Source: Polynucleobacter sp. Adler-ghost
GTDB lineage: Bacteria; Pseudomonadota; Gammaproteobacteria; Burkholderiales; Burkholderiaceae
NCBI RefSeq assembly: GCF_018688495.1
Contig: NZ_CP061320.1
Span: forward strand, 2,037,027 to 2,101,026
Length of the DNA: 64,000 nt
Reading direction: 5' to 3'
Part shown: piece after piece, positions 1 through 64,000 of the stretch
Position numbering within the stretch: the first letter of the stretch is position 1
Layout of the letters: each line of letters begins with the position of its first letter
Made by a program: the position numbers and the translations under genes
Notes under the pieces: generated by a model
Database searches by the model: none
What the model saw: only the letters and a program-made list of their open reading frames with translations
What the model was told of the DNA's origin: nothing

Positions 1-567
1 GTCTTTGCTTGCCAACAAAAGTACTGCTGGCGATTGCGCTACGCCAATACTTTTACCTAGCGGTAGACCAATAGCCACCATACTTTGCCACTCAGGATCG
101 ATAGTCACTTGGGTTGCCAGCAAATCCACACTCGCTGCAGCCAGCTCTTTGGCTGAGCCACATAATGGCGTATCAATCCATGGGCCAAATGCAGTATTGG
201 GTGACAAGAGTTTTGCTGACTCGACTTCAAACACTTCGGCCAAACCTGCAGTCACTGCAGATTCCACATCCGCCTTGGTGTTGGCCCGCATTAAACGTAA
301 TAACCAAGCCACTAAGCTTTGCTGGGTTTTGTCATTACGACTTCCAAAATGCAGCATCTCACTCAAGCGACGATTGAGCTCTTGATTCTGTGTGCGCAAC
401 AAAGTCATCTGGCGTTCTTGCAAAGAGATTGCACGATCCTCGTGAGGATGTTTTAAACGAATCTCATTCAAGAGATTGGCATAACGCTCAAAAAAACCTG
501 GGGTAGCTCGCAACCACTCTGCTACCAATTCTTCTTGCTCGGCTTGCTTAGGATCGATTGCGCTCAT
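1..567 (-). CDS. DUF484 family protein (3' part outside the window)
   Basis: The 189 N-terminal codons run off the left edge without a stop, so the gene is partial only because of the window. The product starts MSAIDPKQAEQ, has a charged, probably coiled-coil stretch around residues 45-65 and then a GAF-like region. This matches the DUF484 family, which in proteobacteria usually lies near xerC and dapF; its biochemical role is not established. It shares direction with gatCAB downstream of gatB, separated by 35 bases, so it may be co-transcribed. I see no strong ribosome binding site. The assignment rests on recognising the N-terminal pattern and is fairly secure. Confidence 0.75.
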   Translation of the reverse strand, partial: MSAIDPKQAEQEELVAEWLRATPGFFERYANLLNEIRLKHPHEDRAISLQERQMTLLRTQNQELNRRLSEMLHFGSRNDKTQQSLVAWLLRLMRANTKADVESAVTAGLAEVFEVESAKLLSPNTAFGPWIDTPLCGSAKELAAASVDLLATQVTIDPEWQSMVAIGLPLGKSIGVAQSPAVLLLASKD

Positions 568-602
568 CTGTGTTTTTCTCGCTTATTTTCTAATTTAATT
601 TT

Positions 603-2075
603 TTAGCTCAGCTTTTTACGCAGAAGCTCATTCACTTGCCCTGGATTAGCCTTACCTTGCGAGGCTTTCATGATCTGACCAACTAAAGCGTTAAATGCTT
701 TTTCCTTACCAGAGCGGAACTCTTCAACCGACTTCTCGTTTGCCGCCAAAACCTTATCAATCATGGCCTCAAGTTCGCCACTATCGCTAATCTGCTTTAA
801 ACCCCTAGCTTCAATCACTTGATCAACAGTGCTGATGGCTTTGCCTGCGATAGCCTCTTCCCACAAAATTGCGAAGATTTCTTTTGCAATTTTGTTGGAG
901 ATCGTGCCGTCTGATACGCGAGTTAATAGCGGTGCCAAATGCTCTGCTTTTAGTGGCACATCTGCAGTAGCAATTCCAGCGCGATTGAGCGATGAAGCAA
1001 GCTCACCCGCTATCAGGTTAGCCGCAGCCTTTGCCAAAGACTTACCAACAATCGCTAGTAGCTCTTCAAATATCTTGGCAGTGTCGCGATCTTGCGTAAG
1101 CAATTGCGTATCGTAGGCGCTTAAGCCAAATTCGCTTTGCCACTCTTCACGAAGCTGTGCCGGTAACGCTGGCATCTTGCTGCGGACATCCGCAATCCAA
1201 GCATCATCAATCACTACTGGCAATAAATCTGGATCCGGGAAATATCGATAGTCATTTGCGTCTTCTTTACTGCGCATGCTGCGAGTCTCTTGACGATCGG
1301 GATCGTATAGGCGGGTTTCTTGGACAACTTTGCCACCATCCTCAATCAATTCAATTTGTCTACGCACTTCGTATTGAATCGCCTCTTCTAAAAAGCGGAA
1401 GGAATTTAAGTTCTTAATCTCGCAACGGGTGCCAAATTCTTTTTGACCTATAGGGCGAACAGATACATTCGCATCACATCGGAAAGAACCTTCTTGCATA
1501 TTGCCATCGCATACTCCCAACCAGACCACGAGAGTGTGAAGTGCTTTTGCATAAGCCACCGCCTCAGCAGCACTACGCATCACTGGCTCTGTCACAATTT
1601 CCAACAATGGGGTGCCGGCACGATTTAAGTCGATACCACTAGATGCCTCACCGTGGGGGCCTAAGAAGCCTTCTTCATGAACCGACTTACCGGCGTCTTC
1701 TTCCATGTGGGCGCGTGTGAGCTCCACCACTTTGATTTGATCACCAACTAATATTTCCAAATGACCACCAACGACTATGGGAAGGTCCATCTGACTAATC
1801 TGGTAACCCTTTGGCAAGTCAGGATAGAAATAATTCTTGCGCGCAAAAATACTTGCTGGCGAAATCTTGGCATTTACTGCCAAGCCAAATCGAATAGCAT
1901 GCTCAACCGCTTGACGGTTTAATACTGGTAATACCCCAGGTAAAGCCAAGTCAACTGCGCAGGCTTGGGTATTTGGGCCGGCACCAAAACGTGTACTAGC
2001 CCCACTAAAGATTTTAGATTGTGTTTGTAACTGCGCATGGGTCTCAAGACCAATAACGATTTCCCATTGCATCAT
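603..2075 (-). CDS. gatB: Aspartyl/glutamyl-tRNA amidotransferase subunit B
   Basis: This is the subunit that binds and kinases the mischarged Glu-tRNA(Gln) or Asp-tRNA(Asn), so that GatA-derived ammonia can amidate it. The conserved [13 protein letters not shown] start, the [11 protein letters not shown] segment and the [11 protein letters not shown] motif are all present, followed by the C-terminal tRNA-binding YqeY-like tail ending in ELLRKKLS. An upstream in-frame start would add ten residues of the gatA 3' end; I chose the ATG that overlaps the gatA stop as ATGA (translational coupling), giving 490 residues, normal for the family. It is the last gene of gatC-gatA-gatB. Confidence 0.97.
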
Positions 2076-3585
2076 GCCACCTCGCTTGCTTGCCGCAAAT
2101 GCCAATCAGTGTTTTGTTGATATTGATGTGCTACTTGAAGCAGGCGCGCCTCAGAAAAATAGTTGCCAATTAACTGCATGCCAATCGGCAAATTACTCGC
2201 GTTGAAGCCACAAGGAACGCTCATTGCGGGCAGCCCTGCTAAGTTGGTGGAGAGTGTATAAATATCTTCTAAATACATTTGTACAGGGTCTTTTGATTTT
2301 TCGCCTAAGCGCCATGCAACGTCTGGAGCCACTGGCCCTAGGATGACATCGCATCGCTCAAATGCTGCTTGGAAGTCCGCAGCAATAATGCGACGTATTT
2401 TTTGAGCCTGCAAATAATAAGCATCGTAATAGCCATGACAAAGTACATAAGTGCCAACTAAGATGCGACGCTTTACTTCTGCGCCAAATCCTTCCGTACG
2501 TGATTTCTTATACATGTCAGATAAATCACGATATTCATTTGCTCGATGTCCGTAACGCACACCATCAAAACGACTCAAATTGCTTGAGGCTTCAGCTGGA
2601 GCTAAAACGTAATACACCGGGATTGATAGCTTCGTTTTTGGCAAACTCACTTCAAGCAACTCTGCGCCTAATTCTTGTAAAGCTTTTGCTGCAGCGTTGA
2701 CTGCATTGGCCACTTCTGGTGCAAGCCCTTCTGCAAAGAATTCTTTTGGCAAGCCCACTCTCAATCCTTCTAAAGGCTTCGCTGAGTTAGCGCCGCCTTT
2801 TTTCCAAGACTGATTGAGATAGCGCCCATAGTCTTCTCCAGAATCAGCCAGCGAGGTTGAGTCGCGGGGATCATGCGAGGACATCGCCGACAGCAATAAA
2901 GCGCAATCTTCAGCTGTTTTTCCCATTGGACCCGCCTGATCCAGAGAGGAGGCATAGGCAATCATCCCGTAACGAGATACACGCCCATAACTAGGCTTGA
3001 TACCAGTCAGCCCGCAAAAAGCTGCTGGCTGACGTATGGAGCCGCCAGTATCTGTACCTGTTGCAATGGGAGCTAATCCCGCTGCCACTGCCGCTGCAGA
3101 TCCTCCAGATGAGCCGCCAGCAACATATTCTGAATTCCAAGGATTTAAGACTGGTCCATAGGCTGAATTTTCATTGGAGGAGCCCATTGCGAACTCATCC
3201 ATATTGGTCTTGCCAAGGCAAACCATGCCAGCGCCATTTGGGTTTAGCTCATCGGGAATTCCGAGATTTGAGACTACTGTCGCATCAAATGGACTGAGGT
3301 AACCCTCGAGCATTTTGGAAGCGGCTGTCGACTTCCAGCCACGTGTCACAAAGACATCTTTATGGGCAACCGGGATGCCCGTTAACTTTCCAGCCTTGCC
3401 AGAGGCAATAATTTTGTCTGCTTTAGAAGCTTGGTCTAAACTTAAGTGAGCACTTACATCAAGATATGCATTCCAGTGCTTTCCGGCTTCAATGCGACTC
3501 AGAAAGTACTTCGTCAACTCCACACTGGAGACCTCTTTGGCGGCTAATGCTTTAGCCATCAATGCAATGGGGGTTTGATGCCAGC

Positions 3586-3589
<4 letters not shown>
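2072..3589 (-). CDS. gatA: Aspartyl/glutamyl-tRNA amidotransferase subunit A
   Basis: This amidase subunit releases ammonia from glutamine for transamidation of Glu-tRNA(Gln) or Asp-tRNA(Asn). The amidase signature [14 protein letters not shown] lies near residue 135, the lysine of the Ser-cisSer-Lys triad is in VAHKDVF near residue 77, and the nucleophile region [14 protein letters not shown] follows. At 505 residues it is slightly longer than many GatA proteins (about 485), with an ordinary C-terminal tail. It overlaps gatC by ATGA upstream and gatB by ATGA downstream, so the three subunits are translationally coupled and probably made in equal amounts. Confidence 0.97.
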
Positions 3590-4985
<1,396 letters not shown>

Positions 4986-5009
4986 TTGACTTAAGCGTCG
5001 ATTAGGGAA

Positions 5010-5939
5010 TTGCAACATAGCGCTCCACCTCTTTTTAGACAAGGCGTTCCGGCTTTAGTAAAACTGATTGTCTGTCTTTCGATTAGCATCGCATTGATGT
5101 TGATCGATTTTCGTTATAAAGCACTTGACCCCATTCGCAATAACGTCAATTGGTTATTGCGCCCCCTAGAGTATGTGATGATGATGCCGCGCAATGTATT
5201 TGAGGCGACATCAGAATATTTCACTAGTCGCGGAACTCTAGAAAAAGAAAATCAAGAAATGAAAGTACGGCAAGCGGAGCTCTCTTTGCTTGCCAATCAA
5301 TCGGAGTTTCTGCTCATAGAGAACCAAAATCTACGTCAGCTGATGGATTTGCAAAAGCAAGTTCTATTCGAAACATTACCAGTCGAAATTCTTTTTAATC
5401 CACCCAATCCAATTTCTCAGCGCATTGTGATTAATCGTGGAAGTAATGACGGTCTTAAACTGGGCAATCCCATTGCAAGTGATTCCGGCATCTTAGGTCA
5501 AGTAGTGCGCGTCTACGATCACTCTGCAGAAGTGTCTCTATTAGAGGATCGTGACTTTGCGGTACCAGTACAAGTTGCACGCAATGGCTTAAGGGCAGCT
5601 GTTTTTGGAGCAGGACGCGGTAACCCACTCGAGTTGCGCTACCTTCCCGTAGCTAGCGACTTAGAAGTAGGCGATGTGTTGATTACCTCAGGTATTGATG
5701 GCGTCTACCCACCAGGCTTTGCAGTAGCTGTGATTAGTCGCATTGAACGAAATGCTGATAAAAATTCTTCTAATGTTTTCTGTGTGCCAGTTGCACCAGC
5801 AAACCGCTACCGACAGGCTCTCGCATTACTTTACGATCCACAATGGGATGCCAAAGCATCTACCGCAAATAGCAAGCCTGACGCACCGCTAACCAATACT
5901 CCAGGGCGTCGCCAAACCCGTGCGCGAGGCATGCAATGA
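5010..5939 (+). CDS. mreC: Rod shape-determining protein MreC
   Basis: This is a bitopic inner-membrane protein whose periplasmic beta domains link MreB/MreD to the PBP2-RodA synthase. One membrane segment (about residues 17-33) is followed by a coiled coil (about 70-115, rich in E, Q and N) and then the MreC beta region with NRGSNDGLKLGNPI and EVGDVLITSG. The start is TTG: the N-terminal PPLFRQGVPA pattern is typical of betaproteobacterial MreC, so this start is preferred over the internal ATG. It overlaps mreD by 4 bases (ATGA). The tail after residue 280 is low-complexity and basic. Confidence 0.95.
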   Translation: MQHSAPPLFRQGVPALVKLIVCLSISIALMLIDFRYKALDPIRNNVNWLLRPLEYVMMMPRNVFEATSEYFTSRGTLEKENQEMKVRQAELSLLANQSEFLLIENQNLRQLMDLQKQVLFETLPVEILFNPPNPISQRIVINRGSNDGLKLGNPIASDSGILGQVVRVYDHSAEVSLLEDRDFAVPVQVARNGLRAAVFGAGRGNPLELRYLPVASDLEVGDVLITSGIDGVYPPGFAVAVISRIERNADKNSSNVFCVPVAPANRYRQALALLYDPQWDAKASTANSKPDAPLTNTPGRRQTRARGMQ

Positions 5940-6460
5940 TCGACTTTCAAAGCGGGTATATTCTTCGTCCGGTAAGTGCGGTCTTTATTTATTTCAGCCT
6001 GTTTTGCGCATTACTACTCAATCTTTTGCCTATTGGTAATTACGGCTGGGTGCCAGACTGGCTAATTATTTGTATCATATTTTGGAACATCCACCAGCAT
6101 CGCTACGTTGGCGTAATCATTGCATTTATCCTTGGCTTGTTAATGGATGTTCACAACTCTGACTTATTAGGCCTTAACGCTTTTAGCTACTCATTGGTGG
6201 CTTATCTAGCTATCTCCTGGCATCGACGGATCGTCGCTTTAAATGTTTTCACCCAAGCGATGCATTTACTGCCAATCTTCTTGCTAGTTTCATTATTCCC
6301 GGTACTCGTCCATTGGTTCTTAAGTGGTGAAGTCTATTGGTGGGCGCTGACCGGCGCTATTCAAGCATTGATTGAGGGAATGCTGTGGCCCTTAGCAACA
6401 AGCATCTTGCTATCGCCTCAACGTCGCCCTATTGATGTTGATCACAATCGTCCGCTTTAA
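5936..6460 (+). CDS. mreD: Rod shape-determining protein MreD
   Basis: This integral membrane protein of the elongasome acts with MreC. It is 174 residues with about five hydrophobic segments, and the family pattern PDWLIICIIFWNIHQHRYVGV followed by GLLMDVHNSDLLGLNAFSYSLVAYLA is clear. It is translationally coupled to mreC by an ATGA overlap and followed after 8 bases by the PBP2 gene. Confidence 0.95.
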   Translation: MIDFQSGYILRPVSAVFIYFSLFCALLLNLLPIGNYGWVPDWLIICIIFWNIHQHRYVGVIIAFILGLLMDVHNSDLLGLNAFSYSLVAYLAISWHRRIVALNVFTQAMHLLPIFLLVSLFPVLVHWFLSGEVYWWALTGAIQALIEGMLWPLATSILLSPQRRPIDVDHNRPL

Positions 6461-6468
6461 AGCACTAA

Positions 6469-8376
6469 ATGGTTTCTTTTAAAAAACCAGATCTCGACTC
6501 GTTTCAAGAGCGCATTCATATTGCGACCCTGTTTGTCACCTTCTGTTTCTTATTATTGGTTACGAGATTAGTCTGGCTGCAACTAGTGAGCCATAGCAAA
6601 TACACGCTGCTGGCAGAAAGCAATAGAATCGCTTTAGTACCAGCACCCGCCAATCGCGGCCTCTTAATAGACCGCAATGGAATCGTGATTGGCAGAAACT
6701 ACTCAGCGCTGACCTTAGATGTAAACGCTGAAGAAGTTAAAGGCAATGTTGATGAACTAATCGATGAGCTTTCGCAAATCGTATTGATTTCTCCCAGAGA
6801 TCGAAGAAATTTCAAGCGCTCACTTGAAGATTCTCGCAAAATGGGCACCTTTCCCCTCCGCTCGATGCTCACCGAAGTTGAAACAGCCCGCTTTATGGTT
6901 AATCGCTATCGCTTTCCGGGTGTCGAGATACGCGCCCGAAGCTTTCGAGAGTATCCCTATAACGAGCTCGCATCGCATCTGATTGGTTATATTGGGCGAG
7001 CCTCTAAGCGAGATATCGAGCGGATGCAAATTGAAATTGATAACTCCAAAGCGGGTGATCCTGATGCGCTACAAACTTCATTTTTGCCGGGCATTCAGTA
7101 TGTTGGGAAAATTGGTATCGAGCAAAGTTATGAGACGGTATTACGAGGTAGGCCAGGATATGATGAAGTGGAGATTACTGCAGGCGGCAAACCCGTGCGT
7201 ACACTTTCTAGCTCACCATCGGTACCAGGAAAAAATGTGGTCCTTTCGGTTGATATCAAGCTGCAATACTTAGTTGAGCAGCTCTATGGAAATTTCCGTG
7301 GTGCATTTGTTGCGATTGAGCCCGAGACTGGGGATATCTTGGCATTTGTTTCTAAGCCTAACTTCAATCCCAATGACTTTGTGGAGGGCATCGACTCAGT
7401 CACGTGGAAAGAGCTGAATGACTCGCCACAAAAGCCACTCTATAACCGCCCGCTTAAAGGCATTTATCCGCCAGGGTCAACCTACAAACCATTTATGGCG
7501 CTGGCAGCTTTAGAAACTAAAAAGCGCACACCGTCACAAACCATATCCGACCCGGGTTATTTTGATTTTGGTAACCACACTTTCCGTGATGATAAGAAAG
7601 GTGGGCACGGCATTGTTGATATGCAAAAGTCGATTGTTGAATCTTGTGATACCTATTACTACCTTTTAGCGCGTGATATGGGTGTCAACATGATGCATGA
7701 CTTCATGAAACCATTTGGCTTTGGTCAAATTACTGGCATCGACCTACAAGGTGAATCAAAAGGTGTGTTGCCATCCACCGAGTGGAAGAAAAATACTTTC
7801 AAAAAACCAGAGCAGCAAAAATGGTACGAAGGCGAAACAATTTCCTTGGGAATTGGTCAGGGCTATAACGCATTTACTATTCTGCAATTAGCCCATGCAA
7901 TGGCAAATATGGCAAATAACGGTATCGTCATGAAGCCGCACTTAGTAAAAGCGATTGAAGACCCCTTTACAAGAAATCGCACCCTGACAACGCCCAAAGA
8001 AAGTTATCGAATTGATCTCGTACCCGAGAATATTGAGTTCATTAAGAAAGCGATGGTCGAGGTAAATAATTCTGGAACGTCTGCCTCTGTTTTTAAAGGT
8101 ACGGGCTATCAAGTTGGCGGCAAGACTGGAACAGCGCAAGTGTTTAGCTTGAACTCGAAAGAATATAACCACGGATCTACAGCAGAATTTTTACGTGATC
8201 ATGCTTTATATGTTGCCTTTGCCCCCGCAGAAAAACCGACAATCGTCATTGCGATGGTAGTAGAAAACGCAGGATTTGGTGCGCAATATGCTGCGCCGAT
8301 TGCGCGTAAGGCGCTAGATTTTTATCTTGAAGGTAAATGGCCCAAGGAGATTCCTGAATGGAAAAGAGCGCCATAA
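6469..8376 (+). CDS. mrdA: Penicillin-binding protein 2 (peptidoglycan D,D-transpeptidase)
   Basis: This inner-membrane transpeptidase crosslinks lateral wall peptidoglycan with RodA. It has a single N-terminal membrane anchor (about residues 19-38), the pedestal domain with NRGLLIDRNG and RSFREYPYNELASHLIGYIG, then the catalytic domain. The acylated serine is in STYKPF (SxxK, near residue 342), with SCDTYYY as the SxN-type element and the KTGTAQ motif near residue 550. Its 635 residues are the usual size. The 3' end overlaps rodA by 19 bases, indicating coupled translation. Confidence 0.97.
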   Translation: MVSFKKPDLDSFQERIHIATLFVTFCFLLLVTRLVWLQLVSHSKYTLLAESNRIALVPAPANRGLLIDRNGIVIGRNYSALTLDVNAEEVKGNVDELIDELSQIVLISPRDRRNFKRSLEDSRKMGTFPLRSMLTEVETARFMVNRYRFPGVEIRARSFREYPYNELASHLIGYIGRASKRDIERMQIEIDNSKAGDPDALQTSFLPGIQYVGKIGIEQSYETVLRGRPGYDEVEITAGGKPVRTLSSSPSVPGKNVVLSVDIKLQYLVEQLYGNFRGAFVAIEPETGDILAFVSKPNFNPNDFVEGIDSVTWKELNDSPQKPLYNRPLKGIYPPGSTYKPFMALAALETKKRTPSQTISDPGYFDFGNHTFRDDKKGGHGIVDMQKSIVESCDTYYYLLARDMGVNMMHDFMKPFGFGQITGIDLQGESKGVLPSTEWKKNTFKKPEQQKWYEGETISLGIGQGYNAFTILQLAHAMANMANNGIVMKPHLVKAIEDPFTRNRTLTTPKESYRIDLVPENIEFIKKAMVEVNNSGTSASVFKGTGYQVGGKTGTAQVFSLNSKEYNHGSTAEFLRDHALYVAFAPAEKPTIVIAMVVENAGFGAQYAAPIARKALDFYLEGKWPKEIPEWKRAP

Positions 8377-9509
8377 ATAAAGCAAAGAAAATATTCCTCA
8401 GCATTTTCAGCGGACTCGATCGCCAGCTAGGCTATATTCTGCTTGGGTTGGCAGGCATTGGATTTATTACTTTTTTATCTGCAAGTCAAAATACGCCTGT
8501 TCGTTTTGAGGATGAATTGCGCAATTTAGCACTTTCTTTCGCAGTCATGTGGATTGTTTCTCGCATTCCACCAAAGTGGTTAGAGATGGCTGCAGTATGG
8601 ATTTATGGTGTTGGGGTTGCACTACTGATTGCAGTCGCTATATTTGGACTGATTAAAAAAGGTGCAAGACGTTGGCTCAATATTGGCTTCGTAATTCAAC
8701 CATCTGAGCTCATGAAAATTGCTATGCCACTCATGCTGGCCTGGTATTTTCAAAAACGGGAAGGCATTCAAAAATCTTGGGACTATGGAGTAGCGGCAAT
8801 CATCCTTGGGATTCCAGTGATGCTCATTGCGCGTCAACCTGACTTGGGCACTGCGCTCTTGGTGTTTGCCGCAGGCATGTATGTGATCATTCTTGCTGGA
8901 TTACCGTGGAAATGGATCCTGCCATTCATCGGTATTGGCGCATTTGGAATCATCCTCATCATTATTTTTGGTAGCACTATTTGTGCGCATGATGTTGCGT
9001 GGCCACTAGTTCATAACTATCAAAAACACCGAGTGTGCACTTTGCTTGACCCGAGTAGCGACCCCCTTGGAAAAGGCTTTCATACAATTCAGTCGATGAT
9101 TGCAATCGGCTCAGGTGGATTTTTTGGTAAAGGTTGGTTTCAGGGTACTCAAGCCCATCTCGAATTTATTCCAGAAAAGCATACCGACTTTGTCTTTGCT
9201 GTGTTCTCAGAAGAGTTTGGCTTATTGGGCAACTTAGTTATGTTGGCACTTTTCTTCGCTTTGATTAAACGAGGCTTGGCCATTTCTGCTAGCGCACCCA
9301 ATCTATTCACTCGCCTACTAGGCGCATCTGTGACACTGATTTTCTTTACCTACGCCTTTGTCAACATCGGCATGGTAAGCGGTTTATTGCCCGTAGTTGG
9401 AGTTCCACTACCCTTCATCAGTTATGGAGGAACTGCTTTAGTGACTCTGGGATTTGGAGCCGGTATTTTGATGAGTATTCATCGCCATCGACGCTTGGTA
9501 CAAAGCTAA
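8358..9509 (+). CDS. mrdB: Peptidoglycan glycosyltransferase RodA (SEDS family)
   Basis: This polytopic SEDS polymerase makes glycan strands from lipid II in partnership with PBP2. About ten hydrophobic segments are visible. The SEDS signatures are GARRWLNIGFVIQPSELMKI near residue 95, the HTDFVFAVFSEEFGLLG loop with its conserved acidic residues near residue 280, and the C-terminal GVPLPFISYGGTALVTLG. It ends the mre operon and is followed by a perfect GC-rich bidirectional terminator. Confidence 0.97.
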   Translation: MEKSAINKAKKIFLSIFSGLDRQLGYILLGLAGIGFITFLSASQNTPVRFEDELRNLALSFAVMWIVSRIPPKWLEMAAVWIYGVGVALLIAVAIFGLIKKGARRWLNIGFVIQPSELMKIAMPLMLAWYFQKREGIQKSWDYGVAAIILGIPVMLIARQPDLGTALLVFAAGMYVIILAGLPWKWILPFIGIGAFGIILIIIFGSTICAHDVAWPLVHNYQKHRVCTLLDPSSDPLGKGFHTIQSMIAIGSGGFFGKGWFQGTQAHLEFIPEKHTDFVFAVFSEEFGLLGNLVMLALFFALIKRGLAISASAPNLFTRLLGASVTLIFFTYAFVNIGMVSGLLPVVGVPLPFISYGGTALVTLGFGAGILMSIHRHRRLVQS

Positions 9510-9562
9510 AACTAAACTTGGGTAGGTGTGCAAAAAATTTGCACTCTCTATGAAAACAAAAA

Positions 9563-9586
9563 AGCCCGGCATGCCGGGCTTTTTCT
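9563..9586. terminator. Bidirectional terminator between rodA and HU
   Basis: A perfect 18-base palindrome (AGCCCGGCATGCCGGGCT) is flanked by an A-run on the left and a T-run on the right, so it can end transcripts from both the mre operon and the convergent HU gene. Confidence 0.93.
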
Positions 9587-9601
9587 CCAACAAAGCAAGA
9601 A

Positions 9602-9886
9602 TTACTTCTTACGCTTGTTAACTGAATCTTTAAATGCTTTACCAGCAGAAAACTTAACAGTTTTAGCAGCAGCAATTTTGAGTGGCTCACCAGTTTTTGG
9701 GTTACGACCCATACGTGCAGCACGCTTACCAGAAGAGAAAGTACCGAAACCGATCAGCTGTACTGAGTCGCCTTTAGTAACAGCTTTAATGATTTGCTCA
9801 ATAGCAGAATTCAATGCAAATTCAGCTTTGGCTTTTGAGATCTCAGCGTCGTCAGCAATCGCTGCGATTAGTTCTGCTTTGTTCAA
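9602..9886 (-). CDS. hupB: HU family DNA-binding protein
   Basis: This is a small histone-like nucleoid protein that bends DNA as a dimer. Its 94 residues carry the HU/IHF pattern: the N-terminal helical part ([26 protein letters not shown]), [17 protein letters not shown] entering the beta arm, and [12 protein letters not shown] at the arm tip, ending in a basic tail. The GRNPKTGE arm and the sequence as a whole favour HU over IHF. It is transcribed alone and convergent with rodA. The exact symbol (hupA or hupB) cannot be decided here. Confidence 0.95.
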
Positions 9887-9999
9887 GTGAAGCTCCTTAT
9901 AGATATTGATATCAGCGCACCTTGCGCTTACATGATTTTAACCACAAAAAATTACAAAAATAAAGCTGCGTTACAGCAAATTTTTTTATTGCCTATTTT

Positions 10000-10365
10000 T
10001 TACTCTTCTATAACTGTCACATCAGACACAAAATACTCGGTATCGCCAAAACAGCTTGTAGGCAATCCGATATGCTGCTCATATTTCAGGGCAACTTTTT
10101 TACCTAAATTAGCGTTAATTTTTTGTGCCACAGCATCTTCACGGACCGTAAAGAGGAATTTTTCTGACATGGTTCCAGGCATTGAAACCATGGCTAACTC
10201 GCCTTCCCAGGTTTTACAGACATAACCTCGATTGGAAAACTTTTGTACATAGCCAGCACGCTCTCCACTCCCGTAGCTCCAATTAAGCATAATCCAGGTA
10301 TACGCCACTAGGCCTGCCAAACCAATCAATATCAGGCTGAAAAGCCATTTTACGAATCTATTCAT
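10000..10365 (-). CDS. Conserved small membrane-anchored protein of unknown function
   Basis: One N-terminal membrane helix (about residues 7-28) precedes a soluble domain with the motif YGSGERAGYVQKFSNRG followed by CKTWEGELAM. I recognise this GERAG...CKTxEGELAM pattern from unannotated small proteins of proteobacteria and Bacteroidetes but know of no function. The two cysteines (near residues 50 and 105) could pair if the domain is periplasmic. It stands alone, on the opposite strand from the following hydroxylase gene, with a 150-base spacer between them. Confidence 0.75.
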   Translation of the reverse strand: MNRFVKWLFSLILIGLAGLVAYTWIMLNWSYGSGERAGYVQKFSNRGYVCKTWEGELAMVSMPGTMSEKFLFTVREDAVAQKINANLGKKVALKYEQHIGLPTSCFGDTEYFVSDVTVIEE

Positions 10366-10515
10366 ACGAATTTCCTTAACAAATCATCTTTGCAGCACTC
10401 ATTGGGTGCATTTTTGACCTCAATCAACATTGGAGCATATTCATTTCAAAAATAGGGATGAAATGGCACCCTATACAAATTAAAATATTGGTATTAACGC
10501 TAATTGGTACATTCC

Positions 10516-11418
10516 ATGGAACTTCGTCACGTCATTTTTCTAATCTTTATTGTATCGGCTGTTTATGTTTACTTTAGAGGAAAGGTGCGATTTGGCTTGG
10601 TTCGCTCTCTAACAGACTACCAAGTACTTTTAGCCCCAATTAATAGTCTGCTCTACTTGTTTTCAAAAACCAAGGCAGGGGCATTTATTCCCGTTACGGA
10701 TTTTCCCGAAATGAAGCCCCTACAAGATCATTGGCAGATCATCCGTGATGAAGCGCTTGCTTTGAACGCAGATGGCGCCATAGCAGCTGCTACGGGATAT
10801 AACGATATTGGATTTAACTCTTTTTTTCGGACAGGCTGGAAACGCTTTCACCTCTATTGGTATGGCAAAGAAATGCCGTCAGCGCAGCTCCAATGCCCTA
10901 AAACTGTTGCCCTCCTTAAATCAATCCCTTCGATCAAGGCAGCAATGTTTGCCTCACTACCCCCCGGGGCAACCCTGGTAAGGCATCGAGACCCTTATGC
11001 AGGCTCGCTACGCTATCACATTGGCCTTGTCACCCCAAATGATCCCAAGTGCTTTATTGATGTCGATAATGAGCGCTATTTTTGGAAGGATGGTGAGCCT
11101 GTGATGTTTGATGAAACCTATATCCACTATGCGGCCAACGAAACAGATCACCAACGAATTGTCTTATTTTGCGATGTAGAACGGCCGGTTCACACTAAAT
11201 TGGTGCAATTATTAAATCGCTGGTTTGGGCGTTACATCATGAGCGCAGCCTCTTCCCAAAATGTTGAAGGCGAAAAGGTAGGATTTGTAAACGTTCTTTT
11301 TAAATATTTTTACCACCTCAGGGCGCAGGCCAAAAAGCTCAAAGCAAAACATCGCAGCGTGTATTACATCGGAAAATGGGTTTTAATTTTAGGAATTCTG
11401 TACGCAATATTTTGGTAG
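10516..11418 (+). CDS. LpxO-like aspartyl/asparaginyl beta-hydroxylase
   Basis: This is a membrane-anchored Fe(II)/2-oxoglutarate dioxygenase of the family that includes LpxO, which 2-hydroxylates a secondary acyl chain of lipid A. An N-terminal membrane helix precedes the catalytic domain. The iron-binding HRD pair is in RHRDPYAGSLRYHIGL, and the distal histidine is in FDETYIHYAANET, followed by IVLFCDVERP, which is close to LpxO. A C-terminal hydrophobic segment ends the protein. An upstream TTG would add four residues; I prefer the ATG. The LpxL-like gene 1 kb downstream supports a lipid A role, but the substrate is inferred. Confidence 0.85.
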   Translation: MELRHVIFLIFIVSAVYVYFRGKVRFGLVRSLTDYQVLLAPINSLLYLFSKTKAGAFIPVTDFPEMKPLQDHWQIIRDEALALNADGAIAAATGYNDIGFNSFFRTGWKRFHLYWYGKEMPSAQLQCPKTVALLKSIPSIKAAMFASLPPGATLVRHRDPYAGSLRYHIGLVTPNDPKCFIDVDNERYFWKDGEPVMFDETYIHYAANETDHQRIVLFCDVERPVHTKLVQLLNRWFGRYIMSAASSQNVEGEKVGFVNVLFKYFYHLRAQAKKLKAKHRSVYYIGKWVLILGILYAIFW

Positions 11419-11420
11419 CC

Positions 11421-11717
11421 CTAGGGGCTTAGGGCTTCAGTAATCTGCTCTGGAGTGATAGAACCCCAGATTTCGACTCGCTTTACCCGGCTGCTTTGTC
11501 CCGATAAGAGCTGAATTTGTTTTTGCGGCACTCTCAATTGCTTAGAAAGCCAAGACAGCAGCATTTCATTTGCCCTGTTTTCGAGGGCAGGAGCCTGCAG
11601 GGATATCTTGAGACAGCCGTCATGCAGACCAACTACCTTAGTCAGCTTTGCGCCCGGCTGGCAATGTAGATGAAGAACAATGCCAGTGGGGGTTTGCTTT
11701 AACCAAATAGGCATCAT
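11421..11717 (-). CDS. DUF167 (YggU) family protein
   Basis: This 98-residue protein has the family pattern: CQPGAKLTKVVGLHDGCLKISLQAPALENRAN near the middle, then a C-terminal SGQSSRVKRVEI strand. DUF167 proteins are widespread, small alpha/beta proteins of unknown role, often encoded beside yggT/proC. Here it is alone, convergent with the hydroxylase gene (2-base gap) and divergent from the carbonic anhydrase gene (22-base gap), so its promoter must overlap that of the neighbour. Confidence 0.85.
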   Translation of the reverse strand: MMPIWLKQTPTGIVLHLHCQPGAKLTKVVGLHDGCLKISLQAPALENRANEMLLSWLSKQLRVPQKQIQLLSGQSSRVKRVEIWGSITPEQITEALSP

Positions 11718-11739
11718 TAAAGTACTTTAAACTCAAACC

Positions 11740-12405
11740 ATGATTATGAAGAATTCCAGTGCCTTAGACCAGCTATTTGCCAATAATCGCGAATGGGCGG
11801 AAGCCATGATCGCTAAGGATGCTAATTTTTTTAAGCGCTTAGTTTCACAGCAGGCGCCAGAATATTTATGGATTGGCTGTTCAGATAGCCGTGTACCCGC
11901 AAACGATATTGTGAACTTGCTGCCTGGCGAACTTTTTGTACATCGCAATGTTGCCAATGTGGTGGTTCATACCGATCTGAACTGCTTATCTGTGATTCAG
12001 TTTGCTATCGATTTATTGAAGGTTAAGCATATCTTGGTAGTGGGTCATTACGGTTGCTCTGGCGTCCATGCCGCCCTAACCGATAAACGGGTTGGCCTTG
12101 CTGACAATTGGTTGCGTCATGTGAAGGATGTGCATCAAAAACATGAGCGCTATCTTGGCGAAGTGATCCCATCTCCAAAACGTCAAGATCGCTTATGCGA
12201 ACTGAATGTGATAGAGCAAGTAGTAAATGTATGTGAGACCACCATTGTTCAGGATGCATGGGCTAGAGGACAAGATCTCACGGTGCATGGATGGACCTAC
12301 CGTCTCGAGACCGGCTTAGTCAATGATTTAGGTATGTCTACTAGCTCTGCCGAAGAAATGAATGTGCGCTACGCCAAATCTTTATCTCGCTATGACACCG
12401 AATAA
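11740..12405 (+). CDS. can: Beta-class carbonic anhydrase
   Basis: This zinc enzyme interconverts CO2 and bicarbonate in the cytoplasm, feeding carboxylases. The zinc ligands and catalytic dyad are visible: CSDSRVPA (Cys with the Asp-Arg pair) near residue 45 and HYGCSGV (His and Cys) near residue 103. HRNVANVV, typical of the Can type, is also present. Length 221 is normal. A second ATG two codons in is an equally possible start. The next gene begins 8 bases after the stop, so the two may be co-transcribed. Confidence 0.96.
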   Translation: MIMKNSSALDQLFANNREWAEAMIAKDANFFKRLVSQQAPEYLWIGCSDSRVPANDIVNLLPGELFVHRNVANVVVHTDLNCLSVIQFAIDLLKVKHILVVGHYGCSGVHAALTDKRVGLADNWLRHVKDVHQKHERYLGEVIPSPKRQDRLCELNVIEQVVNVCETTIVQDAWARGQDLTVHGWTYRLETGLVNDLGMSTSSAEEMNVRYAKSLSRYDTE

Positions 12406-12413
12406 ATTGAGTT

Positions 12414-13301
12414 TTGTTTAAAAATTTTTCAAACTACTCTGGGGTAGCACTTCTTAGATTTCTGGTATCGCTGCCCTACAAGACTTTAGTCTCTATTGGC
12501 TATGGCCTAGGCTATCTGGCAGCCCACATTCCCAACGATCGCAATCGCGTAGTCCAGAAAAACTTGGAGCTCTGTTTCCCTGAGCTAAGCGCAACAGAAG
12601 TTGATCAACTTAGAAAGCAGCATTGGCGACTGCTGGGACGCAGCTTAGTTGAAAAAAGTATTATTTGGCTGGGCAGCAAAAAACAGCTTGCCGAGATGAT
12701 TGAGGTTCGCCCTGAGGTTGATCTAAATGATAGACAGCCACGTATTTTAGTGAACATGCATTTTATTGGCATTGAAGGTAGCATTATTCTGAGTGCACTT
12801 GCCAAGGAAAAAGGTTGGCCTCGTACTTCTGGCTTTTTTCAAAGAATGAAAAGCCCTTTCTTCAATAAGAAGATTATTGAATGGCGCAATCGTTTCGGTG
12901 GAAATTCAATTGATCGCCAAGGAAACTCGCTTGCGCTCATTCGAGAGATCCGCAAGGGCAGCTTCATTATCATTGCGCCTGATATTGATTTAGGCCTCAA
13001 GGACTCTACCTTCGTTCCCTTCTTTAATATTCAAACTAATACGATCACAGCTGTATCGCGTCTTGCTAAAATCACAGGGGCGCAGGTCTGCATGATGATC
13101 ACTACTCTCAAAAAAGATGGGGCTGGCTATGTTTGCACTATTAGCAAGCCCCTTGAAAATTTCCCCACCGAAAATCCTGAAGCCGATACAGCGCGACTCA
13201 ACACAATTTTTGAAAAAGAAATTAGACTCAGGCCAGCCGAATACTACTGGGTTCATAAGCGCTTTAAAAACAGGCCTCACAATGAGGCGAGTCCCTACTA
13301 G
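12414..13301 (+). CDS. LpxL/HtrB-family lysophospholipid (lipid A) acyltransferase
   Basis: This inner-membrane acyltransferase probably adds a secondary acyl chain to lipid A. A hydrophobic N-terminal stretch is followed by the HX4E catalytic motif in NMHFIGIEGS (near residue 121) and, later, IIIAPDIDLG, which corresponds to the second family block. The C-terminal YYWVHKRFKNRP is the classic LpxL/LpxM ending. The TTG start is read because no ATG lies upstream of the conserved domain. Which acyl position it serves (LpxL or LpxM) cannot be told. Confidence 0.9.
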   Translation: MFKNFSNYSGVALLRFLVSLPYKTLVSIGYGLGYLAAHIPNDRNRVVQKNLELCFPELSATEVDQLRKQHWRLLGRSLVEKSIIWLGSKKQLAEMIEVRPEVDLNDRQPRILVNMHFIGIEGSIILSALAKEKGWPRTSGFFQRMKSPFFNKKIIEWRNRFGGNSIDRQGNSLALIREIRKGSFIIIAPDIDLGLKDSTFVPFFNIQTNTITAVSRLAKITGAQVCMMITTLKKDGAGYVCTISKPLENFPTENPEADTARLNTIFEKEIRLRPAEYYWVHKRFKNRPHNEASPY

Positions 13302-13339
13302 CACTTCTGCTAGGGCTACTTTTGCCCTATCATTAAAGA

Positions 13340-14092
13340 ATGAATGAACGCATTGGCTTATTTGCTGATCTACATAGCAATTTAGAAGCTTTTGAAGCCT
13401 GCATGGAGCGGGCTCAAGAGCTTGGCGTTACTCGCATGGTCTTCTTGGGTGATATTGTTGGCTATAACGCTGACCCCGGCATTGTGATTGATCGCATTGG
13501 TGAAATGGTCGCCAATAAAAAAGCAATTGCTGTTTTGGGAAATCATGATCAGGCAATCTTTGAAGACCGCAGCAAGCAAATGAATGTAAGCGCAAATGCA
13601 GCAATAGAGTGGACTAAGGCTCAGCTCAATCCTCAGCAAATTCGATTTCTAAAAGAATTACCACTCATGGTTCAAGAGGAGACGATGTGTTTTGTTCATG
13701 CATCAGCTCACAATCCTGCTGACTGGAATTACATTACTGACAGCATGAGCGCTTGGCGTTGCGTACAAAGCTCAGGAAAGACGTATACCTTTGTTGGCCA
13801 TGCTCATGAACAAGCACTTTTCTATCAAAGCGCTGTCGGTAAATTGATTCGTTTTGCACCATACCCCGGCGATGGAATTCCAGTGATGCATCATCGTCAG
13901 TGGGTTGGCGTGGTTGGCTCACTTGGTCAACCACGAGATGGAAATCCAGAAGCTTGCTTTGCTATATTTGAACCAGGATTAGAAGTGCTTACCTTTCACC
14001 GAACTCCATACGATCAATTTACAGCAGCTGAAAAAGTGCGTCGCGCTGGGTTACCAGAAGATCTTGCCAACCGTCTGATTACAGGTAAATAA
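13340..14092 (+). CDS. Metallophosphoesterase (calcineurin-like)
   Basis: A binuclear metal phosphoesterase with all signature blocks: FADLHSN (D-x-H) at residues 8-14, GDIVGYN (GD) near 39, GNHD near 74, the HAS histidine near 119 and the GHAHE motif near 156. It resembles the YfcE/ApaH-like group of diesterases and protein phosphatases. The gap to the Ser/Thr kinase gene is only 7 bases, so kinase and phosphatase are probably co-expressed and may act on the same proteins; that link is inference. Confidence 0.9.
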   Translation: MNERIGLFADLHSNLEAFEACMERAQELGVTRMVFLGDIVGYNADPGIVIDRIGEMVANKKAIAVLGNHDQAIFEDRSKQMNVSANAAIEWTKAQLNPQQIRFLKELPLMVQEETMCFVHASAHNPADWNYITDSMSAWRCVQSSGKTYTFVGHAHEQALFYQSAVGKLIRFAPYPGDGIPVMHHRQWVGVVGSLGQPRDGNPEACFAIFEPGLEVLTFHRTPYDQFTAAEKVRRAGLPEDLANRLITGK

Positions 14093-14099
14093 TTTACCT

Positions 14100-15518
14100 A
14101 TGTCGATTAATACCGATATTGAAGCAGTTGATGAAATTTTCCAAGAAGGCAAAGTAGTTGATGGATTTGTATTGGGAGCAGAGGTGCATCGCGGCGGTAT
14201 GGCCAGCCTCTACTCCGCAAGCAAAGAAGGGATTGATGTCCCTATTCTCCTGAAGATTCCTAGGGTAGGTCGTGATCAGCCCGTGGAAAGTCTCATTGGC
14301 TTTGAAACTGAGCTCACTATTCTGCGCTCACTGAAGAGTCCTTACGTTCCCAAGTATCTCGGCTCTGGAAATATGGCAACACGCCCCTACATTGCTATGG
14401 AGCGCGTGGCAGGGAGACCACTTGAGGACTTTATTAAAGAAGGTAGAGTTTTTACAATTGATGAGGTTGTGAAGATTGGTGTTGATTTAGCGCAAGCGGT
14501 GCAATCTCTACATGCGCAAGATGCCATTCATTTAGATATTAAGCCCGAAAACATTCTGATTGATGATCAAGGCAAGATCACGTTAATTGACTTTGGCTTA
14601 TCGCATCATGCGCGTTTTCCAGACTTACTCGCGGAAGAGATGCGCAAAGGGGTTGGCTCGGCACCCTATATTGCACCAGAGCAAGTGATTGGCATTCGCT
14701 CAGACTATCGTAGCGATATTTTTTCTATTGGCGTCATCTTGTATGAGCTACTCACGGGCGAGCTTCCCTTTGGAAACCCTCAGTCGATGTACGGCTTACG
14801 CAAAAGAATGTGGGCGCAGGCATTTCCTCCGCGTGCCATTCGAAAAGAAATTCCCCGCTGGTTACAAGAAGTTGTTTTGCGTTGTCTTGAGCCCCGTGCA
14901 GCAGATCGCTATCAGAGCGCTACTCGTTTACGTCAAGTCTTGCGCGATCATGAGAGCGTCATCCTAACAGAGCGCGCTGATCGAGTTGATCCCCTGAGCT
15001 TTTGGGAAAACCTCAAGCGCATGTTCCGTGCGGCGGGTTACGAGCCCTCCCCGAGTCCCCGCCCCAGCATTGGTAATGATGATGCGCCTCTGATGATTGC
15101 AGCGATTGATACGCGCCAGTCTGATGAAGACTTGCGTGTACGCATGCAAACAACTGCAAAGAACTTACTGCAGGCCTACCCCGAAAGTCGGCTTGTTTGT
15201 ATCAGTACGATTGCAAGTACTCCGACTTTTGAAGGCAATCAAGAAAGTGAAACTGCTAGCGGTATTGTGCGCGGGCATCTCGTGCAACTTATGGAATGGG
15301 CAAAGCCTTTGAAATTGCCACCGGAGCGGATTTCATATCATGTATTGGAAGCGCTTGATCCAGCTAGTCGAATTGTGGAATTTGCCAAAGATAACGATGC
15401 ATCACTGATTCTCATTGGGGCATCTCATAAGCCGCCAAATAAAGTAACGCCTTGGCGAACCTCTATGACAAAGATTGCTGAAGAGGCTCCTTGCAGCGTT
15501 CATATTGTCAGAACCTAG
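14100..15518 (+). CDS. Ser/Thr protein kinase fused to a universal stress protein domain
   Basis: Residues about 22-290 form a Hanks-type kinase: a degenerate glycine loop (GAEVHRGGMASLY), Lys52 in LLKIPRV, the catalytic loop HLDIKPEN (Asp146, with Leu replacing the usual Arg of HRD), DFG at 164-166 and APEQ with the SDIFSIGVILYELLTG block. After a proline-rich linker (PSPSPRPS) residues about 320-472 look like a UspA domain, ending IGASHKPPN...SVHIVRT; its nucleotide loop is altered from the usual GxxGxxG. No membrane segment is seen, so it is cytosolic. The fusion is unusual and its substrate unknown. Confidence 0.9.
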   Translation: MSINTDIEAVDEIFQEGKVVDGFVLGAEVHRGGMASLYSASKEGIDVPILLKIPRVGRDQPVESLIGFETELTILRSLKSPYVPKYLGSGNMATRPYIAMERVAGRPLEDFIKEGRVFTIDEVVKIGVDLAQAVQSLHAQDAIHLDIKPENILIDDQGKITLIDFGLSHHARFPDLLAEEMRKGVGSAPYIAPEQVIGIRSDYRSDIFSIGVILYELLTGELPFGNPQSMYGLRKRMWAQAFPPRAIRKEIPRWLQEVVLRCLEPRAADRYQSATRLRQVLRDHESVILTERADRVDPLSFWENLKRMFRAAGYEPSPSPRPSIGNDDAPLMIAAIDTRQSDEDLRVRMQTTAKNLLQAYPESRLVCISTIASTPTFEGNQESETASGIVRGHLVQLMEWAKPLKLPPERISYHVLEALDPASRIVEFAKDNDASLILIGASHKPPNKVTPWRTSMTKIAEEAPCSVHIVRT

Positions 15519-15527
15519 TCTTTCATA

Positions 15528-15539
15528 GGGCAATTGCCC
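15528..15539. promoter_or_regulatory. Perfect 12-bp palindrome ahead of the pseudouridine synthase gene
   Basis: GGGCAATTGCCC lies 10 bases after the kinase stop codon and just before the synthase start. It has no loop or T-run, so it is more like a dimeric protein-binding site than a terminator. Its function is unproven. Confidence 0.35.
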
Positions 15540-15545
15540 GATAAT

Positions 15546-16289
15546 ATGATGATGGAAGAAAAAATACGTGTATCCAAGCTACTCTCTGAGTTGGGTCTAT
15601 GCTCCCGACGTGAGGCAGACTCTTATATTGAGCAAGGCTTAGTCACTGTTGATGGTGAAGTGGTCAATGAGCTAGGTTCTCGGGCTTTTCGTCATCAGAA
15701 GATTGAGCTCCAGTCTAGCGCCAAAGCACAGCAGGCATCGCGCATTACAGTCATTTTGAATAAACCAGTCGGCTTCATCTCTCACTATGATGACGAACAA
15801 GAGTATCAACCAGCAGCTTCGCTCATCACTCCTGAGAATTACTTTGCAAGCCCCTTAGACAAGGGTCGCAACCCACGCTTTAATACCCGCGGCTTAGCGC
15901 CCGCAGGTCGGCTTGATATTGATTCCACTGGCATGCTGGTCTTAACTCAAGATGGTCGTACCGCAAAACTCCTCATTGGTGAAAATAGCCCCATCGAAAA
16001 AGAGTATTTAGTCCGAGTGGAAGGCGCACTCTCTTTTGAAAATTTAGATCGCCTCAAACATGGTCTGGAATTAGATGGGGTCGTTTTAAAGCCAGCCCAA
16101 GTCAGCTGGCAAAACGAAGATCAACTTCGCTTCGTTTTGCGCGAGGGCCGCAAGCGTCAAATTCGTCGCATGTGTGAAATGGTTGGCCTCCGGGTTTTAG
16201 GCCTCAAGCGCGTGCGCATGGGTAGAATTTCGCTAGGCGCCCTACCGCCCGGCAAATGGCGCTTTGTAAGGCCAGAAGAGCAATTTTAA
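15546..16289 (+). CDS. RsuA/RluB/RluF-family rRNA pseudouridine synthase
   Basis: It converts a specific rRNA uridine to pseudouridine. An N-terminal S4 RNA-binding domain (RVSKLLSELGLCSRREADSYIEQG, about residues 8-60) is followed by the synthase core, where the catalytic aspartate lies in GRLDIDSTGMLVLT. The C-terminal REGRKRQIRRMCE motif is typical of the family. NTRGLAPAGRLDIDSTG resembles RluF (23S U2604), but RluB or RsuA cannot be excluded. Starts are ambiguous: a TTG 12 bases upstream and three consecutive ATGs; I chose the first ATG. Confidence 0.92.
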   Translation: MMMEEKIRVSKLLSELGLCSRREADSYIEQGLVTVDGEVVNELGSRAFRHQKIELQSSAKAQQASRITVILNKPVGFISHYDDEQEYQPAASLITPENYFASPLDKGRNPRFNTRGLAPAGRLDIDSTGMLVLTQDGRTAKLLIGENSPIEKEYLVRVEGALSFENLDRLKHGLELDGVVLKPAQVSWQNEDQLRFVLREGRKRQIRRMCEMVGLRVLGLKRVRMGRISLGALPPGKWRFVRPEEQF

Positions 16290-16304
16290 GTGGCTCTACG
16301 CGTC

Positions 16305-16310
16305 TATAAT
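16305..16310 (+). promoter_or_regulatory. Consensus -10 box (TATAAT) upstream of prfC
   Basis: A perfect TATAAT sits just after the pseudouridine synthase stop and about 25 bases upstream of the likely prfC start. A -35 element is not obvious. If used, the prfC mRNA would have a leader of only about 15-25 bases. Confidence 0.5.
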
Positions 16311-16334
16311 TCTGTCAATTAGATTAAGCGCAGA

Positions 16335-17966
16335 ATTACCATCGATACCACCACCAGCACTCCCGGCGCAGAAGTTTTAAGACGCCGTAGCTTTGCCATC
16401 ATCTCTCACCCAGATGCCGGCAAGACCACGCTTACTGAAAAACTCTTACTATACGCGGGAGCAATTCAGATTGCGGGCAGTGTAAAGGCTCGTAAAGCTA
16501 GTCGACATGCGACCTCTGACTGGATGGAAATTGAGAAGCAGCGTGGTATTTCTGTAGCCAGCTCAGTAATGCAAATGGAGTATCGCGATTGCATTATTAA
16601 TCTTCTAGATACTCCAGGCCACCAAGACTTCTCCGAAGATACTTATCGCGTATTGACTGCGGTTGATTCTGCATTGATGGTGATTGATGCTGCTAATGGT
16701 GTTGAGTCACAGACCTTGCGCTTGCTTGAAGTATGTCGTGCACGTAACACGCCAATTGTGACCTTCATCAACAAAATGGACCGCGAAGTAAAGCCACCCA
16801 TGGAGTTGATGGATGAAATTGAAACTGCACTAGGTATTGAAGTGGTTCCTTTTACTTGGCCGGTAGGTATGGGCAAATCTTTCGCCGGCGTGATTGATAT
16901 TGCCAATTCTCAAATGCGCATGTTCAAAGCAGGTGAAGATCGCGTAACCGAAGATTCTCATGCAATTGTTGACATTAATGATCCCGCCCTAAAAGAGCGC
17001 CTCGGCACTGATCTTGAAAATGCGCTTGCTGAAGTAGATTTAATTAAAAATGCGATGCCTGCCTTTGACCGGGAAGCCTTTTTAGCCGGTCGTCAGTCGC
17101 CGGTATTCTTTGGCTCAGCCATTAATAATTTTGGTGTACGGGAAATTCTCAATACTTTAGTTGAACTTGCACCATCACCAGGATCACGCAAAGCTTTACA
17201 GCGCGAAGTAAGTCCTGCAGAGAATAAATTTTCTGCTGTGGTCTTTAAGATTCAGGCGAACATGGATCCAGCTCATCGAGATCGTGTTGCCTTCTTGCGT
17301 ATTTGCTCAGGGCATTTTCAGCGTGGCATGAAACTGAAGATTTGTCGTAACGGCAAAGAAGTGCGCACTAATAATGCACTATCTTTCTTATCGCAACGAC
17401 GCGATATTTTGGATGAAGCTTTTCCTGGAGATATTATTGGATTGCCGAACCATGGCCTACTTCGGTTGGGCGATACGCTAACCGAAGGCGAGCAATTGCA
17501 ATTTACAGGCTTACCATTTTTTGCTCCAGAAATTTTCCGTATGGTCGAGTCCGCAGATCCATTACGCTCAAAACAATTGCGCACCGGTCTAATGCAACTT
17601 GGTGAAGAGGGTGCGATTCAAGTATTTCGCCCTATGACTGGCGGCACCATGCTGCTTGGGGCATTTGGACAGCTTCAGTTTGAAGTGGTGAGCCATCGCC
17701 TACAAACTGAATACGGGGCGGAAGTACGCTTATTACCGGCACGTTATAACTTGGCTCGCTGGGTAAGCTCCGAAGATCCTGTAGCACTCAAAAAGTTCAT
17801 GCTGGAGAATATTCACCGTATGGCAGAAGATGTTGTGGGCGCTTCTGTATTTTTAGCTAGCCATAAATCTGAACTCGATGTTGCTCAACAGCGCTGGGAA
17901 TCCATTCAGTTCCATGCCCTAAGAGAGCATGCAGGTCTTATCTATCAATCAGACCTCGCTGGTTAG
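16335..17966 (+). CDS. prfC: Peptide chain release factor 3, with a non-standard start codon
   Basis: RF3 is the GTPase that removes RF1/RF2 from the ribosome after termination. G1 (ISHPDAGKTTLTEK), G2 (GISVASSVMQ), G3 (DTPGHQDF) and G4 (NKMD) are all present, followed by domains II and III. The first ATG in frame is at 16524, downstream of the P-loop, so it cannot be the start. The frame opens after TAG at 16320 and contains no ATG, GTG or TTG before the P-loop; ATT at 16335 or ATC at 16341 are the best candidates (543 or 541 residues). No Shine-Dalgarno is clear. The gene identity is certain; the start is not. Confidence 0.9.
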   Translation: MTIDTTTSTPGAEVLRRRSFAIISHPDAGKTTLTEKLLLYAGAIQIAGSVKARKASRHATSDWMEIEKQRGISVASSVMQMEYRDCIINLLDTPGHQDFSEDTYRVLTAVDSALMVIDAANGVESQTLRLLEVCRARNTPIVTFINKMDREVKPPMELMDEIETALGIEVVPFTWPVGMGKSFAGVIDIANSQMRMFKAGEDRVTEDSHAIVDINDPALKERLGTDLENALAEVDLIKNAMPAFDREAFLAGRQSPVFFGSAINNFGVREILNTLVELAPSPGSRKALQREVSPAENKFSAVVFKIQANMDPAHRDRVAFLRICSGHFQRGMKLKICRNGKEVRTNNALSFLSQRRDILDEAFPGDIIGLPNHGLLRLGDTLTEGEQLQFTGLPFFAPEIFRMVESADPLRSKQLRTGLMQLGEEGAIQVFRPMTGGTMLLGAFGQLQFEVVSHRLQTEYGAEVRLLPARYNLARWVSSEDPVALKKFMLENIHRMAEDVVGASVFLASHKSELDVAQQRWESIQFHALREHAGLIYQSDLAG

Positions 17967-17968
17967 CT

Positions 17969-18217
17969 CTAGCGTGGGCTTGATTGCGGCCAATTGCAAT
18001 CAAATACCGCAAGTAACTGCGTATCGTTTTTTCTAAACGATGCAGTCTTGCCATATTGTGCGCAATACGCATTAGCCTTTGCTGTAAGTGAGGCAATAGG
18101 TTCGCCATCACTATTTAGAAAGGTCACATGATTTGAATCTGATGCATCGGTATAAACCGCAGCGCAAGCACTCAAGCCAACCATGCCTAGCAATACAATA
18201 TATTTGAAATGCGTCAT
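17969..18217 (-). CDS. Small lipoprotein of unknown function
   Basis: An 82-residue product with a lipoprotein signal: basic-hydrophobic N-terminus (MTHFKYIVLLGMVG) and the lipobox LSAC near residue 20. The mature part has two cysteines (in YCAQYG and DCNWP). I chose the ATG preceded by AAGAGA at good spacing. An upstream ATG overlapping the DUF2798 stop by ATGA would add 13 residues and would argue for coupling. The 3' end nearly touches the convergent prfC stop. No family was recognised. Confidence 0.7.
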   Translation of the reverse strand: MTHFKYIVLLGMVGLSACAAVYTDASDSNHVTFLNSDGEPIASLTAKANAYCAQYGKTASFRKNDTQLLAVFDCNWPQSSPR

Positions 18218-18252
18218 AAAAAATCTCTTATTCAATAAAGTTATTCGCCCAC

Positions 18253-18480
18253 TCATCGCTCCAGCTTCTTAACTAAACTTGCAGTGAGCTTGCTAGCAAA
18301 TGGGCGATAGATCAAAATGCAAATAATCGCAACAGGGTAAGCAACCGCCCAAAGCTCAAGCCATACCCAAAAGAAATTCTTCGCAAAGCCTATACGAACC
18401 AAAGTGGTTGCTAAAGTAATGCTTAATGACATGAGCCCACCCATAATGGCGGCAAAAATAAGATTAGGAATATTTATCAT
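18253..18480 (-). CDS. DUF2798 family membrane protein
   Basis: This is a 75-residue protein with two hydrophobic segments (about residues 7-28 and 40-60). The pattern AAIMGGLMSLSITLATTLVRIG followed by WLELWAVAYPVAI matches DUF2798, a family of two-helix inner-membrane proteins without known function. It is followed by the lipoprotein gene on the same strand, probably one transcript. Confidence 0.8.
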   Translation of the reverse strand: MINIPNLIFAAIMGGLMSLSITLATTLVRIGFAKNFFWVWLELWAVAYPVAIICILIYRPFASKLTASLVKKLER

Positions 18481-18603
18481 GAGCTAGACATGTAGTACAC
18501 CATGCTTTTTAAGGATAAAGCCGACAGAGATCTTTCAATCATAGCGCCTAGATCACTTAACTGTTATTCTGATCTGTGATCACTATTTCGCGCCCTACAT
18601 AGG

Positions 18604-18646
18604 GGAGTCTGCTGAGCATGCTCAGAGGTTCATCATTCCAAGACTC
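18604..18646 (+). promoter_or_regulatory. Leader with perfect palindrome and outer stem
   Basis: CTGAGCATGCTCAG is a perfect 14-base palindrome, enclosed by a weaker outer pair (GAGTCT with AGACTC). It lies 32 bases before the next start codon, in the promoter or 5' leader. It could be an operator or a leader hairpin; I cannot decide between these. Confidence 0.35.
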
Positions 18647-18657
18647 TAGGAAAATAT

Positions 18658-18864
18658 ATGGCTGTTGGCCAAAATCAAAGAAATAGAAAAAACGACCCCA
18701 TGGTGAGTAAAACTGGTAAAGCTAAATTGGGGCCACTTACCGTTACTCAACTCAGTAAATTGCTCGAATCTAGCACTAAGCCCAAAGAGAAGGCAAAGAT
18801 ACAGAGGGCTCTCAATAAGCGCCCTCCGGTCGCAGTACCCACTGCAACGGCAGCTGTAGCCTAA
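18658..18864 (+). CDS. Small basic protein of unknown function
   Basis: A 68-residue, lysine-rich protein with a good AGGA ribosome binding site 7 bases ahead of the ATG, followed by a clear terminator, so it is a stand-alone expressed gene. The central part (GPLTVTQLSKLLESSTKPKEKAKIQRAL) should form two helices and the tail is Pro/Ala/Thr-rich. I recognise no domain. Its composition suggests binding to nucleic acid, but nothing more can be claimed. Confidence 0.65.
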   Translation: MAVGQNQRNRKNDPMVSKTGKAKLGPLTVTQLSKLLESSTKPKEKAKIQRALNKRPPVAVPTATAAVA

Positions 18865-18870
18865 GTACTA

Positions 18871-18898
18871 AGCCCCGAAATTACCGGGGCTTTTTCTT
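18871..18898 (+). terminator. Rho-independent terminator
   Basis: AGCCCCG and CGGGGCT form a GC-rich stem with a 7-base loop, followed by TTTTTCTT, directly after the small basic protein gene. Confidence 0.88.
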
Positions 18899-18916
18899 AT
18901 GTAATATCCTGTCATC

Positions 18917-19414
18917 ATGAAGGCATTCCCTCAAATTCACTCCATGTATATTGCTCCTCGAGCGGGCGAGCTGATGGCGCCGCTTGAAAGAGCGGAGATC
19001 ATTGCCGGCAAAGGAATTGTCGGAGATCGCTACGCACTAGGTCTAGGCGCCTTCTCTAAGACCAAGCCAAAAATACGCCACATTTCCCTAATTACCCTCT
19101 CAGGGATAGAAAATGCTAATGCCCAATTACGCGCTAAGCAGCAAACCCTCTTTGGCGAGGGCGATACCCGAAGAAATCTTGTGATTAGTGGCATCTCTGA
19201 GGATGAGTTAAATAGCTTAGTTGGCAAGATTTTCTATTTAGGGGGCATTGCATTCAAGGGCACTGAATTATGCGAACCCTGTCAGCGACCGGCCAACTTA
19301 CTAAAAAGACCTGACTTCATGAACGTTTTTGAGAATAGGGGCGGTCTCAGAGCAGAAGCGCTAGACTCTGGGATCCTGAGTAATGGCGATTCGCTCACAT
19401 ACCCATCAGAGTAA
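18917..19414 (+). CDS. MOSC domain protein
   Basis: MOSC domains bind molybdenum cofactor or carry out related sulfur transfer. The typical blocks are here: KGIVGDRYALG near residue 35, RRNLVISGI near residue 90 and CEPCQRP near residue 117, holding the conserved cysteine. It is a single-domain 165-residue protein, like YiiM/YuaD-type stand-alone MOSC proteins. The stop is 5 bases before the acetyltransferase start, so the two are likely co-transcribed. The cellular substrate is unknown. Confidence 0.88.
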   Translation: MKAFPQIHSMYIAPRAGELMAPLERAEIIAGKGIVGDRYALGLGAFSKTKPKIRHISLITLSGIENANAQLRAKQQTLFGEGDTRRNLVISGISEDELNSLVGKIFYLGGIAFKGTELCEPCQRPANLLKRPDFMNVFENRGGLRAEALDSGILSNGDSLTYPSE

Positions 19415-19418
19415 GAAA

Positions 19419-19814
19419 ATGATTACTTATACCGAGCACGCAAGTATTAGCCCAGAACAGGCTATCGACCTCTATATTCGATCCACTCTTGGGGAGCGCC
19501 GTCCAATCGATAGTGCCGAAACCTTTGCAGCAATGCTTGCCAATGCGAATCTGACTATTTCAGCATGGGATGGTGAAAAACTAGTCGGCATCAGTCGCAG
19601 CCTAACAGACTTTGCCTATGTGGCTTATTTAGCCGACCTTGCTGTAGATGAAGATTACCAGCGACAGGGAATAGGAAAGCAGCTCATTGAAGAAACTCGG
19701 AAGCGCTTGAAGCCTAGCTGCATGATTGTGTTACTTGCAGCTCCGAAAGCAAATACCTACTATGAGCACCTGGGCTTTGAGCACAATCCACGCGCTTGGA
19801 CCATGAAAAAATAA
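19419..19814 (+). CDS. GNAT family N-acetyltransferase
   Basis: This is a 131-residue acetyl-CoA-dependent transferase with the motif A region VDEDYQRQGIGKQLIEETRKRL (R-x-x-G-x-G/A) and a motif B tyrosine in NTYYEHLGFE. The acceptor is unknown. An upstream in-frame ATG inside the MOSC gene is ignored in favour of the ATG preceded by AGTAAGAAA. Co-directional with the MOSC gene and with the phosphatase gene 20 bases downstream. Confidence 0.9.
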   Translation: MITYTEHASISPEQAIDLYIRSTLGERRPIDSAETFAAMLANANLTISAWDGEKLVGISRSLTDFAYVAYLADLAVDEDYQRQGIGKQLIEETRKRLKPSCMIVLLAAPKANTYYEHLGFEHNPRAWTMKK

Positions 19815-19833
19815 TTTCACTGAATACCGCAAT

Positions 19834-20481
19834 ATGCCGACCACAAAACTCTGCCTTATTCGCCATGGCGAAACTACCTGGAATGCTGAAAGGCGCCTGC
19901 AAGGACATACTGATATTCCACTGAATGCAAAAGGCATTCTGCAAGCTCGCCAAATGGCACAAGCACTTAAGAATGCAAATCTCATATTCGATGTTTTATA
20001 TACCAGCGACCTTAAAAGAGCGGCTGATACTGCAAATGCTATTGTTGAATTATTTGGCATAGAGGCAAAAGTTGATAGCACTTTACGAGAGCGCCATTTT
20101 GGCGCGCTTCAGGGACTCTCTATTCAAGAGGCGCCATTAGTACAACCTGCAATTTGGCAAGCCCATATTGCTCGTGACTTAGAGCATGAACTCGAAGGTG
20201 GTGAAAGTATTCAGCAATTCGCATTGCGTGTTCAAACTGTTTTAGACAAAATACAAGCGCAACATTCAGGAAAAACAATTTTGCTTGTTAGTCATGGCGG
20301 CACGCTCGACATGATGTATCGAATTGCTAGCAAGCAAGCTTTAAGTACAGAGCGGGTAGCCTCAGTGCCAAATGCTTCACTAAATTGGATTACACATCAG
20401 CAAGATGATGGTTGGTCAATCGAGAGATGGGCCGATACTCGCCATCTTGAAGGCCCTGCACTAGAAGGTGTAGATCTTTAA
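19834..20481 (+). CDS. Histidine phosphatase (phosphoglycerate mutase-like)
   Basis: Member of the RHG superfamily: the phosphoryl-accepting histidine is in LIRHGETTWN (residues 8-17), with the second catalytic histidine in VSHGG near residue 151 and the acidic LRERHFG near residue 87. Such 215-residue proteins include GpmB- and CobC-like phosphatases; dedicated glycolytic mutase activity is not implied. A bidirectional terminator begins at the stop codon. Confidence 0.9.
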   Translation: MPTTKLCLIRHGETTWNAERRLQGHTDIPLNAKGILQARQMAQALKNANLIFDVLYTSDLKRAADTANAIVELFGIEAKVDSTLRERHFGALQGLSIQEAPLVQPAIWQAHIARDLEHELEGGESIQQFALRVQTVLDKIQAQHSGKTILLVSHGGTLDMMYRIASKQALSTERVASVPNASLNWITHQQDDGWSIERWADTRHLEGPALEGVDL

Positions 20482-20512
20482 GCAAAAAATCACCCGTAGG
20501 TGACTTTTTGCT
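20481..20512. terminator. Bidirectional terminator
   Basis: The arms AGCAAAAAATCACC and GGTGACTTTTTGCT enclose a 4-base loop. The stem contains both an A-run and a T-run, so it can serve the phosphatase gene on the plus strand and the small H1-like gene on the minus strand. Confidence 0.85.
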
Positions 20513-20526
20513 TATCTAGTAAAAGT

Positions 20527-20766
20527 TTACTTTCTAATATGAGCGTGACGAGCAGCGTCTTGTGACATGCCTTCACCCTTTGGCTTACCTTCAAGTGCTT
20601 CTTTTTCTGCAGTAATTTCTTTACGGCGCTCTTTGCAAGAACCAGCAATCTCTTGCAAAGCTTTACGAGCTCTTGCTGCAGAAGCTTTAACTCCTTTTCC
20701 GTGGAATTTTTCATTCTCTGATTGGTACACCTCAAAAGCAGCCATTAGCTTGTCATGATGGGACAT
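20527..20766 (-). CDS. Small basic protein resembling histone H1-like Hc1
   Basis: A 79-residue lysine/arginine-rich helical protein. The block KGVKASAARARKALQEIAGSCKERRKEITAEKEAL resembles the helical core of the Hc1 histone H1-like family of chlamydiae and some proteobacteria (pattern KGNKAAxxRxR...KExRKEIxxEK). That suggests a DNA-binding nucleoid role; the similarity is judged by eye. It stands alone with its own terminator. Confidence 0.65.
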   Translation of the reverse strand: MSHHDKLMAAFEVYQSENEKFHGKGVKASAARARKALQEIAGSCKERRKEITAEKEALEGKPKGEGMSQDAARHAHIRK

Positions 20767-20839
20767 ATTTTTCCTTATAAATGATTGAAATAATCGACTT
20801 AAGAAACACTTTAACCCAATCTATATGAATAATTTCAAT

Positions 20840-21592
20840 TTATTGAGTCCAGCGATCAATAATAGCCTTTAACTTTTCTGGTCCGAGCTCAGCAAGATAC
20901 AGGTTAAAGTCATCACGCAGCTTGGAACCTTTCTTGAAGGCAAATCCGAGGCTATCAAAACCTACTACTTGATAGCTGCTACTCACTGGGAGATTCAAAG
21001 TTTTTTGATAATTGACCAGCATTACGTTATCAACAAACACTAAATCTACATTACCGTTTTGTAATGCAATTAAAGCTTCTGTTGGCGACGGATATAGCTT
21101 TACTTGCTCAACCGAGTAATAGCCTTTTGGCTGTAGTACATTTTTCACATAATCATCAAATACGCTTCCTGTTGGATAGGCAATTGTGTATTTGTTGAGT
21201 TGTGATAAATCAGTTATTTTGATATTGCGGTTTTTTAAACCAATCAACTGCCAAGTGCTAGTGAAATATGGATTGGAAAAATCCATCACTTCTTTGCGTT
21301 TATCTGTAATTGAGATTCCAGAGAATGCAACATCAGCCTGGCCACTACTTACAGCGCCTAGCATTCCCAGCCAATCGTAGGCGGTTGTTTTAAATGTGCA
21401 GCCTCTCGATTTACAGTAGCCCTCGAATATCTCTAAATCTATACCTGAATATTTTCCATCCTTTTCAAAAAGCATTGGAGGAATCGCAGGAGATATGGCA
21501 ACCTTAATCAGATTGGATGGCTCTTCTTTGGAGCATCCCCCAAGAAGAACGAGGCTTAGTAATAGTGCGGCTGTTATGCGCTCAAGTCTCAT
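20840..21592 (-). CDS. Periplasmic amino-acid-type substrate-binding lipoprotein (SBP family 3)
   Basis: A lipoprotein signal (ALLLSLVLLGGC, lipobox LGGC near residue 20) precedes a bilobed family 3 binding domain. YSGIDLEIFEGYCKSRG near residue 50 and GQADVAFSGISITDKRKEVMDFSNPYF near residue 88 are the signature. These proteins capture polar amino acids for an ABC importer. No permease or ATPase gene is adjacent, so it is an orphan; it may work with a transporter encoded elsewhere or act as a sensor. Confidence 0.88.
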   Translation of the reverse strand: MRLERITAALLLSLVLLGGCSKEEPSNLIKVAISPAIPPMLFEKDGKYSGIDLEIFEGYCKSRGCTFKTTAYDWLGMLGAVSSGQADVAFSGISITDKRKEVMDFSNPYFTSTWQLIGLKNRNIKITDLSQLNKYTIAYPTGSVFDDYVKNVLQPKGYYSVEQVKLYPSPTEALIALQNGNVDLVFVDNVMLVNYQKTLNLPVSSSYQVVGFDSLGFAFKKGSKLRDDFNLYLAELGPEKLKAIIDRWTQ

Positions 21593-21642
21593 GGTGTACT
21601 CAAAAAATGTATTTAAGGAATTATCTTATCAAGAATTGAATC

Positions 21643-21671
21643 AAAAAAACCCCGCATATACGGGGTTTTTT
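21643..21671. terminator. Terminator downstream of the phasin gene
   Basis: ACCCCG and CGGGGT form the stem around a 6-base loop, with an A-run before and a T-run after. It follows the phasin gene on the minus strand and lies about 50 bases upstream of the binding-protein gene start, insulating the two. Confidence 0.85.
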
Positions 21672-21691
21672 ATTGATAAGTGAACCGCTAA

Positions 21692-22249
21692 TTACTTGGT
21701 GCGACTTTTTGCCGCTTTAGAAGTCTGACTAAATTGCCCCTGGGAGTTCTTCATTGCAGTTTCTACACTTTTCTCAAAATTTGCAAATGCATCTTGAGCA
21801 CTTGAGCGTACTTGGTCAAAGTTTTGCATTGTTGTATTGAATGCTGCTGTAAAAGCGCTGACATATGCCTCTGACCCAGCAGGCGCCTTTGATGTAGCGG
21901 CAGCCACAAAACTTTTTAGGTCATCCTGTGATTGATCGATAGCGGCTTCTACAGCTGCAACCAGCTCTTGGTTTCCACGTCGCAGTACTGCAGCAACTTT
22001 TTTCTGATACGCAGCAACTTCAGCAACAGCCTCCTGTACTTCCGGGCTTTGCAGAAGGTCTAAGGCTGCTTTTGCATCTTTACCCTTCATTAACTCGGCT
22101 GCTTTAGCTTGTGCATTTGTCACGGCCTGTTGGGCAGCTTGGTAATTAATCTCTGCTAATTCTTGAGCATTTTCAAGGGCTGTTTGTCCTAGTGCGCGTG
22201 CGCTTTCTACGGATTTAGTTTGATTTTCTGTAAATTGATTTTTGAACAT
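21692..22249 (-). CDS. phaP: Phasin family protein
   Basis: Phasins coat polyhydroxyalkanoate granules. The 185-residue protein is almost entirely amphipathic helix, rich in Ala, Gln and Glu, with ENAQELAEINYQAAQQAVTNAQAKAAELM near the N-terminus, as in betaproteobacterial phasins, and a Lys/Ser-rich tail. No other PHA gene is in the window. It is monocistronic with its own terminator. Confidence 0.88.
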   Translation of the reverse strand: MFKNQFTENQTKSVESARALGQTALENAQELAEINYQAAQQAVTNAQAKAAELMKGKDAKAALDLLQSPEVQEAVAEVAAYQKKVAAVLRRGNQELVAAVEAAIDQSQDDLKSFVAAATSKAPAGSEAYVSAFTAAFNTTMQNFDQVRSSAQDAFANFEKSVETAMKNSQGQFSQTSKAAKSRTK

Positions 22250-22413
22250 GATTTTTCCTATGAATGGTTATTTGTTGCACTGCACCATATTAATAGCTTA
22301 TTTTGAGCTTAGCAAGGAAAAATTGCTGCAAAGCAACATTTCCTACCCCTAGCAGTCAAAACGTCAGGAAAATCTTGTTCGAGTGGGCAAAATACCTACT
22401 GCCCCAATAAAAA

Positions 22414-22974
22414 TTAAGCGCTTCTATTTTTTAAATAATCAATCACCCAAGCCGGATCACTGTCGCTTGGAAAGATGGGGTAGTGAACAGCCTCGATCAC
22501 GCCATCATTTGCGATCAGAGTGATGCGCTTTAATAGCGTCATCCCAGCAGCAACGAAGGTGGGCAAGCGCAAAGCTTGTTGAAATCGATATTCTTCATCA
22601 CTTAAAACTGGAAATGGCAAATGCAAACGATCCGCCATCTCTTGTTGATATTCAGTGGATTGCACGCTCAGCCCCACAACATCCGCACCAAGCGACCGAA
22701 GCTCTTGATAGTGATCCCTAAATGAACAGCTTTGCGGAGTGCATCCCCTTGCCCCCGGGATTTGATCCCATCCATCCGGTAATGGAACGTTGGGCTGACC
22801 TGTCATGGGATAGCAGTAAATCACCAAACGCCCCTTAATTTCACCGAAATTAAATTGGCTATGGGCCGTTGTTTTAAGGGAAATAGCAGGCAAGCTCATG
22901 CCTATTAAGTGATCTGCGGCCCCATCATCTTCAGGGATAGGCAAGTCGCCAGGTAATTGATTGAGATTTGTCAT
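22414..22974 (-). CDS. Peroxiredoxin (AhpC/TSA, BCP-like)
   Basis: A thiol peroxidase-like protein with the active-site region PGARGCTPQSCSFRDHYQEL near residue 72: the peroxidatic cysteine is followed five residues later by a second cysteine, the arrangement seen in BCP-type enzymes. The thioredoxin fold continues with GLSVQSTEYQQEM and FPVLSDEEYRFQQAL. A loop with GQPNVPLPDGWDQIPGA lengthens the N-terminal part. The 164-base spacer upstream of the phasin start contains no gene. Confidence 0.85.
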   Translation of the reverse strand: MTNLNQLPGDLPIPEDDGAADHLIGMSLPAISLKTTAHSQFNFGEIKGRLVIYCYPMTGQPNVPLPDGWDQIPGARGCTPQSCSFRDHYQELRSLGADVVGLSVQSTEYQQEMADRLHLPFPVLSDEEYRFQQALRLPTFVAAGMTLLKRITLIANDGVIEAVHYPIFPSDSDPAWVIDYLKNRSA

Positions 22975-23004
22975 AAATGTAATCTTAGCCTAGCAAACCA
23001 TCAT

Positions 23005-23571
23005 CTATCTACAATTTTTTAGCGGCGCCGACTTCTTCAGTGAAGCGACCTCGGCTATTGACTCAAACTGCCGACGCAAAATATTTTTAATGAAGAATTC
23101 GATGACTGCTGATGGCACTAAAGAGTTTGGCTCAATCTGGGCATCGTACTTAAAGGTAGTGAAATCTTTCTCGGGTAATAAGCGCCAACTTCCCTTGTAA
23201 TACTTTGTGTCTCCGCTAAATTGCTCAAAAAGTAATGCTTTGTTGGGGATCTCTACGTACTCCAACTCAGAACGCATCTCAAATGGGATGAATAGAATTC
23301 TTTCCTCAAGCAAGCGAGCGACCTTTACTTTATTGCCTGATCTAGAGAGCACTTTTGAATCAACGATCCCGGGTAAATTTTTAGCACCCTCATAGTCAGT
23401 GATAAATGCAAACGCTTCACAAATAGTGATCGGCACCTCATAGCTTGCACTCACCTGAAAGCGATCGCCAGCTCTCGTGACGGCGACCTTTAAGTCATAC
23501 CCATTGGATGACTCTTGTGCCAAGGCAATGCTGCACGATGCAATCAGAAAAAAATAAATGAGCCGCTTCAT
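23005..23571 (-). CDS. Exported SRPBCC (START-like) domain protein
   Basis: A signal peptide (MKRLIYFFLIASCSIALAQ) is followed by a START/polyketide-cyclase-type fold; YEVPITICEAFAFITDYEGAKNLPG near residue 45 is the typical opening helix and ligand-cavity strand. Such domains bind hydrophobic ligands. It is predicted periplasmic because no lipobox is seen. It shares direction with the DUF1003 gene 27 bases upstream, so co-transcription is possible. Confidence 0.8.
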   Translation of the reverse strand: MKRLIYFFLIASCSIALAQESSNGYDLKVAVTRAGDRFQVSASYEVPITICEAFAFITDYEGAKNLPGIVDSKVLSRSGNKVKVARLLEERILFIPFEMRSELEYVEIPNKALLFEQFSGDTKYYKGSWRLLPEKDFTTFKYDAQIEPNSLVPSAVIEFFIKNILRRQFESIAEVASLKKSAPLKNCR

Positions 23572-23598
23572 GTTGGTAGTTTAGTGGTATTAAATGGC

Positions 23599-24117
23599 CT
23601 ACTTCTTACGAATGCCATCTAGCTTTTCACTTAAAGCCTCAACAGCCTTCGTTAAGGCGAATAGCTCTTTTTCTTTTAGTAGGTCAATTTTCTGGTGTAG
23701 AAGCTCAATCTCTAACTCCGCCTTCACATTGACCTCAAAATCATTGCTAGCCTGTTGACGATCTATCTCTGAAAGTCGATTCTGACTCATCATGATTGCT
23801 GGAGCGGTGTATGCAGCCTGAAAAGAAAGCATCAAATTAAGCAAAATAAATGGGTAGGGATCCCATGTATTTGTGTTGCTCATTGAGTTGTAACTAATCC
23901 AAGCAAAAATACATGCACTTTGAACTAAGATGAACTTCCACGAGCCTACCGTTTTTGCGACAACATCAGAAATTTTTTGGCCAGTCGTTAGCCCGGGAGC
24001 GTAACCCTCAACATGACTTGAGATATTGCGAGGAAAGCCTTTACGATGCTTTCGTCTGTGGACCCGAAGGGACTCTAGAATTTGTAGCTCTTCAATGGTG
24101 GGTGTAATAGCAGTCAT
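23599..24117 (-). CDS. DUF1003 family membrane protein
   Basis: Two membrane segments (about residues 57-77 and 90-112) with the family pattern VGSWKFILVQSACIFAWISYN and DPYPFILLNLMLSFQAAYTAPAIMMSQNR are followed by a long C-terminal coiled coil (about 118-170). DUF1003 proteins are inner-membrane proteins of unknown function. A cyclic-nucleotide link sometimes seen in annotation is not supported here because no such domain is present. Confidence 0.88.
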   Translation of the reverse strand: MTAITPTIEELQILESLRVHRRKHRKGFPRNISSHVEGYAPGLTTGQKISDVVAKTVGSWKFILVQSACIFAWISYNSMSNTNTWDPYPFILLNLMLSFQAAYTAPAIMMSQNRLSEIDRQQASNDFEVNVKAELEIELLHQKIDLLKEKELFALTKAVEALSEKLDGIRKK

Positions 24118-24247
24118 AGTCTCTCCCTTTATATAGCTACTTTACGCTCATGGCGAGAGAGTCATACTAGTGCTTATTTATCGTCCAACCGCATGGGTCA
24201 GGCAGGGAATGCTACATCTCACTCCCGCCTGAATTCAAAACTCAGAC

Positions 24248-24931
24248 TTAAATGGCCTCCAACACTTTACTTAAGGAGTTACCCTCGTAGTTTGGCTTTT
24301 CACCAATCTCTTCAAAGGGGTGACCCAAGCGATTGACCCAAAATACATCGAAGCCATACCACTTGGCCGCTAGAGCATCCCATGCGTTACTGGATACAAA
24401 CAGAATTTCTTCTTTCTTGACGGGAAATGCTTTTAACAAAAGTCCATAGGCCTGAGGGTCAGTCTTAAATAAACGCACATCTTCAATCGTCACCACCTTA
24501 TCTAGGTAAGGCTTTAAGCCGTTGCTCTCCACTACAGTAGCGAGCATCTCTCTGCTTCCATTGGACAAGATGGCCGTTGATAAACCTTGTTCTTTAATGG
24601 TTTTGAGAACACTCAAACTATCCTCAAAACCAGTCAGTTTTGCGTACTGATCCATCAGTCGCTTCTCATATTCTGCTGTGAGATTTAGACTCATCCGCTT
24701 ACAGACATAACGCAAAGAACGAATCGTCAATTCCCAAAATGGCAGATAGTGTTTACTGCCATTGGGGTTGGGATCGCTCATAGTGACAAGGCGGGTGTAC
24801 TCGATTTGACGATCGCGCCACATCAAGGCAAAGTCTTGACCATGCCCTGGAAATAATTCTTCTGCCAACTGCCCCATGGAATACACATCAAACAATGTGC
24901 CATAGGCATCAAAAGCAATTAACTTGTACAT
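24248..24931 (-). CDS. Haloacid dehalogenase, type II
   Basis: HAD-superfamily hydrolase of the L-2-haloacid dehalogenase subgroup: the nucleophile is in FDAYGTLFD (residues 8-16), motif II in ILSNGSREML near residue 118, the lysine in VRLFKTDPQAYG near residue 153 and the acidic motif in FVSSNAWDALAAKWYGF near residue 178. It would hydrolyse short L-2-halo acids to D-2-hydroxy acids. It stands alone. Confidence 0.92.
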   Translation of the reverse strand: MYKLIAFDAYGTLFDVYSMGQLAEELFPGHGQDFALMWRDRQIEYTRLVTMSDPNPNGSKHYLPFWELTIRSLRYVCKRMSLNLTAEYEKRLMDQYAKLTGFEDSLSVLKTIKEQGLSTAILSNGSREMLATVVESNGLKPYLDKVVTIEDVRLFKTDPQAYGLLLKAFPVKKEEILFVSSNAWDALAAKWYGFDVFWVNRLGHPFEEIGEKPNYEGNSLSKVLEAI

Positions 24932-25013
24932 GCTATCTCCTGCTTTTTATTATGAATTTCTATTGTCGTTTAAAACAACATCTTTTGAGTCCAGCATTAA
25001 GCCCACAAATTAG

Positions 25014-25035
25014 AAAACCACCCGAAGGTGGTTTT
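25014..25035. terminator. Hairpin of the CCACC/GGTGG repeat family (copy H)
   Basis: AAAACCACC and GGTGGTTTT enclose a short loop; it is downstream of sodC on the minus strand. The same hairpin followed by GTGTTTCTT recurs at five or more places to the right, each time with a tRNA-like remnant; here only the hairpin and GTGTTTCTT remain. Confidence 0.75.
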
Positions 25036-25088
25036 AGTGTTTCTTACTATTCCGAGCTAAAGTCTATGAAGGCAGAGTTCAGCCAAAA

Positions 25089-25613
25089 TTACTTAATCAA
25101 GCCGCACGCAATTCTTGGGCCTGAATTACCTGCTGGTTGTGATTTGTAATCATCGGGGTCACGATGTACAACAACAGACCTTCCCACAATTCCAGTTGGC
25201 CCATTATTAACAGCAAAGCCACTCAGTTTTGCAGAGTAAGTCGCATTGCCGTTTGCATCTGATTTGATATTTGGCATATCTCCAGCATGATTGGCTCCGC
25301 TTCCAGGCATTCCATGTGATTTTGTGTCTGGATTAAAGTGGCCGCCTGCGCTAGTAGCATCAGGAGCGGAACAATCTCCTTTTTCATGAACATGAAATCC
25401 TTGCTCAGCATTTGGCTTTAATCCGGAAAAGTTTCCAGTAACCAAAACATCATGCCCTTGCCATACAAAATTGACTGTACCTTTTGTATTTGAGCCTGAA
25501 CGCGGCTCCAGGCTCGCAGACGCTTTTTGACCAGTGCCATGCTCCATTGACTGACAAGCTGCCAACAGTAAAACTGACATGGCGCCAAGTGCTAGGGAAC
25601 TTTTTTTAATCAT
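25089..25613 (-). CDS. sodC: Superoxide dismutase [Cu-Zn], periplasmic lipoprotein
   Basis: It dismutates superoxide in the periplasm. A lipoprotein signal (LLLAACQSM, lipobox near residue 20) precedes the SOD fold. Metal ligands are visible in GFHVHEKGDCS, GGHFNP, HAGDMPN and VVHRDPDDY. The cysteines of GDCS and RIACGLIK form the conserved disulfide. GAGG-type loops are replaced by GSGANHAG. Length is normal. A GAGG ribosome site 5 bases before the ATG follows a (CATAAA)7 repeat in the leader, which could tune expression. Confidence 0.95.
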   Translation of the reverse strand: MIKKSSLALGAMSVLLLAACQSMEHGTGQKASASLEPRSGSNTKGTVNFVWQGHDVLVTGNFSGLKPNAEQGFHVHEKGDCSAPDATSAGGHFNPDTKSHGMPGSGANHAGDMPNIKSDANGNATYSAKLSGFAVNNGPTGIVGRSVVVHRDPDDYKSQPAGNSGPRIACGLIK

Positions 25614-25623
25614 TGCTTGCCTC

Positions 25624-25665
25624 TTTATGTTTATGTTTATGTTTATGTTTATGTTTATGTTTATG
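25624..25665. repeat. Seven tandem hexanucleotide repeats (TTTATG) in the sodC leader
   Basis: Seven perfect copies in a row, ending only 10 bases upstream of the sodC start codon. In sodC sense the unit is CATAAA. Tandem hexamers mutate in copy number by slippage; at this place a change would shift promoter-to-start distance rather than the reading frame. Confidence 0.95.
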
Positions 25666-25770
25666 TTGCTTCAGAATAGATCTTGTGCGGATACTCTTCA
25701 ACCAAAACAAAAACCTTACTGTAAGTAGTCTTATTACGCTGACCTAGCAATCAGCATGAATCTGCCTAAA

Positions 25771-25815
25771 AAAACCACCCGGGGGTGGTTTTGGTGTCTC
25801 TGATTAGACCAAGGC
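25771..25815 (-). repeat. Hairpin plus degenerate tRNA-type remnant (copy G)
   Basis: AAAACCACCC/GGGTGGTTTT forms a terminator-like hairpin, then GTGTCTCTG and GACCAAGGCTG. Compared with the copy at 27001 it seems to have lost about 20 bases of the tRNA-like part. It can also end the patatin transcript. Confidence 0.6.
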
Positions 25816-25830
25816 TGCCAATACCTAATC

Positions 25831-26937
25831 CTATGCCCAAAATTCTTTAATTTTTGGTGCCTCAATTTTTGATCGCTCATAGCCAGTTCGCAATGCTCCA
25901 GTAATTTGCTTTGGATCAAGCAAGTCAACGCCTTTGGGTGTGCCGGCAACTATCCACTTTACTTTTGTGCCAACTGATTTAATGTCTTCAATATTTTGAG
26001 CAATGGGATGTGGAATAGTAGTTAATATTGCACCTGTTACTCCGTCAGTCAAAGTGATGATCAGAGCTCTTTTAGAGCCCGCCACCAAATCTACGTGCGC
26101 TGGATTAGAGCAAATGCCCCCATCCATGACATATCGTTGACCCAATAATGTTGGTCCAGCGACCCCAGGTAAGGAGCTGCTTGCGGCCGCACCATGCGCT
26201 AAGGGAATGCTATTTTTTCTAGCAGTTTGTTGCCCCACAACGATGCGTTCGCCCGTATAGCAATCAACACCAGTTGTATACATCCGACTTGTAGGCCAAT
26301 CTTTTTTGCTATCGCCCGTTAACAGTCTGACTAAATTTTCAATCCGATCGCTGTTTAATTTATTGTTAGCTGCTAAAGCGGCATTGCCGATTATTTTGCG
26401 TGTCTCTATGCTGCCATCTGTTGCGCTCATGTTAATTTGGTCGGCCCTCATCTGACTTAAATTGGGCTTAGCTAGAGGCGCAATCTTGGCAAAAATCTCT
26501 GGAAATTTCCCGAAAAAATCAAACTCGCTTCGTAGGCGATTAAATTCGCCCGAAAGTAGCGATGAGCCCATATATGACCCGGCTGAAGTGCCAACAACCA
26601 TTTCTGGAACTTGGGCCATATCTAGCCCCGCCTCAAGAAGGCCATGAAAAAATCCACAATACCAAGCGATGTAATATTCTCCACCACCACCAAGCACCAG
26701 TGTTCGATCCAAGCCGTTTGCTAATTTTGAAACCGTAGGCGTAGCAGCAATAGGAATTGCTAGACCATCGTTAGCAAATAATTTATTAGATATTTCGTTG
26801 GCCTTGGTTTGAATATTTGACTTTGAGGGTATTGGTTGCGCTGTAACAGAATTAGTCACAACCCCAGAAGCGCCAGCAATAGCTACAGCGCCAACAGCAG
26901 AAGTTTTTAAGAAATTACGGCGGGAAGATTCGGTCAT
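25831..26937 (-). CDS. Patatin-like phospholipase with a Tat signal
   Basis: A twin-arginine signal (RRNFLKTSAVGAVAIAGASG) is followed by a patatin domain: GGGGEYYIAWYCGFFHGL as oxyanion loop near residue 79, the serine nucleophile in GTSAGS near residue 117 and the aspartate in DGGICSNP near residue 268. It should be a folded, exported serine lipid hydrolase. The upstream region contains a 15-bp tandem duplication. It lies in the segment between two hairpin-tRNA scars and may be acquired cargo. Confidence 0.88.
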   Translation of the reverse strand: MTESSRRNFLKTSAVGAVAIAGASGVVTNSVTAQPIPSKSNIQTKANEISNKLFANDGLAIPIAATPTVSKLANGLDRTLVLGGGGEYYIAWYCGFFHGLLEAGLDMAQVPEMVVGTSAGSYMGSSLLSGEFNRLRSEFDFFGKFPEIFAKIAPLAKPNLSQMRADQINMSATDGSIETRKIIGNAALAANNKLNSDRIENLVRLLTGDSKKDWPTSRMYTTGVDCYTGERIVVGQQTARKNSIPLAHGAAASSSLPGVAGPTLLGQRYVMDGGICSNPAHVDLVAGSKRALIITLTDGVTGAILTTIPHPIAQNIEDIKSVGTKVKWIVAGTPKGVDLLDPKQITGALRTGYERSKIEAPKIKEFWA

Positions 26938-26964
26938 ACTTGCTCCATAGCTCTTTTATTGATT

Positions 26965-26994
26965 TATAGCAGATCCTCGTATAGCAGATCCTCG
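26965..26994. repeat. Tandem duplication of a 15-bp unit
   Basis: TATAGCAGATCCTCG occurs twice head to tail, 28 bases upstream of the patatin start codon, in its promoter or leader region. Function is unknown; it may simply be a recent slip. Confidence 0.9.
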
Positions 26995-27000
26995 AATGAA

Positions 27001-27064
27001 AAAACCACTCGAAGGTGGTTTTGGTGTTTCTGGGTGGCTTGAGCCGGAATCGACCAAGGCCTGA
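27001..27064 (-). repeat. Hairpin plus tRNA 3'-end-like remnant (copy E)
   Basis: AAAACCACTC...GGTGGTTTT is a terminator-type hairpin for the CBS gene, followed by GTGTTTCTGGGTGGCTTGAGCC and GGAATCGACCAAGGCCTG. The GGAATCGA core matches the T-loop of tRNAs read on the minus strand, with the acceptor end decayed. Confidence 0.6.
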
Positions 27065-27084
27065 AGATTTCTCTCTTCTAAATA

Positions 27085-27522
27085 CTAAACACCATGGCCA
27101 TTAATATAAGTTTCTAAAAACTTGATTTGACTGCCCTGAAGTTCAATGATGCTTTTTACTAGATCTCCAACAGAAATAACTCCAATCACTTTATTTTTTT
27201 CTACTACAGGGAGATGTCTAATATGTTTGTGAACCATTATTGCCATACATTCTTCTAGTGAGTTAGATGGCAATACAGTTAGCGGGTTTGCGGTCATTAT
27301 TTTTGAAACGGCCACTTGTTTTGGGTTGTTGTGTGGCAACAATACCTTTATAGCGCAATCTCCTTGTGAAACAATCCCTACTAAAGCTCCATCATCTACG
27401 ACCAAAATAGCTCTTACTCGATGATCGCGCATCAGCATCAAGACATTTTCTACAGTGTCAGATGATCGTACAGAAAAAATGGTATTTGCTTTTTGCTCAA
27501 TAACTTGCTTTACTGTTGTCAT
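27085..27522 (-). CDS. Stand-alone CBS-domain pair protein
   Basis: Two CBS motifs (residues about 10-60 and 75-130) form one Bateman module and nothing else; DHRVRAILVVDDGALVGIVSQGD and HKHIRHLPVVEKNKVIGVISVGDLV are the family repeats. Such modules bind adenosine nucleotides and regulate partner proteins. The partner is not evident. It sits between two hairpin scars with the patatin and MAPEG genes. Confidence 0.9.
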   Translation of the reverse strand: MTTVKQVIEQKANTIFSVRSSDTVENVLMLMRDHRVRAILVVDDGALVGIVSQGDCAIKVLLPHNNPKQVAVSKIMTANPLTVLPSNSLEECMAIMVHKHIRHLPVVEKNKVIGVISVGDLVKSIIELQGSQIKFLETYINGHGV

Positions 27523-27687
27523 AAAAATTTGCCTATTAAATTGAAATTTGAACGTAGTCGCTGATGCTTAATCATTTTTTATTTAAGTGAAATAATTATA
27601 TTCTGAGACGTCCTCTTATCCAAGACGGGACTATTGAATTTCTTGGCTGCACAGGGCCAAATTTACTAGGGCCTAGAATGGCTGACC

Positions 27688-28086
27688 CTAAGTTATGCAC
27701 TTATACAAAGCCCATCCCAGATTCAAAACAACTAATGTTATTAGCGTATAAAAAGTAAATTTCATACCAAGAACCCGCTTACTGAAATCGGGTGGTGGCA
27801 CATTAATCCCTTTAGCATGAATTAACCGGCCAATAATTAAAGTGATACCAGGTATGGCAACCAACCACCAAGGAGCACCGTTTAACTCTAAGCATGCAAT
27901 CAAAATAATTCCAAAAGGAACATACTCTGCAAAGTTCCCCTGGGCTCGAATCGCCCTCTCAAGATCATCAATGCCACCACTTCCTAAGCCAACCTGATTC
28001 TTTCTTCTCAAGCCAATGACGGCAAAAGAGAGCTTTACAAAGATGGCGGTTAACACAGAGGCAATGATTGAGGTGACTAATAGCAT
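27688..28086 (-). CDS. MAPEG family membrane protein
   Basis: Four hydrophobic segments in 132 residues, with IRAQGNFAEYVPFGIILIACLE near residue 47: the charged R-x-x-x-N-x-x-E motif of MAPEG proteins. The family includes glutathione S-transferase-like membrane enzymes, and bacterial members act on glutathione or eicosanoid-like substrates, unproven here. The gene is the leftmost reading frame after a 165-base spacer with no gene. Confidence 0.88.
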   Translation of the reverse strand: MLLVTSIIASVLTAIFVKLSFAVIGLRRKNQVGLGSGGIDDLERAIRAQGNFAEYVPFGIILIACLELNGAPWWLVAIPGITLIIGRLIHAKGINVPPPDFSKRVLGMKFTFYTLITLVVLNLGWALYKCIT

Positions 28087-28438
28087 TTAGAGCTCCCGAG
28101 AGAATTCCTAGATATTAATCAGAAAAAGGGGGAACCGCCCGAGGGTGATTTATAGAATCTTGGCGGCCGGGGCGGAGGAGCGGGACTCACTCATCGATTT
28201 ATTCGATTGCCTTGCCCAGTTAAATTCGTTGGACTGATATCCACATAAAGAACAAGATAACTACATAGCAATCAATAACTGATGGAGTTAAAAATGAAAG
28301 TTCAAAATAGATTAGCCTGGCATGGGCATAAGTTGACCACTGCCTAAGGCACCGCCCTATCTTTTGGTTACATAGTGGCGCATGATGAGCGGATGAGTAA
28401 CTTCACATTAAAATTTTTACGAAAAACAGGGGCATAGA
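28087..28438. other. Intergenic region between MAPEG and dps
   Basis: This 352-base gap holds a degenerate hairpin with a tRNA-like 3' end (about 28123-28185), a possible 17-codon reading frame at 28294-28347 with a good GGAG site, and the dps promoter and ribosome site (AGGGG 8 bases before the ATG). I see no larger gene. Confidence 0.6.
28123..28185 (-). repeat. Degenerate hairpin plus tRNA 3'-end-like remnant (copy F)
   Basis: AACCGCCCGAGGGTGATTT is a worn version of the neighbouring hairpins. It is followed by TTGGCGGCCGGGGCGGA, which resembles a tRNA acceptor/T-arm end read on the minus strand, and GCGGGACTCA. It is the least conserved copy, so confidence is low. Confidence 0.4.
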
Positions 28439-28915
28439 ATGAGCACAAAAATAGATATTGGTATTAACGAAAAAGATCGAAAAGCCATCGCCAAAGGACT
28501 AGCAGAGCTTTTAGCTGACAGCTACTCTTTATATTTGATGACACATAACTTCCATTGGAATGTAAAGGGTCCGATGTTCAACACTCTTCACACTATGTTT
28601 ATGGCTCAATATACAGAACAGTGGGCGGCACTTGATTTAATAGCTGAACGCATAAGGGCACTTGGGGAGCCAGCACCAGGCACTTATAAAGAGTTCTCAA
28701 AACTAACCTCAATTAAGGAAGTTGAGGGAACACCCAAGGCGATGGATATGGTTAAGTATCTTGTAAAAGCTCAAGAAGCAACGGCGAAAACTGCTCGCAA
28801 ACTTTTTCCCCTGGTTGAAAAAGCAAACGATCAACCTTCAGCAGATCTTCTGACTCAACGACAAGATATACATGAGAAAACTGCTTGGATGCTGAGAAGT
28901 CTACTAGAGGAGTGA
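28439..28915 (+). CDS. dps: Dps family DNA-binding ferritin-like protein
   Basis: Dodecameric protein that stores iron and shields DNA during starvation or oxidative stress. The ferroxidase site residues are in HNFHWNVKGPMFNTLHTMFMAQYTEQWAALDLIAERIRALG (about residues 36-76), the Dps signature with its His-His and D/E pair. The lysines near the N-terminus and the length of 158 fit the family. It is followed directly by a hairpin of the repeat family, which serves as its terminator. Confidence 0.95.
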   Translation: MSTKIDIGINEKDRKAIAKGLAELLADSYSLYLMTHNFHWNVKGPMFNTLHTMFMAQYTEQWAALDLIAERIRALGEPAPGTYKEFSKLTSIKEVEGTPKAMDMVKYLVKAQEATAKTARKLFPLVEKANDQPSADLLTQRQDIHEKTAWMLRSLLEE

Positions 28916-28919
28916 TTAC

Positions 28920-28992
28920 GAAAAAACCACCCTAAGGTGGTTTTAATGTTTCATGGGGGCCCGGGGCAGAATCGACCAGGGCCTAGAGCGCC
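28920..28992 (-). repeat. Hairpin plus tRNA 3'-end-like remnant (copy D)
   Basis: AAAAAACCACC/GGTGGTTTT is followed by GTTTCATGGGGGCCCGGGGCAGAATCGACC. GGCCCGGGGCAGAATCGA differs by one base from the equivalent part of the intact tRNA-Phe. It also acts as the dps terminator. Confidence 0.75.
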
Positions 28993-29006
28993 AAATACTT
29001 AAGGCA

Positions 29007-29612
29007 TTAATGGGTATGCCCTTGACTATTCATTGGCATCCGACCATTCATCATTTTCTGATGTTGCTTCATCATGTCACCATGCCCATCTGGATGGCAA
29101 AACTCATGATCCGAGTTACCACTCATTTGATGAGTATTGGCGCCCTTGTATCCCGGAATACTTGGATCAAGCATGCCGGCAATCATGGCGATGTGTCCAA
29201 ACACCAAGAACAAGGCAACACATATCGCATGAATTTTTAACTTACCCATTTGGTCTAGTGCTCGATTAACTAAACCCAACTCTTGTAGGGCAATCCAGAT
29301 CAGCGGCAATCCTGCGATGACATAAGTGCTGACAGCAATTACATCAATCACTGTTCTCCACTCGCCTGCCTGTGTAATGGGAATTATGGCGTTAGTCACA
29401 ATGTAGTAAATGATCCCAACAAAGTAAACGCCTACAGCAATTCCAGAAAAGCGATTGAGGTAATAAACAGCACCGTCGAACTTGCGAGTAAATAGTAGAT
29501 ATAGTTCAGTAATAGCTAAAGTCTCTGCTAAGACGATTGGGATGGCCATAAAAATAATTAAATTCCAGGGCTGATTAACAGCCAATAACTCCATGTAGTG
29601 AGTCATGTTCAT
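29007..29612 (-). CDS. Membrane protein with a His/Met-rich tail (DUF6803-like)
   Basis: Four to five hydrophobic segments cover residues about 15-160; the last 45 residues are rich in His, Met and Asp (HQMSGNSDHEFCHPDGHGDMM), which suggests metal binding. I chose the ATG after GGAGAAATCTT, not the longer frame. It is likely an inner-membrane protein handling copper or another soft metal, judged from the tail and the His/Cys-rich neighbour; the family match is tentative. Confidence 0.65.
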   Translation of the reverse strand: MNMTHYMELLAVNQPWNLIIFMAIPIVLAETLAITELYLLFTRKFDGAVYYLNRFSGIAVGVYFVGIIYYIVTNAIIPITQAGEWRTVIDVIAVSTYVIAGLPLIWIALQELGLVNRALDQMGKLKIHAICVALFLVFGHIAMIAGMLDPSIPGYKGANTHQMSGNSDHEFCHPDGHGDMMKQHQKMMNGRMPMNSQGHTH

Positions 29613-29669
29613 AAGATTTCTCCAATAGATTACGGTGGCTAGATGCCACAAAAATTAGTTAATACGTAG

Positions 29670-30002
29670 TTAACTAATCAGTCTTGGAGGTTTGAATATA
29701 TGGCTTGGAACTGCCTCAACAATGAGTTGGGGCACTTGAGAAACAAAGTGATTTGAGAAATCTGGCTCAATATATTGGCTGGTAGATAAGTTTGCTACTA
29801 CGCCCAAACAGCATTGATGCTGTGCTTGATGGTTGGTTGATTGCGACTTCTCAACATTCACATCACTTTTTGTATGGCAATCATGCTGAACTACATGCCC
29901 AGAATGAGCTTGTGATTTGAAGTCAGCAGATAAGGGCATGCTGCCCGCGTGGATCAGGCTGGCAAATAAACTAAAGCAAAGGGTGATACATATCCTTCTC
30001 AT
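29670..30002 (-). CDS. Exported His/Cys-rich small protein, putative metal-binding
   Basis: A signal peptide ([15 protein letters not shown]) precedes a mature chain with clustered His and Cys ([23 protein letters not shown]) and the ending [11 protein letters not shown], which recalls the short exported DUF2946/CopL-type proteins of copper resistance loci. It lies 57 bases upstream of the His/Met-tailed membrane protein gene, same direction. Together they look like a small metal-handling operon; the metal is inferred, not shown. Confidence 0.6.
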
Positions 30003-30026
30003 AATTCCATTCTACGCCCAACAAAT

Positions 30027-30052
30027 AAAAAATCACCCGAAGATGGTTTTGG
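30027..30052 (-). terminator. Hairpin beside the truncated tRNA-Phe (copy A)
   Basis: AAAAAATCACC/AGATGGTTTT is an imperfect stem. The A-run on the left reads as a U-run on the minus strand, the position expected for a terminator of a tRNA gene read leftward. Confidence 0.65.
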
Positions 30053-30059
30053 TGTTTCT

Positions 30060-30105
30060 TGGTGGCCCGGGGCGGAATCGAACCACCGACACAAGGATTT
30101 TCAAT
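30060..30105 (-). pseudogene. 3' half of tRNA-Phe, displaced (copy A)
   Basis: These 46 bases are identical to the 3' half of the intact tRNA-Phe, from CCA to the anticodon loop; identity stops right after the loop (TTTTCAAT). It looks like the chromosomal 3' half pushed left when the 2.1-kb acyltransferase segment inserted and brought a replacement 3' half. Confidence 0.9.
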
Positions 30106-30150
30106 TATCCGCCTAAGCCAACTTTTGCAAGCCACCTTGGAAAGTTGACG

Positions 30151-31947
30151 CTATTCTTCAAATTTTTGGAATACCTGCTCAGAACCAATAGTCGTTAAGT
30201 ACCCATTCGTCCTATAAAGCAGTCCTCCGTTAATTCTCATTTCACAGTCCTGCTCATTACAAACTTGTGGATAAGTGTCATATGATTTAATTTTTAACTC
30301 ATTGACTAACTTTTTAAGATTTTCTCTACCAATAAAATATTGTCCATCAATATCTTTAACTTTTTGAGCGCACCCTACATTCAATACCGGACGGAAAGGC
30401 GGCATACCTACACACTCAATTGGGTCAAATGACAGATGCGGCGGCGGATATATAAAGATTACTTGTTTATTATTTTTTCTAAAAAATTCAATTGTCCTTC
30501 TCAACTGCGCTGTTATTAAATTTGTAATTTCAGGTTGAGTCATTGTTAATACAACAGCTCTTATATTCTTATCTTCAGCAACGCCATTAATTAATTTATT
30601 CATTTGCTCTGATTGCTCTGAATCATAGTTTTTGTCGGAGGACAGTTTAATCAATGGCTGCCTGCCAGGCCATCCAACCATAGCAAAGTTTTTTCCATCT
30701 TCTAAATATTTTTTTGCCAAACCGGAGTAGTCATTGTGAGCAATACTATCGCCAATCAATACTGTTTCTAATTTCTGAGTAACATTTGATAGCCTACAAA
30801 ATGTTGGCTGATACTTAGCAAACATTATTAGGCAGCCTTCATCCGATTGCGGAGGGCGTCCGCCGTGTAAATCTAATACGTGCTTCTCCCTAAACTCTAA
30901 TCCATTTCTAACATAGGCACTCCAGCCCTGTGTTCCCACCAATATCACTAAAAATAGTAATGTTATGGTTACTTTATTGCCCTTACGTCGTAATAGCTTT
31001 TCCCAGTACCGATAAGTTAGATAAGCTAAGGCTATAGAAATAATTATTAAAATTATTTTGTAAAACGCAGATAATTTTCCAGCAGTAATGATTTGCCCAA
31101 AACTTAATAAAGGCCAATGCCAAAGATAAAGCGGGTAACTAATTAATCCAAACCAAATTATTAATTTATTTGAAAAGATATTTTTATTTGCCCAACCATC
31201 TTTTCCTGCCGCAATAAGAAATACAGTGCCCAATGTAGGAAGCAATGCCCACCATCCGGGGAATGCACTCTTTTTATTTAAGGCGTAAATGGCAAGGGCT
31301 ATTAAAAACAATCCTGCAACAGACAGGACGTTTGAATACTTAACACTAAATTTATTAGTGATACTTTCTTTTGTAAGGGACATGTATGCCCATACAGCAC
31401 CAATTAGTAATTCCCAAAAACGACTAATAGGGGAATAAAAAGCGGCAATAGGATTGCTTCCGATTGTTAATACATTTGTAGCAAAAGATATGATGAGAAT
31501 GAGTAGTACAACTTTGAGTACATTAAATTTTTTCTTAAAAGCAGCCCACAACACTAATGGCCAAAATATATAGAACTGCTCTTCTATAGCTAATGACCAT
31601 AAATGTAGCAATGGTTTTGTATCAGAAGCATTATCAAAGTAACCACTCTCCCTCCATAAAGCAAAGTTCTGTAAGAAGCCAGCCCCAGCGGCAATGTGCT
31701 CACCTAACTGCTTATATTCTGAGGCGTATAAAGCAAACCAACCAAATGCGTAGCAAGTCAATAGCACTAAAAATAATGCCGGAAATATTCTTCTTATACG
31801 TCGGCTATAAAACTCAATAAAACTAAAAGAACCGCTTTGTAAATTTTCTAAAATAATTGTTGTTATTAGAAAACCAGATATTACAAAAAAAATGTCTACC
31901 CCAATAAATCCACCGCTAATTACATTTGGAAAGGCGTGAAAAGTCAC
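30151..31947 (-). CDS. OafA-like O-acyltransferase (acyltransferase 3 plus SGNH domain)
   Basis: It adds acetyl groups to surface polysaccharide. About ten membrane segments form the acyltransferase 3 domain, with RRIRRIFPALF as the family motif; the C-terminal 220 residues look like an SGNH hydrolase (VLIGDSIAHND). The listed start is GTG, but the conserved YRPDIDGLRALAVLSV lies upstream in the same frame. That frame opens only after a TAA with ATA at 32022 as its best initiator, so the true start is missing or mutated. AT-rich cargo of element 1. Confidence 0.85.
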   Translation of the reverse strand: MTFHAFPNVISGGFIGVDIFFVISGFLITTIILENLQSGSFSFIEFYSRRIRRIFPALFLVLLTCYAFGWFALYASEYKQLGEHIAAGAGFLQNFALWRESGYFDNASDTKPLLHLWSLAIEEQFYIFWPLVLWAAFKKKFNVLKVVLLILIISFATNVLTIGSNPIAAFYSPISRFWELLIGAVWAYMSLTKESITNKFSVKYSNVLSVAGLFLIALAIYALNKKSAFPGWWALLPTLGTVFLIAAGKDGWANKNIFSNKLIIWFGLISYPLYLWHWPLLSFGQIITAGKLSAFYKIILIIISIALAYLTYRYWEKLLRRKGNKVTITLLFLVILVGTQGWSAYVRNGLEFREKHVLDLHGGRPPQSDEGCLIMFAKYQPTFCRLSNVTQKLETVLIGDSIAHNDYSGLAKKYLEDGKNFAMVGWPGRQPLIKLSSDKNYDSEQSEQMNKLINGVAEDKNIRAVVLTMTQPEITNLITAQLRRTIEFFRKNNKQVIFIYPPPHLSFDPIECVGMPPFRPVLNVGCAQKVKDIDGQYFIGRENLKKLVNELKIKSYDTYPQVCNEQDCEMRINGGLLYRTNGYLTTIGSEQVFQKFEE

Positions 31948-32135
31948 TACAGATAAAACTGCTAACGCACGTAAGCCATCAATATCGGGGCGATACTTTT
32001 GGTGAAGTAAAAATAAATTTATGATTTTATGTTTTTAAAAAGTATGTAGTCTAACTTTACCCCACCCTCCGTCACTTAAATCGACGCTTCATGCCGGGGA
32101 TGTCTAAGACTAATGGCGCCTAACCCTGCTAGAGC

Positions 32136-32165
32136 ATAAAAAATAGCCAAACAAGTGGGCTATTG
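32136..32165 (-). terminator. Terminator downstream of tRNA-Phe
   Basis: AATAGCC and GGGCTATT pair around a 9-base loop; the A-run on the left is a U-run in the tRNA transcript. Its stem differs in sequence from the CCACC/GGTGG hairpins, in line with its having arrived with element 1. Confidence 0.75.
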
Positions 32166-32172
32166 AGATTCT

Positions 32173-32248
32173 TGGTGGCCCGGGGCGGAATCGAACCACC
32201 GACACAAGGATTTTCAATCCTCTGCTCTACCGACTGAGCTACCAGGCC
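32173..32248 (-). tRNA. tRNA-Phe (GAA), intact
   Basis: A 76-base tRNA with encoded CCA. The acceptor stem GGCCTGG pairs with CCGGGCC. The D-loop holds GGTAG...GG, the anticodon loop TTGAAAA carries GAA, and the T-loop holds GGTTCGATTCC. It is transcribed to the left. It is the only complete copy of three; its 3' half is shared with 30060 and its 5' half with 44500. Confidence 0.97.
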
Positions 32249-32271
32249 AAGAGTGGGAATTATAAATGAAA
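32211..32271. repeat. attL-type repeat of the 12-kb island
   Basis: These 61 bases match 44500-44560 with a single mismatch. They span the anticodon loop, the 5' half of tRNA-Phe and its upstream -10 region (TATAAT on the minus strand). They mark the left end of the island. Confidence 0.92.
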
Positions 32272-32290
32272 CTGTGTTTTAGCCTAGAAA
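32249..32290 (-). promoter_or_regulatory. Island-borne promoter of tRNA-Phe
   Basis: On the minus strand TATAAT lies 9 bases upstream of the tRNA 5' end and is preceded by AT-rich DNA. The first 23 bases match the corresponding flank at 44538-44560 with one mismatch; beyond that they diverge, so this promoter belongs to the element. Confidence 0.6.
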
Positions 32291-32389
32291 ATGCGGAAAA
32301 CTGGGTTTACTCTAGAGAAACGCTGTTGATCCTGTAAGGGTGCGGATGTTTCATCCTGTTTAACGGTGGACGACTGGCAGAGATATGGG

Positions 32390-32404
32390 AATCCTCTGCT
32401 CTAC
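32390..32404. repeat. Extra 15-bp fragment of tRNA-Phe sequence
   Basis: AATCCTCTGCTCTAC repeats part of the anticodon stem and D-arm of tRNA-Phe, 170 bases from the intact gene. It lies at the 3' end of the next small gene. It may be an old attachment site remnant. Confidence 0.6.
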
Positions 32405-32613
32405 GGCTTTATGGTCTTAGCTTTTATTAAACTTTGCTGTGCCTTAGCGACCTGCTGACGCTGTCTTTCCGCTTTAACAGCCTGCTGACTGCGCTTAACT
32501 TGTAGCCTAAGCGCATTGATACGCTGCTGCTCAGGTGTTAGTGGTTTTTGTGGCTTGATTGTGGCGACTTCTTTGATCAGCATAAAGATATTTAGTAGTG
32601 CCATGCCAAACAC
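32401..32613 (-). CDS. Small membrane/coiled-coil protein of unknown function
   Basis: A 70-residue protein with a short hydrophobic N-terminus (FGMALLNIFMLIKEVA) and a basic coiled-coil remainder rich in Gln, Lys and Arg (QRINALRLQVKRSQQAVKAERQRQQ). It starts 14 bases after the integrase stop, so it can be co-transcribed with it. No family is recognised. The C-terminal codons run into the 15-bp tRNA fragment. Confidence 0.55.
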   Translation of the reverse strand: MFGMALLNIFMLIKEVATIKPQKPLTPEQQRINALRLQVKRSQQAVKAERQRQQVAKAQQSLIKAKTIKP

Positions 32614-32627
32614 GGCACTACCTACTC

Positions 32628-33653
32628 TTAAATTAATACCTTCAAAATCATGTCTCGCTTCTGTTCGAGTGTATAGCCTACTGTTCCATACATATTAAAT
32701 TCACTGCCGCCGCTACTGTGTCCAGTAATGCTCTCAGCAAGGCGGGTGGGGATATCATTGCGAGCCTTCATCCTGTCAATAATGGCATGCCTAAACATAT
32801 GACTCTTAAAGTCAAATACCTTTAATGTTTTTTTAATAATTTGTGAGCAACTTGAATTGCCATTATCCCTTGCGTAATGTGGCACAAACCATTCACTATT
32901 TCGCCTCTTCGCAATCTTGTATAACTCTTTCGCAGCATCCAAAGATACCCCGCATAATGGAACAGCTCTAATACTTGACTTGGTCTTTCTGTCACTTAAG
33001 GTATTTCTCCGAATCCATAGATGCGGTATGTCGTGATCTAGTACACAGTCTTCCAATCGAGCAAACAAGGGCTCGCTTAGTCTAAATCCAGTATTAAGCT
33101 GAATTAAGGCAACCAACTTGTGTGGGGTTGAGTTCTTTAACAAATGCTCTTTTACTTGTTGTATCAATTGAGTGGTAATGATTGGCATTGGACGCCTTGT
33201 TTCACCCTCACCCCTAATCTTTAATGCCCTAAATGGGCTTAGTCTATCTATATCCAAATGCTTAAAAGCAACATTGAGCATGGCGTTAAGGGTGTTGTTA
33301 TGTTTACGAATACTTACAGGACTTAATCCTCTATTCAATTGGTAATCCCTATATTCAGTAATGTGCCAGTGCTTTAGCTCATCTAAAGTCAAGTCTCCAA
33401 AAAATTCTTTAAAGCTACGAAAGTGATAATTCGCATGTTTGACAAATGTAGGACGATGAGCAGATTTTGCTTCATTCATGTATATCTGAAAGGCATCTGT
33501 AATTGTAGGTAGCCTGCCACTTTTCTGTCTTGATAAATGCTCGCTAATAACTTTAGCAATGAACTCTTCTTCAAAGTTCATGCCGTTGACATTGATTAAC
33601 CGCTCGATTTTATCGAAGACGATTGGGTTTGGTTTTATTACGATGCTTCGCAT
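32628..33653 (-). CDS. Tyrosine recombinase / phage-type integrase (left end)
   Basis: The SAM-like core-binding domain (about residues 55-150) precedes the catalytic domain. The catalytic residues are Arg in NTGFRLSEPLF near residue 180, HxxR in SHMFRH, GHS and the nucleophilic Tyr in EFNMYGTVGY near residue 325. Its position 380 bases inside the left attachment repeat is typical of the enzyme that moves the island. The preceding gene (DUF6641) ends 75 bases upstream. Confidence 0.92.
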   Translation of the reverse strand: MRSIVIKPNPIVFDKIERLINVNGMNFEEEFIAKVISEHLSRQKSGRLPTITDAFQIYMNEAKSAHRPTFVKHANYHFRSFKEFFGDLTLDELKHWHITEYRDYQLNRGLSPVSIRKHNNTLNAMLNVAFKHLDIDRLSPFRALKIRGEGETRRPMPIITTQLIQQVKEHLLKNSTPHKLVALIQLNTGFRLSEPLFARLEDCVLDHDIPHLWIRRNTLSDRKTKSSIRAVPLCGVSLDAAKELYKIAKRRNSEWFVPHYARDNGNSSCSQIIKKTLKVFDFKSHMFRHAIIDRMKARNDIPTRLAESITGHSSGGSEFNMYGTVGYTLEQKRDMILKVLI

Positions 33654-33728
33654 AGTTTTCCTTGTTAAAGTAAAGTTGGATTACTCCGCGAACAAGGTGC
33701 CGTGGTTGACACGACACCTCTTAACAAC

Positions 33729-34169
33729 TTACTTACGAAAACCTGCTCTTAGTGCGCCACTAGCAAACTCAATTTGACCATCTAGTTCACCCGCTTCTAC
33801 TGCGCTTTTCACTAGCTCAAGCGCTTTCACTAACTCCGTAGGATTACCGACTTCAACGCTATGCTTGCCTTTAGCAAGCTCAAGTGGACGACTGCCGTAT
33901 TTCACACAAAAGCAGACTTTGCCCAACTCGTTCTTAAACCACCATTCGCGAATACGCTTTGGCATTTCTATTTGCTTGCGTAGCCCCGTTTCTTTATCCG
34001 TAAAGCTACGATACTTTTTGACTACAAATTGCGTGCCATCTATTTGACTTTTAGCTAACTGAATTTGTTCCCACAATTTATTTGATAGCTTTTGCCTACG
34101 CATCACTAAAGCTGGTAAATGCGTCGGCTTTTTGGCACTAGTAATTTTTAATCCGTCTAAAACACCCAT
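33729..34169 (-). CDS. DUF6641 family protein
   Basis: A 146-residue protein I recognise as DUF6641, common in Burkholderiales islands and beside integrases. The pattern PTHLPALVMRRQKLSNKLWEQI near the N-terminus, KYGSRPLELAKGKHSVEVG in the middle and SGALRAGFRK at the end are diagnostic. Function is unknown; small single-domain proteins like this in such places are often excision or control factors, which is a guess. Five copies of ACTTGGT lie just upstream of its start. Confidence 0.75.
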   Translation of the reverse strand: MGVLDGLKITSAKKPTHLPALVMRRQKLSNKLWEQIQLAKSQIDGTQFVVKKYRSFTDKETGLRKQIEMPKRIREWWFKNELGKVCFCVKYGSRPLELAKGKHSVEVGNPTELVKALELVKSAVEAGELDGQIEFASGALRAGFRK

Positions 34170-34187
34170 TTTCTTTCTCCTAAATTA

Positions 34188-34237
34188 ACTTGGTTTACTT
34201 GGTTCTTTAGGTCACTTGGTGACTTGGTGAACTTGGT
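34188..34237. repeat. Five ACTTGGT iteron-like heptamers
   Basis: Exact copies begin at 34188, 34197, 34214, 34222 and 34231, i.e. at steps of 9, 17, 8 and 9 bases, all in one orientation. They sit directly upstream of the DUF6641 start. They resemble repressor, integrase-arm or replication-initiator binding sites. Confidence 0.75.
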
Positions 34238-34241
34238 CGAT

Positions 34242-34312
34242 ATAGGTTTAAGAAAACGCAGGTTTTTTGCTGTTTCTGAGTGATAAAAAACCTGCTTTTC
34301 CATAAACCCTTT
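34242..34312. repeat. Long inverted repeat sharing the K+ cassette repeat sequence
   Basis: Two inverted arms related to AAAACCTGCTTTTCCTTAAACCTA (shown in two parts: AAAACCTGCTTTTCC and TTAAACCTA) with about 14 bases between. Single copies of the same unit border the Kup module at 38095 and 42418. Confidence 0.75.
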
Positions 34313-35122
34313 ATAAACATTAGCTTCAAAGGCAATAAAGGACTACCAAAAAAGGCAGAAATTCGTCGTTTTTTGACTATACGGGGGGTGTTGTTAAAAC
34401 TTCGTAATCAGCAATTTCGTGAAATGCGCTTAATACCGAAACAAGAAATTTACAAAAATAGCCCTAGCAATACCTATTAATTTCGCAAATACAAAATTGA
34501 TTATTAGGTCTAACTAGGTGGTAATTACGTCAAAACCTTCTTGTCGCTTCACTGCGCATAGTGTTCTTGTCAAAGAGCAATTAAAAGCACTCAAATCAGC
34601 ACTACAAGCGTGCGATATATCGAATCAGTTAGCTGAGTAGCTGAAATACGCAAAACAGCGCAGTGAGCTTGTAATTAACCCCTTAAATACACCATACCAA
34701 ATAAGACTAATTTATTTGCGGTGTTTTATTAGGTTAGCTAAATAAACACATACAAATGAGACTTAAAGTTGGCACGCTGAATGTAATAGTGCTGTGAAAT
34801 CCGTTCTGATGTGTGACGGTACACAAGAGTTGCTCATTACTCGCTTCTTCGCACTAACTAGCTGATGGCTAGATGCTTAAACGACGTCTCGATATGACAG
34901 CACCGTTTGCGAAGTCGTAATAGTTGGTAACGCAGTAATGCGTGAATAAAGTGAGTGGGATGCCACAAATTAACCCACAAACACACCCACATGGCTTCTG
35001 GCATTGGTAGTGAGTGTGTTGCGTAAGACGAGTACATAAAAGGAGATCGCAAAACCTGCCTTTCTTGTTAAATCAAGTTGTGCGTGCCAGTTGTTAATCC
35101 TCAGTAATGATTAGCTATCGCT

Positions 35123-35270
35123 ACGCCTTTATTAAGGCGTGGCTTGACTTCCTAGCAATGACCAACCCAAAAGCAAAACCCTTAATAAATCATTTAATAA
35201 AAAATTAAAGAAATGAGCGGCAAACAAAAGCGTTAGCTTTTGTGTAGACGCAAGCGAACTTTAGTTCGCT
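35123..35270 (+). promoter_or_regulatory. Three hairpins in the leader of a small gene
   Basis: ACGCCTT-TATT-AAGGCGT, CAAAAGC-GTTA-GCTTTTG and AGCGAAC-TTTA-GTTCGCT are perfect stems within 150 bases, each with a 4-base loop and none with a long T-run. They could form a structured 5' leader for the gene at 35314 or be part of a small RNA. Confidence 0.5.
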
Positions 35271-35313
35271 CTTAAATGAGCTCTGAAGTTAAGCTAAAGA
35301 TTTAAGGGAAATT

Positions 35314-35475
35314 ATGAGCGCATACAAAGTGACCTATACCGCTTATTCAAAGGGAAGTACTGAAGTAGTAAGTGAAGGGGTAATGGAGATTAATACAAGC
35401 ACTGCTTATCAAGCCGAACAAGCAGTAAAAGCAATATTTGCTGGACTTGATGTGCTTATTAGGTATACAAATTGA
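35314..35475 (+). CDS. Small 53-residue protein, unknown
   Basis: ATG follows AAGGGAAATT, a good ribosome site. The product MSAYKVTYTAYSKG... contains alternating beta-type residues and a helix, ending LDVLIRYTN. It looks like a compact single-domain protein; such short proteins are common in phage-derived islands. No family is recognised. Its stop overlaps the long frame of the next gene, and co-transcription is likely. Confidence 0.6.
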   Translation: MSAYKVTYTAYSKGSTEVVSEGVMEINTSTAYQAEQAVKAIFAGLDVLIRYTN

Positions 35476-35525
35476 GTATGGTGAACTTTTACAAGATTAC
35501 CTGCCTTACTCACAATGGATGCTCA

Positions 35526-36194
35526 ATGAAAACATATAAGAATTACTTGATAGCAACAGCCTTGGCCCTCGCCGCCTTTCTTGTTCTTAAGTTTCCTATG
35601 CTTTTTTCCCTTTCGGGTGATGTAGCTGCCGCAGCCTCTTTATGTGGCGCCCTAATTGCTGCGGCGGCAATATTTGTTGGAAATCAAATAAACATTAATG
35701 CGACCAATGACTTAAGGGCTGAAGAGCGGGAACAAGAGCGGGAATCGATCAGATGTCTGTTGATGTCTGAAATTGTTCCAATCTTCATCAGGCATGTAAA
35801 AGAAGCCAAACAATATATTGACTTATGTCAATTCATTACCCAAGGCGGACAAGCTGTAGTGCCATGGAGTGGTCACTATCAAATACTTGAAGCCAGCATC
35901 TATCATTCATTGATTAAAGAGCTTATTAAGCTGCCAGCTAAAGAAGCGGACGCATTGGTTACGCTCTACAGCCAGATGGTTGATACGCAAAAGGGCTTGG
36001 ATAGCCTAATTGGATTGAATCTAGGTCAAATCAATCATTCAACAGCTCTAAAGTTAGCGAATCAGCTATCGGCAGATTGTGAGGCGGCAGCAAAAGTAGT
36101 TCAACTAATTGCCCCAAAACGACAAATTAAGTTAGTAAATGGCAAAGTCATTAACTTCGTAGAGTTACTAAAAGATCCATCCCTTTTTGGGTAG
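35526..36194 (+). CDS. Two-helix membrane protein of unknown function
   Basis: Two N-terminal membrane segments (about residues 7-25 and 31-52) are followed by a cytoplasmic, mostly helical domain of about 165 residues with the start RAEEREQERESIRCLLMSEIVPIFIRHVKEAKQY. I chose the ATG beginning MKTYKNYL because it puts the membrane segments at the N-terminus; starts at 35472 or 35478 are also possible. I recognise no family. A 12-bp-stem hairpin follows it. Confidence 0.65.
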   Translation: MKTYKNYLIATALALAAFLVLKFPMLFSLSGDVAAAASLCGALIAAAAIFVGNQININATNDLRAEEREQERESIRCLLMSEIVPIFIRHVKEAKQYIDLCQFITQGGQAVVPWSGHYQILEASIYHSLIKELIKLPAKEADALVTLYSQMVDTQKGLDSLIGLNLGQINHSTALKLANQLSADCEAAAKVVQLIAPKRQIKLVNGKVINFVELLKDPSLFG

Positions 36195-36222
36195 ACTCCT
36201 CAAAATTTAACTAAATACCAAT

Positions 36223-36252
36223 ACATAAGGTTTCGTGTGAAACCTTATGTTT
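36223..36252 (+). terminator. Perfect 12-bp-stem hairpin
   Basis: ACATAAGGTTTC and GAAACCTTATGT pair around the loop GTGT, followed by TTTA. It ends the membrane protein gene and lies 48 bases before the recombinase start. The T-run is short. Confidence 0.7.
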
Positions 36253-36297
36253 TATGGGATAGAGGGCATAACCTCTTGAAATAACTGAGGAAAAATA

Positions 36298-36963
36298 TTG
36301 ATAAGAAAAGATGAAATTTCGGTAGGAAAAAATTACATAAGAAATTACGCTGCTGCTATAGCAACCTTATATTTGGACAAGAAAACTATGGCAAAGCAGG
36401 CAAAAACACTCAATCAGCAAGAGTTACGCAAAGTACTCGATTACATATCAACCCGCAAACATGCTGCCCGTAATAGAGCGTTACTAATGACTACTTTTTT
36501 AAGCGGTATGCGTGTCGGGGAAGTTAGCAGTTTGAGATTTAAGGATGTTGTAGATAGTGATGGCAATATCCGTCATGAAATACGCTTAACGCCAGAAATG
36601 ACTAAGGGTGAGTTTGCTAGGGTGGTATTCGTAAATGAGCGATTGCGTAAAGAGCTACACCAATACATACGCTTCTATAACCCACAAGACAAGACTATGA
36701 AGTTCTTTTATAGTCAAAAGCGGAATAGCGATGGCTTTACTGCTAATACCTTGACACAGCACTTCCACTTTCTATACAAACGGGCTGGCATAGATGGCGC
36801 ATCCAGCCATAGTGGTCGCAGGAGCTTTATTACCAATCTCGCTAGCAAGGGCGTATCTGTTCGTGTGCTAATGAGCCTTGCGGGCCATAGATCCATCTCT
36901 ACTACTCAGGCCTATATCGACATTAATGACAATATGCTCCGAGGTGCTGTCGAGTTAGTTTAA
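36298..36963 (+). CDS. Tyrosine recombinase (small, XerC-like)
   Basis: At 221 residues it is short; the N-terminal DNA-binding part is reduced to about 45 residues, and the catalytic domain follows. Catalytic residues: Arg in LSGMRVGEVSSLR near residue 75, HxxR in SSHSGRRSF, GHRS and Tyr in TTQAYIDI. A TTG start is read because GAGGA lies 7 bases upstream. Its 3' end overlaps the unknown minus-strand gene by 4 bases. It may be a resolvase or a shuffling enzyme of the island rather than its integrase. Confidence 0.88.
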   Translation: MIRKDEISVGKNYIRNYAAAIATLYLDKKTMAKQAKTLNQQELRKVLDYISTRKHAARNRALLMTTFLSGMRVGEVSSLRFKDVVDSDGNIRHEIRLTPEMTKGEFARVVFVNERLRKELHQYIRFYNPQDKTMKFFYSQKRNSDGFTANTLTQHFHFLYKRAGIDGASSHSGRRSFITNLASKGVSVRVLMSLAGHRSISTTQAYIDINDNMLRGAVELV

Positions 36964-38033
36964 TTGCCCCCTACCAGCAGAGGCTGTGGCAAGTCTTTTA
37001 AACTAAGGTACTTAATAAATTGATCTCCAATTTGCCAGTATTCAGAAGGCTCTATCTCATTCGTCAAAGTTAATGTTTGCTCAATAAACTGCGCATCTTT
37101 GAGCAAGTCTGGCAAAAGGAGGTATTTGAAATAATTTTCCCATTGCTGAATTTGTAGACGATTTCCTTTTACTGGCTTTGATGCCCCCTTGTATATATTA
37201 ATCATCTTCAAAAATTTACTATGTAAAAAATAGTAATACCGCTTGTAAGTGAAGTTAATAAGATATGACAACGCTTTATTTGTTGGTATTTCAGTCAAGC
37301 AAATATCTTCTAGCCTCTCAAGCTCTTCAGCCTCATAAGACCCATAGGTTTTGATTAATTGCGCTGCTTTCTTATATTCATCTATACAGCTTATTAGCCA
37401 TAATTCAGTTAGACCTAACCTTGCCCCATCAGCAGCATCTTTATATTCTTTGTATTGCTTGTGGGCATCAGAAAATTCAAGGATTGCCTCAGCCTGCTCT
37501 TGGGGTCTGGATATTGATAGTATGTGCGACTTATTTGCCTCATTTAAATATGTCGTCCATATCTCCTCCAACTCTTCGCTATGAAATGATTCTTGAAGAT
37601 CAAAAGGAAAGCCATACTCTCTTTCATAATCACGCTGACTTTCATACTTTTCTAGTATCTGTTTCATACTTCTGTATTGACCAGTTTCAGTGTCATAGAC
37701 CTCAAAGTAATTTGGGACGTAGAAATCTGGGTCATTAATAATTGATCTAATAATTTGCTCGACTCTTACTCTATTAGCATCCCATAATCGTTGACCATTC
37801 TCAACTAAATTATTGATAAGAAAATATCTCAGCCCTGAGGTGTTTGCTAAAAAAATTTGGTCTTGAAGGTATTGGTCAATCAACTGCTGAACTGTTTGAT
37901 ATAAAGGATCTTTCTGGCCTAGACTTAATATCTCTGGATATTCGCCAATCAAATCTAACTTGGATTGCCTGAGAGCGCCCGCTTTGTTCTTAATATATGA
38001 GTTCCACTCGGGCTGGTTTTGAATTAAGTTCAT
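36960..38033 (-). CDS. Large protein of unknown function in the island
   Basis: A 357-residue, acidic, mostly helical protein with no signal peptide or membrane segment. It has many Tyr, Glu and Gln residues and a hydrophobic aromatic cluster (YKRYYYFLHSKF near residue 265). I see no catalytic motif and recognise no family. It is convergent with the small recombinase gene (4-base overlap of stops) and stands before the left copy of the K+ cassette repeat. It could be an abortive-infection or maintenance protein, but nothing in the sequence shows that. Confidence 0.6.
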   Translation of the reverse strand: MNLIQNQPEWNSYIKNKAGALRQSKLDLIGEYPEILSLGQKDPLYQTVQQLIDQYLQDQIFLANTSGLRYFLINNLVENGQRLWDANRVRVEQIIRSIINDPDFYVPNYFEVYDTETGQYRSMKQILEKYESQRDYEREYGFPFDLQESFHSEELEEIWTTYLNEANKSHILSISRPQEQAEAILEFSDAHKQYKEYKDAADGARLGLTELWLISCIDEYKKAAQLIKTYGSYEAEELERLEDICLTEIPTNKALSYLINFTYKRYYYFLHSKFLKMINIYKGASKPVKGNRLQIQQWENYFKYLLLPDLLKDAQFIEQTLTLTNEIEPSEYWQIGDQFIKYLSLKDLPQPLLVGGN

Positions 38034-38094
38034 GGCTGTATCAAATTAGTTAAGACTTTTTGAATTCTAAGCCCAGCCGAATACTTTGGGATTG

Positions 38095-38153
38095 ATTAAA
38101 AAGCAGGTTTTTCATAACATACCAAAAAAAACCTGCTTTTCCTTAAACCTATA
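38095..38153. repeat. Left copy of the K+ cassette repeat, with Kup stop
   Basis: About four-fifths identical to 42418-42476 and identical at both ends (ATTAAAAAGCAG and TTTTCCTTAAACCTATA). It forms a hairpin with A/T-runs and contains the TAG stop of kup on the minus strand, so it doubles as the kup terminator. Confidence 0.85.
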
Positions 38154-40086
38154 TTTCTACCTTTGCCCCCAACTCAACAACCCTATTGGTTGGTATTGAA
38201 AAGAAGTCTGATGGCTTGGCGGCATTTTGATACATCCATGCGAATAGCCTTTCTCTCCATAACGCCATTCCTGGGATTGCCGAAGGAACCACCGTATCTC
38301 GAGCCAAGAAGAAAGAAGTTTCCATTGGCTCACATTTAATGTCGTATTGATTGGCCAATAACTCCATAATTTGATTAATGTCTGGAGTCTCTTTAAAGCC
38401 ATACATTGCTCTTACTAGATAAACTCCACCACCCATCTCCTTCAAGTTGATGCGATCCTTGTCCTCAACATAAGGAACATCCCAAATACTCATTTTGAGA
38501 AAAATAACTCTCTTGTGGAGAACTTGATTGTGCTTAAGGTTATGAAGCATTGCGACAGGTACATAGTCAACATGCGCCGTCAAAAATACTGCCGTACCAT
38601 TAACTCGAATTGGCTCACTTACCAATAAAGACTTGATAAATGCTTCAAGTGGAATGCCGCCCTCGATTGCCTTCTGGCGCAATAACATTCTGCCTTTGTA
38701 CCAAGTAATCAATAAAAGGAAGCATAGTGCCCCAAGCAATAATGGGAACCATCCACCTTCAGCAATTTTTAAAGCATTAGCCGCAAAGAAGGCAATATCT
38801 ACCAGAAGAAAGACTCCAATCACAGTCGAAACTAAGATTGAATTCCACTTCCACACAGACTTCATTACTATTGCCGCTAATAAAGTAGTGATCACCATAG
38901 TCGTTGTTACCGCAATTCCATAAGCGGCCGCTAGATTACTTGATTGCTTAAATGCCAACACTACAGCAATGACCAAAGCCAATAACATCCAGTTAATTGT
39001 TGGCATATAAATTTGTCCAACTTCTTTGTCTGATGTGTAGGCAATTTTCATGCGCGGAACAAAGCCTAGCAATATGGCTTGGCTGGTCATGGAATACGCG
39101 CCAGATATTACTGCTTGCGAAGCAATGACGGTAGCCATTGTTGCGAGGATCACGAGGCCAAGCGTATACGCCTCAGGAACCATTAAGAAAAATGGATTTG
39201 ATATTGCCTCTGGATTAGACAAGAGCATGGCTCCTTGTCCAAAATAATTAATGAGCAGGCAAGGCATTGTTAATAAGAACCATGCGTATTGAATCGGTCT
39301 AATACCAAAGTGCCCCATATCAGCATAGAGCGCTTCTGCGCCTGTTAATACTAAAAATACTGCCCCCAAAACTATGAATGCTTGTAGGGAATGCTCAAGT
39401 AAAAAGTTAATGGCAAATATTGGATTGGCCGCAAGTAAAATATTGGGGTTATCAATAATGTTGTATGCGCCCATTAACCCAAGAACCAAGAACCATGCCA
39501 CCATGATTGGCCCAAATAAAAAACCAACTAAAGCAGTTCCTTTTTTCTGAATTAAAAATAGGGCGACAAGAATAGTGAGCGTTATAGGAATGACATACTT
39601 GGTAAATTGAGGAGAAACAATTTCAAGCCCTTCGACTGCCGATAGCACTGAAATTGCGGGTGTAATAACAGCGTCTCCATAAAACATACAAGCACCAAAT
39701 ACGCCTAGCATCATGATCATCAATGCCCTCTTGGAGTTTGCTGGCGCAGTTCTGAGGGCTAATGCCATCAAAGCCAGTATTCCGCCTTCGCCATGATTAT
39801 TGGCTCGCATAACAAAGAGGACATATTTGAGAGAAACAACAATTAAGAAAGCCCAGAAGACCATCGATATCACTCCAAACACCGCATCCGATGAAAACGG
39901 AATGCCATGCTCAGGGCTAAAACATTCTTTTAGCGCATACAGGGGGCTGGTTCCAATATCTCCGAAAACTACACCAATGGCCGCAAGAGTTAGGGCGGGA
40001 ACGCTCCCTTTGCTGTGGTGGCCACCCTTAATCTCTATTGGACGAAGAATGTTTGACTGTGAATACTCTGGATTACTAATGGACAT
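38149..40086 (-). CDS. kup: Potassium transporter Kup
   Basis: H+-coupled K+ uptake protein of the inner membrane. Twelve or so hydrophobic segments start at residue 30, with the family block [17 protein letters not shown] near residue 37 and [15 protein letters not shown] helices further on. The soluble C-terminal domain has [23 protein letters not shown]. Length 645 is normal. The two-component system upstream (62 bases) and the lack of kdpFABC suggest that this transporter is the regulated target; this is inference. Confidence 0.96.
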
Positions 40087-40149
40087 GGTCTTACTCGTTG
40101 ATTTGAATACCCCATCAGATCATGTGCGATGTATCAATCGCATAAACAA

Positions 40150-40836
40150 CTATGAAATAGCTAAGCGGTAGCCTACACCAAGCTCAGTTAATAGGTATTC
40201 AGGCTCAGAAGATACTTTTTCTATCTTGGCCCTTAATCTACCCATATGAATTCTGAGGTAATGGGTGTCATCCACATATTCAGAACCCCAAATTTCTGAA
40301 AGTAATTGGCGCTGGGTAAAGATTCTTCCTGGCTTTGTAGCCAATAGCATTAGCAACTTATGCTCTATTGGGCTTAGATGTATGTCATTACCCTCCAGCT
40401 TTACCAGTCCAGCAGACACATCAATTAGCAAGTCTTTGTATTGATAGCACTGATCGCGCATAGACATCTTTTGAGTGCGTCTTAAGCAAACATTGATTCT
40501 TGCTAATAGCTCTTGAACATTAAATGGCTTAGACAAATAATCGTCTGCGCCTTCATTGAGGGCAATAATCTTTTCCTGCTCCTCTTGCCTTGCTGAGAGG
40601 ACAATAATCGGAAAATCATATTGCTTTCTTACTTGCTGAATTAAATCTTTTCCATCACCATCTGGCAACCCTAAATCGAGAATCATGAGCTTTGGCGTAT
40701 TTTCAGCCAAACATTTATTTGCCTCTTCTAAAGATTTGGCTAATTTAGGAAGGTGCTTTGCGGCACTCAAGCTAGCTACTAAGAAATGGGCAATTTGCTC
40801 ATCATCTTCTACAACCAAGATGTAATCTGAAATCAT
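40150..40836 (-). CDS. OmpR-family response regulator, KdpE-like
   Basis: A receiver domain (phosphoacceptor Asp in MILDLGLPDGDG near residue 56, Lys in DDYLSKPF near residue 105) and a winged-helix DNA-binding domain (residues about 130-225, with LSPIEHKLLMLLATKPGRIFTQRQLLSEIWG). 228 residues, close to KdpE. It overlaps the kinase gene by ATGA, so the pair is translationally coupled, and it is followed by kup. Its target is likely the kup promoter; no binding site is identified. Confidence 0.93.
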   Translation of the reverse strand: MISDYILVVEDDEQIAHFLVASLSAAKHLPKLAKSLEEANKCLAENTPKLMILDLGLPDGDGKDLIQQVRKQYDFPIIVLSARQEEQEKIIALNEGADDYLSKPFNVQELLARINVCLRRTQKMSMRDQCYQYKDLLIDVSAGLVKLEGNDIHLSPIEHKLLMLLATKPGRIFTQRQLLSEIWGSEYVDDTHYLRIHMGRLRAKIEKVSSEPEYLLTELGVGYRLAIS

Positions 40837-42338
40837 GCGCTTGCTTTAAAAGGAAAGGCCATACCAACATATGTCTTCTTATTATCGCCAAATGGAGACT
40901 CGATGATTAGCCAGCCTTGATGCTTATCCATCACTGCCCTAACTATAGGCAAACCCAAACCAAACCCTTTTTTATTGCGCTGATATGACTGTTGCTGTCC
41001 CGCTAATTCCTTATCAAAATCCTTAGGAAATCCAGCACCCTCATCAATTACGCCAATCCGAATTTCGCCATCAACCCTATCTACCAATATCTGTATTGGA
41101 TTGCTGCCTAAATGTGCCTTGCTTGCGTTCTCAATCAAATTAGTTAATGCCAATACGATTAAGGCTTGATCACCATAGATAAGTTCATCTTTTGCCATCA
41201 TTAGCAATTCTAGTGATGGCTTTACTTCTCTATTGTTATATCTCGACATAACCGCCCCAACAATTTCTTCGGGCGACTGCCAATCCATTCGCATCTGGTT
41301 ACCATCAGACATTCCCAGCTTAACCAAAGATAGTATGTTTTCAGTTGAGTCATTGAGATATACAGATTCTGAATGAATTAGCTCTAACAGCTGTATGGAT
41401 TGCGCTTCTCCCAACTGCTGACCCTGCTTCAAAAGTGATGAGCTGGCGCCAATAATAGTAGTTAAAGGAGTTCTCATATCATGCGAGATAGACGACAAGA
41501 AAGCCTTTTGAATAGACTCGCGATGCGCTAACTCGCTGGCATCTTTTGCTTTAATTTCTGCTATTCTTTTTTGATAATGAACTGATAGCTGATCAGCAAT
41601 TGCCCTTATCAGGCTCACTTCAATATTTTCTTCGTGCGCCCTCTCAATTACCAAAGCAGGAAGCTCGTGGCTTTTGTAATATCTTCCAAGTGGAACACAC
41701 CAATAATCTATTGCCTCTGAGGTTCCCGTATGTGGACCCAACATAGCTCCGTACTCAATTGCGTGTGAGAGGTACCAAAAGTCGAGCTTTACTTCACCCG
41801 GCCTAGAGCTTGCTAATTCAATACTGTCTTTGGTTGTTGGATCTAACTTCAAAATCGCAACCTCACATCCCAGCTCTCTTTTAAGCAATAGGCAGAATTT
41901 CTGTAAAGCAACCATAGAGTCAGTCTCTACTGAGAATATTTCGATAATCGCTCGTAATAGATTGGCTTTAAAGGTTTCTTTTTCGGCAATGTCCTTTTGG
42001 CCTCTTAACTGATGTACCAAAGAGGTAATCGCAATAGATACCAATAAAAATCCAAGCAATGCGCTCCAAGACTCAATACTTCCGATAACAAAGGTATATC
42101 TCGGCTCTACATAAAAGAAATTAATGAGAAGAAAAGATGCTATTGCTACAAAGATAGAGGTGGCTAATTGGCTCTTGTAGGAAACCCAGATGACAAGAAT
42201 CAAATAGAGAAATGACACTCCCGCCAAACCAAGATAATCATCAACCACATGGGATAAGGCGGTTATCCCAATCATTCCCAGAAAAATGCTCATTGCCTCA
42301 AGTAAGAGCGGGCGTTTCGAAGATTTTCTATTTGTCAT
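40833..42338 (-). CDS. KdpD-like sensor histidine kinase lacking the N-terminal KdpD/USP part
   Basis: A DUF4118-type four-helix membrane block (about residues 12-105, ending INFFYVEPRYTF) leads to a linker and GAF-like region, the phosphorylated His in FLSSISHDMRTPLTT near residue 290, and the HATPase domain with NLIENASKA and GFGLGLPIV. KdpD is normally about 900 residues with a large N-terminal KdpD and USP sensor; this 501-residue form lacks it. The start is uncertain: 42338, 42353 and 42449 are all possible. It probably senses turgor or K+ by its membrane part. Confidence 0.85.
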   Translation of the reverse strand: MTNRKSSKRPLLLEAMSIFLGMIGITALSHVVDDYLGLAGVSFLYLILVIWVSYKSQLATSIFVAIASFLLINFFYVEPRYTFVIGSIESWSALLGFLLVSIAITSLVHQLRGQKDIAEKETFKANLLRAIIEIFSVETDSMVALQKFCLLLKRELGCEVAILKLDPTTKDSIELASSRPGEVKLDFWYLSHAIEYGAMLGPHTGTSEAIDYWCVPLGRYYKSHELPALVIERAHEENIEVSLIRAIADQLSVHYQKRIAEIKAKDASELAHRESIQKAFLSSISHDMRTPLTTIIGASSSLLKQGQQLGEAQSIQLLELIHSESVYLNDSTENILSLVKLGMSDGNQMRMDWQSPEEIVGAVMSRYNNREVKPSLELLMMAKDELIYGDQALIVLALTNLIENASKAHLGSNPIQILVDRVDGEIRIGVIDEGAGFPKDFDKELAGQQQSYQRNKKGFGLGLPIVRAVMDKHQGWLIIESPFGDNKKTYVGMAFPFKASA

Positions 42339-42417
42339 ACGATCAATATACATTCGACCATATATCAATCGCATATACATCTTTGAGGTGGCTAAAAAGT
42401 CACTAAACATAAGGTTT

Positions 42418-42476
42418 ATTAAAAAGCAGATTTTTTCACGACCCTCCAAAAAAACCTACTTTTCCTTAAACCTATA
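42418..42476. repeat. Right copy of the K+ cassette repeat
   Basis: Same orientation as the copy at 38095. It contains the TAG stop of the 193-residue gene at exactly the position where kup's TAG sits in the other copy, so the same 3' end is attached to two unrelated genes. Confidence 0.85.
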
Positions 42477-43053
42477 CCTTCTTAGTCTTTTTGGCAGGCT
42501 TTTTTCCTTCCCTTAGCCATTCAAGATGCTCTCGCTCTTCATCACTAAGGGTATCTTCAGCCCGCTCAAGTGTTTGCTTTTCTAACTCTCTTATTTCTTT
42601 ATCTCTTTTATTTGCCACGCCTCTGTCAAGGCTTGGCGTAAATCCCGCCTGTCTCACAGCAATGTTTCCAGCGCTATGTTTATCTTGTAATCCCGTAGCG
42701 CCAAAAAAACCCTTTAAGTAAGCCTTAGTAGCTTGCGCCTGCTCTCTAGCTAACTGCTTTAGATGAATATTTATAATATCTCCCTCTAACTCACCCAATG
42801 CCTGCCTATAGATTTCAATACGCACTTCGCGCTTATCTTTCCAACCTAGATTTTGCTTTTCTTCTTCAGTCTTTGGTGGTTTATGTTTTTTGCGCAATGC
42901 TTGTTGTTGAGTCCACGCATCAGCCAGCGCTCTTTGTTGCCCTTCAGTTAGCAAAGTGCCATTCTTATTCTGGTGAACTTCTTCACCACGCTCTAGCTGA
43001 TCAATGACTTCTTGTATGCGGCTTGGTAAGTGTGTGGCATTTAACTTTGGCAT
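42472..43053 (-). CDS. Charged coiled-coil protein of unknown function
   Basis: A 193-residue, Lys/Glu/Gln-rich helical protein with no membrane segment. The C-terminal part (DKEIRELEKQTLERAEDTLSDEEREHLEWL) looks like a coiled coil, and the tail KKPAKKTKKV is basic. I recognise no family. It is 23 bases downstream of the right-end integrase on the same strand and may be co-transcribed with it. Confidence 0.6.
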   Translation of the reverse strand: MPKLNATHLPSRIQEVIDQLERGEEVHQNKNGTLLTEGQQRALADAWTQQQALRKKHKPPKTEEEKQNLGWKDKREVRIEIYRQALGELEGDIINIHLKQLAREQAQATKAYLKGFFGATGLQDKHSAGNIAVRQAGFTPSLDRGVANKRDKEIRELEKQTLERAEDTLSDEEREHLEWLREGKKPAKKTKKV

Positions 43054-43076
43054 AGGTAGCAGTTCCGCTATGTATT

Positions 43077-44288
43077 TTAGCCAAGGATATCAGCCTTTAA
43101 CATCGGCGTGAGCTTGCTGTAATGCCGCTCAATCATCCCAACACTCGTACCCATTTGCTTGGCCAAGGTGTGTATGTCGACGCCCTTGGCTAACGCTTGG
43201 GTAGCATAGGTATGGCGAAGGCTGTAAAGCGTCCTGTTCTGCCCACTAGTATCTTTACGCAAATGGCTACGCATCATTAAGTTACGAAAGATGTTCTCCA
43301 TGTGGCTTAGCTGACTGTTATCAGGCAATACGAAGATCAACTTATTCAATCTTGCTTCAATCACCGTATTCAAGTTCTTGTATTCCAGCTTTTGCCACTT
43401 AATCAATTGCTCTAGTACAGCGACTACTTCACGCCTAGCAATTAAGTAGCGCGGTCCTGTTTTGCCACTGACCCAAATACGCAGATACTTTTTATTACCA
43501 ACCCAATACCACTGTAGATGTTGCCATCGCACACGCAAGGCTTCTGTGCCGTGCCTAACACCTGTATGTAGCAAGAACTGAACATACGCGCCGCAGAGTA
43601 TGCGCATCTTTAGCGTGTGTTCTGTGTAGGAACTCTTTTGCCAAGTCTCTAAGTAGCTCAGCATCGTTGCCACTTCTTCGTTATTAAACGCGGGGCGCGG
43701 CATACCCTTTGCGCCTTTGCTGTTTAAGGCCGGCACGATATGGCTTGCCGTAACCATGCCACGCTCGCGAGCTAGATTAATTACGCGGTTATAAGCACTT
43801 GAGTGATTTAGCTTCGTGCTTCCTTTTGGCACCTTGCCCATCATCGCAATACGCCACGCTTCAAAGTCCGCAATGAGTTCAGGCGTGATGTCTTTAATTT
43901 CATAAGCGCCGAAGAAAGGAATTAAGTATTTGTTAATCGCAAATTCGTAATCTCTATACGCACGCTTACCTGTACTGGCATTAATTAAGCGACGCATATT
44001 TTCTAATTCGTCTAACGCAATTTGCTTAAACGACCTCATCGTCAACGCTAAGCCGAAGTTTATTTTTATTTGTGCTGTGTGATAAATCGAGACTGCTTGT
44101 ATCTTTGCTTGCTCAACATCATCTGTGCCTGTTGTTGCGTGATGCCACTTGTTGTTCGCTAACTTAAATCGACACTGCCACTGTGACGAGCTGGGACGCT
44201 TATAAACATTGATTTTTCCGTCCATTAGCTTAATGACAGCATCGTCACTAACAACTGCGTTAGCAAAAAGAAAATTGAGATTAGACAT
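43077..44288 (-). CDS. Tyrosine recombinase / phage-type integrase (right end)
   Basis: A full-length 403-residue integrase: N-terminal arm-binding region, core-binding domain (about residues 110-200) and catalytic domain. Arg is in LHTGVRHGTEAL near residue 245, YSLRHTYAT supplies the box II arginine and histidine near residue 350, and the nucleophile Tyr is in MIERHYSKL near residue 388. It lies 212 bases from the right attachment copy, the place expected for the enzyme that carries out the anticodon-loop insertion. Confidence 0.95.
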   Translation of the reverse strand: MSNLNFLFANAVVSDDAVIKLMDGKINVYKRPSSSQWQCRFKLANNKWHHATTGTDDVEQAKIQAVSIYHTAQIKINFGLALTMRSFKQIALDELENMRRLINASTGKRAYRDYEFAINKYLIPFFGAYEIKDITPELIADFEAWRIAMMGKVPKGSTKLNHSSAYNRVINLARERGMVTASHIVPALNSKGAKGMPRPAFNNEEVATMLSYLETWQKSSYTEHTLKMRILCGAYVQFLLHTGVRHGTEALRVRWQHLQWYWVGNKKYLRIWVSGKTGPRYLIARREVVAVLEQLIKWQKLEYKNLNTVIEARLNKLIFVLPDNSQLSHMENIFRNLMMRSHLRKDTSGQNRTLYSLRHTYATQALAKGVDIHTLAKQMGTSVGMIERHYSKLTPMLKADILG

Positions 44289-44648
44289 AGCAACTCGCGA
44301 AATAAAAATTACGCTTGCTATTGTGTTGTCAGATAATTATTTGTGCGACTGAAATATTTTTGCCGCGCGACGCTCTGTGTATGCGTGTGATGTTTGTAGT
44401 TTTTTTATTTGTCGCCGAACCCGCAGATGCCTATTTTACAAGGGTTTGCGGGTAGCTTAAGTCAATGTCTTAGCACTGTTTTTTACTCAAAAATTAGCGT
44501 TTTCAATCCTCTGCTCTACCGACTGAGCTACCAGGCCAAGAGTGGAAATTATAAATGAAAGTGCGTTCCCGCCTGAAAATCGGGTCAATTCTTCTTAAGT
44601 CTTGGATAAATCCCGATATTCCTTAGCTAGAGGCTCTTACATCAAGGC
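44289..44648. other. Intergenic region between the right-end integrase and the OsmC-YcaO gene
   Basis: This 360-base gap contains the integrase promoter region (AT-rich), an imperfect ACCCGCA...TGCGGGT inverted repeat (44410-44453) and the truncated tRNA-Phe with its native promoter at 44500-44560. No gene is seen in it. Confidence 0.6.
44500..44537 (-). pseudogene. 5' half of tRNA-Phe, cut off by the island (copy C)
   Basis: Thirty-eight bases identical to the 5' half of tRNA-Phe, ending in the anticodon loop. The native upstream region with TATAAT follows to the right. With the 3' half missing it cannot give a tRNA; it is the displaced chromosomal 5' half and the right attachment site. Confidence 0.95.
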
Positions 44649-46853
44649 CTAACTGGTCGCGCCTGTTAATTTAGCTCTGGCAGCATGCAATTTTCTATAA
44701 CTATCAATCAAACGGTGATGCCTATCGAGGCCCTCGAGCTTCATGCTTGTGGGGGTCAGGCCATAGAAGCGGGTAGTTCCATCTACGGACCCCACTACAG
44801 CATCCATTCTCTCGCTACTAAACATCCGGCGAAGGTTAACTATGTAGTCATCAAGCGCTAAGTCATCATCTAGCGCTATCTCTAACACTGCATTTAAGGC
44901 CTGATAAAACAATTTACGCTCGACTGTATTGTCGTTGTACTGGAGGAAGGCACCAACGAGCTCATGCGCCTCGTCAAGTTGCTTTAAGGCAAGATGAATA
45001 AGCAGCTTCAACTCCAACACGGTTAGCTGACCCCAGGGCGTATTTTCATCAAACTCGATACCGATCAGCGTGGCGATATCACCGTACTCGTCAAGCTCAT
45101 TATTTTCCAAGCGCTCAAGCAGTGCGCCTAAGCTTGCATCATCTAAATTGGCTATATTCAAAATATCGGCGCGGAACAGTAATGCCTTATTCGTGTTATC
45201 CCAAACCAAATCTTCAATTGGATAAACCTCAGAATAGCCTGGCACTAAGATCCGACATGCAATTGCCCCAAGCTGGTCATACACTGCAACGTAAGCTTCT
45301 TTGCCAATGGATTTAAGAATGCCGAACAAGCTAGCAAGCTCTTCATCGTTCGAGTTTTGACCTTTACCGGAAAAGTCCCACTCAACAAAATCGTAATCTG
45401 GTTTTGTGCTAAAAAAACGCCAAGAGACGATGCCGCTCGAATCAATAAAGTGCTCAACAAAGTTATTGGGTTCAGTGACCGCTTCACTTGCAAAAGTGGG
45501 TGGGGGTAAATCATTGAGGCCCTCTAAACTGCGTCCCTGAAGTAGCTCAGTCAAACTTCGCTCCAACGCCACCTCTAAACTTGGGTGCGCACCGAATGAT
45601 GCAAACACTCCGCCTGTTCTTGGGTTCATCAAGGTAACGCACATAACTGGATATACACCGCCCAGTGAAGCGTCCTTTACTAGCACTGGAAAGCCCTGCT
45701 CCTCAAGGCCCTGAATACCCGCCAAGATGCTAGGGTACTTTGCGAGCACTTCTTGCGGAACATCTGGCAAAGTAATTTCACGTTCAAGAATCTCACGTTT
45801 AACTGCTCGCTCAAATATCTCAGATAAGCATTGCACCTGAGCTTCAGCCAGCGTATTACCAGCGCTCATGCCATTACTGACATAGAGATTTTCAATCAGG
45901 TTCGAAGGAAAATACACAGTCTTGCCATCGGACTGGCGCTGATAAGGCAAAGAACAAATCCCGCGCTCGCTATTACCAGAATTGGTATCAATTAAATGTG
46001 ACCCACGCAACTCGCCATCAGCGTTAAAAACGTTGAGGCAATACTCATCAAGTATTTCTTTAGGTAGGGTATCTTTAGGGCCAGGCTTAAACCAGCGCTC
46101 ATTCGGATAGTGGACAAAAGCGCCATTAGCAATCTCTTCACCCCAGTAAGCGCCCGCGTAGAAATGGTTATTACTCAGTCGCTCGATATACTCACCTAAG
46201 GCTGAGGCAAGAGCGCTTTCTTTTGTAGAACCCTTGCCATTGGTAAAGCACATTGGTGAGTGTGCATCGCGAATATGCAAAGACCATACATTCGGGATTA
46301 AATTGCGCCACGAAGCGATCTCAATCTTAATTCCTAAATTAGCCAACACACCAGACATATTGGCAATAGTTTGCTCTAGCGGTAAATCCTTTCCGGCAAT
46401 GTAAGTGCTCAAATTTGAATCTGGCTTTAAAGCCAATAAAGTTTGAGCATCGGCATCTAAGTTTTTAACCTCTTCAATCACAAACTCTGGACCTGCTTGC
46501 ACCACCTTCTTCACTGTGCAGCGCTCGATGGAGCGCAAAATACCTTGCCGATCGTTGGCAGAAATATCTTCGGGCAGCTCAACTTGAATTTTGAAAATCT
46601 GTTGGTAACGATTTTCTGGGTCGACAATATTATTTTGAGAAAGGCGAATATGCTCAGTTGAGATATTGCGCGTATCACAATATAACTTCACAAAATAGGC
46701 TGCACATAAGGCTGACGAAGCTAAGAAATAATCAAAGGGGCCCGGGGCCGAACCGTCACCTTTGTAACGGATGGGCTGATCAGCAATTACCGTGAAGTCA
46801 TCGAACTTGGCTTCAAGGCGTAGCTTATCGAGAAAATGAACCTTTATTTCCAT
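44649..46853 (-). CDS. OsmC domain-YcaO domain fusion protein
   Basis: Residues about 1-135 are an OsmC/Ohr-like domain (conserved Cys in SALCAAYFVKLYC) and about 190-560 a YcaO domain (ALASALGEYIERLSNN and GNTLAEAQVQCLSEIFERAVKRE as its ATP-binding blocks), with a helical C-terminal part. E. coli YcaO is implicated in beta-methylthiolation of ribosomal protein S12; the OsmC fusion suggests a link to peroxide or sulfur chemistry. The 734-residue architecture is known in other proteobacteria. It stands alone, 109 bases after the response regulator gene. Confidence 0.88.
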   Translation of the reverse strand: MEIKVHFLDKLRLEAKFDDFTVIADQPIRYKGDGSAPGPFDYFLASSALCAAYFVKLYCDTRNISTEHIRLSQNNIVDPENRYQQIFKIQVELPEDISANDRQGILRSIERCTVKKVVQAGPEFVIEEVKNLDADAQTLLALKPDSNLSTYIAGKDLPLEQTIANMSGVLANLGIKIEIASWRNLIPNVWSLHIRDAHSPMCFTNGKGSTKESALASALGEYIERLSNNHFYAGAYWGEEIANGAFVHYPNERWFKPGPKDTLPKEILDEYCLNVFNADGELRGSHLIDTNSGNSERGICSLPYQRQSDGKTVYFPSNLIENLYVSNGMSAGNTLAEAQVQCLSEIFERAVKREILEREITLPDVPQEVLAKYPSILAGIQGLEEQGFPVLVKDASLGGVYPVMCVTLMNPRTGGVFASFGAHPSLEVALERSLTELLQGRSLEGLNDLPPPTFASEAVTEPNNFVEHFIDSSGIVSWRFFSTKPDYDFVEWDFSGKGQNSNDEELASLFGILKSIGKEAYVAVYDQLGAIACRILVPGYSEVYPIEDLVWDNTNKALLFRADILNIANLDDASLGALLERLENNELDEYGDIATLIGIEFDENTPWGQLTVLELKLLIHLALKQLDEAHELVGAFLQYNDNTVERKLFYQALNAVLEIALDDDLALDDYIVNLRRMFSSERMDAVVGSVDGTTRFYGLTPTSMKLEGLDRHHRLIDSYRKLHAARAKLTGATS

Positions 46854-46962
46854 GGGAATAATTCCGGAATGATATGAGCACTATTATCCGTCGCAACGGT
46901 GATGCTGTGTGCCCTATCAACAGCCTCAGAATCATTAGCAGCGACTGATGGCGGGGGGCGCC

Positions 46963-47643
46963 TTATTGCTCAGCTTTATTGCGTGAAGTATCGATTCCTA
47001 AAGCTTTTAGCTTGCGATATAGATGGGTCCGCTCTAGGCCAGTGTATTCAGAAATTTTGGTCATGCTGCCACCCATGATAATCATTTGATGCTCGAAGTA
47101 GGCTTTTTCGAATAAGTCCCTAGCCTCTCGAAGCGGTAAATCAAAATAAGTTTTTGCAATCCCGCTGATGTACTCGCCGCTCTGAACTTGTGAGGCTTGC
47201 TCACTGACTACCGCTTTAGGGCTTGGACTTGTTGAGGGTGCTACTGACATTTTTTCTTCAGCGAGCTCAACATACTTAGGCGAACTTTCTAAGGCCTTAC
47301 TTACCGTCTTGAGTAGCTTTTGGAGCGCAATCGGCTTTTCTAAGAAATTGAGTGCGCCTATGCGGGTAGCCTCAACAGCAGTATCAATCGTGGCATGCCC
47401 AGACATCATCACCACAGGCATGGTGAGCTGCCCAGTTTTAGACCACTCCTTTAACAAGCTAATACCGTCAACATCTGGCATCCAAATATCAAGCAAGACA
47501 AGGTCTGGACGCATTTGTTCGCGAATTGTTCGAGCCTGCATAGCACTCTCAGCCGCATACACGGTATGGCCCTCATCCGTCAGAATCTCATTGAGAAGCT
47601 CACGAATTCCCATCTCATCGTCGACCACCAAAATACTTGCCAT
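46963..47643 (-). CDS. NtrX-like response regulator without the AAA+ domain
   Basis: A receiver domain (Asp in VLLDIWMPDVDG near residue 53, Lys in FLEKPI near 103) is followed directly by a Fis-type helix-turn-helix (TKISEYTGLERTHLYRKLKALGI, residues about 195-220). The sigma-54 interacting AAA+ domain of NtrX/NtrC is absent, as is common for this operon in Burkholderiales, so it should work without sigma-54. The NtrY-like kinase gene lies immediately upstream and the OsmC-YcaO gene downstream. Confidence 0.92.
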   Translation of the reverse strand: MASILVVDDEMGIRELLNEILTDEGHTVYAAESAMQARTIREQMRPDLVLLDIWMPDVDGISLLKEWSKTGQLTMPVVMMSGHATIDTAVEATRIGALNFLEKPIALQKLLKTVSKALESSPKYVELAEEKMSVAPSTSPSPKAVVSEQASQVQSGEYISGIAKTYFDLPLREARDLFEKAYFEHQMIIMGGSMTKISEYTGLERTHLYRKLKALGIDTSRNKAEQ

Positions 47644-47645
47644 TC

Positions 47646-49940
47646 TTATGCTGCCTCTTTTGCCAGATTCATAAACAAAATTGATACTTGCGCACCGATC
47701 ACCTCATCCGCCTGCATGCGATTCCGGATTTCGATCTTGGCACCGTGATCATCTACGATTTTCTTCACCACCGCCAAGCCCAATCCAGTACCCTTACTCT
47801 TCGTTGTTACATAGGGCTCAAAGGCTCTTGCCAATATCTTAGCTGGAAAACCTGAACCGCTATCACTTATTGTTAAACGCACCGCATTTTGTGGCACACC
47901 ATTCAGTTCACCATAAGGCACTAATTCTGTTTTTACTTCAACCGGCTCAGATTGATGAATACCCTCAAGAGTAGCATCTTGCGCATTTTGTAAAAGATTA
48001 TGAATAATCTGCCTGAGTTGTGTGGGGTCACCCATAATATTTGGTGAGCGCGGATCAAGCCGAGTCTTTATGGGACTTCCTTCATACAAGCCCAGAATCT
48101 CTTGCGTCAAAGTATTGATCGAAACAGGCTTCAGTTGCGGACTTGGCGTCTTAGCAAAGTCTCTGAAGTCATTCACCATTTGCTTCATGGCCTGCACCTG
48201 TCCAATGATGGTTTCCGTACTGCGATTCATCATCTCTTCCTGCTCAGGGCTCAACTTGCCAGCCAACTTATGCTGCAACCTCTCTGCTGAGAGCTGTATA
48301 GGGGTGAGTGGGTTCTTAATCTCGTGGGCCAGACGTCTAGCCACCTCGCTCCAAGCAATTGAGCGCTGCGCACTCACTACGTCAGTGATGTCATCAAACA
48401 CCACCATACGCAAATCTGCTGTTAATTCAGTTCCACGTATAAATAAAGTAACGCCAGGCTCATTTTCAAACTCGTTTGTACTATGCAGCTGAATCTGTTT
48501 TTGCCACACTGGCGCTGATGTATTTTTATCTTTTGCTGTTTGACTACCCTCTACGCCAACAGCCAGCTTCATGGTGGCAAAACCCTCTTTGATGGCTTGA
48601 TCAAACTCGACAAGACTGGGGCTATCACTTAAAGGGCGCCCATCCATTTGCGTTAAATCTTGCCCAAAGATACGATCAGCGCCGGCATTGCTAGAAACCA
48701 TATTAAAGTTTTTATCGAAGATACAAACCCCGGCAGTTAAATTACCCAATACCGTTTCCAAAAATGATTTGGATTCTTGTAGGGAAGTTCTGGTGTCGGC
48801 AAGCTGGCGGGTCATCACATTAAATTGACGCGTCAACATCCCTAGCTCATCGCCTGTATCTAACTCGGGCTTGGGTGATAAATCGCCTTGGGCAACAGCC
48901 TGCGTTCCTTTTAAAAGCATCAGTAGGGGTCGAGCCAACTGACGACCCAGAATTAAGGCCAAAGTAACTGCAACAAATAAGGCAAAGAACAAAGTTAAGG
49001 TCAGCGTACCCACAAACATTTTTCGCAAACCAGTTCGGCCTAATGACCTCTCTTGATAGTCACCATAGGCAGACTCAACCGCAACAATATTCTTAGCCAA
49101 TGGCCCAGGAATGAATCGCACTAACTGTAAAAAATATTTATCTTCTACATCTTTTCCGGGAGCCTGCTTTTTACGAACAATCGGCACAATAGCTCTTACT
49201 CGATAACCTCGTTGACCACCATCCGCTTCAATTTGATCTATAAAGGTGGCGCCTTTCTTTCTAAAAGCGTCTGCAATCACGTCTGGGCTGGGTGCAGGAA
49301 AATATTTCTTGGGTCGTGCCTCGCTTGTCAATATCAGGTTACGCCCAATATTAAACAAACTAACCTCTTGAATGCCAAATTGGTTGCGTGCTTTCATCAC
49401 TATGGCGGCAACCTGCTCTGAACTTGTGCCCGAAGGAACTGCGACTATTTGCTCGGCAATATAATTACCCTCAGCCAGAATTTCTTCTTGAGCAACTCGC
49501 AAGGTAACGCGCCCTAATTCAAGACCCGCATCTAGTGCGGACTCCACCTGAACATCGAACCAGGTTTCAATGCTCCGAGATACGAACTGTAGAGAAACTC
49601 CATACAAAATTAATCCTGGGACAACTCCAACTAAAGCAAAAATCATGGCCAACTTTGCCACTAGCCGCGTCCCAAAACGCCCTTTACGCCAACGAATCGC
49701 AATCACAGTCACCAAGGTCAAAATGACTAAGGTTAGACAAATTCCAATCACCACATTGGCTGCATAAAGCCAAATGAAGTAGTTATCAAAGAACTCGGTA
49801 TTAGATGTTGCAATTGATAAGAGTGCCAACAATAAAAGTGCAAAGGTGCCAATCAATGCCATTGCCGTGGGCAATGCACGCCTTTTCCAGGCGTCTTTTT
49901 CAAACGCATTTGACCCAATGAAGTCTAAAGATATCTTCAT
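47646..49940 (-). CDS. NtrY-like sensor histidine kinase
   Basis: Large 764-residue membrane kinase: two or three N-terminal membrane segments, a periplasmic region, HAMP (about residues 320-380), PAS (SSNAGADRIFG, about 400-460), the His in RRLAHEIKNPLTPIQLSAERL near residue 555, and the ATPase domain ending KSKGTGLGLAVVKKIV. It is immediately followed by the NtrX-like regulator gene (2 bases) and overlaps the DUF4390 gene stop by ATGA. It probably senses a redox or nitrogen-related cue; the signal is not evident. Confidence 0.93.
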   Translation of the reverse strand: MKISLDFIGSNAFEKDAWKRRALPTAMALIGTFALLLLALLSIATSNTEFFDNYFIWLYAANVVIGICLTLVILTLVTVIAIRWRKGRFGTRLVAKLAMIFALVGVVPGLILYGVSLQFVSRSIETWFDVQVESALDAGLELGRVTLRVAQEEILAEGNYIAEQIVAVPSGTSSEQVAAIVMKARNQFGIQEVSLFNIGRNLILTSEARPKKYFPAPSPDVIADAFRKKGATFIDQIEADGGQRGYRVRAIVPIVRKKQAPGKDVEDKYFLQLVRFIPGPLAKNIVAVESAYGDYQERSLGRTGLRKMFVGTLTLTLFFALFVAVTLALILGRQLARPLLMLLKGTQAVAQGDLSPKPELDTGDELGMLTRQFNVMTRQLADTRTSLQESKSFLETVLGNLTAGVCIFDKNFNMVSSNAGADRIFGQDLTQMDGRPLSDSPSLVEFDQAIKEGFATMKLAVGVEGSQTAKDKNTSAPVWQKQIQLHSTNEFENEPGVTLFIRGTELTADLRMVVFDDITDVVSAQRSIAWSEVARRLAHEIKNPLTPIQLSAERLQHKLAGKLSPEQEEMMNRSTETIIGQVQAMKQMVNDFRDFAKTPSPQLKPVSINTLTQEILGLYEGSPIKTRLDPRSPNIMGDPTQLRQIIHNLLQNAQDATLEGIHQSEPVEVKTELVPYGELNGVPQNAVRLTISDSGSGFPAKILARAFEPYVTTKSKGTGLGLAVVKKIVDDHGAKIEIRNRMQADEVIGAQVSILFMNLAKEAA

Positions 49941-50518
49941 CGTTTAATTAAGTTAGGGCCATTGTGTGAAAACGGGAAGCGCACCCAGTCACTTGTGACA
50001 TTCCAGTCGCGATTGTTGAGCGCATTTATCTGAAATGGCTTGGGCAACTTACCTAAATCTAGGCTCATTCTTAACGCTGCAGTGTAAGACTTGCTCGAAT
50101 CAATCTGGCCGCCATCAATTACCCTCCAACCCCCAATACTTCCAACAGCCTGTAAAGCCTCAAACATGGTGTTGGCAGAAAAGGTAAAGCCTTCAGAAGC
50201 AATGCGGTATTGCTGAGTCATTGGTTGATAAGAAAGACGGGTTGATCGTTGAGCAAGCGCAGGCTTTTCATCAAACCAGTACCAACGCGAACGTGTTAAG
50301 TCAAACTCAGTTTGAAAATATAAAACAATGCCTTTTTGAACAGCGTCCTCTAAGCCCGGTGTTAACTCAATCTTAAACGTGGCATTCAGCAGCCAATCGT
50401 TATCCACACGCTCCAGATCGGCAGTTTTGAGCTTGATTCCCTCTGCACGCACCGCCACTGAAAATAGACTCAGGGCTATCAAAACACAAAGGGTGAATTG
50501 TTTAATGCCTTGGCTCAT
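49937..50518 (-). CDS. DUF4390 family exported protein
   Basis: A signal peptide (LCVLIALSLFSVAVRA) precedes a beta-rich 170-residue domain with FDLTRSRWYWFDEKPALAQRSTRLSY, the typical DUF4390 block. It is part of the operon rsmB - DUF4390 - ntrY - ntrX, with ATGA overlaps on both sides. Being in line with the kinase, it could be a periplasmic accessory of it. Its function is unknown. Confidence 0.88.
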   Translation of the reverse strand: MSQGIKQFTLCVLIALSLFSVAVRAEGIKLKTADLERVDNDWLLNATFKIELTPGLEDAVQKGIVLYFQTEFDLTRSRWYWFDEKPALAQRSTRLSYQPMTQQYRIASEGFTFSANTMFEALQAVGSIGGWRVIDGGQIDSSKSYTAALRMSLDLGKLPKPFQINALNNRDWNVTSDWVRFPFSHNGPNLIKR

Positions 50519-51828
50519 GGCCCATTTTTCTTAAACAAAGCATAGTAAAAACCGTCATTTAGCTCAGCAGGCAAAATTTGCCCTGGTGCGCTTAATCGTA
50601 ATGCATCAGCATGCTCCGCAGCAAACCACGTCGCCTGCTCCTCGCCCTCCTCTGGAAATACCGAGCAGGTTACGTACAAAAGTGTGCCGCCAATCTTGAG
50701 CATCTTCCAGGCTTGCTCCAAAATGGCGCGCTGCCTAAATTGCAAAGCCTTAATATCAGCCTCACGTCGCAAAAAAGGAATGTCAGGGTGCCTTGCAACA
50801 ATACCCGATGCTGAGCAAGGTGCATCCAAAAGAATTTTGTCAAACAGCTTGCCATCCCACCATGCTGCCTTTGAGGCATCACCGCGTACCACGCGAACGA
50901 GATCAGACTGCAGACGCAAACGGTCTAAATTGCCGCCAATTTTTCTAAGACGCTCACCATCTAACTCCAAGGCTGTCATATCGCACTGCGCCAACTCCAG
51001 TAAGTGAGCGGTCTTCCCGCCCGGTGCAGCACAGGCATCCAATATGCGCTCACCTGGTTTTGGATCTAACAATACAGCCGCAATTTGTGCCCCTGCGTCT
51101 TGAACAGAAACTGCGCCACTATAAAAGCCTGGTAAGTCTGAAACTGGCACCGCCTCCTGTAATAACAAAGCGGAATCCAATGCGACCCCAGCAACACTAT
51201 CAATTGGTTCGGCTGCGATACCAGCTTGATGCAATAACTCTTGATATTCCTTGCGCGTATGCTGTTTAATATTTACCCGCAAAATCAAGGGGGCTCGTTG
51301 GGCCTGCTGAATCAGCATGGCTTGCCAAGTCTTTGAATAGTTTCGCTTCAGGCTAGCTCGCCACCAGGGTGGGAAAAACATGGGAATAGGATCTGGCGCA
51401 TAAGGCTTTTCATTTTCAGCCTGTACCGCAAGGCTAATCTTGCGAAGCACTGCATTCACTAGACCCTTTGCATACATCGTGGGCTCATATGCGCTGCAAG
51501 CTTTTACAGCTTGATCAACGATTGTATGCGCTGCATAACCCCTGCCATCAGATCCGCCCTGTAAAAACAAAGCAATCGCAACACTTAATAAGTGCTCTAC
51601 CTCTGGTGGAGGTGCCTTTGGGATAAATTGTTGAATGAATTCATGTGATCTCACCCACTTACGTAAGGCATCAAACGTGAGGCTTTGGACAATAGGTCGC
51701 TCATGAGACTCTAGCTGATCTAACACTTCGGTGAGCGATCGACCTACCATTACTTCACCAATTGCTTGCGCAGAAATAGTGATTGCCTCTGATAGCGGAA
51801 GACTGCGCGGTGTTTTTTGATCGGTCAA
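50515..51828 (-). CDS. rsmB: 16S rRNA (cytosine(967)-C5)-methyltransferase
   Basis: N-terminal NusB-like RNA-binding domain (residues about 1-145) and C-terminal SAM-dependent methyltransferase: SAM motif GERILDACAAPGGKTAHLLE near residue 250, LLDAPCSASG (motif IV Cys) near residue 325 and YVTCSVFPEE (motif VI, catalytic Cys) near residue 385. Length 437 is normal. It overlaps the DUF4390 gene by 4 bases and follows fmt by 1 base, a common arrangement def-fmt-rsmB. Confidence 0.97.
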   Translation of the reverse strand: MTDQKTPRSLPLSEAITISAQAIGEVMVGRSLTEVLDQLESHERPIVQSLTFDALRKWVRSHEFIQQFIPKAPPPEVEHLLSVAIALFLQGGSDGRGYAAHTIVDQAVKACSAYEPTMYAKGLVNAVLRKISLAVQAENEKPYAPDPIPMFFPPWWRASLKRNYSKTWQAMLIQQAQRAPLILRVNIKQHTRKEYQELLHQAGIAAEPIDSVAGVALDSALLLQEAVPVSDLPGFYSGAVSVQDAGAQIAAVLLDPKPGERILDACAAPGGKTAHLLELAQCDMTALELDGERLRKIGGNLDRLRLQSDLVRVVRGDASKAAWWDGKLFDKILLDAPCSASGIVARHPDIPFLRREADIKALQFRQRAILEQAWKMLKIGGTLLYVTCSVFPEEGEEQATWFAAEHADALRLSAPGQILPAELNDGFYYALFKKNGP

Positions 51829-51829
51829 A

Positions 51830-52825
51830 TTAATCTTTCTTGAACTGCATTATTTTTTCCTGCGTGCGGTAGCTCTGTAAACAAGCGCTAGCAGAAATCT
51901 TTTTTCCACCAGGCTTTTGCATTTCCAAGATTTCAATCACACCATCTCCACACTGAACGTACACGCTATGCTCACTAAAATCTAAGACCTGTCCCGGAAT
52001 AGCGCCTTGGAATATTTGTACCTTATTAGGTAAACAAGAGTTCCAAAACTTCATTTGCTCGCCATCCAAACTACTGGTAGATCCAGGAAATGGATTAAAT
52101 GCTCGAATACGTCGATCGATCTCTACAGCACTTAATTTCCAATCAAGCTCTGCTTCACTCTTTAATATTTTTTCTGCATAAGTAACTCCCCCCATAGCTT
52201 GTGGAGTTCTTGTGATGGCGATGCCTTCATTTAAATCATTGAGAATCTTGACCATCAACTCAGCGCCCAAGACTGCTAAACGGTCATGCAGTGATACGCT
52301 AGTTTCTTGAGGTGTAATTTTTAGATCGCCCACTAAAACAGTATCGCCAGTATCGAGTCCAGCGTCCATCTGCATGATGGTCACACCAGTGTTAGCGTCA
52401 CCACTTTCTATCGCGCGCTGTATCGGCGCCGCGCCGCGCCACCTTGGCAGCAAAGAAGCATGAATATTAAAACAACCATGCCTCCCATTCTGAGAGGCAA
52501 GATCAAGAATGGCTTGGGGAAGAATTAAGCCGTAAGCAACGACCACCATTGCATCAAAATCAATGTTAGATAAATATTGAAAGGTCTCTTGCGCTGCCAT
52601 TTTTTTCTGCAAGTCTGGATGGTTCTGCTTGAGCGTTTCAGGTTGCAACACCGGGATATTTTTCTCTAGTGCAAACACTTTTACAGGGCTCGTCTGAAGA
52701 TGCATGCCGCGACCTGCACGACGATCTGGCTGAGTTAGTGCTAGCACAATTTGATGGCCAGAATTTTCTATTGCACGCATTGCTTGTGCAGCAAACTCTG
52801 GGGTACCAGCAAAAACAATTTTCAT
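51830..52825 (-). CDS. fmt: Methionyl-tRNA formyltransferase
   Basis: Formylates Met-tRNA(fMet) for initiation. The formyltransferase Rossmann domain has FAGTPEFAAQA at the start, HASLLPRWRGAAPIQRAI (catalytic His and substrate loop) near residue 136 and QMDAGLDTGD; the C-terminal tRNA-binding domain follows, with RIRAFNPFPGS. 331 residues is slightly longer than usual because of an insertion between residues 60 and 80. It lies 7 bases downstream of def. Confidence 0.97.
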   Translation of the reverse strand: MKIVFAGTPEFAAQAMRAIENSGHQIVLALTQPDRRAGRGMHLQTSPVKVFALEKNIPVLQPETLKQNHPDLQKKMAAQETFQYLSNIDFDAMVVVAYGLILPQAILDLASQNGRHGCFNIHASLLPRWRGAAPIQRAIESGDANTGVTIMQMDAGLDTGDTVLVGDLKITPQETSVSLHDRLAVLGAELMVKILNDLNEGIAITRTPQAMGGVTYAEKILKSEAELDWKLSAVEIDRRIRAFNPFPGSTSSLDGEQMKFWNSCLPNKVQIFQGAIPGQVLDFSEHSVYVQCGDGVIEILEMQKPGGKKISASACLQSYRTQEKIMQFKKD

Positions 52826-52832
52826 TGGGCGC

Positions 52833-53348
52833 TTAGCGCTCGCCTACTAATTCTTTTGCGCGCTTTTTCATTTTGAGGGAAATACGATTGCGCTTCAACA
52901 TCGAGAGGTACTCAACAAACACCTTACCTTGCAAGTGATCCATCTCGTGCTGCAAACAGACTGCTAGTAGGCCATCTGCCTCTACTTCAAATTCTTTGCC
53001 GTTGATATCGAGCGCCTTGACTCGGATGACTGCTGGGCGATCTACCTCATCATAATATTCAGGCACAGAGAGGCAACCTTCGCGCCAAGATTTCTTTTCT
53101 GGGCTTGCCCAAACTAATTCTGGATTAATGAAAACCATTAATTGATCTTGATTATCAGATACATCAATCACCACAATGCGCTCATGCACGTCCACCTGGG
53201 TTGCAGCTAAGCCAACCCCGGGGGCCTCGTACATTGTCTCAGCCATATCGGCCACAATTTTTTTGATGCGTGCATCTACCAACGCTACGGGTTTGGCAAC
53301 CTTATGTAGGCGTGGATCTGGATAACAAAGGACAGTTAATAAAGCCAT
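52833..53348 (-). CDS. def: Peptide deformylase
   Basis: Removes the N-formyl group from nascent proteins. The three metal-binding motifs are GVGLAATQ near residue 44, EGCLSVP (Cys ligand) near 89 and QHEMDHL (two His, Glu) near 132. I chose the ATG giving [14 protein letters not shown]; a longer frame adds nine residues. It is the first gene of def-fmt-rsmB, divergent from dprA, with about 70 bases between the starts. Confidence 0.96.
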
Positions 53349-53419
53349 ATCGGAATTATCCAACAGAGTAATCAAGCTGTCCCGATAGTGCTTTGCAGCC
53401 CTATGCTCAAAATTGCCTT

Positions 53420-54118
53420 ATGCGCACATCCAAAAATCCAGACATCATCCAAATTCACCGAAATACCCCTCACTACCCAACTCGCCTCTTGGATTTATCT
53501 GATCCGCCCAATTCACTGTATATGTATGGGGATATTCACCTGTTAAATTTACCCATGGTTGCCATAGTGGGTTCACGTGCCGCTAGCCCAGAAGGAATCA
53601 GGAATGCTTACAGTTTTGCGCAAGCCCTCTCTGCGGAGGGCTATCTCATTATTTCTGGACTGGCTCGGGGTGTTGACGGAGCGGCTCACCGAGGTGCCCT
53701 TAGGTCAAATCAGGGGTATCGAACCATTGCGGTATGCGGAAGCGGGCTAGATATTGTGTATCCGCGAGAGCATCTAGACTTAGCTCAAGCCATCGCCAAC
53801 AGTGGGCTCTTGGTGTCTGAGCTAGCTCCAGGACTGGGACCAAAGGCTTGGCACTTCCCACGTAGGAACCGCATCATTGCGGCCTTATCTCTCGGAATAC
53901 TCGTGATTGAAGCAGCGGAGCGCTCTGGCTCGCTTATTACAGCCAGGCTGGGCTGTGAGCTTGGTCGTGAGATTTTTGCGATTCCCGGGTCAATTCACAA
54001 CCGGCTCTCTAAGGGCTGCCATCAACTACTTCAGCAAGGCGCCAAGCTAGTTCAATCTCCACAAGACATTCTCGAGGAGCTGCCAAAATGGTCAGAAACC
54101 TCATTTAAAGGCATTTAA
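53420..54118 (+). CDS. dprA: DprA (DNA processing protein), short form
   Basis: DprA loads RecA on incoming single-stranded DNA in natural transformation. The Rossmann domain is complete: PMVAIVGSRAASPEG, ISGLARGVDGAAHRGAL, GSGLDIVYPREH, LSELAPG and FPRRNRIIAALS. At 232 residues it lacks the N-terminal SAM-like and C-terminal winged-helix domains present in longer (about 370-residue) DprA. The ATG was preferred to a TTG nine codons upstream. Nothing like smg follows, only a 198-base spacer and topB. Confidence 0.92.
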   Translation: MRTSKNPDIIQIHRNTPHYPTRLLDLSDPPNSLYMYGDIHLLNLPMVAIVGSRAASPEGIRNAYSFAQALSAEGYLIISGLARGVDGAAHRGALRSNQGYRTIAVCGSGLDIVYPREHLDLAQAIANSGLLVSELAPGLGPKAWHFPRRNRIIAALSLGILVIEAAERSGSLITARLGCELGREIFAIPGSIHNRLSKGCHQLLQQGAKLVQSPQDILEELPKWSETSFKGI

Positions 54119-54316
54119 AGCGCCATTTTAGAAAAAATAGGGGCTTTAATAGGCTCTTACCAAACCCCCAAAAATGAGGTTTTTGGACTTTTGTTAATTT
54201 ATCGGTTAATAATAAAAAAGGGGCATGGAAATAGTCTGACCAGGATCTAGTTTAAATTGGTTACCCGTTTTCACCCATTAAAAACATCATTTCAAGCTCA
54301 AATTTAGGCAAAACGC

Positions 54317-56995
54317 GTGGCAACTAAAGCATCTACCAAAAAAAATAGTCCTAAGACTTCAGCGGTTGATCACCCTAAAGCCCTGATCATTGCGGAGAAA
54401 CCTTCCGTTGCGAATGACATTGCCAAAGCTTTGGGTGGCTTCACTAAATATGAAGACTATTTCGAGAACGATGACTTTGTCATCTCCTCTGCAGTTGGCC
54501 ATCTATTGGAAATTGCCGCACCTGAAGAATTTGATGTCAAACGCGGTAAATGGTCGTTTGCAAATCTTCCGGTTGTACCGCCCTATTTTGACTTACGCCC
54601 GATCGCCAAAACTGAATCGCGGCTGAAGGTCTTGCAAAAACTCATTAAGCGTAAAGACATTAATGAACTCATTAATGCATGTGATGCTGGACGCGAAGGT
54701 GAGTTGATCTTCCGCTTAATTGCACAGCATGCAAAAGCACCGCAGGCTATCAAACGTCTGTGGTTGCAATCCATGACGCCAGCAGCGATTCGTGATGGCT
54801 TTGCCTCCCTGCGCAGCGACACCGATATGCAACCTCTCGCAGATGCGGCACGCTGCCGCTCTGAAGCGGATTGGCTTGTTGGTATCAACGGCACACGGGC
54901 GATGACCGCGTTTAACAGCAAGAGCGGTGGATTTTTTCTAACAACAGTTGGTCGAGTACAGACGCCAACACTATCAATCGTGGTTGAGCGTGAAGAACTC
55001 ATTCGGAAATTTATCTCCAAAGATTATTGGGAGGTGAAGGCAGAATTTATTGCTGCAGCCGGCGTATATGAAGGACGCTGGTTTGATCCTAAGTTTAAGA
55101 AAGATGCCGCAACTCCTGATACTCGTGAGAATCGCCTCTGGAGTGAAGCTGCTGCCCAAAGTATTGTGGCTGCGTGTCGCGATAAAAAAGCGAGCGTCAA
55201 AGAAGAAGCCAAACCAGCAACTCAATTAGCACCACAATTATTTGATTTAACTAGCCTACAACGTGAGGCAAATGCACGCTTTGGCTTCTCTGCTAAGAAT
55301 ACTTTAGGTTTAGCCCAAGCACTTTATGAGCGCCATAAAGTGCTGACCTATCCACGAACCGATGCTAAGGCCCTGCCTGAAGATTATTTGGATACCGTCA
55401 AGCAGACCCTGGAAAACCTGGCTGAAAACGCACAAGAATATCGCGCCTTCGCCAAACAAATCTTGCAAGGCGATCCCAAGGATCCAAAAGCCAAAGCAGG
55501 ATATGGTTGGATTAAGCCAAACAAACGCATTTTTGATAACTCAAAAATATCTGATCACTTTGCGATCATTCCAACCCTAGAGTCTCCAAAGAGCCTCAGT
55601 GAGCCTGAGCAAAAGCTATATGACTTGGTTGTCCGTCGCTTCTTGGCGGTGTTTTATCCTGCAGCCGAATTCCGCGTCACTACTCGCATCACCGAGGCAT
55701 CGGGACATCACTTTAAAACTGAAGGTCGCGTACTTGTCACGCCGGGTTGGCTAACGGTATACGGCAGATCGAACCAAGCGGATGACGAGTTGGTGGCAGT
55801 ACAAGAAGGTGAAACCGTCCAAAATGAATCTATTGCGGCGATCCCACTAAAAACTAAGCCGCCAGCGCGCTATACCGAAGCAACCTTGTTATCGGCAATG
55901 GAAAGTGCTGGTAAGTGGGTGGATGATGATGAAATGCGTGAAGCGATGGCCGAAAAAGGTTTGGGCACACCCGCAACTCGCGCTGCCATCATTGAAGGCC
56001 TGCTGGCAGAGAAATATATGGTGCGCGAAGCACGAGAGCTAATACCTACCGCCAAAGCATTCCAATTGATGACACTCTTGCGTGGCTTAGATGTTGAAGA
56101 GCTAACAAGGCCCGATCTCACAGGTAGCTGGGAAAACAAACTTTCCCTGATTGAGCGTGGTGAGATGAATCGCGATACCTTCATGCAAGAAATTGCACAA
56201 ATGACGCAGCGCATTGTCAAGCGCGCTAAGGAGTATGACAGCGATACTATTCCGGGCGACTATGCGACTATGTCTACGCCGTGCCCTCATTGTAAGGGTG
56301 CCGTTAAAGAAAACTACCGCCGCTTTGCATGCGAGAAATGTGGATTTACGATTAGCAAAACTCCGGGTGGCCGTGCATTTGAATATCCTGAGGTAGAAGA
56401 GCTGCTGCGTGAAAAAACGATTGGGCCACTGCAAGGATTCCGCAGCAAGATGGGTAGGCCATTTGCAGCCATTATTAAGTTAAGTGAAATTCCTGAAGAT
56501 GATACTGATTATCCAAACGCAGGCTTTAAGCTTGAGTTTGATTTTGGCAACACTCAAGAGGATGAATCTGAAGCTATCGACTTTACTGGCCGGCAAGCCT
56601 TAGGCGTATGTCCAAAGTGCTCTGGTGCTGTATACGAAGATGGCATGCGCTACTTATGTGAAAGAAACACCGGTCCAGACAAGTCATGTGATTTCAAAAC
56701 CGGTAAGGTCGTTTTGCAACAAGAAATTTCTGCAGAGCAAGTTCAAAAACTGCTTACCGAGGGCAAAACTGATTTGCTAACCAACTTCAAATCTAACCGT
56801 ACTGGCCGTGGTTTTAAGGCTTATCTTGCCTTGGGTCCGGATGGCAAAATTGGTTTTGAGTTTGAAGCTAAGGCGCCCAAAGCGGGGGCTGCAGCTAAAG
56901 CTCCGGCAAAGAAGCGGGCAGGTGCAAGTGCTGCCACCAAGTCTGTAGCAAAGCCTAAGCGAGTGAGCAAAGCGAAGTCGTCTGCGAGCACTTGA
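54317..56995 (+). CDS. topB: DNA topoisomerase III (type IA)
   Basis: It cleaves single strands and decatenates daughter chromosomes. The TOPRIM domain (ALIIAEKPSVANDIAKALGG, GHLLEIAAPE, DAGREGELIF) is followed by the catalytic region with the tyrosine in KVLTYPRTDAKALPEDY near residue 346. A Cys4 motif (CPHCKGAVKENYRRFACEKCG) near residue 655 and a second cysteine cluster near 775 are zinc-ribbon-like, and the C-terminal 50 residues are Lys/Ala-rich. It starts at GTG. Its last 175 bases overlap the convergent MnmC-like gene. The symbol topB follows TopIII-type motifs. Confidence 0.93.
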   Translation: MATKASTKKNSPKTSAVDHPKALIIAEKPSVANDIAKALGGFTKYEDYFENDDFVISSAVGHLLEIAAPEEFDVKRGKWSFANLPVVPPYFDLRPIAKTESRLKVLQKLIKRKDINELINACDAGREGELIFRLIAQHAKAPQAIKRLWLQSMTPAAIRDGFASLRSDTDMQPLADAARCRSEADWLVGINGTRAMTAFNSKSGGFFLTTVGRVQTPTLSIVVEREELIRKFISKDYWEVKAEFIAAAGVYEGRWFDPKFKKDAATPDTRENRLWSEAAAQSIVAACRDKKASVKEEAKPATQLAPQLFDLTSLQREANARFGFSAKNTLGLAQALYERHKVLTYPRTDAKALPEDYLDTVKQTLENLAENAQEYRAFAKQILQGDPKDPKAKAGYGWIKPNKRIFDNSKISDHFAIIPTLESPKSLSEPEQKLYDLVVRRFLAVFYPAAEFRVTTRITEASGHHFKTEGRVLVTPGWLTVYGRSNQADDELVAVQEGETVQNESIAAIPLKTKPPARYTEATLLSAMESAGKWVDDDEMREAMAEKGLGTPATRAAIIEGLLAEKYMVREARELIPTAKAFQLMTLLRGLDVEELTRPDLTGSWENKLSLIERGEMNRDTFMQEIAQMTQRIVKRAKEYDSDTIPGDYATMSTPCPHCKGAVKENYRRFACEKCGFTISKTPGGRAFEYPEVEELLREKTIGPLQGFRSKMGRPFAAIIKLSEIPEDDTDYPNAGFKLEFDFGNTQEDESEAIDFTGRQALGVCPKCSGAVYEDGMRYLCERNTGPDKSCDFKTGKVVLQQEISAEQVQKLLTEGKTDLLTNFKSNRTGRGFKAYLALGPDGKIGFEFEAKAPKAGAAAKAPAKKRAGASAATKSVAKPKRVSKAKSSAST

Positions 56996-58056
56996 GCTGT
57001 AATCAGCTTAGCCGCTAAGGCCGACCAAAGAGCGCCTCTAGACCCCAGGGCTGTTGCTAAAAATATCCCTGGGCGTTGACTCAGCGCGCCAATGATCGGT
57101 AAGCGATCGCCCGCAACACAACGAATGCCCACAAAGCTTCCTGCCTTTTGAAGTTGCTCAGTATCGCCCTCTGGGTAATTCAATAACCCCTTTGCCTGCT
57201 CACGATTAAAGTCATCGCTTGAATTCCAATCTTGAGAATCCAATTCACCCTCATCAAAACTAGATCCCACTATCCATTGATAATTTCCATCGGGAAGTTG
57301 CTTGGCTGGCAAACAATAGCCATCACCCGTGATAGCTGTGCGCGGCAGTCGTGGTGCCCAAGAACTTGTCATATCAACAGAAAAGATGCTCAGCTGCCCG
57401 CGCACCGGCCTTAAAGGTAGTCGCACATCGATGCTTTCAACTAAGCTTTTGGTTTCTAGTGCTGCTGCAATAATGACTTTGCCAGCCGTCATGATGGGCT
57501 TATCTTGAGCGTTCATTAACTGCCAACCCACACCGATTTTTTCCAGCCGAGCTACAGCGATATTCCAGCAACAAGTCAACATTGGGTGGGGTTTTAGTGC
57601 ATCCCGTGTTACCTCAGATAAGTTAAGTGACGCGCCCCGAGGAAGCCAGATACCATCTTGATTAATGCCGCAGATTTTCGATGCCTCTTCCGCATAAAGG
57701 GCTTTAGCCATGCCTTCATCGAGCTCGAGTGATTTGAGATAAGTGTCGACATCATCACGACTAAAAGTTTTGTCTCTCTTATTTGGCTGAAAAATGCCAT
57801 GCTGATTCCAAGCATGGCTCCAGCGAGCCTCTGCCATCAAAAATGCAATGCGAGTTAATCGTAGTAAGCGCGGGGCACCTCTTCCAACATGGGGATGGGC
57901 AATGGCGTATGCGTGACTTGAACATGCTGATGCAGGTTGGGAGGCGCGATCAATAATGCAAACTGCTTGGCCACGCTCGAGTAATTCACTAGCAATACAT
58001 GCGCCTGCAATGCCTGCCCCAATCACCACAATGTCATGGTGTTGGGGTAAGGTCAT
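56821..58056 (-). CDS. FAD-dependent oxidoreductase, MnmC C-domain-like
   Basis: Resembles the FAD-dependent half of MnmC, which oxidises cmnm5s2U34 in tRNA. The dinucleotide-binding motif is VVIGAGIAGACIASEL near residue 10, with VRLPLRPVRGQLS and VGIRCVAGDRLPIIG further along. The C-terminal sequence AALAPARFF matches the family ending, so the frame really extends into the 3' end of topB. The N-terminal methyltransferase half of MnmC is absent; it may be encoded elsewhere. D-amino acid oxidase-type function is the alternative. Confidence 0.82.
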   Translation of the reverse strand: MTLPQHHDIVVIGAGIAGACIASELLERGQAVCIIDRASQPASACSSHAYAIAHPHVGRGAPRLLRLTRIAFLMAEARWSHAWNQHGIFQPNKRDKTFSRDDVDTYLKSLELDEGMAKALYAEEASKICGINQDGIWLPRGASLNLSEVTRDALKPHPMLTCCWNIAVARLEKIGVGWQLMNAQDKPIMTAGKVIIAAALETKSLVESIDVRLPLRPVRGQLSIFSVDMTSSWAPRLPRTAITGDGYCLPAKQLPDGNYQWIVGSSFDEGELDSQDWNSSDDFNREQAKGLLNYPEGDTEQLQKAGSFVGIRCVAGDRLPIIGALSQRPGIFLATALGSRGALWSALAAKLITAQVLADDFALLTRLGFATDLVAALAPARFFAGALAAAPALGALASNSKPILPSGPKAR

Positions 58057-58103
58057 TAAATAATGAGGTTGTTAAAAAGACTTCTTAAATTTCTAGGGGT
58101 GGC

Positions 58104-59951
58104 CTAGGCGTTTAAGCGCTTCTCGATTTTGCTACGCGCCTCAATTAACTCCTTGGGCAAACGCTCACCTAAATGCGCAAATAGCTCTGAATGAAGTTTG
58201 AGCTCATTTTTCCAGTCATCAACTGCAACAGTAATGGCTTTTTCAAACTTGTCTGCCGAGTAATCTAGTCCGCTCCAATGTATATCAGCATGCTCTGGGC
58301 AAATACCAAATACAGTTTCTTTGCCTTTAGCTGTGCCTTCAGCACGGCCCAAGATCCAAGAAAGTACGCGCATGTTCTCGCCAAAACCAGGCCAGACAAA
58401 TTTACCGTTTTCATCTTTACGGAACCAATTTACGCAATAGATCTTTGGCAATACAGCGCCCTCTGCAGCAAGCTTGCTACCGATATTCAACCAATGTTGG
58501 AAGTAGTCACTCATGTTGTAACCAGCAAACGCAATCATGGCAAATGGATCACGACGTACAACACCTACTTGGCCAGTAATTGCCGCGGTAGTCTCAGAGC
58601 CCATTGTGGCGGCCATATAAACACCCTCAACCCAGTCACGCGCTTCGCTCACTAATGGCACTGTGTTTGAGCGACGACCGCCAAACAAAAACGCATCAAT
58701 TGCTACGCCTTCAGGGTTATCCCAATTAGGATCAACTGCAGGGTTGTTTGTGGCGGCTACAGTAAAGCGTGAATTTGGGTGTGCAGCTTTACGGCCAGCT
58801 GCACCATCAGCAGGGGTCCAGTCTTTTCCTTGCCAATCAATTAAGTGTGCTGGAGGTGTATCAGTCAAACCCTCCCACCAAACATCACCATCATCAGTTA
58901 AACCGACGTTAGTGAAGATCACGTCTTGGTTTAATGAATCGAGACAGTTTGGATTGGTTTGACGATTTGTTCCTGGAGCAACGCCGAAGTAACCCGACTC
59001 TGGGTTGATCGCAAACAAACGTGTCTTGCCTGTAACGGAATCTTTGCGCGGCTTGATCCATGCAATATCGTCACCAACAGTGGTAACTTTCCAACCCTCA
59101 AATCCCTTTGGAGGAATCATCATGGAGAAATTGGTTTTTCCGCAGGCTGATGGGAATGCTGCAGCAATGTGATACTTCTTACCCTCGGGTGATGTCACAC
59201 CCAAGATCAACATGTGCTCAGCCAGCCAGCCTTGGTCACGACCCATATTAGATGCGATACGCAATGCGAAACATTTTTTACCCAACAAAGCGTTGCCACC
59301 ATAACCAGATCCGAAAGACCAAATTTCGCGAGTTTCAGGATAGTGCACGATGTACTTGGTTTTATTGTTAGGCCAAGCGACATCTTTCTCGCCAGCAGCC
59401 AATGGCTTACCAACAGTATGAATACAAGGAACAAATTCGCCAGTAGCGCCAAGTTGATCGATGACCGCCTTGCCCATACGGGTCATTAAGCGCATATTGA
59501 TAGCAACATATGGGCTATCGGAGAGCTCAACACCAATATGCGCAATTGGGGATCCAATTGGGCCCATAGAGAATGGCACTACATACATTGTTCTGCCGCG
59601 CATGCAACCATCGAATAATGGCTGGAGGGTGGCACGCATTTCGCCTGGCTCCACCCAGTTATTGGTTGGGCCTGCATCCTCTTTATTTGCAGAGCAGATA
59701 AAGGTGCGGTCTTCTACGCGAGCTACGTCATCAGGATCTGAAAGTGCTAAGAAAGCATTTTTGCGCTTAGCGGGATTAAGGCGCTTGAACACGCCCGCGC
59801 TTACCAACAGCTCACAAAATTCATCATATTCAGCCTGGGAGCCATCACACCAGCGAATTTTGTCTGGCTTGGTTAAGGCAGCTACATCGGCAACCCATTG
59901 AATTAATTTATGGTTTTTTACGTATTCAGGTGCATTGGTGTTGATGGTCAT
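58104..59951 (-). CDS. pckG: Phosphoenolpyruvate carboxykinase (GTP)
   Basis: Converts oxaloacetate and GTP to PEP and CO2 in gluconeogenesis. The kinase-1 loop [13 protein letters not shown] near residue 270, the kinase-2 segment [11 protein letters not shown] near 300, and the GTP-type substrate loop [11 protein letters not shown] near 425 are present. Length 615 fits the GTP family. It lies 90 bases after mnmE on the same strand, with a small spacer to the MnmC-like gene. Confidence 0.97.
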
Positions 59952-60041
59952 GTGAATCCTATGAAATGTAATATTTTTGATCGCACTATTTTAACATTTT
60001 GGGTGTCTTTTTTATGAGCAAGCCCACCAAGAGCGAATCCT

Positions 60042-61424
60042 TTATTTACCAATACAAAATTGGCTAAATATCTTGCCCAAAAGATCGTCTGGGAGCAGTT
60101 TCCCAGTAATTTGTCCGAGCTGATCTTGTGCCAAACGGAGCTCTTCTGCAAATAACTCCAGCGATATATTGCCATTAGCAGCAAATTGTTGAGATTGCTC
60201 TAAGTGGGTGGCAGCCCTATCTAAGCAGTCTAAGTGCCGCCTGCGCGCCACAATTACACCCTCTTGAGAGCCGCCCCAGCCAACCAGCTCTAAGATTTTT
60301 TGCTTCAAGGCCTCGATACCTTGGCCCGTCTTGGCTGAAATGAACATGGATTGTTTTTCACCTTGCTCAGGGGCAGGGCTTATCAATAAATCTGATTTGT
60401 TGTTCACCTCCAGCACGGGGCACTTTGGGGAGAGTGCTTTCAATATTTGGGCTTTTAGCTCCACAATTTCAGAGGTAGTGGTTGTTTCTGAAGAACCTGG
60501 ATCTTGTAGAAAAATAACTAGATCCGCCGCCGCAATAGCCTCCCATGATCTTTCGATGCCCTTTGCCTCAACTAGGTCACTGGTCTCGCGTAAGCCTGCG
60601 GTATCAATGATGTGCATAGGAACGCCGCCGACGGTAATACTCTCCTTAACGCGATCTCTTGTAGTTCCGGCAATAGGTGTAACAATAGCGACCTCCTCGC
60701 CAGCCAAGCGATTTAGAAGAGAGCTTTTCCCAACATTAGGTGCACCAGCTAAAACTAGCTGGATGCCGTCTCGCAAAATCTTGCCCTGTTTAGCCCCTTC
60801 CCTTAGCGCATATAGCTTTTGCATTACTGCACTTAGGCGTTCACGAGCTTGGGCATTCTCTAAGAACTCAATCTCTTCCTCGGGAAAATCTAGAGTGGAC
60901 TCCACCAAAATGCGTAGTTGGGTGATCTCTTCAATTAGGCCGTTGATGTCATTTGAGAAAACCCCTTGCAGAGAGCGTGCTGCACCACGTACCGCCGCTG
61001 CACTTTGAGCATCAATTAAATCTGCAATCGCCTCGGCTTGAGCTAAATCAATTTTGTTGTTCAGGTAGGCTCTTAAAGAAAATTCGCCAGGCTCAGCAAT
61101 TACTAGGCCCTGATCTTTTCCTAGTTCAAGACATCGCTTCATGACCAGCTCTAAGAGTTGTGGTCCACCATGACATTGCAACTCCAGAACATCCTCACCA
61201 GTAAAAGAGGCTGGGGCTGCAAAATAAATAGCAAGAAGTTGATCAATCGACTCACCTTGCGCATCTCGAAGTGTGAGTAAGCTGGCTTGACGCGGTGTAA
61301 GCGTCTTATTAAATAAAGCAGTGGCTATAGGCAAAAGCTGAGGCCCACTAATACGAATGACGCCGACGCCGGCTTTGCCCGGCGCAGTGGCAAGCGCAAT
61401 GATGGGCAGCTTTCTTGTCATCAT
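60042..61424 (-). CDS. mnmE: tRNA uridine-5-carboxymethylaminomethyl modification GTPase MnmE
   Basis: Makes the wobble cmnm5U with MnmG. N-terminal folate-binding domain, central helical domain with the G domain inserted: GAPNVGKSSLLNRL (G1) near residue 225, DTAGLRET (G3) near 270, and the C-terminal FCIGK motif with its conserved cysteine. I chose the ATG three codons inside a GTG start. It lies downstream of yidC and probably shares its transcript. Confidence 0.97.
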   Translation of the reverse strand: MMTRKLPIIALATAPGKAGVGVIRISGPQLLPIATALFNKTLTPRQASLLTLRDAQGESIDQLLAIYFAAPASFTGEDVLELQCHGGPQLLELVMKRCLELGKDQGLVIAEPGEFSLRAYLNNKIDLAQAEAIADLIDAQSAAAVRGAARSLQGVFSNDINGLIEEITQLRILVESTLDFPEEEIEFLENAQARERLSAVMQKLYALREGAKQGKILRDGIQLVLAGAPNVGKSSLLNRLAGEEVAIVTPIAGTTRDRVKESITVGGVPMHIIDTAGLRETSDLVEAKGIERSWEAIAAADLVIFLQDPGSSETTTTSEIVELKAQILKALSPKCPVLEVNNKSDLLISPAPEQGEKQSMFISAKTGQGIEALKQKILELVGWGGSQEGVIVARRRHLDCLDRAATHLEQSQQFAANGNISLELFAEELRLAQDQLGQITGKLLPDDLLGKIFSQFCIGK

Positions 61425-61462
61425 TGCGTGCACTCTTTATTTATTTTTTAGCTGCTAAAAAT

Positions 61463-63169
61463 TTATTTGACCAGCTTCTTTCCAAACATCTGATTTATCT
61501 GCCATTGCTGAGCGATCGACAGTAGATTGTTTACCACCCAATACAAGACCAAGCCCGCAGGGAAGAAGAAGAACATAACCGAGAATACTAGGGGCATATA
61601 CATCATTACCTTCGCCTGAATTGGGTCTGGTGGTGTTGGGTTAAGTTTGGTTTGTACAAACATAGAAGCTGCCATGATGATTGGCAAAATTCCAATTGGA
61701 ATTGAACTTAAGCCAATCAAATCACTAATGGATGTATCTGGTAATGAAAGGTCGTGAACCCACAAAATCCAAGGGGCGCCACGCAACTCGACGGATGACA
61801 ATAACACCCAATACAAGGCAATAAATACTGGGATCTGAATCACCACTGGCAAACAACCACCTAAGGGATTGATCTTTTCTTTACGATACATCTCCATCAT
61901 GGCCTGATTCATTTTTTGTGGCTCGCCCTTGAACTGTTCTTTCATTGCGACTAGACGAGGCTGCACCTCTTTCATGCGCGCCATAGATTTATAGCTTGCC
62001 GCCGAAAGGGGGAAGAACACTAACTTAATTAAGATGGTCAATAAAATAATTGACCAGCCCCAGTTACCAACATACGAATGAATGTTGTCCAAGAGCCAAA
62101 AAATGGGTTTCGCTAAAATGGTTAGGTAGCCATAGTCTTTGAGCAACTCAAAACCTGGGGCGATTGTTTCAAGTACTCGCTCTTCTTGTGGGCCAACAAA
62201 TAGTTTGGCTTTTTCTACAACCGTAGTGCCTGCGGGGATCACCCCTAGAGGGGTTTGCATACCAATTCGGTACAGATTGTTGTCAATTTTATTGGCGTAA
62301 ATATCGCGTACCGCCTTATCGCTTGGAATCCATGCGCTTGCAAAATAGTGCTGAACCATTGCAATCCATGCTGGCTCGCCTGCGGCCACCTGAGTGGGGA
62401 TAGTGATTTTGTTCTTATCAATTGCCGTGAATTCGAGTTTATTAAACTTTTCTTTATCTGTGTAGGCTGCCGGCCCAGTAAATGTAGTTGCTGAAAAGGC
62501 GCCATCAAAGGGGCCAATTTTTTGTTCCTGAGAAGCATCACGCACAATCTCGGTGTATAGAACAAGCGGGTTGGGGTTGTTGCCGGCCTGTGTAATGCGA
62601 TGTCCAACATCCACAACATAGCTTCCCGGGTTAAGGATGAAGGTTTTTTCTAGCTTAACGCCATTACGTTCGCTGACGAAAACAATATACGGACGACCTG
62701 ATTCATCTTTTCCAGACTGAACTAGCTTAAATGTGCTGGTGTGATTTGGAAGGTCACTATTTAAAGAAATCAAGCCGGAGCGCGCAAAGTACTTGTGTGT
62801 AGGTGTGTACTGAAATAGCTCGACAGATTTGTTTTCTGGTGTAAAAGATTTGAGTAACTTTGCATCTACGACGTTTGCGCCGCTTGCGCTAATTTTCAAC
62901 TCAAGAACATCATTCTGTAGTGTGAACTTTTCCGCGCCCGCCATTGCGTCACTATTAATGGTTGGTGTTGTTGCTATGGCTGCTGTGCTCGACAGTTGGG
63001 CTGGAACATCGGCCTTGCTTGTGGTTGCAGGTTTATCAGCAGGCGCTGGTGCACTTGCTATAGGACCACCAAACATCGAAGGCTTACCCTCATGAACTTG
63101 CCAATTGTTGTACAACAAGAGGCCCGACATGGAGAAGACCGCCCAAAGAATTGTTTTTTTAAAGTCCAT
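61463..63169 (-). CDS. yidC: Membrane protein insertase YidC
   Basis: Inserts and folds inner-membrane proteins. N-terminal membrane anchor (about residues 6-22), a large periplasmic beta domain (about 60-345), then the five-helix insertase core from about residue 355, including the hydrophilic-groove arginine region YKSMARMKEVQPR and the loop KINPLGGCLPVVIQIP. The C-terminal tail is basic (FGKKLVK). 568 residues is normal. It is in the usual order rpmH-rnpA-yidD-yidC-mnmE. Confidence 0.97.
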   Translation of the reverse strand: MDFKKTILWAVFSMSGLLLYNNWQVHEGKPSMFGGPIASAPAPADKPATTSKADVPAQLSSTAAIATTPTINSDAMAGAEKFTLQNDVLELKISASGANVVDAKLLKSFTPENKSVELFQYTPTHKYFARSGLISLNSDLPNHTSTFKLVQSGKDESGRPYIVFVSERNGVKLEKTFILNPGSYVVDVGHRITQAGNNPNPLVLYTEIVRDASQEQKIGPFDGAFSATTFTGPAAYTDKEKFNKLEFTAIDKNKITIPTQVAAGEPAWIAMVQHYFASAWIPSDKAVRDIYANKIDNNLYRIGMQTPLGVIPAGTTVVEKAKLFVGPQEERVLETIAPGFELLKDYGYLTILAKPIFWLLDNIHSYVGNWGWSIILLTILIKLVFFPLSAASYKSMARMKEVQPRLVAMKEQFKGEPQKMNQAMMEMYRKEKINPLGGCLPVVIQIPVFIALYWVLLSSVELRGAPWILWVHDLSLPDTSISDLIGLSSIPIGILPIIMAASMFVQTKLNPTPPDPIQAKVMMYMPLVFSVMFFFFPAGLVLYWVVNNLLSIAQQWQINQMFGKKLVK

Positions 63170-63179
63170 TTGGATTCAC

Positions 63180-63419
63180 TTAATAATGATGAGATGTTGG
63201 TTTTACTGCGGGGTCGTGTCCGCCTTGTGACCATGGATTGCAACGCAATATGCGCCACACTGTTAGCCTAAAGCTTTTTAAAAATCCATAATTAGTAAAG
63301 CAGTCGCAGGCATATTGTGAGCATGAGGGTATGAATTTACAGTGCATGCCGACAAAAGGACTCAAGGCTATTTGATAGAGTCTTACAACCTTAATGGCCA
63401 GTTTGTTAAGTAGGCACAC
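63180..63419 (-). CDS. yidD: Membrane protein insertion efficiency factor YidD
   Basis: A 79-residue, membrane-associated helper of YidC. The family cysteines and the motif FIPSCSQYACDCFTNYG near residue 28 and RCNPWSQGGHDPA near residue 60 are present. It begins 1 base after the rnpA stop and ends 10 bases before the yidC start. Confidence 0.95.
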   Translation of the reverse strand: MCLLNKLAIKVVRLYQIALSPFVGMHCKFIPSCSQYACDCFTNYGFLKSFRLTVWRILRCNPWSQGGHDPAVKPTSHHY

Positions 63420-63420
63420 T

Positions 63421-63738
63421 TTAAATTAGTCCTGCAATTTGGAGTCGCAGATCTTCTTTTTCTTTGTCTCGGAGTCTACCGCGCGTTTCGCGACCAATTG
63501 GTTTTTTTAGCTTCACCACAACATCACGGCTAAGGTGTGTAGTTTGAGCACCCCTAACCAACTCACGGATCATGCGTTTTAATCGGTTGCGATCTACTGC
63601 ACGTTTAGCCAGTTTTTTAGCTAACGCAATCCCTAAATCTGGTTTTGCCCCCTGATTTGGAGATGCCAAATACAAACCCCAACACAAACTTGTCTTGGGG
63701 CGTGTTTTTAATAACTCAGAAATCCTGGCGCTATTCAA
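63421..63738 (-). CDS. rnpA: Ribonuclease P protein component
   Basis: Protein cofactor of RNase P, which matures tRNA 5' ends. 105 residues; the RNR motif LAKKLAKRAVDRNRLKRMIRE near residue 45 is the signature, and VVKLKKPIG follows. The N-terminal 20 residues are poorly conserved. It lies 8 bases after the rpmH stop and 1 base before yidD. Confidence 0.96.
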   Translation of the reverse strand: MNSARISELLKTRPKTSLCWGLYLASPNQGAKPDLGIALAKKLAKRAVDRNRLKRMIRELVRGAQTTHLSRDVVVKLKKPIGRETRGRLRDKEKEDLRLQIAGLI

Positions 63739-63746
63739 CTGCTAAA

Positions 63747-63881
63747 TTAAACGGCGAGGCGTTTGCGACCTTTAGCACGGCGGGCATTTAATACCGCACG
63801 TCCACTCTTGGTTTTCATACGAATACGAAATCCGTGGGTACGTTTACGACGTGTTACTGAGGGTTGGTATGTTCTTTTCAT
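63747..63881 (-). CDS. rpmH: 50S ribosomal protein L34
   Basis: 44 residues, highly basic: [18 protein letters not shown] at the start and [11 protein letters not shown] at the end. This is unmistakable L34. It is the first gene of the rpmH-rnpA-yidD-yidC-mnmE cluster. Confidence 0.98.
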
Positions 63882-64000
63882 GATTCATCCTGCAAAACCC
63901 AGTATTTTCCTTGTTGCTCAGCAAAAGGTCAACCGCTGAAGAAGAATATATAGGTATTTTTCTCTATTTATTTGGTGATATTTTGATAAACCCTTAATTT
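63882..64000. promoter_or_regulatory. rpmH promoter region, probably approaching dnaA/oriC
   Basis: On the minus strand TTGACC is followed by a candidate -10 (AAAATACT) at about 17 bases, giving a plausible promoter for rpmH. To the right is AT-rich DNA with no reading frame. In Polynucleobacter and most proteobacteria dnaA lies divergent from rpmH, so oriC may lie near this edge; no perfect DnaA box is visible in these 119 bases. Confidence 0.55.

Follow-up and report, generated by a model that had tools for sequence, protein, structure and literature searches.

The tRNA-Phe gene of Polynucleobacter sp. Adler-ghost is very probably (at roughly 90%) used from two sides as the attachment site of a family of tyrosine-recombinase elements, and two tandem insertions at it produced three copies of the gene, A, B and C. 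All positions refer to the window, the whole 64,000-nucleotide stretch analysed. At the level of sequence comparison, our analysis demonstrates the junctions, the overlap that they share, an island that occurs without the left-hand element, integrase clades that are side-specific and families of attachment-site arms. Across the genus, the locus is a two-sided mobile-element hub at tRNA-Phe.

Three copies of tRNA-Phe and their junctions

ARAGORN recognises a single tRNA gene in the window, a tRNA-Phe (GAA) on the minus strand (copy B, 32173–32248); no second intact tRNA-Phe was found anywhere in the complete 2.1-Mb genome. Copy A (30060–30105, minus strand) corresponds to bases 1–46 of the plus-strand image of the gene and is a displaced 3′ half; copy C (44500–44537, minus strand) corresponds to bases 39–76 and is the displaced 5′ half of the host gene. 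A lies downstream and C upstream of B, both in the same orientation as B. Copies A and B share 50 identical bases and B and C share 46, the core counted in both cases; after one mismatch, identity between B and C resumes to base 61 (60/61). The sequence-only reading had placed the three copies at these positions with B as the intact one, and its run lengths are numerically right, except that they include the 8-bp core rather than lying outside it. A and C do share those eight bases, TTTTCAAT, and nothing more. In relatives, the conserved overlap is 7 bp, TTTTCAA, and coincides exactly with the anticodon loop (tRNA positions 32–38); that A shares an eighth base is most likely fortuitous. The overlap occupies 30098–30104 in A, 32211–32217 in B and 44500–44506 in C. 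Because the copies of 46 and 38 bases are exact and the same break points recur in relatives, chance is ruled out.

The copies delimit two elements, whose sizes of 2.1 kb (with an acyltransferase) and 12.3 kb agree with those first read from the sequence. Element 1 (30106–32172, ~2.11 kb overlap to overlap) carries an acyltransferase-3 gene fused to an SGNH domain, of the O-antigen acetylase family (30151–31947, minus strand), and its ORFs include no integrase. Other left-side cassettes have conserved its right end (about 32083–32172), which comprises the att arm with the terminator. The whole element was not found in 185 other genomes of the genus, with two candidates scored per genome; only the right arm and distant acyltransferases turned up, the best match being 66% over 1.35 kb, elsewhere in G074. 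Its boundaries therefore depend on the junctions. Element 2 (32249–44499; 12,289 bp overlap to overlap) is a 5′-half-regenerating island, and beyond copy C the OsmC–YcaO gene (44649–46853, minus strand) provides the right-hand chromosomal anchor. The GC contents of the elements are 36.3% and 40.8%, compared with 42.4% and 46.4% for the flanks.

The 3′ half of B comes from element 1 and its 5′ half from element 2. The 5′ flank of the tRNA (32249–32300, minus strand) is likewise element-borne and contains a −10-like TATAAT. Consensus promoter scans at B and C returned no site, and no full sigma-70 site at B, so the motif at B rests on reading by eye; B may nevertheless be expressed from this imported flank. 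A terminator scan returned none at B and one at C, on the plus strand.

The stretch to the left of A is not untouched host sequence. Two decayed T-loop fragments of the tRNA-Phe 3′ end, older than A and absent from the sequence-only reading, lie on the minus strand at 28954–28975 (2/22 mismatches) and, probably, at 27032–27053 (5/22 mismatches), each with a tRNA-type terminator ahead. As 20 block-shuffled copies of the window gave 0–3 matches each at ≤7 mismatches, the fragment at 28954 is secure, and that at 27032 depends mainly on the adjoining terminator. Between the secure fragment and A lies an older T-loop cassette (28976–30059) with a DUF6803 gene (29007–29651) and a 110-aa gene (29670–30002), a pair also found between tRNA-Phe fragments in G079 and G083.

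Island genes and side-specific integrases

Element 2 encodes three tyrosine recombinases: int1 (32628–33653, minus strand, 341 aa); int2 (36298–36963, plus strand), a short protein of 221 aa in which the catalytic domain alone is recognised; and int3 (43077–44288, minus strand, 403 aa), which is separated from copy C by the integrase-proximal att arm (44289–44499). A DUF6641 protein is encoded at 33729–34169 (minus strand); our literature search found no paper on this family. The cargo, all on the minus strand, consists of a Kup potassium transporter (38149–40086), a response regulator (40150–40836) that we take to be KdpE-like from its position and partner, and a histidine kinase with DUF4118 (40833–42449), presumably KdpD-like. 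Imperfect ~55-bp repeats lie on both sides of this cargo, which recurs at 94% DNA identity in a 4.6-kb 3′-type segment without int3 (G084). PADLOC reported no defence genes among seven element 2 proteins. In a PHROGs scan of the seven, the three recombinases and DUF6641 were matched (the latter to a family of unknown function) and three were unmatched. Only 2 of 50,697 phage records matched int3, at 23.7% identity over 73%, and no solved structure was related to it by sequence at E 0.001. Judged by its integrase relatives and PHROGs matches, element 2 does not belong among the temperate phages.

With three recombinases present, the position of int3 makes it the best candidate integrase and the probable catalyst: in seven 5′-type islands it lies 201–212 bp from the displaced fragment. 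It is unlikely that int1, alone or with int2, integrates element 2 from its place near B while int3 is left over from an older element. Int1 does lie 380 bp from B, is a full-length integrase by domain content and also adjoins DUF6641 in G183 and G109, yet in the seven islands it is int3 that borders the displaced fragment, and none of the other right-hand islands read in the genus yielded an int1. Its relatives occur in 3′-type elements (92% in G183, 88% in G109) and near an int3c-type gene (L273), which indicates that int1, unlike int3, does not go with one polarity.

Side labels placed on a tree of 35 Polynucleobacter int3 integrases required one change, and 0 of 500 shuffles were as low. 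Among these integrases, 21 lie in fragment-bounded elements, three were bounded later (G044, G067 and G089, where further DNA revealed 5′ fragments behind the islands) and 11 took their side from position relative to the tRNA; G122 showed no 5′ fragment within 12 kb more. A tree of 68 rows required two polarity changes against a shuffled mean of 22.8–22.9, again with 0/500 as low. Its 33 added rows, of which at least four are Polynucleobacter once more, were taken from among the matches listed wherever the side could be read from a tRNA or a fragment of one (for L236, a 3′ fragment alone); loci were left out where the side could not be told or the genome was already represented. Methylophilaceae integrases ~55% identical to the int3 of the window are found on the 3′ side. 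The family as a whole therefore has no fixed polarity, and a strict family-wide rule equating int3 clade with side is weakened accordingly.

Int3, int2 and DUF6641 form a triad present in 21/21 bounded int3 elements. Its members were found as ORFs in none of 173 other segments, defined as intervals between neighbouring fragments without int3, each not necessarily one element. DUF6641 remnants were seen in two right-hand segments without int3 (G047 and G089).

Elements without an integrase carry arms resembling those of integrase-bearing ones. Among arm pairs of our own choosing, a 3′-type satellite arm (G084) matched an int3a element arm (G006) with z 10.5, and a 5′-type satellite arm (G107) matched the C arm of the window with z 4.7 (2/2000 shuffles as high), against −0.6 to 0.2 for three control pairs. 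Weak likeness was seen between the A-side arm of element 1 and the int3a arm (z 2.4), between the satellite arm and the int3w arm of G182 (z 2.0) and between the window arm and the G182 arm (z 2.1). Integrase-less elements may be mobilised in trans.

Occupied and empty sites across the genus

We read the locus in 92 genomes: 63 selected by tRNA–YcaO synteny, 13 hand-picked without synteny and 16 with an int3 relative near tRNA-Phe. BLAST matches below 36 bits were dropped in fragment searches, and DNA matches below 150 bp in the comparison of flanks and elements. Polynucleobacter parvulilacunae Ross1-W9 (G041) carries the same B–C island with the same C arm in another host flank; its island is 88–90% identical to element 2 in the two longest shared stretches and 77–84% in others. 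The 8.1 kb read left of its tRNA contain T-loop fragments only, and no A-like 3′ half-fragment. Conversely, G079 has the DNA left of A at 94% identity (29900–30104) and then, at exactly that point, a different anticodon-loop element.

These two genomes lead us to reject a single 14.4-kb element between A and C that inserted at the 8-bp core and carried B as a full tRNA-Phe gene for complementation. That reading would account for A and C sharing only 8 bp, and a short core with a full element-borne tRNA is the signature described for tRNA-dependent lysogeny of mycobacteriophages (PMC10865867). It is nevertheless highly improbable, since the 3′ side of B repeats the A side and the 5′ side of B repeats the C side, each to the same core, and since no left-hand fragment was recognised in 10 of the 24 genomes with right-hand fragments (four over 6–15 kb of left side, six over only 0.1–2.7 kb).

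Joined flanks lend further support to the reading first proposed, in which two site-specific integrations took place separately, each with its exchange in the anticodon loop. The original description of them as nested is better replaced by tandem, on opposite sides of one gene. An intact tRNA-Phe lies ≤250 bp from the YcaO gene, and so without a right-hand island, in 28 of the 63 syntenic genomes. In seven genomes without this island (G005, G006, G061, G081, G085, G096 and G171), the joined outer flanks align unbroken over 412–458 columns, which start at the terminator and reach inside the YcaO gene. Such an alignment had been suggested as a check, and it joins the left flank of A to the right flank of C, covering ~70–90 bp left of the core. 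These seven are the long ones among 34 junction-crossing alignments; 26 are short (133–159 columns) and also seen at occupied sites, and that of G044 reflects captured flank. Since an older T-loop cassette lies left of A, the joined flanks represent a site that is empty only with respect to these two elements. The right flank of C is also 92% identical to DNA adjoining an intact tRNA in G074.

Across the 92 genomes, 29/37 3′-half fragments stop at base 45, the last overlap base, and 24/30 5′-half fragments begin at base 39, the first; three further 5′ fragments, read later, likewise begin at base 39. Selection by synteny alone yielded 5′ fragments in 16/63 genomes. A recognisable 5′ half-fragment is absent from 19 of the 35 genomes with a tRNA–YcaO gap >500 bp (G035 retains an 18-base remnant), indicating that decay or other insertions happen there. 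In G110, a stretch without an intact tRNA (L105) has two T-loop fragments on the right side; it was left out of the wrong-side fragment test.

In the G044 island, 235 bp of host flank recur at 94% in the tRNA-side arm, which also bears the end of the YcaO gene; this suggests that a 5′-type arm can arise by capture of host flank. Homologous recombination, or a duplication around the tRNA, would suit this captured flank, the mosaic cargo and the repeats around the Kup–Kdp genes. As an origin of the partial copies it is nevertheless the least probable of all, given the recurrence of break points on the same base, the arm families adjoining the core and the sorting of integrase clades by side.

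Integration model and known systems

In the model that we propose, strands would be exchanged over TTTTCAA, with a half-site in the anticodon stem on either side. A 3′-type circle would read terminator plus tRNA 3′ half, core, arm; its insertion would displace the existing 3′ half leftward (A) and bring in a new 3′ half with its terminator. A 5′-type circle would read arm, core, tRNA 5′ half plus promoter region; its insertion would displace the existing 5′ half rightward (C) and bring in a new front half. Here, a 2.1-kb 3′-type element without an integrase and a 12.3-kb 5′-type island with int3, int2, DUF6641 and int1 would both have inserted, making B wholly element-borne, a chimera of two mobile halves. 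Since one complete tRNA gene is kept between the elements, the core would be reusable by later ones, and arrays could extend outward on both sides. Excision may still occur today.

More broadly, we lean towards regarding the tRNA-Phe anticodon loop of freshwater betaproteobacteria as a cassette platform with two faces. From a single essential tRNA gene, with promoter and terminator halves that can both be replaced, arrays would be extended outward by two 5′- and two 3′-regenerating integrase clades and by satellites without an integrase that copy their arms. Such a platform would resemble an integron without attC, the tRNA gene being the marker that every product must rebuild. Islands in tRNA genes, T-loop arrays and rare 5′-half islands were already known; the two-sided arrangement, the side-specific integrase clades and the integrase-less elements on both faces are new. 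Our literature searches turned up no account of an island at tRNA-Phe in Polynucleobacter, nor of any tRNA gene used from two sides. One integrase family would thereby act with opposite polarities on the same seven bases, and a single intact tRNA gene would become a chimera with imported promoter region and terminator. The site allows many small cassettes and satellites of freshwater bacteria to be bounded exactly. It also offers ready attP/attB pairs with integrases for testing what sets integration polarity, and a natural example of gene gain coupled to a change of tRNA promoter or terminator.

The integron likeness does not extend to the integrases: in the IntI comparison, int2 scored 45 bits against a cut-off of 265, int3 scored 20 bits and int1 had no NCBIfam match. 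Tycheposons of Prochlorococcus are tRNA-linked tyrosine-recombinase elements with variable cargo. In these respects they resemble the elements here; the tRNA is a different one. In Methylophilaceae, tycheposons are described as starting at tRNA-Met with xerD (PMC10872708). The same paper describes additive flexible genomic islands of this family as cargo arrays with recurring 20-bp tRNA-Lys repeats, resembling the T-loop arrays left of tRNA-Phe here. There the repeat is given as the final 20 bp of the gene. By our reading, the letters resemble a tRNA 5′ end in reverse complement, so the array may be 5′-type. Unlike here, the portion available describes no two-sided gene or anticodon-loop elements. 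Archaeal integrases of the pTN3 type remake the tRNA 5′ half, as here, and part the gene from its original promoter (PMC8371274, PMC5495485), but their integrase gene is disrupted upon integration and the descriptions available give no two-sided use. A short core in an essential tRNA gene is shared with tRNA-dependent lysogeny (PMC10865867); unlike there, the tRNA here is rebuilt at the junctions, with no internal full replacement copy, and B is a junction common to two elements.

Also close are the tDNA islands catalogued by Islander, of which 159 of 3919 have a 5′ fragment and 3760 a 3′ fragment (PMC4383910). As in its anticodon-loop class, an intact tRNA and a same-orientation fragment bound each island, crossover occurs in the anticodon loop, a tyrosine integrase lies inside (in element 2) and 5′-fragment islands exist. 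The absence from relatives seen in the 28 of 63 syntenic genomes and the seven junction-spanning alignments into YcaO also fits this class, which element 1, lacking an integrase, fits only as a satellite. In the locus described here, many elements have no integrase or are smaller than 2 kb and would, from the algorithm as given there, be rejected. Unlike the islands in the accessible descriptions, 3′- and 5′-type elements use one tRNA gene here, and the integrase clades are bound to their sides.

Three tRNA-Phe copies in the window and the two elements between them

The genome is complete (2,101,026 bp); the window forms its terminal 64 kb and holds a single tRNA gene, tRNA-Phe (ARAGORN; 32173–32248, minus strand; copy B). 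Used as a genome-wide query, this gene gave one full match and two partial identical matches, copies A (30060–30105, the 3' half) and C (44500–44537, the 5' half); the remaining matches were of 70–79% identity or short pieces. Counting the core in, A and B share 50 identical bases, B and C agree at 60 of 61, and A and C have only TTTTCAAT in common at the core. The three-copy description made in the sequence-only reading holds. A stretch of 15 bases at 32390–32404, 140 bp to the right of B, matches the tRNA 5' half (aatcctctgctctac) and may be a chance match or an arm site. An inverted repeat resembling the anticodon stem (ggatgtttcatcc, 32344–32356), which recurs at a similar position in many aligned right-hand arms, is a possible accessory integrase site.

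The right flank of C continues into the YcaO gene, our chromosomal anchor, and matches, at 92% identity, the DNA beside the intact tRNA-Phe of a relative with no right-hand island (G074). By comparison, the right flank of B departs from that of C 61 bases after the core begins and looks like those of other islands. The left flank of B comprises a terminator and an arm that other left-side cassettes also have at their right ends, and that of A is the other common terminator type. These comparisons indicate that B consists of a 3' half brought by element 1 (A–B, 2.1 kb, integrase-free) and a 5' half brought by element 2 (the 12.3-kb B–C island).

Among 63 genomes having tRNA-Phe followed by YcaO, the gap between them measures ≤250 bp in 28 and 633–40,386 bp in 35. 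As predicted for genomes lacking the elements, fusing the outer flanks of the window gives a sequence whose alignment spans 412–458 columns and reaches into YcaO in seven genomes that have no right-hand island. The B–C island is present in Polynucleobacter parvulilacunae Ross1-W9 (G041), with DNA identity of 88–90% across the two longest stretches in common, a nearly identical C arm and a right-hand context that differs from the window's; the 8.1 kb read on its left side has T-loop fragments but no 3' half-fragment. In another relative (G079), the DNA left of A is retained at 94% identity up to 30104, followed by a different element. These two genomes bear out the proposal of two separate integrations.

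Fragments on both sides of tRNA-Phe across the genus

At this locus in 92 genomes, we counted 30 5' fragments; of the 3' fragments, 132 were of the T-loop type and 37 of the anticodon type. The anticodon-type 3' fragments stop exactly at base 45 in 29 of 37 cases, and 24 of the 30 5' fragments start exactly at base 39, as do 3 additional 5' fragments outside this set. Bases 39–45 (TTTTCAA) are, on the RNA strand, the seven anticodon-loop bases 32–38. No wrong-side fragment was found in stretches having an intact tRNA. Against this general rule, one stretch without an intact tRNA (L105 of G110) has two T-loop fragments, at 12011 and 13146, on the right-hand side among 5'-type islands.

Twenty-four of the 92 genomes carry 5' fragments (26 once G044 and G067 are added), as do 16 of the 63 picked by synteny alone. 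Left-hand fragments are also present in 14 of the 24, being of the anticodon type in 7. The median length of bounded segments is 1.1 kb for T-loop segments on the left (n = 130), 2.7 kb for anticodon-type ones on that side that lack int3 (n = 29), 3.9 kb for those on the right that lack int3 (n = 14) and ~11 kb where int3 is present (n = 21). The window itself contains further decayed T-loop fragments with tRNA terminators, one secure (28954–28975) and one probable (27032–27053), so that its tRNA-Phe bears the record of three, and probably four, insertions. Genes for CBS, MAPEG, Dps and DUF6803 proteins lie by decayed T-loop fragments, and in relatives they are found again close to tRNA-Phe fragments or between them.

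Integrase clades, element anatomy and satellites

Relatives of the window's int3 near tRNA-Phe form four clades. In a genus tree of 35 integrases, one change (support 86/70) separates the 20 located on the 5' side from the 15 located on the 3' side, and none of 500 side-label shuffles did as well; 21 of the 35 lie in fragment-bounded elements (13 5'-side, 8 3'-side), 3 more 5'-side ones were bounded later and the remainder are sided by position alone. With 33 rows added from other genera, IMG/VR contigs, other tRNA genes and some further Polynucleobacter, two changes are enough, and well-supported branches force two (shuffle mean ~23). Among the named loci, all 14 genes that resemble the 3'-side clade int3a and lie within 1.5 kb of a tRNA gene are on its 3' side (tRNA-Phe, -Lys and -Cys). 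Three genes resembling the 5'-side clade int3c lie on the 5' side, 220 bp (L178) or 2.3 kb (L280 and L282) from the tRNA. A two-sided tRNA-Phe array in an uncultured Methylophilaceae (G578, contig C33, 113118–157470) comprises a 5' fragment, the intact gene, two 3' fragments and int3 relatives on both sides. Its 3' side holds a 55%-identical int3 relative, which indicates that polarity has changed more than once in the int3 family. At an E-value of 1e-60, this family was found in 13 of 399 sampled genomes of the order, 8 of them outside the genus. An int3c relative at 388405–389259 of G009:C3, near a contig end, has its frame broken by one stop.

All 21 bounded int3 elements also carry int2 and DUF6641, and none of the 173 other segments has int3, int2 or DUF6641 as an ORF, although two of these segments contain DUF6641 remnants. 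The int1 gene of element 2 (32628–33653) has counterparts in 3'-type elements of G183 (92%) and G109 (88%), so element 2 is a mosaic.

Elements of the window's own 5'-type clade, int3w, keep the gene order and orientation of int3a elements and have the tRNA half on the integrase-distal arm; in seven islands (G000, G022, G041, G047, G070, G105 and G182), 201–212 bp separate int3 from the displaced fragment. Elements of the int3c clade are mostly inverted, with int3 adjoining the intact tRNA (268–341 bp, four genomes); the int3c element of G022 is an exception. Read from this anatomy, the two arrangements would represent two routes to a 5'-type element. In the G044 island, the tRNA-side arm repeats 235 bp of host flank (94% identity) and includes the terminal part of YcaO (L155 1515–2195, L293 3639–3967), with YcaO sequence duplicated on each side of the island. 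This suggests that 5'-type arms originate by host-flank capture.

Two integrase-less segments share arms with int3 elements of their own type: a 3'-type segment (G084) with an int3a element (z = 10.5) and a 5'-type segment (G107) with the window's int3w arm (z = 4.7), against z near 0 for three controls. The arm of element 1 is weakly similar (z = 2.1–2.4), as is that of G182 (z = 2.0–2.1). One 70-base 5'-type arm is repeated across many islands, some carrying int3 and others lacking it. Element 2's Kup-KdpED cargo also occurs, at 94% DNA identity, in G084 within a 4.6-kb 3'-type segment without int3, indicating that the same cargo has moved on both faces of the gene. Imperfect, hairpin-like direct repeats of ~55 bp (38097–38150 and 42415–42474) bracket the Kup-Kdp cargo in element 2 and suggest that it entered by a separate route. 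Cargo in other genomes was varied, including transporters, sensor kinases, cytochrome bd oxidase, amidohydrolases and a BrnT toxin (cluster representatives of at least 110 aa in single-locus stretches; 37 of 39 right-hand, 116 of 137 left-hand).

Relation to known tRNA-gene islands

Additive islands with repeated tRNA ends are already known from Methylophilaceae (PMC10872708). Archaeal pTN3-like integrases rebuild tRNA 5' halves, a mode of regeneration that a review describes as seldom met in bacteria (PMC8371274, PMC5495485). Our literature search brought to notice no account of both polarities at one tRNA gene, of polarity-sorted integrase clades or of satellites on both faces of a tRNA gene, an absence that is weak evidence. 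Islander lists 3919 islands, 2083 of them anticodon-centred, with a 5' fragment in 159 and a 3' fragment in 3760 (PMC4383910). At the locus described here, elements of both polarities share one tRNA gene.
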